In this document: positions 1-46,036 of the stretch, one piece after another
Layout: each line of letters begins with the position of its first letter
How positions within the stretch are numbered: the stretch's first letter is position 1
Assembly: GCA_022567655.1 (NCBI GenBank)
Contig: JADFGO010000005.1
Coordinates: forward strand, 1-46,036
DNA from: Candidatus Neomarinimicrobiota bacterium
GTDB lineage: Bacteria; Fidelibacterota; SORT01
Direction: 5' to 3'
DNA: 46,036 bases
Position numbers and translations under genes: made by a program
The notes under the pieces: model-generated
What the model was told of the DNA's origin: nothing
The model's database searches: none
What the model saw: only the letters and a program-made list of their open reading frames with translations

Positions 1-1342
1 CGTCAGCCTTATCTCTTAAATCGAGCATCGGACGGATATGAAGATTCCCATTGCCCGCATGACCGAACGCCGTGCCGGCGACTCCTTCCGATTGGAATAT
101 CTCCGTTATCTTCTTCAGATAATCACCTACCTGAGAGTAATGCACCGTGCCGTCTTCAACGAAAGGAACCGGTTTTTGGCTGCCCTTGATCTTGTTCAGA
201 ATTCCCACCGCCGCTTTCCGCATCGACCAGAGTCGCTCCATTTCCTGACTTTCAACCGAAGGTTTTACCGATAATGCAGGCTTTCCTCTGCCGGAAACAA
301 CCGACTCCGCATCGTCAAGTTGAGTACGGACTTCCTCATCGGATTCGCCGAAAAACTCAGCGAATAGAATAAATTTTGCCTCCGGGTGAATTATGTCCGC
401 TAATTGGGGATTTGCTTTTAGCGAAAGCTCTACGAGCTTGTCGTCTATCATGTCGAGTGCGGCGGGTGACTGTTCCATGAGTCTGTTCACAGACTCTCCG
501 GCATCTTCAAGAGTAGAGCATGACACAAGCGCAAAACCCTTAAAATCGGGCAGCCGAGTCAGCTTTAATTTCGCTTCTGTGATCATTCCGAGCGTCCCCT
601 CCGAACCGACTATCAGTTTACTCAGATCGATGCTTCCGTCTTTTAATACTTCATAAACGTTATAACCGGAGGAGTTCTTATTCACGTTGGGCGCTGAGGA
701 ATTTATCAGGTCTTTACTATCATTAAGGAGAGTATAAACTTCTTTAAAATATTTTGAATCCGGTTCGTCCAATCCGGCGAGCTCTGCAACATTAGTCTCA
801 GTCGAATTAATCACATTCCCTCCCGCGGTGACCACCTTAAGCGACTCAATCCAATCCTTTGTTGCTCCGTAAGTCAAGGTATGCGGACCTGCGGCGTTCG
901 TTCCCAGCATACCACCGATAGAACAGAAGTCGCCGCTTGAGGGATCAGGCGCAAAATGAAGATTCCTTTCACGCAGCGCCTTATTCAGATTTCCGTAGAT
1001 AAGTCCGGGTTGGACGGTAGCCACATCTCCATCAATGCTCAAAATTCTATTCATATACTTGGTAAAGTCGAGTATGATACCTGTCCCGAGCGCGGCACCT
1101 GCGAGACCTGAACCCGCTCCCCGCGCGGTTATCGGTACTCCGGTCTGAGCTGAATAAGAAGCCACCTTACGCACATCTTCCTCGTTGCGTGGAATCACTA
1201 TAACTAACGGAGTTAGCTCATAGATGCACGCCGCGGTACTGTAGAGCTGCCGGGAAATGTCGCTCGATAAGACGTCGCCTTCGACTATAGAGCGCAGGTC
1301 GCTGGCTACCTTCTCGTTTTCCGTGAATGCCGCCCGGCTCAA
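1..1342 (-). CDS. FAD-linked oxidase (GlcD-like), 3' end cut by window edge
   Basis: About 447 codons are visible and the frame stays open to base 1, so the C-terminus is missing. The protein looks like an FAD-dependent 2-hydroxyacid dehydrogenase of the GlcD/D-lactate dehydrogenase type. An FAD-binding PCMH domain is seen with GAGSGLAG at about residues 75-82 and GGMLGTNAAG further on. The FAD-oxidase C-terminal domain follows, with the GHAGNGNLHIRP motif near the edge. The LHIRP-x-LDLRD ending resembles the fused FAD plus Fe-S oxidases (YdiJ-like, about 950 aa), so an Fe-S half may lie outside the window; that is inference. The start is TTG at 1342, overlapping the moeA stop as TTGA, with AAAGG upstream, which implies translational coupling. 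Substrate cannot be told from the sequence (glycolate, lactate or 2-hydroxyglutarate are possible). Confidence 0.85.
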   Translation of the reverse strand, partial: MSRAAFTENEKVASDLRSIVEGDVLSSDISRQLYSTAACIYELTPLVIVIPRNEEDVRKVASYSAQTGVPITARGAGSGLAGAALGTGIILDFTKYMNRILSIDGDVATVQPGLIYGNLNKALRERNLHFAPDPSSGDFCSIGGMLGTNAAGPHTLTYGATKDWIESLKVVTAGGNVINSTETNVAELAGLDEPDSKYFKEVYTLLNDSKDLINSSAPNVNKNSSGYNVYEVLKDGSIDLSKLIVGSEGTLGMITEAKLKLTRLPDFKGFALVSCSTLEDAGESVNRLMEQSPAALDMIDDKLVELSLKANPQLADIIHPEAKFILFAEFFGESDEEVRTQLDDAESVVSGRGKPALSVKPSVESQEMERLWSMRKAAVGILNKIKGSQKPVPFVEDGTVHYSQVGDYLKKITEIFQSEGVAGTAFGHAGNGNLHIRPMLDLRDKAD

Positions 1343-2544
1343 AGGAGCGTTACCTTTACTTTCTCCCCCTGCCTTATTTCTGTTATGCCGTGCGGCAATT
1401 CGACGTAACCGTCGGCTTTTGACATGCTCGTTATTACCGACGAACTTTTGAAGACCGGAATAGCAGTTCCCTTGTCAATCCTGACAGTTACGATTTGATG
1501 TAACTCTTTTTTGGAGATCAGTGTTTCGCCTAACTCCGCTTCGATAGTGGTGCTGTGCAGTTCTCCGTCAATTCGCGATATCTTCCTTAACATGGGCGCT
1601 AAGATTACAGCCGCGACAGTCAGACACGACGTAGGATAGCCGGGCATTCCGAGTATCAGTTTTCCGTTTACTCTTCCAAGAAGAGTCGGTTTTCCCGGCT
1701 TTACCGTGATGCCGTGAAATATAACTTCGCCTAAATTACGAACCGCATCCACTATCAGGTCTCTTTCACCGACGCTTGACCCGCCGGTGAATGCGATAAT
1801 ATCGGCATCGGAAGAGTTGATAGAGTTCTCGATGCTCTCGACGCTGTCCCGGACGATCGGCAGCTTCACTGCCTCTCCACCCCCTTTGTCCACAATCGCG
1901 GAAAGAGTATAAGAATTTGTATCGTAAACCTGTCCTTCTCCCAACTCCTTCCCCACTTCAGCAATTTCGTCACCGCTTACGGCTATCGCCACTTTCGGTT
2001 TCCGGTAGCATTCGAGAGTCCCGATCCCAATCGAAGCCGCAGCGCCAAGATGAGCGCTGTGCAAGATTACGCCTTCGTTTAAAACAACTTCTCCTTCTTT
2101 TATATCCTCTCCGGCAAGCCCGAGTGATGCGCCCCGTTCGACCGGTTTATTCAAGATTATTGAGCCTGCCTGTTCTTCCACTACCTCGAACGGAATAACC
2201 GCATCTGCTCCCTCGGGTAGCATTCCACCTGTGGCGATCTTCACAGATTCCCCTGTGGTCACTACGATTTTCGAGGTATCACCCGCAAAAATTTCTCCTG
2301 TGATCCGTAACGACACTTTCAATTCTTCGGAGGCAGCCGATGTATCATCTGAGTTGAGGGCGTATCCGTCCATAGCGGCTCGCGTGTATCCCGGTACGTT
2401 CATAGGAGATGTCACTTCCTTTGCAAGAATCCTTCCGAGTGCGCTTTCAAGATCAACTTCTTCAGTTTTTTCAGTAGGTATAGAGGACTCCAAAGCGAGA
2501 TCCAACGCTTTATGAAAGGGCATCAGGCTTTTAAACTCGCGCAT
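1339..2544 (-). CDS. moeA: Molybdopterin molybdenumtransferase MoeA
   Basis: Inserts molybdate into adenylylated molybdopterin, the last step of molybdenum cofactor synthesis, in the cytoplasm. The 401-aa product has the MoeA N-terminal motif GYTRAAMDGYAL at 52-63. It also has the MoCF-binding domain with GDE at 191-193, TGGSSVGERD at 253-262, KPGKPT at 282-287 and GMPGYPTS at 299-306, then the small C-terminal domain. The frame is open 31 codons further upstream, but that part only shadows moaB. I chose the ATG at 2544 because it overlaps the moaB stop as TGATG and has GGGAAG about 10 nt upstream. It is coupled downstream to the FAD-linked oxidase. That oxidase is not a known molybdoenzyme, so the link is positional only. 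Confidence 0.93.
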   Translation of the reverse strand: MREFKSLMPFHKALDLALESSIPTEKTEEVDLESALGRILAKEVTSPMNVPGYTRAAMDGYALNSDDTSAASEELKVSLRITGEIFAGDTSKIVVTTGESVKIATGGMLPEGADAVIPFEVVEEQAGSIILNKPVERGASLGLAGEDIKEGEVVLNEGVILHSAHLGAAASIGIGTLECYRKPKVAIAVSGDEIAEVGKELGEGQVYDTNSYTLSAIVDKGGGEAVKLPIVRDSVESIENSINSSDADIIAFTGGSSVGERDLIVDAVRNLGEVIFHGITVKPGKPTLLGRVNGKLILGMPGYPTSCLTVAAVILAPMLRKISRIDGELHSTTIEAELGETLISKKELHQIVTVRIDKGTAIPVFKSSSVITSMSKADGYVELPHGITEIRQGEKVKVTLL

Positions 2545-3050
2545 CAGCGGGTCACTTCCCAGACGAGATGTCCGAGGTCGGGGAGGATCAGTTTTTCCAT
2601 GCCGAGCTTTACCGCATTCAGCGATCCGGGAAGACAAAAAATAAGCGTATTCCCGACGACCCCTCCAGCCGCCCGGCTGAGCATCGCCCGGGAGCCGATC
2701 TCTTCATAGCTCAGACTCCTGAACAGTTCCCCGAACCCCTCCATCGTCTTGTCCATCAACGGCTTCAGCGTCTGGATCGTGTTGTCACGGGAAGCTATTC
2801 CCGTGCCTCCGGTAGTGATGATCAAATGTAATTCTCCGGTACCCGCGAATTCCGATACGAGTTTTTTTATCTCCTCAGCCTCGTCTCTGATTATCCGCCG
2901 CTCCTGCACTTTATGTCCCGCCGCATTGAGCGCCTCAGCTATGAACTTACCCCCGTCGTCCGTTTCTTCGGTTCGCGTATCCGATATTGTTAAAACAGCA
3001 CAGTTTAGTGATTCGGGACCCTTCTGTTCGTGATGCTTATAGGCAGTCAT
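2544..3050 (-). CDS. moaB: Molybdenum cofactor biosynthesis protein MoaB/MogA
   Basis: MoCF-fold protein of the MoaB/MogA family, which adenylylates molybdopterin before MoeA adds molybdate. The 168-aa product has TTGGTG at 79-84, the SRDNT stretch after it, and GNTLIFCLPGS near 133-143, typical of the substrate pocket. A longer frame reaches 3143, but family N-termini align with MTAYKHHEQK at 3050, shortly before the conserved CAVLTISDTRTEETDD. No Shine-Dalgarno is seen before 3050, and a possible promoter ends only 8 nt upstream, so translation may be leaderless or nearly so. It is the first gene of the moaB-moeA-oxidase set. MoaB and MogA cannot be separated here; the TRTEETD N-terminus favours MoaB. 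Confidence 0.9.
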   Translation of the reverse strand: MTAYKHHEQKGPESLNCAVLTISDTRTEETDDGGKFIAEALNAAGHKVQERRIIRDEAEEIKKLVSEFAGTGELHLIITTGGTGIASRDNTIQTLKPLMDKTMEGFGELFRSLSYEEIGSRAMLSRAAGGVVGNTLIFCLPGSLNAVKLGMEKLILPDLGHLVWEVTR

Positions 3051-3058
3051 GAGAGTGT

Positions 3059-3088
3059 AATATACTGGATATCCCATAAAAACGGCAA
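3059..3088 (-). promoter_or_regulatory. Possible promoter of moaB-moeA-oxidase
   Basis: On the minus strand TTGCCG (3088-3083) and TATATT (3064-3059) are separated by 18 nt. The -10-like box ends 8 nt before the moaB ATG, so a transcript would start at or next to the start codon. The match is moderate (4/6 and 5/6) and AT-rich DNA gives such boxes by chance. Confidence 0.3.
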
Positions 3089-3185
3089 TTGATTTTGTAA
3101 CAGGTAGATAGCAATTATCAATAAGTTGAGAGGTTGTATGCAAACCGTTAAAACGGTTGTATGGATGTGTTTTACGAATTGCTAT

Positions 3186-3205
3186 CCCCCGATTAAAATC
3201 GGGGG
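3186..3205. repeat. Palindromic hairpin, CCCCCGATT-AA-AATCGGGGG
   Basis: Perfect 9-bp stem with a two-base loop. It shares the CGAT-NN-ATCG core with short palindromes at 31423-31434 and 43097-43106, which suggests a dispersed REP-like family. A role in mRNA 3'-end formation or stability is possible but not shown. Confidence 0.6.
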
Positions 3206-3246
3206 TTCATGATACCCTAAGACTAATAATCTCAACATCTTATTAA

Positions 3247-3266
3247 CCCCTTGATTGATCGAGGGG
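3247..3266. repeat. Palindromic hairpin, CCCCTTGATTGATCGAGGGG
   Basis: An 8-bp stem with one G-T wobble and a TTGA-type loop region, 41 bases from the hairpin at 3186-3205. Same general build (C run, GAT/ATC, G run), so it may be a degenerate member of the same repeat family. Confidence 0.45.
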
Positions 3267-3288
3267 ATGCAGATGAGTCACACTTAAG

Positions 3289-3311
3289 AAAACTGTTTCA
3301 ACAGTTTTTTT
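3289..3311. terminator. Possible terminator after cobO
   Basis: AAAACTGTT-TC-AACAGTTTT followed by three further T on the plus strand. Read on the minus strand the hairpin is followed by TTTTCTT, so it could end the long cobO operon, whose stop is about 135 bases upstream. The stem is GC-poor, so strength is doubtful. Confidence 0.35.
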
Positions 3312-3447
3312 ATTGGGAATCCATTTTCGCACAGCCATAAATGGCTGGGTTATTAGGATGGAAAATTTAGTTGGCGTCAGCTATCACCTATATTCGCTTG
3401 TTTTTTGGGGGGAAGTGAAATATAATCTTCATAGTGCTGTACATTCC

Positions 3448-4002
3448 TTAGTAATCAAACCCCTTTTGGGCGAGGGTTCCCGATTGGTAAGGATGTTTAA
3501 TTTCTTTCATCTCCGTTACCAGGTCGCAAATTTCTATCAGCTCATCGGGCGCGCCCCTGCCCGTAACTATCAGATGCAGCCAAGGCGGTCTCTGCTTTAA
3601 TAACTCGATAGCGTCATCTACCGCTATCAGTCCGGTCTGAATCGCAACGTTGAACTCATCGAGTATTACCATATCGAAGTCGTTTGAGGTTATTTTCTTG
3701 CGTGAAAATTCAAGCGCCTCCGCTGCCGCATTCTTATGTTCCTCTTCCGGTAGTTTATCGTCCACTATTTTGTAAAAACCTAATCCCTTACGGTGAAATT
3801 CAACCTTCGGTTCGAGCTGTTTTATTCCTTCCATCTCTCCGTATTTCCATGAACCTTTAACAAATTGAATGACGCAGATTTTCCAACCGTATCCGACGGC
3901 ACGCAGTATCGTACCGAAAGCCGCTGTGGTTTTTCCCTTTCCCTCACCGGTATAGCAGGCTAAGATTCCATTACGTTTATCTCTATCAGGCGCTTTCATC
4001 AT
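3448..4002 (-). CDS. cobO: Cob(I)yrinic acid a,c-diamide adenosyltransferase (CobO/BtuR type)
   Basis: Transfers the adenosyl group of ATP to reduced corrinoid cobalt, producing adenosylcobalamin or its precursor in the cytoplasm. The 184-aa product has the P-loop GEGKGKTT at 19-26, followed by AAFGTILRAVGYG and VIQFVKG. It also has the VILDEFN segment and the RPPWLHLIVTGRGAP block, all characteristic of the CobA/CobO/BtuR family and of normal length. It starts 3 bases after the nuoN stop, so it is the last gene of the complex I operon. No B12 riboswitch or other corrinoid gene is near. The pairing with respiration genes has no obvious biochemical reason and may just be read-through placement. 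Confidence 0.92.
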   Translation of the reverse strand: MMKAPDRDKRNGILACYTGEGKGKTTAAFGTILRAVGYGWKICVIQFVKGSWKYGEMEGIKQLEPKVEFHRKGLGFYKIVDDKLPEEEHKNAAAEALEFSRKKITSNDFDMVILDEFNVAIQTGLIAVDDAIELLKQRPPWLHLIVTGRGAPDELIEICDLVTEMKEIKHPYQSGTLAQKGFDY

Positions 4003-4005
4003 AGA

Positions 4006-5451
4006 TCAAAAGAGGGTTGTAACCGCATTCTTCGCTATTTCTATGAACCGACCCGGGATAACGCCGAGATAGACTAACCCTAAAGCGCAAATTCCCAATG
4101 CAGCCCGAACACTGAAACTTACAACCACCGGTTCAACATCTCTCTCCCCTTCTTTCATATACATATGTATTATGACCCTCAGATAGTAATAAACGGAAGC
4201 GAGGCTGTTAAGTACGGCGATGATAATCAGCCAGATAAAACCTTCATTCACGGCAGAGTAGAACAGATAAAATTTACCGGTAAACCCGGCTGTCAGCGGG
4301 AATCCCGCGAGTGCGAACATGAAGAGAGCCATAGTCAGAGCGATTACAGGATTCCTTTTCGCCATCCCGGAGTAATCTTCGAACTCCAGCCGGGTTTCCC
4401 CTTTTCCCTCAATGAGTTGTACTACGGTGAAAGCGCCGATATTCATAAAAAGATAACCCAGCAGATAAAACAACGTTCCTCCGGTTGCCGAAACCGAAGC
4501 TGCGGTGATTCCCACCATTATGTAACCGGCGTGCGCTATCGAAGAGTAGGCGAGCATCCGCTTCAGGTTATTTTGTTGCATCGCCAGCACGTTTCCAACT
4601 GTCATTGTTAACACGGTCAAAATCCAGAACAGCGGGGTCCAGTCTATTTCGTCAAGCGGAAATCCATATATCACTATTCGGAGCATCGCCGCAAACGCCG
4701 CTGCTTTTGTCGTTGTTGCCATAAATCCCGTTACAGGAGTGGGCGCGCCCTGATATACGTCAGGCGACCACATATGAAACGGAACGATCGCCACTTTAAA
4801 TCCGATGCCCACGAGTAGAAGACTCATACCGACCAATAAAAATGGAAGACCTGAAGGTGAACCCGCTGCTCTTATTTCAATCAGATTCGTTGTCCCGTAC
4901 GATCCGTATATGAAGGCAATTCCGTAAAGCAGAAATCCCGATGAGAACGCGCCGAGCAGAAGGTACTTGAGCGCCGCTTCGTTCGAGAAGAGCCGTTCCC
5001 TGAAAAAACCCACAAGAATATATAATGAGATCGAAAGAAGCTCCAATCCGAGAAAGATGATGATCAAATCAACTCCCTTCGCCATAAAGAGCATTCCCAC
5101 CGAAGCAAACAGGAGAAGTGAATAATATTCTCCCCTGTGCCACTCCCTGTTGACTAAATATTCTTTCCCCAGAACGACCGTCAGTGCGCCTCCGATCAAT
5201 ACAGTCCCCGCGATGAATTGACTGAACAAATCTGATCGTACCATTCCCCCGAAACCATCTGAAGCTCCACCTCCCATGCTTATCACTAAATAAAATGCGA
5301 GCGCAAAAAAGGCGAACGCCGTCCATTGGTGGATAGCCTTGCGTTCTTTAAGGTAGATCTCCATGAACAGCATCAGTATACCTCCCACGGCGAGCACTAT
5401 CTCGGGAAGGATAACTTCAAAATCGGACGGATTCAGCTGAAATTCAATCAA
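4006..5451 (-). CDS. nuoN: NADH-quinone oxidoreductase subunit N, operon 1
   Basis: Antiporter-like membrane subunit of respiratory complex I that takes part in proton pumping. The 481-aa product is strongly hydrophobic, with about 14 helices. It carries the key lysine in the VAIVPFHMWSPDVYQGAPTPV block, the LELLSISLYIL glutamate segment and LKRMLAYSSIAHAGY. The start appears to be TTG at 5451, 4 bases after the stop of the unknown 191-aa gene, with GGGAATAGG upstream. This copy is separated from nuoM by the antiporter and the unknown gene, whereas in operon 2 nuoM and nuoN are adjacent. It is clearly diverged from the second NuoN at 18986-20473, so the two are not a recent duplication. Confidence 0.95.
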   Translation of the reverse strand: MIEFQLNPSDFEVILPEIVLAVGGILMLFMEIYLKERKAIHQWTAFAFFALAFYLVISMGGGASDGFGGMVRSDLFSQFIAGTVLIGGALTVVLGKEYLVNREWHRGEYYSLLLFASVGMLFMAKGVDLIIIFLGLELLSISLYILVGFFRERLFSNEAALKYLLLGAFSSGFLLYGIAFIYGSYGTTNLIEIRAAGSPSGLPFLLVGMSLLLVGIGFKVAIVPFHMWSPDVYQGAPTPVTGFMATTTKAAAFAAMLRIVIYGFPLDEIDWTPLFWILTVLTMTVGNVLAMQQNNLKRMLAYSSIAHAGYIMVGITAASVSATGGTLFYLLGYLFMNIGAFTVVQLIEGKGETRLEFEDYSGMAKRNPVIALTMALFMFALAGFPLTAGFTGKFYLFYSAVNEGFIWLIIIAVLNSLASVYYYLRVIIHMYMKEGERDVEPVVVSFSVRAALGICALGLVYLGVIPGRFIEIAKNAVTTLF

Positions 5452-5455
5452 GGAC

Positions 5456-6031
5456 CTATTCCCATCCCAACTCTATCTTTCCGAGGTCAACCAGCGGCTC
5501 ATTACCGCATCTCGTGTACAGCTCGAGAATATTGAGAAGATCACCGCTTGCACTGCCTTTTGCATGAATGACATAATCATGCTCGGGAGCATACGCTTCC
5601 GCTCCCTTCGCTTCAGGATGCAATATCTCTTTCGGTTTGTAATCGTCGGAGAGAACAACTCCCTCCGGAAGGTTTTCGAATATCGCCTTCAGCATATTAC
5701 CGTAATTTTCGGCGTAAGCGCTGTATTTAAACTTAAATGAAGCTGAGGTCACACTCCTCCTGGACACGATCTTCAGACGAAGTTTCTCACTCTCTTTGTC
5801 CAAAACCCCCTCAAGTAAACTCAGAGCTGTCTCATCCAAAATAACATGGGTATGCGTAGTAGGCGTGTCGAAGAACACTTTTACTTTCTCAGCAAAAGTA
5901 CTTTTACTGATATTTTGCTCGTTATTGAACAGGATGCGCGAACCTGATTTCGCTCCTATTAATAACCCCCTGACAAACCCTTTTACAAAATTTTCATGTC
6001 CCTCAATTATCAACTCGGTGAGTTTTGACAT
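5456..6031 (-). CDS. Unknown 191-aa protein inside the complex I operon
   Basis: I do not recognise this protein. It starts with a good site, GGAGG and a 4-base spacer before ATG, 11 bases after nhaD, and ends 4 bases before nuoN, so it is almost surely co-translated with complex I. It has no clear signal peptide or membrane helix. The N-terminus contains a glycine-rich GFVRGLLIGAKSGSRILF stretch and the middle has many charged residues, with about 32% D/E/K/R by eye. The C-terminus is acidic, with EPLVDLGKIELGWE. There is no cysteine cluster that would bind Fe-S; only one cysteine is seen. It could be an assembly factor, an accessory subunit or a cytoplasmic partner of the antiporter; nothing in the sequence decides this. 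Confidence 0.8.
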   Translation of the reverse strand: MSKLTELIIEGHENFVKGFVRGLLIGAKSGSRILFNNEQNISKSTFAEKVKVFFDTPTTHTHVILDETALSLLEGVLDKESEKLRLKIVSRRSVTSASFKFKYSAYAENYGNMLKAIFENLPEGVVLSDDYKPKEILHPEAKGAEAYAPEHDYVIHAKGSASGDLLNILELYTRCGNEPLVDLGKIELGWE

Positions 6032-6042
6032 CTTACCTCCTC

Positions 6043-7491
6043 CTAAAAAAATATCAGTGATACAAGAATAAAAATAGGCATTAAAATCAAAATCGAATAT
6101 TTAAACATATAACCGAAAAAACTCGGCATCGGGATGCCTGATTCTTCTGCGATAGACCTGACCATAAAATTGGGAGCGTTTCCTATATAGCTGAGTGCGC
6201 CCATAAATACGGCTCCTGTCGATATCGCCTTGAGATAGATTTCCTTTTCTGCTATCAGTAGCCCGACGGCGGTGGCTTCCGGTATTCCCGCAAAAAAGTT
6301 TCCGAGCGCCGTATTGAAAAACGTCAGATATGTGGGAGCGTTGTCAAGGAAACTCGACAATATTCCCGTCACCCAGAAGAAATCCCGCGGCGTCTTTACC
6401 GATTCTATCAGCCAGGCGAGATTGCCGTTTGCACCCGCTTTCAATATCAAAAGAGCCGGGATTATAGTCATAAATATCCCGGCGAACAGGTAAGCCACTT
6501 CCTTGATCGGAAACCAACTGAACTCATTATCTCCGCGAATCTTAGCGGAAGTAAACTTTATTGAGAGTAAGCCCATCAGAACGATCATACCGTCTCTCAA
6601 CAGGTTCTGCGCTTCCAAGTGCACTCCACTGACGGTGAAAGACGTACCTTTCCACAACCCGCTTTGAAGTACGGCGAGTATTATTCCGCCTAAGAATAAA
6701 AAGTTTATCAGCCCTTCGACTCGCAGCGGCTCGGGGGAAGTCGATACCTCTTCCGGTTTTTTCTCCTTCTTGTAGTAGTATGAGTCGAACAGATAAAATA
6801 TCAGAAGCAGGATCACGACCACAAACATCATATGCGGTAATAATTTAAGCGTCCAGAAAAACGGTACTGAGTGAAGGAATCCCAAAAACAACGGCGGATC
6901 GCCGAGCGGAGTCAGTGAACCTCCGACGTTGCTGACGAGAAAGATAAAAAAGATCACGAGATGCACCTGGTGTTTTCTCCAGCTGTTCGCCCGAAGCAAA
7001 GGTCGGATTAGAAGCATAGATGCTCCGGTTGTTCCGATCCATGACGCTATCAGAGTACCGACTATCAGGATGACGGTGTTTACCGCCGGTGAACCCTGAA
7101 GCTTCCCGCGAATGAGTATGCCTCCTGATGCGACGTATAACCCCCACAGCAAGATTATAAACGGTATATAATCTATCAGATAAATGTGAGATATTTCGTA
7201 GAGCGCATCTCCTTCGTAGACGTAAAGGAACGGAACGGCAAAAAGGAACGCCCACATCGCGGCAATCTTCGGAAAATGTTCATGCCAGAAGTGGGGAACG
7301 AGAAGCGGAAATAGCGCAATTGAAAGCAGGATACCTACAAAGGGAATCATGCTCCAGAGCGGAAGTGAACTTCCCAGTTCGGCGTGCTCTCCCCCGCTTG
7401 ATGCAAAAGATAAAACCGGCATGAACAGGATAATTAAAACGACGGTGGGCACATATCTATTAAAAAAATTATTTATCAAATCCTTCACCAT
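6043..7491 (-). CDS. NhaD-type Na+/H+ antiporter
   Basis: A 482-aa polytopic membrane protein of the ion transporter superfamily, closest by eye to the NhaD/citrate-transporter-like sodium:proton antiporters. An N-terminal hydrophobic segment ending in LSFASSGGEHAELGSS could be a cleaved signal or the first helix. About 11-12 further helices follow. The conserved blocks WIGTTGASMLLIRPLL, NVGGSLTPLGDPPLFLGFL and SSFLDNAPTYLTFFN are the signature of this family, with the second and third forming the ion site. It lies 10 bases after nuoM and 11 before the next gene, inside the nuo operon. An exchange of sodium for protons beside complex I is the likely role. The exact ion is inferred, not seen. 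Confidence 0.85.
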   Translation of the reverse strand: MVKDLINNFFNRYVPTVVLIILFMPVLSFASSGGEHAELGSSLPLWSMIPFVGILLSIALFPLLVPHFWHEHFPKIAAMWAFLFAVPFLYVYEGDALYEISHIYLIDYIPFIILLWGLYVASGGILIRGKLQGSPAVNTVILIVGTLIASWIGTTGASMLLIRPLLRANSWRKHQVHLVIFFIFLVSNVGGSLTPLGDPPLFLGFLHSVPFFWTLKLLPHMMFVVVILLLIFYLFDSYYYKKEKKPEEVSTSPEPLRVEGLINFLFLGGIILAVLQSGLWKGTSFTVSGVHLEAQNLLRDGMIVLMGLLSIKFTSAKIRGDNEFSWFPIKEVAYLFAGIFMTIIPALLILKAGANGNLAWLIESVKTPRDFFWVTGILSSFLDNAPTYLTFFNTALGNFFAGIPEATAVGLLIAEKEIYLKAISTGAVFMGALSYIGNAPNFMVRSIAEESGIPMPSFFGYMFKYSILILMPIFILVSLIFF

Positions 7492-7501
7492 ATTTTTTAA
7501 A

Positions 7502-9046
7502 TTAATTTCTCTCGGGGCTGACCGGAGTTACGTCAGGTGAGATCTCCAAATTATTCCCGTTACCATTTTTCTGGACGATGCTCAACAACCTTGTTACAGA
7601 GGGTTCGATTCTCTCAAGGACGGGTTTTGGATAGACTCCGAGAATGACAATCAGCACTATCATTGGAACTATCACCCATTTCTCCCTCGAGCTAAGATCC
7701 GATAACGTCGAGTTCTTTTCGCTCGTCACCTTTCCGAACATAACCCGCTGATACATCCATAATAGATAAACGGCAGCCAGTATCACACCTGTAGCGGCAA
7801 ACACCGTGAAAAAAATGCTATATTTGAATGCCCCAACCAATATCAGAAATTCTCCTACAAACCCGTTCAATCCGGGAAGTCCGAGACTGCTTAGAACCAC
7901 AATTAAAAATGCAGCGGCGTAAAACGGCATCACTTTCGCCATTCCGCCATAGTCGGAGATCAGACGGGAGTGCCGCCGCTCATAAATAAATCCTACGAGG
8001 ATAAAAAGCGCTCCGGTGCTCAATCCGTGATTGATCATATGCAATATCGCCCCCTGAACTCCCTGCTGGTTCAGGACAAATATCCCCAGAACGACGAATC
8101 CCATGTGCGACACGCTCGAATACGCAACGAGCTTCTTCATGTCCGGCTGGACCATAGCGACCAGCGCCCCGTATATTATGCCGCCGAAAACCGCTAATGT
8201 CAGGATGTAGGGTACCATATCTATCGTCGCATCCGGAAACAGAGGAAGACAAAATCTCAGCAGTCCGTATCCTCCCATCTTCAGAAGTACACCCGCAAGT
8301 ATTACGCTCGCGGCTGTCGGCGCTTCAACGTGGGCATCCGGCAGCCATGTATGAAACGGGAAGAGCGGCACCTTAATGGCGAACGATAAAGCAAAGGCGA
8401 GGAAGAGCCAGAACTGGAGATTATACGGAATGTCCAATTGGTACAACATCAGGAGGTCGGTAGTCGGCTTGCCGAGTTGGTCGCCGCTTATATGATATAA
8501 TACAAATATCCCCACGAGCATTAGCAGGCTGCCGAACATAGTGTAAATTATGAACTTAACAGCCGCATATATTCTATTTTCGCCTCCCCAGATGCCGATG
8601 AGGAAATACATCGGTATCAGCATCACCTCCCAAAAAACGTAAAAAAGAAATAAATCCAGTGATACAAACACACCGATAATACCTATTTCAAGGGTGAGCA
8701 TGCTTATTAAAAAACCCTTAAGACTCTGTGTGATCGAGTTCCATGAAGAAAGAAGCGCTATAGGAGTGAGCAGAGTGGTTATCATTATCAGAAACAAGCT
8801 TATCCCATCGATACCTACTTTGTAGGATATGCCCCATGCCGGAATCCACGCCGTCTGTTCAACAAACTGCATTCCGGACGGACCTATCTCGAATCGGAAA
8901 AACATGACTATGGAGGCAATTAGCGTGGCGACCGAAAACAGCATCGCTGTAACTTTCAGAAGCGTATTATCGTTCTTGGGAAGCGCTAAGAGGATAATTA
9001 CGCCTGCAAAGGGTATCAGAAGATGTAATGAGAGTAAACCGGTCAT
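7502..9046 (-). CDS. nuoM: NADH-quinone oxidoreductase subunit M, operon 1
   Basis: Antiporter-like proton-pumping subunit of complex I. The 514-aa product has the FWEVMLIPMYFLIGIWGG segment with the transmembrane glutamate, and FAIKVPLFPFHTWLPDAHVEAPT with the essential lysine. It also has KKLVAYSSVSHMGFVVLG, all in standard order. About 14 helices are expected. The C-terminal tail after the last helix is longer than in the operon 2 copy and polar (NGNGNNLEISPDVTPVSPERN). It starts 3 bases after nuoL and is followed by the antiporter gene instead of nuoN. Confidence 0.96.
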   Translation of the reverse strand: MTGLLSLHLLIPFAGVIILLALPKNDNTLLKVTAMLFSVATLIASIVMFFRFEIGPSGMQFVEQTAWIPAWGISYKVGIDGISLFLIMITTLLTPIALLSSWNSITQSLKGFLISMLTLEIGIIGVFVSLDLFLFYVFWEVMLIPMYFLIGIWGGENRIYAAVKFIIYTMFGSLLMLVGIFVLYHISGDQLGKPTTDLLMLYQLDIPYNLQFWLFLAFALSFAIKVPLFPFHTWLPDAHVEAPTAASVILAGVLLKMGGYGLLRFCLPLFPDATIDMVPYILTLAVFGGIIYGALVAMVQPDMKKLVAYSSVSHMGFVVLGIFVLNQQGVQGAILHMINHGLSTGALFILVGFIYERRHSRLISDYGGMAKVMPFYAAAFLIVVLSSLGLPGLNGFVGEFLILVGAFKYSIFFTVFAATGVILAAVYLLWMYQRVMFGKVTSEKNSTLSDLSSREKWVIVPMIVLIVILGVYPKPVLERIEPSVTRLLSIVQKNGNGNNLEISPDVTPVSPERN

Positions 9047-9049
9047 CCC

Positions 9050-10972
9050 CTACCTTAATATGAAGTAACCTATCATTAGTAGCCCGCCTATAAATATTGA
9101 CAGCGCATAGTTCTGAACGAGCCCCGATTGAGTTTTCCTTAGATACCTGCCGCCGATAATCAGTAATTTGCCTGACGAGTTAACTAACCCGTCAATCACG
9201 ATCACGTCAAAGCTTCTCCAGAGCCACCGAGCAACTTTTACGGTTGTGCGCACGAACAGAAAATCGTACAGCTCATCCACGTAATACTTATTATTCAGCA
9301 ATTTGTAGATACGCTGGAATTTACCCGCCAACTTCCGGGGAAGCTCCGGGCTTTTTACGTAAAAGATGTAGGCTATAGTTATTCCCGCAACAGCGATCAG
9401 CACCGAGACCGCCATGAGGATATACTCTTCCATCGTGCTGTGTGCGACACCGCCTGCCGACGGCAGCTGAGCGAGATTCGCCTCCAAAAAATGGTGAAGT
9501 TTGTTACTGCCACCGAGCAGAGCGGGCACACCGATGTAACCGCCCGCAACCGATAACAGCGCTAAGATCATGAGAGGGATGGTCATGACACCCGGAGATT
9601 CATGCGGGTGCGTTCCCTCTTTCCATCTCGACTCGCCGAAAAATGTAAGGAATATCAACCGGAAGATATAAAACGCCGTCAACCCCGCAGCCGCAGCGCC
9701 GATTATCCAGAGCCAGAAGCCGCCGGCAGGGGAGCTGTACGCCTGCCACAATATCTCGTCCTTGCTGAAAAAACCGGACAACCCGGGAATTCCCGAAAGG
9801 GCGAGCGCTCCTGCTAAAAAAGTGATGTACGTTTTCGGAATCTCCTTCCTCAATCCGCCCATATGGTTCATGTTCTGTTCGTTCGAGAGAGCATGCATGA
9901 CGGAGCCGGCGGCGAGAAACATCAGACCCTTGAAAAAAGCATGAGTAAGCAGATGGAACATTCCCGCAGTGAACGCGCCCACTCCTAATGCTAAAAACAT
10001 GTAGCCGAGCTGGCTGATAGTTGAATACGCAAGAACCTTTTTTATGTCATTTTGCGTGAGAGCGATGGAAGCGGCATAGATTGCGGTGAGCGCGCCGACA
10101 ACGGCGATCAGAGTCATTGACGCCGGAGCTAATACATAGAGAAAACTACTGCGCGCCACCATGTAAACGCCGGCAGTAACCATCGTTGCTGCATGAATGA
10201 GCGCGCTCACCGGAGTCGGACCTGCCATAGCGTCGGGCAGCCAGACGTACAACGGTATCTGCGCTGATTTACCCACCGCACCCATGAACAACAAAAGCGT
10301 TATCGCAGTGATAACCCCGTCGCCTGTCTCATAACCCCCCAGCTGAGAAAAGATCTCGCTGAACGTGAAACTACCGAAGGTGGTGAACAGAAGCAGAATT
10401 CCTATCAGAAAACCGAAATCCCCTATCCTGTTGACGATGAACGCCTTTTTCCCGGCGCTTGCGTTCGCCTCATCCTCATACCAGAATCCTATCAACAAAT
10501 ATGAACAGAGACCCACACCCTCCCATCCGAGAAACATCAAGACGTAATTATCCGCTAAAACAAGGTTGAGCATCATGAACGTAAAGAGGTTCATATACGC
10601 AAAAAATCTCGCAAAACCCTTGTCGCCGCTCATGTATCCGATAGAATATACGTGAATGAGAAATGCCACTCCGGTGACCATAACCGCCATTAATAGAGAA
10701 AGCGAATCTATCTGATAGCTGAAGCTCAATTGCAAATCACCAACGGGAATCCATGTGAAGAGCAGGGCATGAAACTCCGCGCCCTCCTGGTGTAGATTCA
10801 AGTACTTGACGAGTAAAACGACCGAAGTGACGAATGATAAGAATATAACGGCTGAGCCCACAATCCCGACTCCTCTAACTCCCAATCGCTTTCCGTATAA
10901 GCCGTTCAGCAGGAACCCGATAAGCGGGAACAGAGGTATCCACCACACTAAATCAGTGATTGTCTCTACCAT
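9050..10972 (-). CDS. nuoL: NADH-quinone oxidoreductase subunit L, operon 1
   Basis: Distal antiporter-like subunit of complex I with the long lateral helix. The 640-aa product shows [18 protein letters not shown] (conserved glutamate) and [37 protein letters not shown]. It also has [16 protein letters not shown], and a C-terminal amphipathic region ending [17 protein letters not shown]. Length is normal for NuoL. The C-terminal [16 protein letters not shown] element occurs once here but twice in the operon 2 copy. It overlaps the nuoK end by 7 bases, which fits coupled translation. Confidence 0.96.
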
Positions 10973-11268
10973 TTCAGTAAATTCATCTCGTCGATATTTA
11001 TCGATTCCTTGTTCCTGTACACCGCTACTATTATCGCCAATCCGACGGCTACTTCGGCGGCTGCGAGCGTCATAACGAAGAAAACGATCAACTGTCCGTC
11101 GACGTTATTCAGATATCTCGAAAATGCTATCAGCGTCAAATTAACAGCGTTGAGCATCAACTCGATCGACATGAATACCACTATAACATTTCTTCTCACA
11201 AGCACACCGACCACGCCGATAGAAAACAGGAGCGCACCCAACACTAACGAATATTCTAACGGTATCAT
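10966..11268 (-). CDS. nuoK: NADH-quinone oxidoreductase subunit K, operon 1
   Basis: Small membrane subunit (100 aa, three helices) forming part of the proton path next to NuoJ and NuoN. It has the two conserved membrane glutamates, in [11 protein letters not shown] and in [18 protein letters not shown]. Length is the family norm. Its ATG overlaps the nuoJ stop as TGATG and its 3' end overlaps nuoL, so it is embedded in a coupled series. Confidence 0.95.
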
Positions 11269-11771
11269 CAGCGTAAAGTCCTTTTAGCCAAAAGCACGGC
11301 TCCGACAAGCGCTACAAGCAGCAGTAGTGACGCTATCTCGAACGGCAGCAAATAGTCTGTGAACAACGATAAACCGATACTTTTCGTCCCTCCAAGCTCT
11401 CCGACGCTTTCAGCGCCGTTTTGAAAGAAACTCACCGAGTCGGAAATGAGCGTAGCCATCATCCCGGCAAAGGTCATCGACAGAAACGAGATCAGTAATA
11501 TTCGGGGATTGGAAATTGATAGAAACTTCGCCTCGCGTTCGAGGTTCAACAGCATGATGACGAATAAGAACAGAACCATTATGGCTCCTGCATAAACTAT
11601 GATCTGTACAACGGCGAGGAAGTATGCTTCGAGCAGCAGGAAAATTCCTGCGAGACAAAAGAGCGTAACAACAAGAAAAAGAGCGCTGTAAATAGGATTC
11701 CGGCTGATTACTACCATCAGCGCCGAAGCTACCGCCAGAAAAGCCAATATGAAGAACAACGTCGTTGTCAT
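11268..11771 (-). CDS. nuoJ: NADH-quinone oxidoreductase subunit J, operon 1
   Basis: Membrane subunit of complex I with five predicted helices (167 aa). The conserved [24 protein letters not shown] helix contains the pi-bulge region, and the tail [17 protein letters not shown] is typical. It follows nuoH by 18 bases. In 14-subunit operons nuoI normally lies between nuoH and nuoJ. There is no room for it here. Confidence 0.95.
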
Positions 11772-11789
11772 GCTCTTCTCTCCCTCAAC

Positions 11790-12806
11790 TCAGCGCACAT
11801 ACGTAATCCATGCGGCTGTCAGAATCAGATTTAACAGGGCTAACGGCAAAAGGACCTTCCATCCGAGATGCATTAACTGGTCGTAACGAAAACGCGGAAG
11901 CGTCCAGCGCACCCATAAATATAGAAAAAGGAAGAACGCTGTCTTAAACGCAAAGGAGAGGACGGAAATAAACGCTCCGAGTCCGCCTAATGCAGCCTCA
12001 TCTACGAACGGTACGTCCCATCCGCCGAAAAAGAGCGTAACTATCAAAGCGGACGCCGTAATTACGTTCGAGTATTCACCCATCATAAACATCGAATATT
12101 TAAAACCGCTGTACTCGGTGTGATAACCCGCAACAAGCTCCTGTTCGGCCTCAGCCAAATCAAAAGGCAGCCGGTTTGTCTCGGCAAAGATCGCCGTGAT
12201 GAAAACAATGAACGCTAACGGCTGTTTGACAATGTTCCACATTCCGAGCTGGGAGTCAACGATATCATTCAATCGAAGTGAACCCGTAATCAGGATTATG
12301 CCTATTACCGAAAGACCGAGAGCTATCTCATAGGAAATCATCTGCGCTGAAGAACGCAGTCCCCCGAGGAGTGAATACTTGTTGTTGGAACTCCATCCCC
12401 CTAAAACTACCCCGTAGACACCTATGGAAGTAATGGCAAAGATCAACAATATTCCGATGTTAATATCCACAACCTGGAATTTTATATGTCTTCCGAACGC
12501 CTCTATGCCCGTGCCGAACGGAATCACCGAGAAGGTCATCAATGCGGGTGCGAGCACCATCGCCGGAGCCAGAGTGTGTATCAGACTATCGGCTCTGGCG
12601 GGTGTGATATCTTCCTTTAACAAAGTCTTGATTCCGTCCGCTATCGGCTGCAAAAGTCCGAATGGACCAACCCTGTTCGGTCCGTGCCGTTCCTGTATAA
12701 ATCCCGCTACCTTCCTCTCGGCAAGGATAAGATAAGCGATGGTAAGCATAAGCGCTCCGATTACGATAACAATTTTGACCAGAATTATCGTTACATCCAA
12801 CAGCAT
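11790..12806 (-). CDS. nuoH: NADH-quinone oxidoreductase subunit H, operon 1
   Basis: Membrane subunit that forms the quinone chamber with NuoB and NuoD. The 338-aa product has the AERKVAGFIQERHGPNRVGPFGLLQPIADGIK segment and TNRLPFDLAEAEQELVAGYHTEYSG with the acidic quinone-site loop. The C-terminal WVRWTLPRFRYDQLM is also typical. Its ATG overlaps the nuoG stop (TGATG). HGPNRVGPFGLLQ is the usual proteobacterial-type form, unlike the LGPMEVGGWHGWLQ of the operon 2 copy, so the two NuoH come from different lineages of complex I. Confidence 0.96.
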   Translation of the reverse strand: MLLDVTIILVKIVIVIGALMLTIAYLILAERKVAGFIQERHGPNRVGPFGLLQPIADGIKTLLKEDITPARADSLIHTLAPAMVLAPALMTFSVIPFGTGIEAFGRHIKFQVVDINIGILLIFAITSIGVYGVVLGGWSSNNKYSLLGGLRSSAQMISYEIALGLSVIGIILITGSLRLNDIVDSQLGMWNIVKQPLAFIVFITAIFAETNRLPFDLAEAEQELVAGYHTEYSGFKYSMFMMGEYSNVITASALIVTLFFGGWDVPFVDEAALGGLGAFISVLSFAFKTAFFLFLYLWVRWTLPRFRYDQLMHLGWKVLLPLALLNLILTAAWITYVR

Positions 12807-14446
12807 CAGGCTAATACCTTTTTATTCTCTTCTTCTTCGAAATCAAGATTTATACCGGCTGAGCCTACAGCTTCAGTAGAGCACCCTTCATATCCCGGAA
12901 TGCTTGAAGCAATTTCAGTTGTAATTTCATCAACATTTTCAAACTCGATCCCTTCACAACCTATAGAGTTCGCAAATTCCAATATCACTTTCCAATCCTC
13001 TCTCGTTCCAACAGGCGGTACGACCGCCTGATTTATTTTCTGCACTCTCCTCCGGTCGTTTGTCATCGTTCCGCTCTTTTCGTAGTGCATCGTACCGGGC
13101 AGAACAAGGTCAGCAAGCTTTGCCGCATCGGAAAGGTAAGTTGACTGGACGATGACGAAGTCGGCGTTGTTCAATATTTCAAGCATACTTTCGTTCATCA
13201 CGTCGTATAATCCGCCTTGAAGCATATAAATGATCGAAACTCTTCCGTTTGATAGATCGCCCGGAGTCATGGTATTATCTACGCGCAGCATATCTATCGC
13301 TCCGGTTCTATTCGGAGTCTTGTCAGGTGAGATTCTGAACCCGCTTTTAAATATGATCGGATCTCCCTCCATCTCAGCCGGATATAAGCCTATATTCGAA
13401 GCGGGAACCGACATGCTCTCGACAATTTTTCGCAGGAGATAATTCTCTTCGTTCGTGCAGTATGGAGAACCGATCAATGCGAACTCACTTGCGTTAAACC
13501 CTTCTTTTGAGATGACGTTCTCCCGTATAACTTCAAAAGCTTCAGTCCAGGAAATCGGATCAAAACCGTTTTCCCCCTTCAGCAGCGGGGATTGCAGCCG
13601 TTCTACTTTTTCTGCGGCATGATAACCGAGCCTCCCGTCATCACACATCCAATAATCGTTCACATCTTTATTGTAACGGGGTTTTATCCGTTGAATCTCA
13701 TTGTTTGAAACTCCTATCTCCACGTTGCAGCCGACCGAACAATCCATGCAAACAGTGTCGTGTTCTTTCAAATTCCAGACTCGTGTCTTATGAAGAAAAT
13801 CGTTGCTTACCAGACTGCCGACAGGGCAGATATCGGCCGTATTCCCCGACAGCTTGTTATCTATCGGTTGGCCGTCGCGAACGTCTATGATGGAGCTGTA
13901 ACCTCTGTTCCGCACAATCAGCTGCGGGTCACCGACAATTTCGTCACAAAATCGAATACACCTCGAACAGAGAACGCATCGGTTGGGATAAATCCATATT
14001 TCGTCTCCAAGCCGCTTCTTCGGATTCACCCTCTTTTCTTCTTTAAAGCGGCTGTGGGCGTTGCCATGCAGATAAGAGTAGTCCTGAAGATAACATTCAC
14101 CCGCCTGATCGCATACGGGACAGTCTAAAGGGTGGTTCAAAAGAAGAAGTTCGAGCACCCTGCTACGGGCGTCCTTGACCTCTTCGGATTCACTGTTGAC
14201 CACCATATCGTAACTTCCATCCACTTTTCTCTCTTCGGGAAGCTCGTTTATTGTAACGTTACAGGATATTTGAAGTCCCGGCATCCCCTCTACTTCCACG
14301 CAGCACATCCGGCAGTTGCCTGCGATGGAGAGACTCGGATGATAACAATAATGCGGTATATCAAAACCCTCGTCCAACGCCACCTGAAGCAATCTCGCTC
14401 CGTTCTCTACTTCGATCTCTTTATCGTTCAGTTTAATCAGTGGCAT
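12806..14446 (-). CDS. nuoG: NADH-quinone oxidoreductase subunit G, operon 1 (short form)
   Basis: Fe-S subunit of the NADH module. The 546-aa protein begins with a 2Fe-2S ferredoxin domain (C34, C45, C48, C62; N1b). The N5 site follows with a histidine ligand (H105, C109, C112, C118), then N4 (C157, C160, C163, C207). The off-path N7 motif C-x2-C-x3-C-x27-C is present at C233, C236, C240 and C268. The molybdopterin-oxidoreductase-like domain that follows is short, so the whole is well below the roughly 780-900 aa of Thermus and E. coli NuoG. The extreme C-terminus is acidic. It sits between nuoF (12-base gap) and nuoH (overlap). The cluster set is complete, so it should be functional. Confidence 0.94.
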   Translation of the reverse strand: MPLIKLNDKEIEVENGARLLQVALDEGFDIPHYCYHPSLSIAGNCRMCCVEVEGMPGLQISCNVTINELPEERKVDGSYDMVVNSESEEVKDARSRVLELLLLNHPLDCPVCDQAGECYLQDYSYLHGNAHSRFKEEKRVNPKKRLGDEIWIYPNRCVLCSRCIRFCDEIVGDPQLIVRNRGYSSIIDVRDGQPIDNKLSGNTADICPVGSLVSNDFLHKTRVWNLKEHDTVCMDCSVGCNVEIGVSNNEIQRIKPRYNKDVNDYWMCDDGRLGYHAAEKVERLQSPLLKGENGFDPISWTEAFEVIRENVISKEGFNASEFALIGSPYCTNEENYLLRKIVESMSVPASNIGLYPAEMEGDPIIFKSGFRISPDKTPNRTGAIDMLRVDNTMTPGDLSNGRVSIIYMLQGGLYDVMNESMLEILNNADFVIVQSTYLSDAAKLADLVLPGTMHYEKSGTMTNDRRRVQKINQAVVPPVGTREDWKVILEFANSIGCEGIEFENVDEITTEIASSIPGYEGCSTEAVGSAGINLDFEEEENKKVLA

Positions 14447-14458
14447 TTCAAGCCGAAC

Positions 14459-15751
14459 CTAATTCGCGACAATGTCGCTTTTCTCATTTTCCTGCACCAT
14501 CGATTTTTTATTCTCCACGTAGTAATCGAATTCTTCACGGAATTTATCAATATAACTTTTAACCGGCGCTACCGCAGCGTCTCCAAAGGGGCAGATAGTT
14601 TTTCTTTCGATGCTTTTACAGATGTCGAGTAGAAGGTCTATGTCGCGCCTGCCTCCCTTTCCATTCGTAATTCTACCGAGAATCATCGTCATCCACGGCA
14701 CACCTTCCCGGCACGGAGTACATTGGCCGCATGACTCATGAGCGTAAAACCTCGAGAGGTTATAACACGCATCAACCATATCGGTCTGCTCGTCCATAAC
14801 TATAATTCCCGCCGAACCGAGCATACTCCCTGCTGCTGCGACTGAATCGAAATCCATGGCTATATCTATCTCGTCGGCTTTAAGCACCGAAGTCGAAGAA
14901 CCGCCCGGAATGACAGCCTTCAGTTTCCTGTTGTGCAGGACTCCGCCCGCATGCTCGAATATCAGTTCTTTTAAGGGCGTTCCCATGGGAAGCTCGAACA
15001 CTCCCGGATTTCGGACATGCCCTGAAACACAGTATAATTTTGGTCCTGAACTCATCTCGGTACCGATAGATTTGAACCAATCAGCGCCCCGGGAGATAAT
15101 ATGCGGAACACAGCAGAGCGTCTCAACGTTGTTTACGATTGTCGGCGAATTTAGATAACCCGCGACCGCCGGAAACGGAGGTTTAATACGGGGGTAACCG
15201 CGTTTACCTTCTAAGGATGTCAGCAGTGCCGTCTCTTCGCCGCAGATATACGCGCCGGCTCCCCGCGTAATAATAATATCGAGGTCGTAGCCGCTCGAAA
15301 GAATATTTTTCCCGAGGAATCCTTTTTCTTTCATCTCCTCTATCGCTTCGTTGAGAATCAGCGTTTGAGCGGCAAACTCGCCCCGGATGTATATAAACGC
15401 CGTATTCGCTCCGATGGCGTAAGATGCGATGGCGATCCCCTCGAGCATCATATGCGGATCGTTATCAAGAATAAGCCTGTCTTTGAAAGTACCCGGTTCC
15501 GATTCATCGGCATTGCACACGAGATATTTCAGCTTATCGGTCTCTTTGGGAACGAAGCCCCACTTTACACCTGCCGGGAATCCGGCGCCGCCCCTTCCCC
15601 TTAAGCCGGAATTTTTCACTATGTCTGTCACTTCATCGGGGGAAAGGTCGTTCAATACTGTTTTGAGCGCTTCATATCCGCCCGAAGCAATGTACGCGCT
15701 TATTCTATGAGAATTCTCAACCGCTATATTTCTCGTGAGGATCTTTTCCAT
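14459..15751 (-). CDS. nuoF: NADH-quinone oxidoreductase subunit F, operon 1
   Basis: NADH- and FMN-binding subunit, where NADH is oxidised. The 430-aa protein has the FMN motif GRGGAGFP at 52-59, NADESEPGTFKDR, and the GAGAYICGEETALL block for NADH. The N3 4Fe-4S site is at C341, C344, C347 and C387 (CGQCTPCREG and TICPFGD). I chose the ATG at 15751, which overlaps the nuoE stop as TGATG; a TTG one codon upstream (TTGA) is also possible and would add a single residue. It lies directly between nuoE and nuoG. No counterpart exists in operon 2. Confidence 0.96.
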   Translation of the reverse strand: MEKILTRNIAVENSHRISAYIASGGYEALKTVLNDLSPDEVTDIVKNSGLRGRGGAGFPAGVKWGFVPKETDKLKYLVCNADESEPGTFKDRLILDNDPHMMLEGIAIASYAIGANTAFIYIRGEFAAQTLILNEAIEEMKEKGFLGKNILSSGYDLDIIITRGAGAYICGEETALLTSLEGKRGYPRIKPPFPAVAGYLNSPTIVNNVETLCCVPHIISRGADWFKSIGTEMSSGPKLYCVSGHVRNPGVFELPMGTPLKELIFEHAGGVLHNRKLKAVIPGGSSTSVLKADEIDIAMDFDSVAAAGSMLGSAGIIVMDEQTDMVDACYNLSRFYAHESCGQCTPCREGVPWMTMILGRITNGKGGRRDIDLLLDICKSIERKTICPFGDAAVAPVKSYIDKFREEFDYYVENKKSMVQENEKSDIVAN

Positions 15752-16224
15752 CAATCGAACCTGCCGAGAATTTTATCGATCTTTTGGTTATCGAGATTTT
15801 CATGGTACTCATCATTTACCTGCATCATGGGCGCAGTGTCACACGACGCCAAACATTCCGCCTTGAGAAGTGTGAATCTGTTATCTTTTGTGGATTCCCC
15901 CACTTCGACATCGAGTTTACTCTTAAGGTAATCGAGTATGCCGGCTGAACCTCTCAACGCGCACGGCAGCGTATGGCAAACCCATATGACGTTCCTTCCC
16001 ACCGGTTCCTTGAAGTACATCGTGTAAAAACTTGCAGTGTCCTCGAGCTGCTGAACGGGGATTTCCATCTCTCTCGAGAGCGATTCGAGAGCTTCATGAG
16101 AGATATAACCAAACTCCTTTTGCGTCAGATGCAAGGCGTTCATCACAGCGGAATTCTTGTCCGGGTAAGAATCGACAAGCTTCTTGAGTTCGGCTTTGGA
16201 CTCTTCTGAAAATTCAGTCGGCAT
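15751..16224 (-). CDS. nuoE: NADH-quinone oxidoreductase subunit E, operon 1
   Basis: Thioredoxin-fold 2Fe-2S subunit of the NADH module (cluster N1a). The 157-aa protein has the four ligands in the usual spacing, C83 and C88 (CHTLPC) and C124 and C128 (ECLASC). An N-terminal helical part of about 60 residues precedes them. The ATG overlaps the nuoD stop (TAATG) and the stop overlaps nuoF, so stoichiometric expression of D, E and F is likely. Confidence 0.95.
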   Translation of the reverse strand: MPTEFSEESKAELKKLVDSYPDKNSAVMNALHLTQKEFGYISHEALESLSREMEIPVQQLEDTASFYTMYFKEPVGRNVIWVCHTLPCALRGSAGILDYLKSKLDVEVGESTKDNRFTLLKAECLASCDTAPMMQVNDEYHENLDNQKIDKILGRFD

Positions 16225-17423
16225 TATCTGTCGAGTTCCCCTGCTATTATGTTCAGAGAGCCGAGGTTAGCGACGGTATCGGAAAACATTGCTCCGGTCA
16301 TTATTTTTTTGAATATTGTATAGTTAATGAACGATGGCGGTCTTACCCGCACTCGGTATGGCTCTCTCCCGCCGTTTGAAACGATAAAAAATCCTAACTC
16401 TCCGCTCGGTGATTCCGTCCCCAAGTAAACTTCGCCGACAGGAGGAAGTATCCCCCGGTTTTCCATAGTTACTTCAAAATGATGTATCAGTCCCTCAATC
16501 GTAGTGTAAACTTCGTCTTTCCCCGGCAGAGTGATTTTGGAATCGGGGTCTATGTTTACATCACCGCCGGGAAGGTTTTTTAACACCTGCTCGCATATTT
16601 TAATCGACTGCCGGAGCTCCTCCATCCGGACCAAATACCGGTCAAACGCATCTCCGTTCTCCCCTATCGGCACTTCAAATTCGAACTCCTCATACGAAGA
16701 GTATGGAATGTCCTTTCTCAAGTCATATTTCACGCCGGAAGCACGGGCTATCGGACCCGTAAGACTGTATTTGGTGACGTCTTCCTTCGAAATTACGCCG
16801 ACGTCATAGGTTCTGTCCTGGAAGATCCGGTTATGATTGAGAAGCTTTTCGATCTCGTCGATGGTTTTGGGGAATTGCCTCATCCACTTCAAGACCGCAT
16901 CAGGAAAATCTTCAGGAAGGTCAGCCATTAGTCCGCCCACACGCGTATAACTCGTGGTCAGGCGCGCGCCCGTTGCCCACTCAAAAAGGTCATAAAGTTT
17001 CTCCCTTTCCCTGAACCCGTACAGAAAAACAGTCAGGGCTCCGAGGTCCATAGCAGCCGTTCCGATAGCGAGGAGATGGTCGGCGATTCTTGAAAGTTCC
17101 GCCATCAGTACACGGATATACTGCCCGCGTTTAGGGATTTCTATCCCGAAAAGCTTTTCCGCAGCAAGGGAAAATGCGATATTGTTCGACAACGGTGAAA
17201 GATAGTTCATTCTGTCGGTAACCGTAACAAACTGATTATAGGACATGTGTTCGGCGAGTTTTTCGAATCCGGTATGCAGGAATCCGATATGCGGTTCCAC
17301 GCTGACAACCTTCTCTCCGTCTAATTCCATCACCAGTTGGAGTGTACCGTGTGTAGCGGGGTGCTGAGGTCCGAAACTGAGCTGCAGCGTTTCGCTCGGT
17401 AGCTCCTTCTCTACCCTAATCAC
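16224..17423 (-). CDS. nuoD: NADH-quinone oxidoreductase subunit D, operon 1
   Basis: 49-kDa-type subunit that forms the quinone site. The 399-aa protein starts with [20 protein letters not shown], holding the conserved quinone-loop histidine. It has the tyrosine in TDRMNYLSPLSNN and ends GSLNIIAGELDR as usual. NuoC is separate, not fused. The start is GTG at 17423, immediately after the nuoC stop. Its quinone-site residues are intact, so the enzyme should reduce quinone provided a NuoB partner is supplied. Confidence 0.96.
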   Translation of the reverse strand: MIRVEKELPSETLQLSFGPQHPATHGTLQLVMELDGEKVVSVEPHIGFLHTGFEKLAEHMSYNQFVTVTDRMNYLSPLSNNIAFSLAAEKLFGIEIPKRGQYIRVLMAELSRIADHLLAIGTAAMDLGALTVFLYGFREREKLYDLFEWATGARLTTSYTRVGGLMADLPEDFPDAVLKWMRQFPKTIDEIEKLLNHNRIFQDRTYDVGVISKEDVTKYSLTGPIARASGVKYDLRKDIPYSSYEEFEFEVPIGENGDAFDRYLVRMEELRQSIKICEQVLKNLPGGDVNIDPDSKITLPGKDEVYTTIEGLIHHFEVTMENRGILPPVGEVYLGTESPSGELGFFIVSNGGREPYRVRVRPPSFINYTIFKKIMTGAMFSDTVANLGSLNIIAGELDR

Positions 17424-17948
17424 TCAGTAACGCTCTCTTTCACGCTTTACAATCTTGAACGAGTCTCTCTCGCCTCTCCCCTTCAACGGGTAATCCTTCC
17501 TGAGCGGGTGTCCCTCATAATCATCGGGCATCAAAATTCGCCGCAGGTTCGGGTGACCCTTGAATTTCACTCCAAACAGGTCCCAGACTTCCCTTTCGAG
17601 CCATTCCGCACAACTCCATATGCCGGCGACCGAATCAATTATCACATCATCATCAAGAAACGCTTTAACGATCAACATGTTCATATTTTCAAGGTTTCTT
17701 AAGACGTATACAACCGCAAATCTGGCTGCCGCTTCCATCTGAAGGTAATCTACTGCCGTGAGATCGGTTAAAAATTCGAATTTCAATTCCGGATCGGTGC
17801 GGCAGAAATTCAGTATCTCTATGATATTGCCGCTTCTTACGCTGACCGCGTCTTTGTTTATGGGGTTCTCGTCTTCAATTACCTCTCCGGGAAACTTCGC
17901 TTTGATTCTATCGAATATATCATTCTTGCTGTAGGGCTTATCAGGCAT
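17424..17948 (-). CDS. nuoC: NADH-quinone oxidoreductase subunit C, operon 1
   Basis: 30-kDa-type peripheral-arm subunit. The 174-aa protein carries the family signature EREVWDLFGVKFKGHPNLRRILMPDDYEGHPLRKDYPL. The frame extends to 17984, but that would run into nuoA. The ATG at 17948 lies one base after the nuoA stop and has GAGTGGG upstream, and it gives a standard N-terminus (MPDKPYSK). In normal operons nuoB sits between nuoA and nuoC; here the join is direct. Confidence 0.95.
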   Translation of the reverse strand: MPDKPYSKNDIFDRIKAKFPGEVIEDENPINKDAVSVRSGNIIEILNFCRTDPELKFEFLTDLTAVDYLQMEAAARFAVVYVLRNLENMNMLIVKAFLDDDVIIDSVAGIWSCAEWLEREVWDLFGVKFKGHPNLRRILMPDDYEGHPLRKDYPLKGRGERDSFKIVKRERERY

Positions 17949-17949
17949 T

Positions 17950-18315
17950 TCAATCCCACTCAAGAGCGCCCATCTTCCACACATAAATCAATCCTACTAA
18001 AAGAATGCCGAGAAAGGTAACCATTTCGATGAAGATAAAATCCCCGAACTCGAGGAGATCTTTAAACACTATTGCCCACGGATACATGAAGATTAACTCT
18101 ATGTCAAAAATTATGAATATGATGGCTATAATAAAATATTTTATGGAAAACCTCAGGCGCGCAGATGATTCAGGAGCTATGCCCGATTCGTAAGGTTCTA
18201 AGTCTACTTCGGAACGGCGTTTCGGCTGCAGTAACTTCGACAAAAAGAGCATGGAAGCTACTAACACGAAAACTATGATCATGAGAAAAAGTAACGGTAA
18301 ATATTCCGATAACAT
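17950..18315 (-). CDS. nuoA: NADH-quinone oxidoreductase subunit A, operon 1
   Basis: Membrane subunit with three helices (121 aa). It has the LEPYESGIAPESSARLRFSIKYFIIAIIFIIFDIELIFMYPWA core of the family, with the acidic residues of the quinone channel. Its ATG overlaps the stop of the upstream thioesterase gene (TAATG), which places the thioesterase in the same transcript. Confidence 0.95.
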   Translation of the reverse strand: MLSEYLPLLFLMIIVFVLVASMLFLSKLLQPKRRSEVDLEPYESGIAPESSARLRFSIKYFIIAIIFIIFDIELIFMYPWAIVFKDLLEFGDFIFIEMVTFLGILLVGLIYVWKMGALEWD

Positions 18316-18803
18316 TAGTTTTTTTTCTTATTCTCCTCTTTTGAGAGAGTCTCCATCCTGTAAGCTCTTCTTGATTCCGCCGCCTTAAAGCGTTCTTTTT
18401 CCTCTTCGGTCTCAGGCACAATTGTAGGAACTTCAGTGGGTTTGCCCTGTTTGTCGAGCGCAACGAAAGTCAGGTATGCCGAACTTGTATGGAACCGCTC
18501 TCCGGTAAGAGGATTTTCGGATTCTACACGAACGCCGATCTCCATAGACGTCCTGTGAGTATAATTAACAGAGGCTTTGAGAAGGATCATGTGTCCTACC
18601 TTGATTGGATACCTGAAATCGAGAGAATCTACTGATACTGTGACTACCGGTTTACGACAGAGTCGCATAGCGCTCATAGAAGCTGCTATGTCGATGAGAT
18701 GCATGACCTTTCCGCCGAGCATATTTCCGAGAGGATTTGCATCATTGGGGAGAACTATCTCCGCCATCTGCACATGTGAATCAGAAACTTTTTTTTCGCT
18801 CAC
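18315..18803 (-). CDS. Acyl-CoA thioesterase, hotdog fold (YciA/BACH-like)
   Basis: Hydrolyses acyl-CoA to free acid and CoA. The 162-aa protein has the motifs of the acyl-CoA hydrolase hotdog family. These are VLPNDANPLGNMLGGKVMHLIDIAASMSA, with the catalytic N/D region at about 19-34, then VTVSVDSLDFRYPIKVGHMI and the HTSSAYLTFVAL strand. The C-terminal 40 residues are charged and lysine-rich. The start is GTG at 18803. A good promoter lies about 80 bases upstream and its stop overlaps nuoA. It therefore appears to lead the first complex I operon. Substrate chain length cannot be read from the sequence. Confidence 0.9.
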   Translation of the reverse strand: MSEKKVSDSHVQMAEIVLPNDANPLGNMLGGKVMHLIDIAASMSAMRLCRKPVVTVSVDSLDFRYPIKVGHMILLKASVNYTHRTSMEIGVRVESENPLTGERFHTSSAYLTFVALDKQGKPTEVPTIVPETEEEKERFKAAESRRAYRMETLSKEENKKKN

Positions 18804-18891
18804 TCTCTTGCCCCGACTTAAAAAAACAGACTCCCGGCAGCTAATTAACCCCCCCTTGAAAACAACCTAATTCCTCCGTTCAAGAGGCGAA

Positions 18892-18920
18892 AATATAGGT
18901 AAAATTCAAAGTAATTTCAA
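18892..18920 (-). promoter_or_regulatory. Probable sigma70-type promoter of complex I operon 1
   Basis: On the minus strand TTGAAA (18920-18915) and TATATT (18897-18892) are spaced by exactly 17 nt, each matching consensus at 5 of 6 positions. It lies in the 182-bp gap after nuoN of operon 2 and about 90 bases before the thioesterase start, so operon 1 can be expressed independently of operon 2. No clear terminator is seen between the operons, so read-through is also possible. Confidence 0.55.
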
Positions 18921-18985
18921 AGGTTATTTTACGTGGGAAAGATAAAGTATCCGCCCGGAATCCGCTATTATGTCAGGGCTCTATA

Positions 18986-20473
18986 TCAGTGTCCCAGAAG
19001 GAGCTTTAGCGAGGCTTGAGTAAAGTCGGAAAGCGGCGCCCAGTAAACGCCTAATAAAAGTACAGGAACGGCAAGAAACCCGACAACTACCAAAGGAGTC
19101 TTTGAGAGAGGTTTCTCAGCCTCAGACGGTTCGCCGCGCATGAAGAGCGCACGGAGCACCCTAGCATAATAATACAGCGACACCACACTGTTCAAGGCAC
19201 CTACGATAGCGAGCCAATAGTAAGCCGAACCTCCCTTAAGAAGGGCGGCGAACAGATAGAATTTTCCGATGAAACCGATAGTCGGCGGTATCCCGGCAAG
19301 GGAAAGCAGGAATATGCCCATGCATACCGACAGATAGGGAGCTTTAAAAACGAGACCGTTATATTCGTCTATCTCCTCCGTACCGAACCGGTCGGCAATG
19401 TTTAGAACGACAAAAAACGCTCCGAGATTCATGAGATAGTAAGCCGCAAGATAAAACATCATGGCGAACAGTCCGTCCTGAGTGAGAACAACAATACCCA
19501 TCAGAACGTAGCCGGCATGAGCGATACTCGAATAAGCGAGAAGCCGTTTTACGTTGTTCTGCTGCAAAGCGACTAAGTTTCCAAGTGTCATCGTAATAGC
19601 CGAGATCCACATCATTATCTGCGGCCAGTTGAGCTGCTCGATCGCGTACCAATTCGACATGTTCACATTGTTCTCAGAAACGAATGCTGTGTTGAAGAAT
19701 CGGATCAAGAGAGCGAAACCGGCAGCTTTAGGACCGACAGAGAGAAACGCAGTAAATGCGGTCGGTGACCCTTCGTACACGTCCGGAGCCCAGAAATGGA
19801 ACGGCACCGACGCTATCTTATACCCGAATCCGGCGAGGATCATCAGGAAGGAAATAAGCACCGTCAGATTGCCCGCTTCACCCTGCGACAAAACCTCCCC
19901 TATGCCCGATATGTCCAGCGTGCCGGTGAGTCCGTATAATAACGAAAAACCGTACAGCATGATCCCCGAGGTGACGCCGCCGTAGATCACATACTTCAAC
20001 GCAGCCTCGCTTGACCGTCTCGATTCTTTGAGATATCCCGCAACTACGTATGAGGTAACACTGACCAGTTCGAGCGCTAAATACGCCGTCAGGAGATTTG
20101 TGGCGGACGCCATCAAAAACATCCCAAGAGTAATCGTCAATATCAACGCGTTGAACTCGCCGTGGGATCTTCCTTTCATTTCTAATGACGAGGAGGAGAT
20201 CAGCAGAACAAAAAAGGCTGTAATTACAAATAAAAATTTAAAATAAAACGAAAACGGATCGAGCGCGAGCATACCGGAAAAAAGACTCGTCGGCACATTA
20301 GAGTAGGAAGATATCAGCGCTATCATGGTAATGACAAGCCCGACTCCGGCTACAAATACAGTGTAGACCGATTCATCCTTCTTGAGAAACAGGTCATAGA
20401 TGATGAGGACCAATATCGTTGTTGTCAACGTCAGCTCGGGAATAAAGAGATTGAGGCTGCTGATATTATCCAT
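18986..20473 (-). CDS. nuoN: NADH-quinone oxidoreductase subunit N, operon 2
   Basis: Antiporter-like pump subunit (495 aa). It has the LALELVSVTSYVVAGYL glutamate segment, GYKIASVPFHFWAPDVYEGSPTAFTAFLSVGPKAAGF with the key lysine, and VKRLLAYSSIAHAGYVL. The VGPKAAGF form is common in Bacteroidetes and Chlorobi NuoN. It starts 15 bases after the nuoM stop and is the last gene of operon 2. It shares layout but only moderate similarity with the operon 1 copy. Confidence 0.96.
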   Translation of the reverse strand: MDNISSLNLFIPELTLTTTILVLIIYDLFLKKDESVYTVFVAGVGLVITMIALISSYSNVPTSLFSGMLALDPFSFYFKFLFVITAFFVLLISSSSLEMKGRSHGEFNALILTITLGMFLMASATNLLTAYLALELVSVTSYVVAGYLKESRRSSEAALKYVIYGGVTSGIMLYGFSLLYGLTGTLDISGIGEVLSQGEAGNLTVLISFLMILAGFGYKIASVPFHFWAPDVYEGSPTAFTAFLSVGPKAAGFALLIRFFNTAFVSENNVNMSNWYAIEQLNWPQIMMWISAITMTLGNLVALQQNNVKRLLAYSSIAHAGYVLMGIVVLTQDGLFAMMFYLAAYYLMNLGAFFVVLNIADRFGTEEIDEYNGLVFKAPYLSVCMGIFLLSLAGIPPTIGFIGKFYLFAALLKGGSAYYWLAIVGALNSVVSLYYYARVLRALFMRGEPSEAEKPLSKTPLVVVGFLAVPVLLLGVYWAPLSDFTQASLKLLLGH

Positions 20474-20488
20474 TATACAACAAATTCC

Positions 20489-21991
20489 CTATTGAGCCGC
20501 CATTGTTGCGCCCGACTTCACCATCTCTATAATACCGTTCATCGTTTCGGACATCATCCCGAGAATAGGCATCGGATAAAAACCGAGAATGATGACTATA
20601 ATCGCCAACGGTACGAGCGTGAACAGCTCCCTGCCGTTGATCTCCGACAATCCCGCCCATTTCTCGTTCAGCTTGCCCAGGAATATCTTCTGGTACGCCC
20701 ACAAGAAATATGCGGCATTCAGGACTATGCCCGTCAGGGCAAGACCTGTTATCCACCGGAAGGTGGTCGTATTATGCTCTGCGCCGAACCCTCCGATAAG
20801 AGTGAGCGCTTCGCTGATAAACCCGGAAAAACCGGGTAGTCCGAGTCCCGCAAAAAACGCTAATGCAACAATTCCCGCGTATATCGGCATCCTGACCGCC
20901 AATCCCCCGAATCCATCAATATCGCGTATGTGCGTCCTGTCGTATATCACTCCGACCAGAAGGAACAACATTGCGGTAATCGTTCCATGATTGAACATTT
21001 GAAGCACTGCTCCGTTCATTCCGGCGGTGGTCAGAGCTGCCATTCCGATAAGGCAGAAACCCATGTGGCTTATACTCGAATACGCCACCAGCTTCTTGAG
21101 ATCCGTCTGAGCCAAGGCGCAAAGAGCTCCGTAGACGATGTTTATAAGACCCAGCACCGCGAGAGGCACAGCGAACCAGAGGGTGGCGTCAGAAAGTATC
21201 GGATAATTTATTCTCAGCAGGCCGTATATCCCCATCTTCAACAGGACACCTGCAAGAATAACGCTGACTGCGGTCGGCGCTTCGACATGAGCGTCCGGCA
21301 GCCAGGTGTGGAACGGGAAGATAGGCACCTTTATGGCAAACCCTATGAACAGCGCTAAAAACACCCATATTTGGAAGTTGTAGTCATACGTAGTTTGCAT
21401 CAGCTTGAGCATGTTGAACGTGTGCTGACCGTCATAAAAATAGAGCGCAAGCATGGCAAGGAGTATTAATACACTGCCGAGCAACGTGTACAGGAAGAAC
21501 TTAATCGCTGCGTACTCTCTGCGGGGACCGCCCCAGACACCGATCAGGAAATACATCGGAAGAAGCATTACTTCCCAGAAGATAAAGAATAAGAAAAAGT
21601 CTATGGAGACAAAGACACCTATCATACCCGCGTCAAGAAGCAAAAAGAGAGCAAAATATCCCTTCACAGCCTTTTCGATATTCCATGAGGCAAATATGCA
21701 GATAAAGGAAAGCAACGCAGTCAGCATGATCATCGGCGCACTCAATCCGTCCACTCCCATATAATATTCGATGTTAAAAGCGGGAATCCAACTGTAGTGT
21801 TCGACGAACTGCATCGCCGAGGTAGTCCTGTCGAATATCAGGAAGAGCTGGACAGCAAGCCAGAGCTGTATGCCCGTAGTTACAGCTGCAATGACCTTTA
21901 TAATGTAACTTTTATCCCGCGGTATAAGTAAAATCACCACCATCCCGAGAACCGGAATAAAGGTTAGCGCTGAAAGTAAATAACTTTGCAT
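20489..21991 (-). CDS. nuoM: NADH-quinone oxidoreductase subunit M, operon 2
   Basis: Antiporter-like pump subunit (500 aa) with FWEVMLLPMYFLIGVWGGPRREYAA, FAIKVPIFPFHTWLPDAHVEAPTAV and LKKLVAYSSISHMGF. The essential glutamate and lysine are present. It is similar to the operon 1 NuoM through the core but differs at both ends. It starts 18 bases after nuoL. Confidence 0.96.
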   Translation of the reverse strand: MQSYLLSALTFIPVLGMVVILLIPRDKSYIIKVIAAVTTGIQLWLAVQLFLIFDRTTSAMQFVEHYSWIPAFNIEYYMGVDGLSAPMIMLTALLSFICIFASWNIEKAVKGYFALFLLLDAGMIGVFVSIDFFLFFIFWEVMLLPMYFLIGVWGGPRREYAAIKFFLYTLLGSVLILLAMLALYFYDGQHTFNMLKLMQTTYDYNFQIWVFLALFIGFAIKVPIFPFHTWLPDAHVEAPTAVSVILAGVLLKMGIYGLLRINYPILSDATLWFAVPLAVLGLINIVYGALCALAQTDLKKLVAYSSISHMGFCLIGMAALTTAGMNGAVLQMFNHGTITAMLFLLVGVIYDRTHIRDIDGFGGLAVRMPIYAGIVALAFFAGLGLPGFSGFISEALTLIGGFGAEHNTTTFRWITGLALTGIVLNAAYFLWAYQKIFLGKLNEKWAGLSEINGRELFTLVPLAIIVIILGFYPMPILGMMSETMNGIIEMVKSGATMAAQ

Positions 21992-22009
21992 ATTATGAAT
22001 AAGCCTCCA

Positions 22010-24049
22010 TTAGCTGAAAATTGCCTGAATTACGAAAAATACCATTATGCCGAGCACTGCAAACGCCACGTAGTTCTCTACCCTCCCTGTTTGCAGTTTT
22101 CTGAGGCGGGAACCCAAAAAGGCGGTTACTGACCCCGTGCCGTTTACTGCCCCGTCCACTATATTATCGTCAAACCACCTGCTTAATTTTGAAATCCACA
22201 CCGTTACCGACGCGGTTCCATTGACTGCCCCGTCTATGATAGTGTCATCAAACTTTGCGCTCCCCTTCGCAAGCCCTAAAACTCCCCGTATGATCGTTGC
22301 GCCGTAAAATTCATCAAAATAGTATTTATTCCGTAGCAGTTTGAAAAGCGACGCCATCGAACTTGAGACTTTCTTCGCCGACAGACTCTTCTTATAATAG
22401 AACAGGTATGCGAGTAAGATTCCGCTGCCGGCAACAAAGATCGAAAGCCACATCGCAATGGTATGGGCTGTTTCTTCAGAAGCAGCGTGTCCGGCTGCTT
22501 CACCCCCCGCCCCCATAAGCGCCGGTAGTAATATCTCGGGTTTTTGAACGAGATGATTAAACCATCCGGCGTATTCCCCGATTCCGGGCAGGAACTCGAA
22601 TCCTCTCCACTGATCGATTGTGATAAACACCGTCAATGCGGCAAGTATGACCATGGGAAGGGTCATAAATCCGGGCGATTCATGAACTTGAGCGTAAATT
22701 TTCTCATCACGGGGTTTACCGTAAAATGTTATGAATAACGCTCTGAACATATAAAATGCCGTCATACCCGCCGTTACTAAAGCAAGGATAAAGAGAATAA
22801 TGTGCGCCGGATTCGCAAGACCGAATTCGAGAGCTGCGGCGAGAATAGCGTCTTTGCTGAAAAACCCTGAAAACCCGGGTACTCCCGATATCGCAAGGGT
22901 CGCTATCAAAAATGTCCAGAAGGTGATCGGCATCTTCTTCCTGAGCCCGCCCATCTTAAACATGTCATTTGTATGCACAGCGTGGATGACGCTTCCCGCT
23001 CCGAGAAAAAGCAAAGCCTTGAAAAAAGCGTGAGTTGTCAGGTGCCAGAGTCCGGCAGCATATCCGCCCACACCCAGCGCCATTATCATATACCCGAGCT
23101 GGGAGACCGTTGAGTAAGCAAGAACTCTCTTTATGTCCTTTCTTACAATGGCGATAGTCGCGGTGAGAAACGCTGTAATTGCTCCAACATACGCGATGAA
23201 CAGAAGGGCTCCGGGAGAAAACAGAGGGTAGATCCTGCCTATCATATATACACCCGCCGCAACCATTGTAGCGGCGTGTATCAGGGCGCTGACCGGCGTA
23301 GGACCTTCCATAGCGTCGGGAAGCCAAATATGAAGGGGTACTTGCGCCGACTTTCCTATTGCACCGGCAAACAAGGCGATTCCCGCTGCCGTGAGTAAAC
23401 TCCCGCTTATGTCGCCCGCCTTCACTCCTTCGAATATATCTGAATAATTAAAAGACCCCACCGCCGAGAAGAATAGTAGTATCCCGAGGAAAAATCCGAT
23501 GTCTCCTATCCGGTTGGTGAGAAATGCTTTTTTGCCTGCATTTGAAGCTGAATCTTTCTCGAACCAGAAGCCTATCAATAGATATGAGCTGATTCCGACA
23601 AGTTCCCACCCTATGTAAAGTCCGAACAGATTGTTCGAAATTACGATTATCAACATCGAGAATGAAAAAAGAGAAAGATAGGCAAAATATCTGTTATATC
23701 TCGGGTCGCCTGCCATGTACGATATCGAATAGATGTGTATAAGGCTGCTCACAAGTGTCACGACGAGTAACATCATCACCGTGAGATTGTCCACTAACAC
23801 CCCGAGCTCTATCACAAACCCGCCTAAGTCTATCCATGTCCACCTCCATTCTACGCTGAAATTCGGATCATAGCGCACGAACATCATATACGCAAAGAGT
23901 GAAAGCGCGAAAGAAAATGAAACAAGAATAGCAGCTACTGAAACCCAATCGCCCTTTCTCGGGAGCCTTTTCCCGATTAAGATATTGATCCCGAAGGCTA
24001 ATAACGGCAGAAAGAGTAGAATCAACGAATATATAATGACCGTATTCAT
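22010..24049 (-). CDS. nuoL: NADH-quinone oxidoreductase subunit L, operon 2 (with internal duplication)
   Basis: Distal antiporter-like subunit (679 aa), with [18 protein letters not shown] and [38 protein letters not shown]. It also has KRVLAYSTVSQLGYMI. Near the C-terminus a 26-residue unit beginning FDDTIIDGAVNGT (about 600-625) is followed directly by a second copy beginning FDDNIVDGAVNGT (626-651). The operon 1 copy has a single version, so this protein has a tandem duplication in the linker before the last helix. The duplication and a longer periplasmic stretch account for much of the extra length. It starts right after the nuoK stop. Confidence 0.96.
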   Translation of the reverse strand: MNTVIIYSLILLFLPLLAFGINILIGKRLPRKGDWVSVAAILVSFSFALSLFAYMMFVRYDPNFSVEWRWTWIDLGGFVIELGVLVDNLTVMMLLVVTLVSSLIHIYSISYMAGDPRYNRYFAYLSLFSFSMLIIVISNNLFGLYIGWELVGISSYLLIGFWFEKDSASNAGKKAFLTNRIGDIGFFLGILLFFSAVGSFNYSDIFEGVKAGDISGSLLTAAGIALFAGAIGKSAQVPLHIWLPDAMEGPTPVSALIHAATMVAAGVYMIGRIYPLFSPGALLFIAYVGAITAFLTATIAIVRKDIKRVLAYSTVSQLGYMIMALGVGGYAAGLWHLTTHAFFKALLFLGAGSVIHAVHTNDMFKMGGLRKKMPITFWTFLIATLAISGVPGFSGFFSKDAILAAALEFGLANPAHIILFILALVTAGMTAFYMFRALFITFYGKPRDEKIYAQVHESPGFMTLPMVILAALTVFITIDQWRGFEFLPGIGEYAGWFNHLVQKPEILLPALMGAGGEAAGHAASEETAHTIAMWLSIFVAGSGILLAYLFYYKKSLSAKKVSSSMASLFKLLRNKYYFDEFYGATIIRGVLGLAKGSAKFDDTIIDGAVNGTASVTVWISKLSRWFDDNIVDGAVNGTGSVTAFLGSRLRKLQTGRVENYVAFAVLGIMVFFVIQAIFS
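22097..22252 (-). repeat. Tandem 78-bp coding duplication in nuoL (operon 2)
   Basis: Two adjacent diverged units, 22175-22252 and 22097-22174, encode FDD-T/N-I-I/V-DGAVNGT-A/G-SVT. The bases have diverged at many codon positions while the protein motif is kept, so the duplication is old and probably under selection. Confidence 0.75.
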
Positions 24050-24361
24050 CTAATTCTTTAAGGAGCTGGCTTCATCGACGTTAATAGTTTTGAAATTGTT
24101 ATAAATGTTCAGGACTATAGCGAGCGCCACCGCAGCTTCCGCAGCAGCCATGATGATGATGAACAGTGCAAAAATTTGTCCGTCCATCGAGAATATACCG
24201 TATCGGGCGAACGCGACGAAGTTGATGTTGGCGGCATTCAGAATGAGCTCGATCCCGAGCAGAACCGCTATCGCGTTCCTTCTCGTCGTGACCGCAAATA
24301 TCCCGAATGAAAAGAGCAGCGCCGAGACCACCAGATAATGATATAGACCCACCGGGATCAT
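24050..24361 (-). CDS. nuoK: NADH-quinone oxidoreductase subunit K, operon 2
   Basis: Three-helix membrane subunit (103 aa) with the conserved glutamates in LGIELILNAANINFVAFAR and AAAEAAVALAIVLNIY. Its ATG overlaps the nuoJ stop as ATGA and its stop abuts the nuoL ATG. Standard length and composition. Confidence 0.95.
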   Translation of the reverse strand: MIPVGLYHYLVVSALLFSFGIFAVTTRRNAIAVLLGIELILNAANINFVAFARYGIFSMDGQIFALFIIIMAAAEAAVALAIVLNIYNNFKTINVDEASSLKN

Positions 24362-24852
24362 GATTCTTCTCTCCTCGCTATAAAAACCGCTCCTATCAGA
24401 GCGGCAAGAAGAAGAATCGAGGCAGTCTCAAAAGGAATTAGATATTTTGTCATGAGCAGTTTACCTAACTCGGGGACTGTTTCTTTTACACCGGGATTCG
24501 ACGCTGAATTCCAGCTGTCCTCGCTGAAGATTACTAACATCAACAGCAGGAAAACGAATCCCGCTAACAGCGCCCCGGGCAAACGTGGAAGGTTTGACTG
24601 CGTAATTTCCATACTCGTCTTCCTCGCTGTCAGCATGACGCCGAACAACACTAATATCAGTACTCCGCCGACGTATATCAGTATTTGCGTTGCCGCTATG
24701 AAATCCGCCATGAGCAATCCGTACAATCCGGCTACGCCGAGAAATGTGAAAAGCAGCGAGAACGCCGAATAGATCAGGTTTTTGGAATATATTACTATCC
24801 AACCGGCGATCAGTGTCATTCCCGCGAACAGATAGAATACAAAAGTTTCCAT
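24358..24852 (-). CDS. nuoJ: NADH-quinone oxidoreductase subunit J, operon 2
   Basis: Five-helix membrane subunit (164 aa). ADFIAATQILIYVGGVLILVLFGVMLTARK is the signature helix, with the form seen in Bacteroidetes-type NuoJ, and the tail is ASILLLAALIGAVFIARREES. It begins 9 bases after the nuoI stop and overlaps nuoK. Confidence 0.95.
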   Translation of the reverse strand: METFVFYLFAGMTLIAGWIVIYSKNLIYSAFSLLFTFLGVAGLYGLLMADFIAATQILIYVGGVLILVLFGVMLTARKTSMEITQSNLPRLPGALLAGFVFLLLMLVIFSEDSWNSASNPGVKETVPELGKLLMTKYLIPFETASILLLAALIGAVFIARREES

Positions 24853-24861
24853 TAGGGAATA

Positions 24862-25446
24862 TTATTCCGTCGCGTCATTTTCGCCGTCGGCGCTCTTGGA
24901 TGGTTTGTCTTTACCCGCGATTGCCTTTCTTGCGGCGAGCTCTTTATCTTTCTGGATCTTCAGTTTTTCGGATTCCTCATATCGGACGCGCGCCTCGTCA
25001 GGAGTAATATTTCCGAAATGATAATTGAGATTGCTCCTGTCGTACTCTGCAAATTCATAATCTGATATCCAGTAAATGCACTCAGTCGGACAGGGGAACA
25101 CGCATAGACCGCAGTAACAGCATTCCGCCATATCAATGTCGAACATCGGAAACACGAAAGTTTTCTTCTTCTCGAATTTTTCCGTCAATCCGAGATCCTC
25201 ACCCGGTCTTGCCTTGATCGTTTCTATGTGTATGCAGTCCACAGGGCACACCTTGTCGCACAGATAGCATCCTATACAGTCCTCGATATCCACGTAAAGC
25301 CTGTTGCGTGAGCGGTCGAACATTTCCATCTTCTCTTTTGGATACTGCAGTGTAATCGAACGGACGAAAAGATGGCTGAATGTTACCTTCATGCCAATTA
25401 AAACCGTACTGACAGCGCTATAAATGTTTTTGAAATATTGTATCAT
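24862..25446 (-). CDS. nuoI: NADH-quinone oxidoreductase subunit I, operon 2 (only copy here)
   Basis: Carries the two 4Fe-4S clusters N6a and N6b that pass electrons to NuoB. The 194-aa protein has C57, C60, C63, C67 (CIGCYLCDKVCP) and C109, C112, C115, C119 (CCYCGLCVFPCP). An amphipathic N-terminus precedes them and a lysine- and glutamate-rich tail of about 45 residues follows. The frame runs up to 25560 inside nuoH. I chose the ATG at 25446, which overlaps the nuoH stop as ATGA and has AGGA 8 nt upstream. Operon 1 lacks this gene, so this product may serve both complexes. Confidence 0.95.
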   Translation of the reverse strand: MIQYFKNIYSAVSTVLIGMKVTFSHLFVRSITLQYPKEKMEMFDRSRNRLYVDIEDCIGCYLCDKVCPVDCIHIETIKARPGEDLGLTEKFEKKKTFVFPMFDIDMAECCYCGLCVFPCPTECIYWISDYEFAEYDRSNLNYHFGNITPDEARVRYEESEKLKIQKDKELAARKAIAGKDKPSKSADGENDATE

Positions 25447-26501
25447 GAAGAAAATCCTACCCATAAACCGGCACCCACCATGTTGAGGAACGATAATGGC
25501 ACAAGCACTTTCCAGCATACATACATAAGCTGATCCACCCTTAGTCGCGGCAGCGTCCATCTAAACCATATCATAACCAACACAAATGAAAACGCTTTTA
25601 GAGACATCACAAGGAGACCTATCCCCGGTGTACTCACGGCTCCTGTTACCCAATGCCAGCCTCCGAGGAATAATGTGGAGGCGATGACTCCGATGGCAAA
25701 CATGTGGGCGTACTCGGCAAGAAAGAAGAAAGAAAAACGCATACCGGAGTACTCAACGTGAAAACCTGCCACCAATTCCGATTCCGCCTCGGGAATGTCG
25801 AAGGGAACTCTGTTTGACTCCGCCGTACCCGCAATAAACAACACAAAGAACGCTATGAAATTAAACGGCGGATTTTTCCATATCATCCAGTTTAGAATAC
25901 CGCCGTCCTGAGCCATCACGATGTCCCTCATACTCAACGAACCTACGCTCATCACGACAACTAAAATAGATAATCCTATCGGAATTTCGTAACTCACGAG
26001 TTGCGCCACCGACCTCATTGAACCGAATAACGCCCATTTGTTATTTGAGCCCCAGCCCGCCATCAGGATTCCGATCACTCCTACCGAGGAGACGGCGAGA
26101 ATGTAAAATATTCCTATGTTGAGTTCGCTTCCGATGATCTTGTCGGAGAAGGGAAGCGCGGCGAACACAGAAAATGCAGCTAAGAATACTATATAAGGGG
26201 CAAGCTTGAATAAACGACGGTCGGCTAACGCCGGAATAATATCCTCTTTCAGCAGCAGCTTAACTGAATCCGCAACGGTCTGAAGCCAGCCGTGCCATCC
26301 GCCCACTTCCATCGGACCAAGCCTGTCCTGCATATGCGCCGCCACCTTCCGTTCGAACCAGATCACAACAAGAGCATAGACAGCGATCCCCGTGAAAACC
26401 AATGCGCCGTAAACGAACATAATCGGGGGCAGAACCAACCAGGAAGGCAATTCGGATAAAACCGGGATCAGGTCAGTCATAAGATTTACGAAATATTCCA
26501 T
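25443..26501 (-). CDS. nuoH: NADH-quinone oxidoreductase subunit H, operon 2
   Basis: Quinone-chamber membrane subunit (352 aa). It has FERKVAAHMQDRLGPMEVGGWHGWLQTVADSVKLLLKED, ESNRVPFDIPEAESELVAGFHVEYSG and WFRWTLPRLRVDQLM. The RLGPMEVGGWHGWLQ form is typical of Bacteroidetes-type complex I and differs from the operon 1 copy. It lies one base after nuoD and overlaps nuoI. Confidence 0.96.
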   Translation of the reverse strand: MEYFVNLMTDLIPVLSELPSWLVLPPIMFVYGALVFTGIAVYALVVIWFERKVAAHMQDRLGPMEVGGWHGWLQTVADSVKLLLKEDIIPALADRRLFKLAPYIVFLAAFSVFAALPFSDKIIGSELNIGIFYILAVSSVGVIGILMAGWGSNNKWALFGSMRSVAQLVSYEIPIGLSILVVVMSVGSLSMRDIVMAQDGGILNWMIWKNPPFNFIAFFVLFIAGTAESNRVPFDIPEAESELVAGFHVEYSGMRFSFFFLAEYAHMFAIGVIASTLFLGGWHWVTGAVSTPGIGLLVMSLKAFSFVLVMIWFRWTLPRLRVDQLMYVCWKVLVPLSFLNMVGAGLWVGFSS

Positions 26502-26502
26502 A

Positions 26503-27624
26503 CTATCTGTCTATCTCACCGAGCACGATATCTAAACTCCCGAGCAGCGCGACAAGGTCTGATATCAACAGTCCTTCTCCTACATCTGAAATTGCACTCA
26601 AATTACTGAAAGCCGGAGAACGCATCTTGAGCCGGTGAGGAATATCCGTACCGTCACTGACGATATAAAAACCCAATTCCCCTCTCGGATTTTCAGAGCG
26701 GAAATATACCGAACCCTCTTTCGTCTTTGCTCTCTTCGGAACTGCCGACTTGACGTTTTCGTCAGACGGGAGACTCTCAAGCGCTTGCTTGACTATTTTA
26801 GCCGATTCCGCCATCTCCAGCACTCTGACGTAATATCTCGCCCACGAATCACCGATAACCCCGACCCGGCCGTCGCCGACTATTACATCCCAATCGAATC
26901 TGTCATATATGGAATACGGCTCGTCACGGCGGAGGTCCCAATCGATCCCGGAAGCTCTCAGATTAGGTCCGGTCAAACCCCAATCGATAGCCACGTCCGG
27001 CGGGATTATAGCTACTTCGGCGGTTCTCTCAATAAATATCTTATTAAATGATAAGAGTTCGTCGTATTCGATGAGTTTGGGCATGAAATAATCTATGAAA
27101 TCGAAAGTTTTCTCTACAAACCCGTCAGGCAGGTCGTGCGCTACTCCTCCTATCCATAAATAGTTGTATAGGAGCCTCGCTCCGCTCGTCATCTCGAATA
27201 GATCGAGAATCCTTTCTCTATCGCGAAATGTAAATAAAAATGGAGTAAATGCGCCGATGTCCATGCCGAACGTTCCGAGCGCCACTAAGTGACTGGCGAT
27301 CCGGTTTAGTTCCGACATGATAACCCGAATGTACTCCACGCGTTCGGGCAGTTCGATGTCAAGCAGTTTTTCCACCGCCATGACATAACCGTGCTCGTTG
27401 TTCATGGCAGCCAGGTAATCACACCTGTCCACATAGGGAATGATCTGATGGTAATCCAAACTTTCGCAGTGTTTCTCAAAGCAGCGGTGGAGATATCCGA
27501 TATGCGGAACGATTTTCCTGACTATCTCTCCGTCTGTTGTGATCTCCAACCTCAGCACTCCGTGGGTCGCGGGGTGCTGCGGACCCATATTTACAACCAT
27601 CTCCTCTGTCTTTAAATCAGGCAT
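26503..27624 (-). CDS. nuoD: NADH-quinone oxidoreductase subunit D, operon 2
   Basis: Quinone-site subunit (373 aa) beginning with [21 protein letters not shown] (conserved histidine). [16 protein letters not shown] holds the quinone tyrosine and [11 protein letters not shown] ends the protein. It is unfused to NuoC. The sequence differs throughout from the operon 1 NuoD while both retain the quinone residues, so both complexes should be quinone reductases and not hydrogenase relatives. Confidence 0.96.
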
Positions 27625-27627
27625 TTC

Positions 27628-28119
27628 TTATTCGTAACCTTCTTTTACTTTCCGGATGGTCCAGCCGCGATACTTCTCGGCGTCTACGTGGTCTTTTCTG
27701 AGCGGGAAACCTTCCCAATCGTCAGGAAGCAATATCCGTTTCAGGTTGGGGTGACCCTCGAAATGAATCCCATAAAGGTCAAATACTTCCCTTTCATGCC
27801 AGTCAGCACCTATCCAAATAGAAACGACCGAAGGAAGCGCAGGTTTCTCTCTGGGGAGTTCGACCTTGAGAGTTACTTTGTGGTTATAGTGCAGCGAGTG
27901 AAGATGATACACGATTTCCATCTTTTCTTCAAAATCAACGCCGGAAAGACACATCAAGGAAGTGAACTTGAGTTTTTTATCAGACTTCAAAAAGGAGCAA
28001 ATCTCCAGTAGGGAGCTTGCTTCAATCGTTGCCGATGGGTCGAATCCTTCAATATCTATGGATTTCACTCCATCAGGAAAGTTTGACTCTAACGTTTTGA
28101 ATACTTCCCCGACCTCCAT
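27628..28119 (-). CDS. nuoC: NADH-quinone oxidoreductase subunit C, operon 2
   Basis: 30-kDa-type subunit (163 aa) with the signature HEREVFDLYGIHFEGHPNLKRILLPDDWEGFPLRKDHVD. Starts one base after the nuoB stop and ends 3 bases before nuoD. Slightly shorter than the operon 1 copy. Confidence 0.95.
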   Translation of the reverse strand: MEVGEVFKTLESNFPDGVKSIDIEGFDPSATIEASSLLEICSFLKSDKKLKFTSLMCLSGVDFEEKMEIVYHLHSLHYNHKVTLKVELPREKPALPSVVSIWIGADWHEREVFDLYGIHFEGHPNLKRILLPDDWEGFPLRKDHVDAEKYRGWTIRKVKEGYE

Positions 28120-28120
28120 T

Positions 28121-28612
28121 TCAGGCAGCTTGAGTCGTGGCGATAGATTCGCGTCTTATCTTTTCCTGAAGCTTGATGAAACCTTCAAGCAAAGACTCCG
28201 GTCTCGGAGGACAGCCGGGAACGTAAACGTCCACAGGAACGACCTGATCTACTCCTTTCATAACGTGATAACCATGCTTCCAATAAGGACCTCCCGATGT
28301 GGCACAACAACCCATAGCGATCACATATTTCGGGTCGGGCATCTGTTCGTAAAGCCGTTTGATCCTGCTTGCCATTTTGAATGTTACCGTCCCGGCGACT
28401 ATCATCAAATCGGACTGTCGCGGAGAGGGTCTCGGCAGAACCCCCAATCTGTCCTGGTCATAACGCGAAGCCGCCGTCGCCATCATTTCTATCGCACAAC
28501 AGGCGATTCCGAACGTGATAGGCCAAAGCGATGACAACCTCGCCCAGTTCATAAATTTGTCCGCACTCGTGATTATGACGTTATCGCGAAACTTATTTTC
28601 GATGATACTCAA
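28121..28612 (-). CDS. nuoB: NADH-quinone oxidoreductase subunit B, operon 2 (only copy here)
   Basis: Holds cluster N2, the last electron carrier before quinone. The 163-aa protein has the tandem cysteines C38-C39 (ACCAIEM), C103 in GCCATSGG and C134 in GCPPRPE, the full N2 ligand set. The start is TTG at 28612 with AAAGGA eight bases upstream. Operon 1 has no nuoB, so this subunit is either shared or the operon 1 complex uses a distant paralogue. Confidence 0.95.
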
Positions 28613-28630
28613 TTATCTGTTCCTTTCAGA

Positions 28631-29086
28631 TTATTCGACAGCTTCCAATTTCCGTGATTTTCTCACTGCCGGTTTTTTGAATCTCGGGATATCCGAGGTG
28701 TCGAAGTCGGAAGTGTACTTCGGATTCGGCAGGACCCAGCTCAGGTCACCCTTTACCCACGCATACGCATACCCCACAAGCAGAATACCTATAAAGATCA
28801 TCATTTCTACGAACGTAAACATTCCCATCTCCTTAAAGACGGTCGCCCACGGATACAGGAATACAATTTCAACCTCGAATATCAAAAAAATCAGCGCCAC
28901 AACGTAAAATCGGATATTGAACTGTATCCACGGATTCCCTATAGGTTCCTCTCCGCATTCATATGTGGTCAGTTTTTCTTCTGTAGGATTATCCCGCCGG
29001 ACTGCTTTTGCCAAGAGAAGAGTGAAACCTATGATCAACAAAGAAGTGATCATAAACATCAAAACACTACCTAAATCCCAAAGCAT
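28631..29086 (-). CDS. nuoA: NADH-quinone oxidoreductase subunit A, operon 2
   Basis: Three-helix membrane subunit (151 aa). It has LTTYECGEEPIGNPWIQFNIRFYVVALIFLIFEVEIVFLYPWA and a polar C-terminal extension of about 30 residues ending KSRKLEAVE that the operon 1 copy lacks. It is the first gene of operon 2. The ATG at 29086 has a GGGG run 12 bases upstream, rather distant for a Shine-Dalgarno. Confidence 0.95.
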   Translation of the reverse strand: MLWDLGSVLMFMITSLLIIGFTLLLAKAVRRDNPTEEKLTTYECGEEPIGNPWIQFNIRFYVVALIFLIFEVEIVFLYPWATVFKEMGMFTFVEMMIFIGILLVGYAYAWVKGDLSWVLPNPKYTSDFDTSDIPRFKKPAVRKSRKLEAVE

Positions 29087-29103
29087 ATTTTATAAATTCC
29101 CCT

Positions 29104-29150
29104 GCCTAAATTCAGGCGGTTAACTTATTACCAACTCGAAACAGTGTCAA
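29104..29150 (-). promoter_or_regulatory. Probable promoter of complex I operon 2 with a dyad
   Basis: On the minus strand a perfect TTGACA (29150-29145) is followed after 17 nt by the weak -10 candidate TAAGTT (29127-29122). Just downstream lies the dyad GCCTGAA-TTTAGGC (29117-29104, one mismatch or wobble), placed in the expected 5' leader about 20 bases before nuoA. It could be an operator or a leader hairpin; no known binding-site consensus was recognised. Confidence 0.4.
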
Positions 29151-29278
29151 GGTATTTCATTTACACAACGGCAGGAATTATTGCCGATCGGGCATCACAA
29201 ATTCACTTGTCATTCCCGAAGGTAATCAATATTTTATCCTGTGCAAATGTATCCGAACTCTTCAAATCCGGCTTAAGT

Positions 29279-30190
29279 ATGAGCGTTATTAATATTGCAA
29301 TAGCTAACATGCTTCCCTTCATTCCAAAACCGGTGGTAGGCTATTTTGCAAAGAGGTACATCGCGGGCGATAAGTTAGAAGATGCCATCCGCGTGATTTC
29401 CGAATTGAACGATGAGGGATTCATGTGTACCGTCAACATCCTCGGAGAAAATATTAAAAAGATAGAAAGCGCCGTAAATTATCTCCAGAGATACAAAGAA
29501 ATCTTAAACGAGCTGACCGAGAAAAAACTCGACTCGAATATCTCGATTAAAATGACGCAGATGGGCATGGGTTTGGACGATAAGGTCTGCCTGAAGCAGA
29601 TGGACGAAATCATTCAGCTCTCTAAAAAAGAAAATAATTTCGTTCGTATAGATATGGAAGAATCTATTTATACGAGCAAAACCCTTGAAATTCACTCCAA
29701 GCTGGCTAAAAAACATAATAATGTCGGAATAGTTATTCAGGCTTACCTCCGTCGAAGCGAATCGGACGTCTCTGAACTTCTGAAAATTAAAGCCGGTGTG
29801 AGGCTTTGTAAGGGTATTTACGTCGAGCCGAGAGAGATCGCATTCAAGGACAGAGAAAATATCAGGCTGAATTATACCCGACTGCTTAAGATGTTGCTCA
29901 GGGGAGGTCGTTACGTCGGAATTGCAACTCATGACGAACGGCTCGTTTACGAAGCTTACGACATTATCAATGAAATGGGGCTCGGCAAAGAAGAGTATGA
30001 ATTTCAAATGATCTACGGCGTGAACAAGGAGATGGGGAAGAAGATATTAGCGGACGGACACCGGTTGAGAATTTACGTGCCTTACGGTGAAGAATGGCTC
30101 GCATATTCCATCCGCAGATTAAAAGAAAACCCGGATATAGCCGGGCATATAATAAAAAATATCCTCTCTTTCAATAACCGCGGCTCTTAA
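29279..30190 (+). CDS. Proline dehydrogenase (PutB-type, monofunctional)
   Basis: FAD enzyme oxidising L-proline to pyrroline-5-carboxylate and passing electrons to quinone or another acceptor. From the ATG at 29279 the product is 303 aa, matching the roughly 300-aa monofunctional enzymes. The N-terminus PKPVVGYFAKRYIAGDKLEDAI is the usual one. AYLRRSESDV contains the paired arginines that bind the proline carboxylate, and GVRLCKGIYVEP is the conserved lysine-containing strand. The frame is open back to a GTG at 29144, but that part overlaps the nuoA2 promoter and has no family match. A clear Shine-Dalgarno is not seen. No pyrroline-5-carboxylate dehydrogenase is adjacent. Confidence 0.85.
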   Translation: MSVINIAIANMLPFIPKPVVGYFAKRYIAGDKLEDAIRVISELNDEGFMCTVNILGENIKKIESAVNYLQRYKEILNELTEKKLDSNISIKMTQMGMGLDDKVCLKQMDEIIQLSKKENNFVRIDMEESIYTSKTLEIHSKLAKKHNNVGIVIQAYLRRSESDVSELLKIKAGVRLCKGIYVEPREIAFKDRENIRLNYTRLLKMLLRGGRYVGIATHDERLVYEAYDIINEMGLGKEEYEFQMIYGVNKEMGKKILADGHRLRIYVPYGEEWLAYSIRRLKENPDIAGHIIKNILSFNNRGS

Positions 30191-31287
30191 TAACCTGCCG
30201 GCATTCGCCGGTTATCAGGTAGATATCCCAGCCATCCCTGCGTCCCGACGGATCCCACTAAATTCTTAATGCGTCTGAAACCGTCACCGTAAATCGGGTC
30301 TCTGTCTTTGTTCATGTTCTCGATGAGGTACTTCGCTCTGTCGGCTCTTCTGTTTTTCAAAACGAGATAGGATGCGTAGTTTGCGCTTCCCTCGCTCATC
30401 GCTTTGTCCATCTCATAAGGTGTGTTAAGATAAAGCCAGACGTGCATGAGCTCATGCGCAGCGGTCGAGATAAAGTTAATTTCCGGCATTCCTTTGAGCA
30501 TATAAATATCGAATCTCTTGTTGATGACTCTTCCATTCAACGTTTCAAATCTATGATATGTAAATCCTGTTTGCTCCTCTATGACCCGGTTTTCGTTCGA
30601 GAGCTGTGCGATGTAATTCCTGTCCACAAGATACAGCCCGATCTCGTCCCATTGAATATCTATCCCGTATAGCCTCAACTCCTTTTTAATCCCATCAAAC
30701 AGGTGTTTCGCTACATTGAAATCACTGATAGCTGTCGCCTTGCATATCCCGCATATATTTCTGCCGTCATTATATCTAATCCCGCCTCTTGTTGCGGCAT
30801 CCGAGATATACCGCCCGCAGTAATCACACTTGATGGCGTGTCCCTCATGATATTTGTGATAGCTCTCGCCCCAGAACGTTTTCGTATATTCGCCGGTAAT
30901 TGCAAGACCGCAGTAACTGCACTTCAGAGCCACATGCTGCCGGTAATGGTCTTTGTGATATTTTTTTCCGTCCGCTTCGACATATTCGCCGGTAATAGGC
31001 TGACCGCAATATGCGCACTTCGGAGCAATATACTGCATGTAATGATCCGGATGATAATAGTTACCGTTGTCTTTGTAAAACTGAGAGTTTCCGATAGCTA
31101 AGCCGCATGAAGCGCATAGAAAATGCTCCGGGTGGAACGCCTTTCCGTCCACCATCACATAACTGCCCGACCTGATCGGATTTCCGCACTGCACACAAGT
31201 CAAAGTTTGAGCGTATAGTGCGATAGAAGACGAAACAAAAAAACTCAGGAAGAGCGCCGCTAATATTATGAATCTCAGATTGGTCAT
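30187..31287 (-). CDS. Secreted LIM-like zinc-finger metallopeptidase (DA1-like)
   Basis: A 366-aa protein with a signal peptide (hydrophobic residues 5-26, likely cut after ALYA). Next comes an array of zinc-finger units: C31-x2-C34, H52-x2-H55, C58-x2-C61, H79-x2-H82, C91-x2-C94, H111-x2-H114, C123-x2-C126 and C154-x2-C157. This is a LIM-like pattern with H-x2-H where classic LIM has H-x2-C. A peptidase domain follows, with HELMH at 278-282 and a possible third ligand E299 in SEGSANY. This arrangement resembles plant DA1, where LIM fingers precede an HExxH peptidase. Location should be periplasmic or extracellular. It ends tail to tail with proline dehydrogenase (4-base overlap). Substrate unknown. 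Confidence 0.8.
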   Translation of the reverse strand: MTNLRFIILAALFLSFFVSSSIALYAQTLTCVQCGNPIRSGSYVMVDGKAFHPEHFLCASCGLAIGNSQFYKDNGNYYHPDHYMQYIAPKCAYCGQPITGEYVEADGKKYHKDHYRQHVALKCSYCGLAITGEYTKTFWGESYHKYHEGHAIKCDYCGRYISDAATRGGIRYNDGRNICGICKATAISDFNVAKHLFDGIKKELRLYGIDIQWDEIGLYLVDRNYIAQLSNENRVIEEQTGFTYHRFETLNGRVINKRFDIYMLKGMPEINFISTAAHELMHVWLYLNTPYEMDKAMSEGSANYASYLVLKNRRADRAKYLIENMNKDRDPIYGDGFRRIKNLVGSVGTQGWLGYLPDNRRMPAGY

Positions 31288-31368
31288 ATGATTATCTTGT
31301 TGACTTAATATATGCTGACAAAGTGAGAAATAAAAGTCATGACAACTACATATGGCAAATCAGTTCAT

Positions 31369-31492
31369 ATTGACGAGTGAAACTATTTAATGTGGCAGTC
31401 AGGGCTTGCCCTGACGCCAATCCCGATTTATCGGTGCGGTCGGGGCAAGCCCCAACTCGCACAATTATTGATAGTGAAACTATATTATCAAT
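31369..31492. repeat. Palindromic repeat block flanked by direct repeats
   Basis: Three hairpins lie together: GTCAGGG-CTTG-CCCTGAC at 31398-31415, CCGAT-TT-ATCGG at 31423-31434 and GGGG-CAAG-CCCC at 31442-31453. They are bracketed by near-identical direct repeats, 31369-31387 (ATTGACGAGTGAAACTATT) and 31467-31484 (ATTGATAGTGAAACTATA). The second copy is also part of a dyad ATTGATA...TATCAAT (31467-31492) upstream of the ABC gene. The whole lies in the 282-bp gap 31288-31569, where no gene is seen. Confidence 0.6.
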
Positions 31493-31569
31493 CTAATTGT
31501 TTGATCTTAACTATTGAAATTCAGCCGTATGCTCTTTAATATCTTCCTTCAAATGTGAAAGGGAAATAA

Positions 31570-32502
31570 TTGTCAGAGAACGCTCTCGAGATACGGAACC
31601 TTAAAAAAGATTACGATTCAAAGCCTGCACTCAAGGGGATTGACCTCACTATAAAAAAGGGTGAGTTTTACGGATTTCTCGGACCGAACGGCGCCGGAAA
31701 GACGACCACAATCAACATCATCACCGGACTGACGAATAAAACCTCCGGAAGCGTCAGCGTTTTCGGGAAAGACGTCGTAAAGGATTACCGCGAAGCCCGA
31801 AGGCTGGTCGGGCTTTCTCCGCAGGAGCCTAACCTCGATTTTTTCTTCCCGGCCGAAACCGTCCTGAATTTGCAGGGTGGTTACTTCGGAATGAAATCGC
31901 ATGAAAGGAAAGCGAGGACTGAAGAGCTGTTAGAATATTTCGACCTTGTAGATCACAGGAAGCTGCCCTTCCGAAAACTCAGCGGCGGTCTTAAGCGGCG
32001 GTTACTGATAGCACGGGCAATGATGCACAAACCGAAATTCTTGATACTCGATGAACCGACAGCGGGAGTTGACGTGGAACTCAGAAGGAAGATATGGAAC
32101 TCGATGAAAGAATTGAGGAATAACGGTACTACGATTCTACTAACGACTCATTACATAGAAGAAGCGGAAGCATTATGCGACAAGATCGCAATTATAAATC
32201 ATGGAGAGATCATCCGCGACGGGGATAAGAATGATTTGATGGATGAAATCCATTATCAGGTGATAGAAGTAACCCCTTCATCGCCTGTCGAAGAGATACC
32301 TGAAGTGTTAAAGGAGTATGAATGCAGGAAAACAAAGAGCAGAACGTTGGTGTTCTGTCTGGACAAGAAGAAACAATCGATGTCGGGATTACTGAAAGCA
32401 TTAGCCGACTCGAACATAGAGATCGAAGACCTGAAGACGGAGTCGGGAAGGTTGGAGGACCTTTTTCTCAGACTGACGGGGAGTACAGCAGCAGCCGGCT
32501 GA
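31570..32502 (+). CDS. ABC transporter ATP-binding protein (ABC-2 exporter type)
   Basis: ATPase of an ABC-2 export system (310 aa). Walker A GPNGAGKTT is at 38-46, the signature LSGG at 137-140 and Walker B LILDEP at 158-163. The D-loop is AGVD and the switch histidine is in LTTHY. The DrrA/NodI-like C-terminal domain of about 90 residues follows. The start is TTG at 31570 with AAAGGGA upstream. It is coupled to the permease through a CTGA overlap. Substrate cannot be read; relatives export drugs, polysaccharides or lipids. Confidence 0.93.
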   Translation: MSENALEIRNLKKDYDSKPALKGIDLTIKKGEFYGFLGPNGAGKTTTINIITGLTNKTSGSVSVFGKDVVKDYREARRLVGLSPQEPNLDFFFPAETVLNLQGGYFGMKSHERKARTEELLEYFDLVDHRKLPFRKLSGGLKRRLLIARAMMHKPKFLILDEPTAGVDVELRRKIWNSMKELRNNGTTILLTTHYIEEAEALCDKIAIINHGEIIRDGDKNDLMDEIHYQVIEVTPSSPVEEIPEVLKEYECRKTKSRTLVFCLDKKKQSMSGLLKALADSNIEIEDLKTESGRLEDLFLRLTGSTAAAG

Positions 32503-33254
32503 TAGGATTTTGGACTCTCCTCAAGCGGGAGATAATCCGTTTTCTGAGCCTGCCGAATCAGACGCTGGTTCCCCCTTTTATCTCGGCGCTTCTTTACATC
32601 GCCATATTCGGCTATTCGATCGGCTCGAGGATAAGTTCCGTTGAGGGAGTGACTTACCTCCAATATATATTCCCGGGGCTTATGATGATGGGAGTCATCA
32701 ACTCAGCTTATATGAACACTTCCTCCTCATTGTTCATGTCAAAATTCCAGGGAAACATAGCCGACATTCTCACCTCACCTCTCTCCTATTTCGAGATGGT
32801 CACCGCTATGGTTTTAGGCGGAATGATAAGAGGGTTGATAGTCGGCGTGATTACTATGCTCACGGGCTTAATGTTAATGGATATAAACATTGAGAATTAT
32901 TTTTTGGTCGGATTCTTTATGCTCTTTGTAAGCACTATCTTCGCTCAACTCGGATTGATAACCGGGCTTATCGCAGAGAAATTCGAGCATCTCGGAATTT
33001 TTCAGACGTATATGATAACACCCCTTGTTTACCTCGGAGGTGTCTTTTATTCTACCAGCATGCTGCCTCCATTCTGGGCAAAAGCATCTCTTTTCAATCC
33101 GATTCTTTATATGGTAAACGGATTGAGGTACGGGATGCTCGGAATAGGAGACATTAACCTCAATACGGCGATGATTACCGTTGTAGTTTCAAGCATCGTA
33201 CTCGGCGCAATAAATTTGTACATGTTTAAGATCGGGTACAAGCTCCGCACATAA
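32499..33254 (+). CDS. ABC-2 type transporter permease
   Basis: Membrane partner of the upstream ATPase, about 251 aa with six helices. It begins LIGFWTLLKREIIRFLSLPNQT, has the ABC-2 motif FNPILYMVNGLRYGMLG, and ends in a short basic tail. The frame is open back to an ATG at 32322, but that part only shadows the ATPase gene. No ATG, GTG or TTG lies at the expected start. A CTG at 32499 overlaps the ATPase stop as CTGA, the same geometry as the common ATGA, so I propose a CTG start. A GGGGAG lies about 12 nt upstream. Confidence 0.85.
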   Translation: MIGFWTLLKREIIRFLSLPNQTLVPPFISALLYIAIFGYSIGSRISSVEGVTYLQYIFPGLMMMGVINSAYMNTSSSLFMSKFQGNIADILTSPLSYFEMVTAMVLGGMIRGLIVGVITMLTGLMLMDINIENYFLVGFFMLFVSTIFAQLGLITGLIAEKFEHLGIFQTYMITPLVYLGGVFYSTSMLPPFWAKASLFNPILYMVNGLRYGMLGIGDINLNTAMITVVVSSIVLGAINLYMFKIGYKLRT

Positions 33255-33280
33255 GTAAGAGTCAATGAGGTAAATTCGAT

Positions 33281-34012
33281 TTGGAACTAAAAGGAAAAAC
33301 GGTTCTCATAACCGGCACTAAGAGAGTCGGCCAGGTAGTCGCGAAGAATCTCGCTAAAAGCGGAGCGAACATTGCAGCTCACTATAACACGTCTTTGGAG
33401 GCGGCTGAGTCACTCGTTGAGGGACTCCGCTCAGATGGCGCTAATGCTATTTCGGTAAAAGCGGATATTTCACAATCGTCTGAAGTAAATAATATGGTAG
33501 AAAAGGTTGTTGAGGAATTTGGCTCTCTCGACGTGCTTGTAACGATGGCATCGTATTTCAAACCTATCCCTTACGATGAGATCTCCGAAGAGGATTGGGA
33601 ATTACAGATGTCGATCGATCTCAAAGGCACGTGGCTCTGCGTCAAAGCCGCCTCAAAGGTTATGCTGAAACAAGGTGGAGGAAAAATAATCACATTCGGC
33701 GATTGGGCTGCTAAACGCCCGTATAAGAATTTCCTCCCTTATTTTGTGGCAAAAGGGGGCATTATGACGATGACGAAAGTCCTCGCCGTTGAGCTGGCTC
33801 CCACTATACAGGTTAACTGCATCTTGCCCGGTCCTGTCCTGCTGCCCGACGGCTACTCGGAAGAAAAAACCAAAAAAATAGCCGACGCTACGCTCGTTAA
33901 ACGTATCGGTTCTCCCGATGATATAGCGGCGACCGTAAAATTTCTCATTGAGGGCTCAGATTTCATCACCGGTGCCCTCATTCCCGTCGAAGGGGGGCGG
34001 CTGCTTGCATGA
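33281..34012 (+). CDS. SDR oxidoreductase, pteridine-reductase-like
   Basis: NAD(P)-dependent short-chain dehydrogenase (243 aa). The nucleotide motif TGTKRVG at 11-17 resembles the TG-x3-R-x-G of pteridine reductases. The active site is D141, Y154, K158. The usual catalytic serine is replaced by aspartate with the D-x12-Y-x3-K spacing of Leishmania PTR1 and FolM. A reduction of dihydrobiopterin or dihydrofolate-type pteridines is therefore suggested, as inference. The start is TTG at 33281 with GAGGT about 10 bases upstream. It follows the permease by 26 bases and overlaps the glycosylase gene as ATGA. Confidence 0.85.
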   Translation: MELKGKTVLITGTKRVGQVVAKNLAKSGANIAAHYNTSLEAAESLVEGLRSDGANAISVKADISQSSEVNNMVEKVVEEFGSLDVLVTMASYFKPIPYDEISEEDWELQMSIDLKGTWLCVKAASKVMLKQGGGKIITFGDWAAKRPYKNFLPYFVAKGGIMTMTKVLAVELAPTIQVNCILPGPVLLPDGYSEEKTKKIADATLVKRIGSPDDIAATVKFLIEGSDFITGALIPVEGGRLLA

Positions 34013-34563
34013 CGGAGTTGACCGGTGATTTTTTTGCCCCTGATACGCTTGAAGTTGCCCGTAATCTCTTAGGCGTCGAGATAGCTTTAAACGGCTGCCG
34101 CGGTATCATAGTCGAGACGGAGGCGTATAAAACCGATGACGCATCACATTTCAAAACCCGCCGGACCAAGGGCAAGGCTCTTGCGGAGAGCTACGGGACG
34201 GTTTACATATACCTCAACTACGGTATGTATCACCTTCTGAATTTCACAACCGAAAAAGACGGTATAGGGGCGGTACTGATAAGAGCTATTCAACCGACCG
34301 AAGGGCTTGATATGATGAAACAAAGGCGGAAAACAGATAACATTCTGAACCTCACCAACGGGCCGGGAAAGCTCTGTCAAGCGTTTGATATCGGGCCTGA
34401 GCTGAACGAAGAGCCGGTGGGAAAATCGATCGGTCTCTACGGAAGAGAGCATGAGCCCGATATAGGAACGAGCAACCGAATAGGCATAAGTCGCGCCACA
34501 AACCTCAAATGGCGGTTTTTTATTAAAGGTAACAAGTTTGTCAGCAAGCATAAGGTAAAATAA
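34009..34563 (+). CDS. 3-methyladenine DNA glycosylase (AAG/MPG family)
   Basis: Removes alkylated purines such as 3-methyladenine and hypoxanthine, starting base excision repair. The 184-aa protein has DFFAPDTLEVARNLLG, the catalytic-region ETEAY at 36-40, YGTVYIYLNYGMYHLLNF with the intercalating tyrosine region, and LTNGPGKLCQAFDI. Length is right for bacterial members. Its ATG overlaps the SDR stop. A second alkylation-repair gene (AlkD-like, 36561) lies 2 kb away. Confidence 0.93.
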   Translation: MTELTGDFFAPDTLEVARNLLGVEIALNGCRGIIVETEAYKTDDASHFKTRRTKGKALAESYGTVYIYLNYGMYHLLNFTTEKDGIGAVLIRAIQPTEGLDMMKQRRKTDNILNLTNGPGKLCQAFDIGPELNEEPVGKSIGLYGREHEPDIGTSNRIGISRATNLKWRFFIKGNKFVSKHKVK

Positions 34564-34565
34564 TA

Positions 34566-34754
34566 ATGAGAGCAAAACTCGGCATTGAACTTGAAAAGGA
34601 GGAATTGGAAGAGCTTGAATCTATCATGCACAAGTGTGCAAGCGACGAAGATGAGGTCACTGTCAGACTCTCCTCCGATAAGCGCAAATTAGCGCGGTAC
34701 ATCATGCGGGTTATAGAAGAACAGAAAATCTATTGGGAGGACGAGGGATACTGA
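34566..34754 (+). CDS. Small acidic protein of unknown function
   Basis: A 62-aa frame starting with ATG two bases after the glycosylase stop and ending WEDEGY. It is rich in E and K, has one predicted long helix (EKEELEELESIM) and a second half KRKLARYIMRVIEEQKIYW. No domain recognised. Close spacing after mpg and plausible codon use support a real gene. It could be a regulatory or adaptor peptide. Confidence 0.6.
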   Translation: MRAKLGIELEKEELEELESIMHKCASDEDEVTVRLSSDKRKLARYIMRVIEEQKIYWEDEGY

Positions 34755-35058
34755 CAGAACATTCAGCCGCACTTTTCTTCTCAATCTTCTTTGTATAATC
34801 AATCCGGATCATCTGTCCGATAATCAAATAGCAATTTAATTCTATTTTGTATCCCCATTTACTTGATTTAAAACGGACATTATGTTAGATTGTAATCAGT
34901 AGGAGGCAAGTTTTTCGGGGAAAATGATTAAAGACGTATAATCGCAATCTACACGCAAAAAGATGTCAAAAGGTTTATTTATATTCGGGATACGGGAGAA
35001 ACTGGAAGTAACCGCTACTTTTCTCCGCTATTCAATACGGTTGCAGCTGGAGGAGTGA
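34755..35058. other. Intergenic region upstream of citrate synthase
   Basis: No gene seen in 304 bases. Two TATAAT boxes occur (34794-34799 and 34937-34942), both with poor -35 partners at 17 nt. The second is the better placed for the citrate synthase promoter, giving a leader of about 110 bases. A strong ribosome site GGAGGA at 35049-35054 precedes the ATG. No terminator hairpin was found. Confidence 0.4.
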
Positions 35059-36393
35059 ATGTCAACCTTAAAAGAAAAATTATTCGCTAAAATTGAACCC
35101 AAACGAACTGAGGTCACAGAACTCCTCAGGGAGTTCGGAGATCAGAAAATCGCCGACGTTACTATATCGCAGGCGTACGGAGGAATGAGAGGGCTTAAAT
35201 GTATGGTCTGGGAACCTTCAGCGCTTGATCCCGATGAGGGAATCAGATTTCGCGGCTGCACGATCCAAAATTTACGTGAAAGACTCCCGAGAGCCCCCGA
35301 TGGAGAAGAACCGCTTCCTGAAGGACTTTTCTATTTACTCCTTTTGGGCGAGATCCCGTCTCAAGAAGAAGCCCGCGAGGTTTACAAAGAATGGATGAAT
35401 CGAAGGGAAGTCCCGCAGCATGTCTTTGACGTCATAGACGGATTGCCGAAACATACTCATCCGATGACTCAATTTTCCGTGGGGATTCTTGCCCTTCAGA
35501 CAGAATCCGTATTCTCTAAGCGTTATCACGATGGATTGCATAAAGAAGATTACTGGGACGCTCAATATGAAGATTCTATGAACCTGCTCGGCAAGCTTCC
35601 TACAATTGCAGCTTATATCTATCGCCGGACGTTCAAGGACGGCGTCAGAATACATGCGGACGAAAATCTCGACTGGGCAGCCAACTACGCTCATATGATG
35701 GGCATCGAATCACCGGAATATATGGAACTGATGAGGCTATATCTCACAATCCACGCCGATCATGAGGGAGGTAACGCCTCGGCGCATGCGGCGCATTTAG
35801 TAGGCTCTACCCTGTCGGACGCTTATTACAGTCTGTCGGGAGGAATGGACGCTCTTGCGGGTCCTCTCCACGGACTCGCTAACCAGGAAGTTCTTATCTG
35901 GATACAGCATTTACAGGAAAAACTCGGCGGCGGCGTTCCTTCCAAAGAGCAATTGGCAGATTACGTCTGGGAAACTTTGAACGACGGCCGGGTAATTCCG
36001 GGGTACGGGCACGCCGTATTAAGAAAAACGGATCCGCGATATACGGCACAACGTGAATTCGCCCAGCGACATATGCCCGATGATGAACTGTTCCGGATAG
36101 TCAGTTTGCTGTATGAAGTAGTACCGGACATACTTAGAGAACAGGGGAAGGCTAAGAATCCCTGGCCCAACGTCGATGCCCACTCGGGATGCTTGCAGTG
36201 GTTTTACGGTGTGAAAGAATATGATTATTACACCGTTATGTTCGGAGTCTCGAGGGCGTTAGGTGTACTCGCATCCTCGATATGGTCGCGGGCGCTGGGA
36301 TTGCCCCTCGAGCGACCGAAAAGCGTCACGACAGACTGGATAAAACAACACCTGCCCACAAACGGTACAGGGAAGAAAGCCGAGACTGCCTGA
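35059..36393 (+). CDS. Citrate synthase, mitochondrial-like (type I)
   Basis: Condenses acetyl-CoA and oxaloacetate to citrate at the entry of the TCA cycle. The 444-aa protein has the catalytic residues H271 (LAGPLHGLANQEV), H318 (PGYGHAVLRKTDPRY) and D373 (PNVDAHSG). Long stretches match my memory of animal mitochondrial enzymes, for example LYLTIHADHEGGN, and FGVSRALGVLAS followed by IWSRALGLPLERPKS. This is the eukaryote-like group that is also known from Geobacter and some other bacteria, not the NADH-regulated hexameric GltA. It has its own strong ribosome site. The C-terminal 15 residues are polar and variable. Confidence 0.95.
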   Translation: MSTLKEKLFAKIEPKRTEVTELLREFGDQKIADVTISQAYGGMRGLKCMVWEPSALDPDEGIRFRGCTIQNLRERLPRAPDGEEPLPEGLFYLLLLGEIPSQEEAREVYKEWMNRREVPQHVFDVIDGLPKHTHPMTQFSVGILALQTESVFSKRYHDGLHKEDYWDAQYEDSMNLLGKLPTIAAYIYRRTFKDGVRIHADENLDWAANYAHMMGIESPEYMELMRLYLTIHADHEGGNASAHAAHLVGSTLSDAYYSLSGGMDALAGPLHGLANQEVLIWIQHLQEKLGGGVPSKEQLADYVWETLNDGRVIPGYGHAVLRKTDPRYTAQREFAQRHMPDDELFRIVSLLYEVVPDILREQGKAKNPWPNVDAHSGCLQWFYGVKEYDYYTVMFGVSRALGVLASSIWSRALGLPLERPKSVTTDWIKQHLPTNGTGKKAETA

Positions 36394-36560
36394 CCCTTTT
36401 TACAACTATCCAGTTCTTTTTAGGTGCGCACTTCTCCATTTCGGTTATCTGCATCTAAGGAAAATCCTTCTTTTACTTGCATCTCTGAATCTGTCATTTA
36501 AAATTAACCGACCGACAATGCGACATTTAGATTCATGCTGAGAAAGCCTATTATTAAACG

Positions 36561-37292
36561 ATGATATCCGAAAGCGAGATCAAAACGATTATCGGGTCGA
36601 TTCGAACTGAGTTCAAATCACTTGCCGATCCATCGTACGCCAAGGGTGCCCGCAAAATTATCAGTGATGAAGACCGCGTGATAGGCGTCAGGGTGCCTGC
36701 AATAAAATCTGTCGCCAGAGAGTTCTTGAAAGAAAAAGGGAAGAAGATTGAATTGGATGATCTTCTCACGCTTGCGGATGAATGCTTCAAAACCGAAGGC
36801 AGGGAAGAGCAGTTGTTTGCCGTCTTCGTACTCTCCAAGCATTTAAAAAAAATGGACAGGGATTCATGGCAATTAATTGATAACTGGGTTGACTACATCT
36901 CGAATTCGGAGACCTGCGATCAACTCGCTACGCAATTTGCCGGGAAAATTCTACTCTCCAATATTGACCTCATAACCGACCTGAAAAAATGGGCGGGACA
37001 AACAAACGTATGGAGACGAAGATTTGCCGCCGCAGCTACCGTAGCATTGAATCGCGGCGGGCATTCCAATCCCGCGGCGACGTTCGAGGTATTGCGACCG
37101 CTTGTATCCGATAACAACGACATGGTAAGAAAAGCCGTCGCATGGGCGATCCGCGAAGCCTCCAAGGCGGACGAGGAATCCGCTTTTAGATTCTTAATGG
37201 ACGTCAAAGAAACGGCTGTGCCTCATGTAATAAAATACGGAAGCGAAAAACTCAGTCGCGAACACAGAGAATTATTAGGAATAAATGAATAA
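36561..37292 (+). CDS. DNA alkylation repair protein, AlkD-like
   Basis: HEAT-repeat DNA glycosylase family (243 aa), which removes bulky or positively charged alkylated bases. The N-terminus YAKGARKIISDEDRVIGVRVPAIKSVAREF and EEQLFAVFVLSKHLKKM are typical. So are the segments around SNSETCDQLATQFAG, VWRRRFAAAATVAL and VRKAVAWAIREASK, which carry the aromatic and acidic residues of the base site. Length is usual. It overlaps the following 105-aa gene by 8 bases. The 167-bp gap upstream holds no recognisable feature. Confidence 0.9.
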   Translation: MISESEIKTIIGSIRTEFKSLADPSYAKGARKIISDEDRVIGVRVPAIKSVAREFLKEKGKKIELDDLLTLADECFKTEGREEQLFAVFVLSKHLKKMDRDSWQLIDNWVDYISNSETCDQLATQFAGKILLSNIDLITDLKKWAGQTNVWRRRFAAAATVALNRGGHSNPAATFEVLRPLVSDNNDMVRKAVAWAIREASKADEESAFRFLMDVKETAVPHVIKYGSEKLSREHRELLGINE

Positions 37293-37602
37293 ATACCAAA
37301 TAACCGGAATTCAGAGTTATTCGGGAATCGGTGACATACTATCCGCCATATCCGACGGCAGCAAGACTCTCGGTCTGACGCCTGCTATTGCCAGCGAAGT
37401 CAAGCAGCCCGTCGGCGGTCTGATATGGCTTTTGAGGAAAGGCGAAAACAGCGGTCATTTAGAAGTTCTCTACGATCCCGGTGCGAATGAGATAATCGTA
37501 ACGCCGGTTTCCAAGACGGATAAAGATTGGGTTCATTCGCATGCTTTGTTGGTTGCGGAATATCTTTCCGACCGGTTAGGAGGACATTTAGCTGGTCAGT
37601 GA
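37285..37602 (+). CDS. Unknown 105-aa protein coupled to the AlkD-like gene
   Basis: Not recognised. The ATG lies inside the end of the repair gene (8-base overlap), which argues for a real, coupled gene. The protein is soluble, with a C-terminal half predicted as beta strand then helix (LEVLYDPGANEIIVTPVS, then WVHSHALLVAEYLSDRLGGH). No cysteines and no signal. Could be a partner in repair, but nothing in the sequence shows it. Confidence 0.65.
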   Translation: MNKYQITGIQSYSGIGDILSAISDGSKTLGLTPAIASEVKQPVGGLIWLLRKGENSGHLEVLYDPGANEIIVTPVSKTDKDWVHSHALLVAEYLSDRLGGHLAGQ

Positions 37603-37652
37603 CATCTTCTATAATTTTCGCTCAACCGTAAAATTCAGGGAGACTTGTTAAT

Positions 37653-39083
37653 ATGATTTATTTTTGGGTATCGTTTTCGTATCTAATGATCCTAATCGCT
37701 GTCGGTGCGATTCGCAGCCGCAGTGTTAAAGATCAAGCGGATTTTATGGTGGCGGGTAGAAAGCTCGGTACATTTGTATTGGTAGGAACGCTGGTGGCAA
37801 CGTGGATCGGCACCGGCAGTATATTCGGTAATGCGGAGAAAACTTACGAAATAGGCATCGTTGCGTTGATCCTGCCTCTCTCCGGCATTCTCGGTATAGT
37901 GGTTTTGTACTTCATAGCGGGAAGAGTCAGAAAATTTGAACAGTTTACGGTACAGGACATTTTAGAAGTCAGATATAATAAATGGGCGCGTCTTTTCGGC
38001 ACTGTGACCGTAGTGACCGCCTACACGACAATTGTCTCCTATCAATTCCGGGCTGGAGGCGCGGTAATAAATATCATCAATCCGGCTATAGATACATCCG
38101 TCGGAGTGATCATATCCGCCGTGTTCGTCATCCTCTACACAGGGCTTGCTGGGATGTTTTCAGTGGCGTACACAGACCTCGTGAACGGTATTCTCATCCT
38201 GGTGGGAATTATCCTCGCGGTACCGTTTCTCATGGTTGAGGCAGGGGGAATTGAAAGTATGATGCAAACACTCCCGCCAAGTCACTTTCAATTTTCAGGG
38301 GTACTCAACGGATGGGAGATAGTAGGTCTTCTTCTTCCCGCTTTTTTGCTGATGTTGGGTGACGCGAATATGTATCAGCGATTCTTTTCCGCAAAGGATG
38401 AAAAAACGGCAAAACGAGCAGTGATATATATGCTGATTGGAGTTGCCGTCGCTGAAATGATGATTATCCTCGCTGCATGGTACGCAAGCAGTCTGAACTG
38501 GGGAATTGAGAATCCGGGTCGGATAATCGTTTACGCCGCGGTTAATAACCTGCCGGTTATCCTCGGAACTATCATTATCGCCACTATAATTGCAATAATA
38601 GTCTCCACAGCCGATTCTTACCTTCTTGTTCCCGCAACCAGCTTAGTCAGGGACATTTACCAACGGTTCATCGAGCCTGAAGCATCACCCAAGAAGATAG
38701 TATTTCTCTCCAGAGTAGTGGTAGTCGCGCTGGGCATTATTGCCTACCTGCTGTCAACGTTAGACGATAAGTTTTTGGCCGTCGCTCTGTACGCATATAC
38801 GATTTACGGCGCGGGGATCACCCCCGCATTGCTTGCGGCTTTCTTTTGGAGGAGAGCCACAACCGCAGGCGGAATCTCATCGATAGTGGTCGGTACATTT
38901 GTTACCATAATCTGGAAAAATCTCGATATGGGAAGCTCGGTACCCGCTTCCCTCGGTATAGCGGGAGTACAGATAGATGCGGTTATCCCGGCTATTACAC
39001 TCTCGGTATTAACGCTGATCATGGTTAGTCTTCTTACAGAGAAGCCGCCCGAGGAAAAGTGGCGGCCATTTGCCGCTGATTAG
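37653..39083 (+). CDS. Sodium:solute symporter family protein
   Basis: A 476-aa membrane protein of the SSS family (PutP-like fold) with about 13 helices. It has VGTLVATWIGTGSIFGNAEKTYEIG, LEVRYNKWARLFGTV, the GLAGMFSVAYTDLVNGILILVG helix and STADSYLLVPATSLVRDIYQRF, which contains the conserved sodium-site serine/threonine region. Substrate is not evident; family members carry proline, acetate, sugars or vitamins. Proline dehydrogenase lies 8 kb away, which is too weak a link to assign proline. It ends 2 bases from the convergent flavin reductase gene. Confidence 0.92.
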   Translation: MIYFWVSFSYLMILIAVGAIRSRSVKDQADFMVAGRKLGTFVLVGTLVATWIGTGSIFGNAEKTYEIGIVALILPLSGILGIVVLYFIAGRVRKFEQFTVQDILEVRYNKWARLFGTVTVVTAYTTIVSYQFRAGGAVINIINPAIDTSVGVIISAVFVILYTGLAGMFSVAYTDLVNGILILVGIILAVPFLMVEAGGIESMMQTLPPSHFQFSGVLNGWEIVGLLLPAFLLMLGDANMYQRFFSAKDEKTAKRAVIYMLIGVAVAEMMIILAAWYASSLNWGIENPGRIIVYAAVNNLPVILGTIIIATIIAIIVSTADSYLLVPATSLVRDIYQRFIEPEASPKKIVFLSRVVVVALGIIAYLLSTLDDKFLAVALYAYTIYGAGITPALLAAFFWRRATTAGGISSIVVGTFVTIIWKNLDMGSSVPASLGIAGVQIDAVIPAITLSVLTLIMVSLLTEKPPEEKWRPFAAD

Positions 39084-39085
39084 TT

Positions 39086-39571
39086 CTATCCTGACAGTTT
39101 ATAGTAATCGTGCAGGGTCAGTAATTCTCCGTCGGAAAGTATCAAGCCGTCAAACGGGTTGCCCACGAGAAGTACACTGTTTTCGAGCTCAAACGAGCTG
39201 CTGTATTCGCAGTTCATGTACCCGATCGAGTTTTTCAAATAGGGGATTCCGTCATCTGTTCTTTCCATTTCTAAACTGTCTATAACTTTGAGCCTCTTCT
39301 CCTCTGTGAGCGCACATAAGGTTGCTTCCTCTAAATTTTCTTTCCCGAGAATGGAGATAGTAAATCGGTTCTTCTTGCGGATAAGAGAATATACGGGGCG
39401 GTCCTTTTCGATATTTATAACGATTCCTCCCAGGGTAAAAGAAGTCTGCATCACCCAACTGCACGTTATCATATCAAACTCTTCTTCGAACGCCGCCCCC
39501 AAAACGTATAGCCCGTAATTGAATTTTTTGAATAAAAGTTTCAGGACTTCATTGCTTTTTTCATCAGCCAA
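39086..39571 (-). CDS. Flavin reductase-like domain protein
   Basis: Split-barrel FMN-binding protein (161 aa) of the flavin reductase-like family. It has FNYGLYVLGAAFEEEFDMITCSWVMQTSF near the N-terminus (the FMN phosphate region) and the NRFTISILGKEN strand. IGYMNCEYSSSFELENSVLLVGNPFDG is the usual C-terminal dimer strand. It probably uses NAD(P)H to reduce FMN, or acts as an electron-transfer flavoprotein. The start appears to be TTG at 39571 and no clear ribosome site precedes it, so the N-terminus is uncertain. Confidence 0.8.
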   Translation of the reverse strand: MADEKSNEVLKLLFKKFNYGLYVLGAAFEEEFDMITCSWVMQTSFTLGGIVINIEKDRPVYSLIRKKNRFTISILGKENLEEATLCALTEEKRLKVIDSLEMERTDDGIPYLKNSIGYMNCEYSSSFELENSVLLVGNPFDGLILSDGELLTLHDYYKLSG

Positions 39572-39734
39572 TTAAGTTAGCGTTCCTCAAATTTTTGCGA
39601 CAATTATTTTCCGGCTTTTTAGAAAATCAGTGATCTCTGATATATATGCTCGATCTCGGGCTAACTGACTGATGTCATCTCATTCGGAGTTGTCGCAAGT
39701 GTGCGATTTCTTTATATCACGTTGAAATGACTAA

Positions 39735-40250
39735 TTATACTCTTTCTAAGGTATGCATTGCCAGATACTTCAACATTCCGCGGACCGATATAAACCCTAT
39801 CGGTTCATCGTCCTTAATTACGGGAACGTGACGAATACTGTTAACTGACATCCTGTTCAAGGCAAATGCAATCGAATCGGATTCCCCGAGCGATTGGGGG
39901 TCTTTTGTCATGACCGCGGAGATCTTCACCGAATCCAATTTCAATTTCTTTACGACCACTCGCTTCAGAAGATCTCTTTCCGTGAATATCCCTTTTAATT
40001 TGCCGTCATCTACGATCAGCACGCTGCCGTGCCTTTTCCGCCGCATCAAATCAACAGCTTCCCGGACTGTCGAATCGGGACTCACTGTCAGCGGTTCGGG
40101 CGGATCCAGTGCCATTATAGTGTCGGTAAGAACCTTGGCTCCCAAGCCCTTGTCCGGGGTTATCATCCCGGCATCACGAAGGTCAATTCCGCAATTGGCG
40201 CAGTAGTCTTCGCCGGGGAAATTATCTGTAGCGCAGTGTGGGCACTTCAT
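39735..40250 (-). CDS. CBS-domain pair protein with N-terminal zinc ribbon
   Basis: A 171-aa soluble protein. C3-x2-C6 and C17-x2-C20 form a zinc ribbon, then two CBS domains follow (about 48-105 and 110-168), with SVLIVDDGKLKGIFTERDLLKRV and RHVPVIKDDEPIGFISVRGML. CBS pairs bind adenosine nucleotides such as ATP, AMP or SAM and act as energy sensors. No enzymatic domain is attached, so it likely regulates a partner. It is 28 bases downstream of a second CBS gene and probably co-transcribed with it. Confidence 0.85.
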   Translation of the reverse strand: MKCPHCATDNFPGEDYCANCGIDLRDAGMITPDKGLGAKVLTDTIMALDPPEPLTVSPDSTVREAVDLMRRKRHGSVLIVDDGKLKGIFTERDLLKRVVVKKLKLDSVKISAVMTKDPQSLGESDSIAFALNRMSVNSIRHVPVIKDDEPIGFISVRGMLKYLAMHTLERV

Positions 40251-40278
40251 ATTTCTAATAACCGGGGATTGATCCCGC

Positions 40279-40758
40279 TTATCCTCCTTCTGCGGTTAAC
40301 ATACTCTGGTCTGGAGATGGAGGAAGGTTATATACTTGTTCCGGCAGAAACTCGACGACAAAATCGACTATCATCCTCGCCGTCAAGATTCCCATGCATT
40401 TACCCTCGCTGTCCATGATCGGCAGATGTCTATAGCCACTCGAACTCATCTCCTCGACAGCGTCAGCGATTTTATTGTCTACGCTTAAAGTAACCGGCTC
40501 AGACGCCATGAATTCTTTGACAGGTTTTGATTCATCGATATCCGATTCCTCTAATTTCATGAGAATATCCCGTTCGGTAAATATACCCGTCAGGTCATCC
40601 CCATCGGTAACAAGAACGCAACCGTATCCGTTTTTGTCCATTTTGTCCACCGCTTCGGAGACGGAAGAGTCGATATCGACGCTCACCGGCGGTTCGAGAT
40701 CTAAATGCCCGAGAGATAAATTCTTTAACGCATCAGTTATTTTATCGTCAGTCGTCAT
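40279..40758 (-). CDS. CBS-domain pair protein
   Basis: A 159-aa protein made of two CBS domains, with GCVLVTDGDDLTGIFTERDILMKL at about 45-68 and RHLPIMDSEGKCMGILTARMIVDFV at about 110-134. A proline-rich tail follows. It lacks the zinc ribbon of its neighbour. The two genes look like an old tandem pair, as the FTERD element is shared. Likely a nucleotide-binding regulator of unknown target. Confidence 0.85.
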   Translation of the reverse strand: MTTDDKITDALKNLSLGHLDLEPPVSVDIDSSVSEAVDKMDKNGYGCVLVTDGDDLTGIFTERDILMKLEESDIDESKPVKEFMASEPVTLSVDNKIADAVEEMSSSGYRHLPIMDSEGKCMGILTARMIVDFVVEFLPEQVYNLPPSPDQSMLTAEGG

Positions 40759-40950
40759 CTTGTTTGGCTTTCCCCTGAAAGGCTTATATCAGCTTCTTAA
40801 AAGGGTGTTTCAGAAGTATAATTTAAGCTTTCAGCGGAAATATTCAACAAGTAAATTTAAATTCTTTCAAAGGGGATTTAATCTTCAATCAGTGGGTGTT
40901 ATGACTCTCCTATCTATTTTATCAACACCAACTTCCTTGTCTATACGAAT

Positions 40951-40978
40951 GTAGGGGACGCAGATCTGCGTCCCCTAC
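40951..40978. repeat. Perfect 28-bp palindrome
   Basis: GTAGGGGACGCAGA is followed at once by its exact reverse complement. The length without a mismatch is far beyond chance. It lies 15 bases after the end of the secretion-signal remnant. It may be a REP-like or MITE-like element or a strong terminator stem, although no T run follows. Confidence 0.85.
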
Positions 40979-40993
40979 CGTGTTCGACACAAT

Positions 40994-41131
40994 TTATTTC
41001 AGCAGAACCAGCTTTTCAGTCGCCCGGAAGTGACGTTCGGGGAGTACCGGGAACTCCTTCTGAAACATGGCAGCTGATACATCTAAAGGGGCAAAGTCAG
41101 TCCGATAATATTCATTGACTTTGTAACCGAT
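40994..41131 (-). pseudogene. Remnant with type IX secretion-like C-terminal signal
   Basis: A 45-codon open frame on the minus strand with no start codon at its head, closed upstream by TAA. It ends FPVLPERHFRATEKLVLLK and stop. The ending F-x-x-T-x-K-L-V-L-L-K matches the tail of type A sorting domains used by the type IX secretion system of FCB bacteria. The rest of a secreted protein is missing. It may also be chance, since only the last dozen residues carry the signal. Confidence 0.4.
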
Positions 41132-41207
41132 TTAGGTTAATCACACACGATTTGAAAGCGGCCACCGCCGTTGGCGGGGCAGGGGAATAGTTAAACAGGC
41201 AGGGATT

Positions 41208-43007
41208 TTGGATTTAGATAGCATACGGAACATAGCGATAATTGCGCATGTTGACCATGGCAAAACCACTCTGACCGACGCTCTTATGAGACAGACGAAT
41301 ATGTCCGACGAGAATGCGACGATGGACACTGATGTCCTTGAACTGGAGCGTGGCATCACAATTTATTCTAAGAATACTTCAGTTTATTATAAGAACACTA
41401 AAATTAATATTGTTGATACACCCGGTCACGCTGATTTCGGTTCGGAGGTGGAGCGGGTGCTGCGATCTATAGATTCCGTGGTTCTCGTAGTTGACGCTCA
41501 GGAAGGACCGATGCCCCAGACAAAGTTCGTGCTGAAGAAATCTCTCGAACTTGGACTCAAACCCATCGTCGTTATAAACAAAATTGACAAACCGGCGGCT
41601 CGCCCGGATGAAGTGCATGAACTGATTTTCGAACTGTTTTTAGACCTCGGAGCAAACGACGAGCAACTCGACTTTGCGACTGTCTATTCAAATGCAAGAG
41701 AAGGGACAGCAAAACTCAAATTAGACGATGAGGGAACAGACCTTATGCCTCTTTTGGACACTGTTTTAGAGAAGGTTCAGCCGGCGTCAGACGAAGCCGC
41801 ACAAAACAAACCGCTGCTGATCCAGACTTTCAATCTTGGATACGATAATTACCTCGGGCGGTTGGCTGTCGGAAGAATATACGAAGGCAGAATTAACCGC
41901 TCGGATGAAGTGATAATCAAATCTGCGAACGGCGAGTTTAGAACCGGATTGATAAATAAGTTGTTCACTTTTGAAGGCGTCAACAGGAAAGAAGTAGACT
42001 CGGCGAGCGCGGGCGATATCGTCATGATAGCCGGACTTGCAGACATATATATCGGCGAAACTATATGCGAGAACGAAACACAGGAAGCCCTTCCCGCAAT
42101 TGATATTGACGAGCCGACTATCTCACTGAATTTTTTGGTGAACAACTCACCCTTTGCGGGTCGCGATGGAAAGTACGTCACTAACAGGCAGCTGCGGGAA
42201 CGGCTTGAAAAAGAGTTGGAGATAAACGTCGGATTAAAAATTGATTTTTCATCCACTCATCATTACCGGGTATTAGGACGCGGTGATATGCATATCGCTA
42301 TCCTCTTGGAAAATTTACGAAGAGAGGATTTTGAACTTCAGATTTCCCAACCGCACGTTATCATCAAGGAAGAAAACGGTGAAAAGCTTGAACCGTTTGA
42401 AGAGGTAACTGTAATTGTGCCGGAGGAGCTCACCGGAGTCGTGATAGAAAAGCTCTCAAGACGTAAAGGAAACTTGATAGAGATGAAGCCGGAACAGGAA
42501 GGTGTTAATCTGATTTTTGAAATACCTTCCCGCGGTCTTCTCGGCTACAAGAACAGTTTCATTGTGGACACAAGGGGACAAGGAATTCTATACAGCAGGG
42601 TTATCGGGTTCCGTTCACACGTAGGTGAGATAAAGAAGCGGCACGTCGGCTCAATGATATCCAAGTCTACGGGGAAAGCTCTCGGGTTCTCGCTGTTTAA
42701 TCTTCAAAACCGGGGCGCGCTCTATATAAGGGCAAACACAGATGTCTATGAAGGTATGATAATCGGTAACACATCAAAGGGAGACGACCTCACGGTGAAT
42801 CCCATCAAAGGCAAGCAGCTGACCAATATGCGCGCATCAGGAGCCGACGAAGCGATCCGCCTTACGACGCCGATAGAGCTGACTCTCGAAAACGGGATGA
42901 GCATTATGAGCGATGACGAATATTTAGAAATTACTCCCAAATCCGTTCGGCTCCGGAAACAACACCTCTCCGAAAACGAGAGAGTCAAAGCCGCGAGAAG
43001 GAAGTAA
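41208..43007 (+). CDS. typA: Ribosome-associated GTPase TypA/BipA
   Basis: Translational GTPase of the EF-G fold that acts on ribosomes in stress and in ribosome assembly. The 599-aa protein has G1 AHVDHGKTT at 13-21, G2 ERGITI at 47-52, G3 DTPGH at 70-74 and G4 NKID at 124-127. Domains II, III and V follow, with the C-terminal BipA-specific RNA-binding part (SRGLLGYKNSFIVDTRGQG, SFLF-like LFNLQNRGALYI, KGKQLTNMRASGADEAIRLT). Length is standard. The start is TTG at 41208, preceded by GGCAGGG. YSKN replaces the more common AKN after the switch I motif. Confidence 0.96.
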   Translation: MDLDSIRNIAIIAHVDHGKTTLTDALMRQTNMSDENATMDTDVLELERGITIYSKNTSVYYKNTKINIVDTPGHADFGSEVERVLRSIDSVVLVVDAQEGPMPQTKFVLKKSLELGLKPIVVINKIDKPAARPDEVHELIFELFLDLGANDEQLDFATVYSNAREGTAKLKLDDEGTDLMPLLDTVLEKVQPASDEAAQNKPLLIQTFNLGYDNYLGRLAVGRIYEGRINRSDEVIIKSANGEFRTGLINKLFTFEGVNRKEVDSASAGDIVMIAGLADIYIGETICENETQEALPAIDIDEPTISLNFLVNNSPFAGRDGKYVTNRQLRERLEKELEINVGLKIDFSSTHHYRVLGRGDMHIAILLENLRREDFELQISQPHVIIKEENGEKLEPFEEVTVIVPEELTGVVIEKLSRRKGNLIEMKPEQEGVNLIFEIPSRGLLGYKNSFIVDTRGQGILYSRVIGFRSHVGEIKKRHVGSMISKSTGKALGFSLFNLQNRGALYIRANTDVYEGMIIGNTSKGDDLTVNPIKGKQLTNMRASGADEAIRLTTPIELTLENGMSIMSDDEYLEITPKSVRLRKQHLSENERVKAARRK

Positions 43008-43282
43008 GTTACTTTGAGTCGCTGTACTTCGCGGAATCAGTTACCGAATAGAGATCATATTCGTGTCCCAATTTGCCCCGGCTTGTCCCGTAATACCGAT
43101 TCATCGAATGTACTATTGATAACACCGAACCGAAATTTGGGGATAAGGTCACGTCTCTCCTTAAAGATCCTTTGCGGAAATAAACTTGCCGTAGGAATAT
43201 AATATTATTATCTTAATTAAGCTTTATTTTAATATCCGTTATTTGATATTTTAATACGGGCGCTTAAACATAAAGGAGAGCA
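43008..43282. other. Intergenic region after typA with a decayed palindromic repeat
   Basis: No gene is supported; a 62-codon plus-strand frame at 43014-43202 has no recognisable protein. Bases 43073-43106 read, on the minus strand, CGAT-GA-ATCG followed by GGGACAAGCCGGGGC. This is the same order of elements as the block at 31423-31453, so it appears to be a degenerate copy. Downstream, 43200-43260 is very AT-rich and likely holds the promoter of the next gene. Confidence 0.4.
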
Positions 43283-43306
43283 GTGACTGAAAGGAGCATC
43301 CGATAA
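43283..43306 (+). CDS. Candidate 7-codon leader peptide
   Basis: AAGGAG at 43273-43278 is followed by GTG-ACT-GAA-AGG-AGC-ATC-CGA-TAA. The stop overlaps the proposed ATA start of the next gene (ATAA), and the ribosome site of the next gene lies inside this micro-frame. It could couple translation, or be the true N-terminus of the next gene broken by a frameshift or base error. Confidence 0.3.
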   Translation: MTERSIR

Positions 43307-45108
43307 ACAATTCAGCGCATAAATTCCACATCCCGGTAATGGGTACCGGATTTACCATAGATACACCTATAAGGATCGCCAAGCTCGGCATCTCATCCGT
43401 TATTTCTATTATTGACGATATGCTCATTGAACAAATGAGAAAATTCCACGCAGAACGTGTCGGAGAATCTTATGAGGAGATTCCCCGCAAGAGCAAAGAC
43501 TCACGCTTGCGTAGAATAAGGAAATATCTGAACCTTGTTGACCGTATTGTTAAAAAAGAGATGGACTCTCTCCGCAAATCTCCTTTTGAACCGGGCAGCG
43601 ATATTACGCGCTATTTCGGAATGCTCCCGGACTCACCACTGAAGGACGAATATCTCAAGATGCTTGATGAAGAAGACCCGAAAATCAGAGAGCAGATGCA
43701 GGATGAACTTCGCGAGAAGGCTGTTCCGGGAAGCATCGACGTCAATATAATGACCAAAATTGACAGAAACGGAGCCAAGGGAAACGAAGATCTTCCTATC
43801 GGGCAAAGCGATGCGCTTCTTGCTCTTAGAGCTTTTGCCGAGAGCACATTGAACTCTTCCGTAATCTTTTCTGCGGGTCTTAACCTGAGATTGTACGCAT
43901 ACATAGCCAATTTCGCTGACTTCTTTCCGAACAAACTCGGAGAGATAAAAAAGCGCATAATATTAAAAGTAAGTGATTTCAGATCTGGCGCCATACAAGG
44001 AAAATACCTTGCCAAAAAGGGACTTTGGGTCTCCGAATTCAGAATCGAATCCGGACTCAATTGCGGCGGACACGCATTCGCCACAAAAGGCAATCTGATG
44101 GGTCCCATATTAGAAGAGTTTAGAGAACAGAGAGACGCTCTTAAAGAAAAGTTATTTGATATTTACACCAAAGCGCTTAACAAAATCGGTAAAATTGTGC
44201 CGTCCTCACCTCCGGAGGTCAGTCTGACCGTTCAGGGCGGAATCGGTACGAATGAAGAGAGGAAATTTCTACATAAACGTTACAAGGTTGACGCGACAGG
44301 CTGGGCAACGCCTTTCCTTCTCGTTTCAGAAGTAACCAACTTAGATGAGGACCACAGAGATCGGCTCGCAAAGGCTGGAAAAGATGATGTTCATTTAAGC
44401 GATGCATCACCTTTGGGTCTGCCGTTCTGGGTGCTGAAAAATTCGGCAGCCGTGGAAGAAGTAAATAGACTCGTTTCAATCGGCAAGCCCGGAAGCGCCT
44501 GTCCGAAAGGCTTTCTTATTTCCAACTCAGAATTCACCGATCATCATATTTGTGCTTCTTCGAGAAATTTTGTGAAAAGAAAACTTCCAACTCTCGGGTC
44601 GAATGGATATGCCGAAAACGTAGTTGCAGTACAACGAGAACATGTTCTTGCGAAAGCATGTCTCTGCCGTGACTTAGCGGTACCCGCTACCCAAAAACTC
44701 AATGTCAAAAGGGATGGAAGGACACTTATCTGCTGCGGACCCGGAATTACCAGTTTCTCTAAAAAGACAACGCTTGAAGAAATGGTTGATCACATTTACG
44801 GCAGAATATCGCTTCTCACAGACTCCGACAGACCACATATGTTCATCAAAGAACTCAAACTCTATGTCGAATACATTAGAAAAGAAGTCGAGCAATATAA
44901 ACTGGAACTCTCAATTAGAACGCCGAAATATTTCCGCGAATTCAAGAAAAACATAAAAGACGGGATTGAGTATTACAGTACCCTCGTGGAAGATTTTATA
45001 GACGAACAACGGGAACAATTTCTAACAGAACTCGATAGTCTCAGCAAGGAACTCGACACCATTCTGACTGATAAATTACTTGAACTTCAACCTGTCCCCA
45101 CCATATAA
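43303..45108 (+). CDS. Large conserved-looking protein of unknown function, apparent ATA start
   Basis: About 601 aa from the proposed start, or 589 from the first ATG at 43339. I believe HKFHIPVMGTGFTIDTPIRIAK, the N-terminus including 8 residues before that ATG, is the conserved form, so the ATG is probably too late. The only possible upstream start in frame is ATA at 43303, which has AAGGAG six bases before it. Visible features are GLNCGGHAFATKGNLMGPILEEF near the middle and ACPKGFLISNSEF. A cysteine-rich part follows (HHICASS, AKACLCRDLAVPA, LICCGPGITSFSK). A long charged helical C-terminus of about 130 residues is likely coiled coil. There is no signal or membrane segment. The paired cysteines suggest metal or Fe-S binding; function not recognised. 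Confidence 0.75.
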   Translation: MNNSAHKFHIPVMGTGFTIDTPIRIAKLGISSVISIIDDMLIEQMRKFHAERVGESYEEIPRKSKDSRLRRIRKYLNLVDRIVKKEMDSLRKSPFEPGSDITRYFGMLPDSPLKDEYLKMLDEEDPKIREQMQDELREKAVPGSIDVNIMTKIDRNGAKGNEDLPIGQSDALLALRAFAESTLNSSVIFSAGLNLRLYAYIANFADFFPNKLGEIKKRIILKVSDFRSGAIQGKYLAKKGLWVSEFRIESGLNCGGHAFATKGNLMGPILEEFREQRDALKEKLFDIYTKALNKIGKIVPSSPPEVSLTVQGGIGTNEERKFLHKRYKVDATGWATPFLLVSEVTNLDEDHRDRLAKAGKDDVHLSDASPLGLPFWVLKNSAAVEEVNRLVSIGKPGSACPKGFLISNSEFTDHHICASSRNFVKRKLPTLGSNGYAENVVAVQREHVLAKACLCRDLAVPATQKLNVKRDGRTLICCGPGITSFSKKTTLEEMVDHIYGRISLLTDSDRPHMFIKELKLYVEYIRKEVEQYKLELSIRTPKYFREFKKNIKDGIEYYSTLVEDFIDEQREQFLTELDSLSKELDTILTDKLLELQPVPTI

Positions 45109-45339
45109 GCCTGGCTTCTAATAGTATTTATTACCCCTAAGTTTTGTCCGATTCTCATAAAGGTTCGTTTATCGAACGGTTCGCCCCGTGCCTCGAAAGC
45201 TAATTGTCAAAAACGCTCGTTTTCATGAGTTTTTGGACTGCGAAATGCTGTGTCATAAGTGGGGTTTATGAGACAGATTTAAGAACTTTAGGCTTGTGTT
45301 AACTTTTGGGGGCAAGGTCATTATCCTCTTTTAAAATTC
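45109..45339. other. Intergenic region, no gene seen
   Basis: Between the unknown 601-aa gene and the broken locus. It holds a small hairpin GTTCG-TTTAT-CGAAC at 45163-45177 and otherwise nothing recognised. Confidence 0.4.
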
Positions 45340-45810
45340 TTAGAAAAAAACATGCAATTCTGCAACTAATCTATCTTGGTTTAGCTGCCGGTTCTGAGGT
45401 ATGAACCGATTGACGTTGTAGAAAATTGAAAATTGTATGTGTTGAACAGGAAAAATTTCCCATCCAAACCTTATTCGCTCCTGACCATCTCTACTTAACT
45501 CAATATCTGAGTTTCTATCGAAAAGATTATAAGATATCTTAAAATTGTGACCTCTAATTAAAAGGAAATTCAGTTCAGCAAGATACGCGTATTGCTTGAT
45601 TGAAAACACATTTAACTGGTCAACTTCCCCAAGTAGAGTGAATCTACCTGCGTGAAAACCTACAAAAGATCCCAATATTTTGCTATTAGACGTCTCAGTA
45701 GATTTTTGCCATGAGATTCCAATTCGCCAATATTCCTTTACCAATGAGGCTACACCGGAGAATTGATTCAGTGTAATCGCTGAAATTACTGATAAATCTC
45801 CGGGTTCAAA
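45340..45810 (-). pseudogene. C-terminal fragment of an outer-membrane beta-barrel protein
   Basis: About 156 codons with alternating polar and hydrophobic strands (YWRIGISWQKS, FTLLGEVDQLNVF, RIRFGWEIFPVQHIQFSIFYNVN) and a final aromatic strand ending LVAELHVFF. This is the pattern of porin-like barrels inserted by the BAM machinery. No signal peptide or N-terminal barrel is present. In frame, it follows directly on a piece of aldehyde dehydrogenase, so it has lost its own beginning. The fused 180-aa frame 45340-45882 could be translated but would not make a normal barrel. Confidence 0.6.
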
Positions 45811-46033
45811 TCCCATTTCCAGTGCCATCAAAGTGGCATACTCTTCCTTATCATCACGGAGAACCTGTGCGGCACTCTTCATCAGCTTTGCCCTCTCAGC
45901 AAAGCTTGCTGCTCCTCCATCTGAGGAAATCTTCGTGTGCTTGCTCTATGATGCCCTTGACCTCTTCTGACGTAAACTCCTCATACTGTCTGATAGTTTC
46001 TCCTGTTGCAGGATTAACAGCTTCAATTGACAT
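45811..46033 (-). pseudogene. N-terminal remnant of succinate-semialdehyde-type aldehyde dehydrogenase
   Basis: From the ATG at 46033 the frame reads MSIEAVNPATGETIRQYEEF, then AHEDFLRWR, and stops at TGA 45896-45898 after 45 codons. A frame shifted by one base continues ASFAERAKLM, then KSAAQVLRDDKEEY and ATLMALEMG. The two halves join to the usual NAD(P)-dependent succinate-semialdehyde dehydrogenase N-terminus if one base near 45905-45915 is treated as inserted. After MALEMG at about 45811 the similarity stops and the barrel fragment begins. The catalytic cysteine and most of the roughly 455-residue enzyme are missing. It is therefore a frameshifted, truncated gene. Confidence 0.7.
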
Positions 46034-46036
46034 TAC

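Follow-up and report, generated by a model that had tools for sequence, protein, structure and literature searches.

What a transporter gene and a gene of an undescribed family are doing inside a complex I operon is the question raised by the window, by which we mean the whole stretch of 46,036 nucleotides from a Candidatus Neomarinimicrobiota genome (G000; 2.14 Mb in 150 contigs) that was analysed. The two genes stand between nuoM and nuoN of the first of two nuo operons. The relevant features, in window coordinates, are as follows.

3448-4002, minus strand: CobO-type ATP:corrinoid adenosyltransferase (PF02572, 7e-61), 3 bases past nuoN
4006-5451, minus strand: nuoN of operon 1 (481 aa; Proton_antipo_M match), the downstream flank of the insertion
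5456-6031, minus strand: 191-aa protein, the transporter's partner, from an undescribed family and with a predicted tandem ferredoxin/ACT-like fold
6043-7491, minus strand: CitMHS_2 (PF16980) transporter, a probable NhaE/NhaD-like Na+/H+ antiporter (482 aa; PF16980 7.8e-185, PF03600 1.3e-8)
7502-9046, minus strand: nuoM of operon 1 (514 aa; Proton_antipo_M 2.7e-83), the upstream flank of the insertion
9050-18315, minus strand: the remaining nuo genes of operon 1 (L, K, J, H, G, F, E, D, C and A), without nuoB and nuoI
37653-39083: sodium:solute symporter (PF00474)

The intergenic gaps from nuoM through the transporter gene and the 191-aa gene to nuoN are 10, 11 and 4 bases, confirming the order and spacing reported in the initial annotation. 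Its observation that operon 2 (18986-29086) has no such insertion was also correct, as nuoN2 and nuoM2 are 15 bases apart with no gene between them. The two inserted genes had further been described as co-translated with complex I; the tight spacing behind that description is real, but the closely spaced genes are better described as probably co-transcribed with nuo. Terminator-like patterns in the region numbered 10, versus 6.0 +/- 2.9 in shuffled sequences, and were not clearly above chance.

In a Pfam profile search the transporter scored 615 bits against PF16980 (curated cut-off 25.7), while its match to PF03600 (CitMHS) was weak. A search of the NCBIfam library gave it no match, and PDB sequence searches with the transporter and the 191-aa protein as queries returned nothing usable. 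The AlphaFold model of the transporter (pLDDT 80.6) had its best PDB fold matches in yeast Pho90, INDY, NaDC3, VcINDY and ArsB, with TM-scores of about 0.4-0.55, and the protein is thus predicted to have an IT-superfamily (DASS/INDY/ArsB-like) fold. Four polar motifs, G153-T-T-G, N188-x-G-G-x-L-T-P-L-G-D198-P, S379-S-F-L-D383-N384-A-P-T387 and Y435-I-G-N438-A-P-N441, show almost no variation across an alignment of 84 relatives and are expected to lie within the membrane in two re-entrant hairpins.

With the NhaD proteins of Vibrio (TC 2.A.62) the window protein shares the IT superfamily and conserved intramembrane Asp/Asn/Thr motifs; it differs from them in its best family, PF16980, and in having no NCBIfam model match. 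The initial label "NhaD-type" holds only loosely, at the level of the superfamily. The NhaE family, known from Rhodothermus marinus and Neisseria meningitidis, is placed beside NhaD in the IT superfamily (PMC9408914). NhaE (TC 2.A.111) is likewise an IT-superfamily Na+/H+ antiporter, and the window protein is likened to it by description. We infer both the activity and the Na+ substrate, and regard Na+/H+ antiport of the NhaE kind as the probable role of the transporter. Other families of the phylum have a second PF16980 subfamily, distant from this one at about 44% identity (L031-L043, L167, L168, L172, and L173), and the gene that follows it encodes a conserved protein of 130 aa that lacks a Pfam match.

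The gene order is not peculiar to the window. Its closest named relatives, Candidatus Marinimicrobia MT.SAG.3 and MT.SAG.2 (L044 and L058), have the same order with a transporter about 80% identical, and their 191-aa sequences are those of two of the genomes of the window's family (G003 and G004). All five genomes of that family (G000-G004) have nuoM-transporter-191aa-nuoN, with gaps of -29 to 22 bases. A chance insertion, which the initial annotation had named as the outcome that would undo its proposal, is therefore refuted and the linkage to an NADH dehydrogenase is conserved.

Across the phylum, 160 of 245 genomes have a PF16980 protein above the cut-off, and linkage was surveyed in the 126 with listed main-type transporter copies. 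In 69 of these nqrB lies no more than 9 kb upstream on the same strand (median distance 5.6 kb), with nqrCDEF-apbE between it and the transporter (annotated examples read nqrBCDEF-apbE-transporter), and 11 further genomes have apbE or nqr genes upstream. The totals, summed by hand, are about 80 of 126 genomes linked to nqr and 27 of 126 linked to nuo; copies outside these totals are at contig ends or have a neighbourhood outside the survey, and that of G050 is linked to neither. A genome search did not find nqrB in the five genomes of the window's family or in G051 and G109.

The nuo-linked copies occupy several positions. Eleven genomes of another family (G059, G216-G225) have nuoM-transporter-UspA-nuoN, and in most of them nuoM and the transporter gene overlap by 4 bases; the order also occurs in a Poribacteria genome (L053). 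The transporter lies between nuoM and nuoN without a second gene in G051, G182, and G183. In G103 it precedes nuoN at the start of a contig, in G114, G123, G184, G186, and G187 it follows nuoN, and in G010 it follows the second nuo cluster. The antiporter is behind Na+-NQR in most of the phylum and is therefore a partner of the NADH dehydrogenase generally rather than a part of complex I. The initial proposal of a tie between antiporter and complex I thus survives as a conserved linkage, in a broader form in which complex I is the less frequent partner.

To these counts we can add a tree of 93 transporter sequences, built by a quick method only and with the group of nuoM/nuoN-inserted copies named before the tree was seen. 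On this tree the nuo or nqr label requires seven changes and the nuoM/nuoN position five, and a single clade of all the inserted copies was rejected (p-AU 1e-67). The genome G189 (L237) has nuoM-nuoN-apbE-antiporter-UspA where its sibling (L141) has nqrBCDEF-apbE-antiporter-UspA, and the two antiporters group together. Based on these changes and on this grouping, the antiporter is the stable element and it is the neighbouring dehydrogenase that varies, whether by a swap, by relocation of the antiporter or by transfer of the whole cluster. At the G189 site, which has no nqr genes, nuoN and the antiporter are separated by apbE, the gene of a flavin transferase that as a rule accompanies Nqr. Replacement of Na+-NQR by canonical complex I in several Marinimicrobia lineages, with transfer of the cluster, has been described (Getz et al., 2018; PMC6143742), and the main text of that paper makes no mention of an antiporter.

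This kind of arrangement is already known from Rhodothermus. In R. marinus, nhaD and pcd are reportedly found among the complex I (nqo) genes, where they are said to lie between nqo13 (nuoM) and nqo14 (nuoN) and to be co-transcribed with them. The window has its probable antiporter gene in the same place, and in both clusters the complex I genes are accompanied by such a gene and by one further small gene. The second genes differ, that of R. marinus encoding a homolog of pterin-4a-carbinolamine dehydratase (PCD) and that of the window a member of an undescribed family without a Pfam match; R. marinus also belongs to a different phylum, and the likeness is one of cluster description. What is added here is the window's second gene, the linkage to one or the other dehydrogenase throughout the phylum and the finding that nuo-linked copies belong to separate lineages.

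The explanation we favor, and consider reasonably probable, is that an IT-superfamily Na+/H+ antiporter expressed from the main NADH:quinone oxidoreductase operon exchanges ion gradients, with the 191-aa protein as its dedicated partner. Such an antiporter would let the cell exchange the gradient made by its NADH:quinone oxidoreductase for a gradient of the other ion. Behind complex I it would spend the proton gradient to expel Na+, this being the direction we infer, and behind Na+-NQR, its usual position in the phylum, it would turn sodium and proton gradients into one another. The antiporter would then be what probably couples the sodium circuit to the proton circuit when the main NADH dehydrogenase changes, and its constancy may explain how an exchange between Na+-NQR and complex I is tolerated.

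As to the use of a sodium gradient, the ATP-synthase c-subunit of the window's genome has AALIEGVAFF in helix 2 and no Gln at the ligand place of helix 1. The helix-1 Gln is what we take to be the Na+ motif of c-subunits, and on that assumption this subunit does not appear to be specific for sodium. The c-subunit, with no recognizable Na+ motif, gave no support to a sodium-driven ATP synthase, and for the same reason any sodium gradient that is made would be used for homeostasis and secondary uptake, not for making ATP. The sodium:solute symporter listed above is encoded in the same window.

We also considered that the transporter might carry anions or citrate and be tied to respiration only through common regulation, which we regard as unlikely. 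The Pfam name of its family is "putative citrate transport", its fold neighbors include dicarboxylate, phosphate and arsenite transporters, and two of 24 family members weakly match a sodium:anion symporter (DASS) model, all of which would suit such a carrier. Against it stands the constant linkage to NADH dehydrogenases that pump sodium or protons. In addition, the R. marinus gene located in the complex I cluster, likened to PF16980 by description, was named as that of a Na+/H+ antiporter (Melo et al., 2005; BBA 1709:95-103). The NhaE of R. marinus, likened to PF16980 in the same way, has been tested as a Na+/H+ antiporter (PMC9408914).

It is very improbable, in our estimation, that the linkage is positional only, reflecting a shared and highly expressed housekeeping operon without any functional connection to the dehydrogenase. 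Housekeeping genes of unrelated function (cobalamin adenosyltransferase, ispH and dxs) do recur in these neighborhoods, as this explanation would have it. However, what several separate lineages have within their run of nuo genes is the antiporter together with its partner gene, and the antiporter remains where the adjoining dehydrogenase differs. The CobO-type gene 3' of nuoN is itself a conserved neighbor, at the equivalent place in genomes of families f1 and f18. Two non-homologous ATP:cobalamin adenosyltransferases share this equivalent place behind the antiporter or nuoN, the CobO type in families f1, f18, and f16 and the PduO type in f11, f17, f28, f29 and others.

The 191-aa protein had been described as belonging to no known family, and it indeed has no Pfam, NCBIfam or PDB sequence match. 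Matches to DUF7757, PAS_8 and NMB0537_N (E 0.03-0.08) were each seen in one of 22 members, below the cut-off, and were rejected; a lead to NMB0537 and NhaE of Neisseria, which rested on the name, was dropped together with the NMB0537_N match. An AlphaFold (AF2) model from 22 sequences (pLDDT 88.9) has two ferredoxin-like domains. The best Foldseek matches of this model (1u8s, 2nyi and 2f1f; E 1e-4 to 9e-4) are tandem ACT proteins, including a GcvR-like repressor and the regulatory subunit of acetohydroxyacid synthase, with TM-scores of only 0.29-0.46, and given these low values the predicted "ACT-like" assignment denotes a fold class and not a function. A viral fold search with the protein gave nothing at E <= 0.001.

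A search with the family's own profile found it in 30 genomes (two of them centers reached through the transporter), and in 28 of these it adjoins the antiporter: six of seven in the window's phylum, all six in the phylum to which L118 (a Syntrophaceae record) belongs, and 16 of 17 in that of L049, whose near twin L050 is labeled Spirochaetota. Within flanks of about 1.5 kb, nuo is directly adjacent to the 191-aa gene only in the five genomes of the window's family among the 30. The protein accompanies the antiporter even in genomes in which both lie away from nuo, and it is therefore an accessory of the antiporter and not of complex I. The suggestion in the initial annotation that it may be an accessory factor was thus sound, with the antiporter rather than complex I as the partner. 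The 191-aa gene lies away from the antiporter in two genomes, G050 (L138) and G659 (L196).

The simplest reading is that the 191-aa protein is probably a cytosolic regulator of the antiporter. As a dedicated partner it would probably sense a ligand or state through its two ferredoxin/ACT-like domains. In sister operons its slot is taken by proteins that match UspA (PF00582), a match absent from the 191-aa protein and from 21 aligned relatives. The UspA protein TeaD is thought to regulate the transporter TeaABC (PMC5549992), which offers a parallel in that a small soluble protein is encoded with a transporter; the 191-aa protein differs from TeaD in that it is not UspA by sequence or predicted fold. 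These observations give a first functional lead for an undescribed family present in several bacterial phyla.

The same distribution bears on whether the antiporter and the 191-aa protein could be physical extra subunits of complex I at NuoM-NuoN that turn it into a redox-driven Na+ pump, which we consider very improbable. The use of the nuoM/nuoN slot in several separate lineages and the tight spacing, suggestive of linked expression, are consistent with extra subunits, and complex I of R. marinus has been proposed to carry out Na+/H+ antiport (cited in PMC5662883). Yet the antiporter is elsewhere linked to an unrelated enzyme, Na+-NQR, or lies behind nuoN, and the 191-aa protein pairs with it in other phyla with no nuo nearby. 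NuoM and NuoN of operon 1, read by eye, also keep the Glu and Lys residues that we take to be those usual for proton pumping. Also very improbable is that the two proteins dock on the dehydrogenase, be it complex I or Na+-NQR, as an exchangeable ion-conversion module, in which case the complex I of this lineage would be a redox-driven sodium pump.

Several further features of the two operons were noted. For the nuoB and nuoI missing from operon 1 (4006-18315), second copies are found on another contig of the genome (G000:C28), separate from each other (L219, 5080-5580 and 8060-8587). Operon 2 encodes a complex I that has A, B, C, D, H, I, J, K, L, M, and N but lacks NuoE, F, and G. It matches the second complex I, devoid of the NADH subunits, that Getz et al. 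(2018; PMC6143742) call "nNDH". Its NuoL2 (679 aa, 22010-24049) has an internal repeat close to the C-terminus, DDTIIDGAVNGTASVTVW / DDNIVDGAVNGTGSVTAF.
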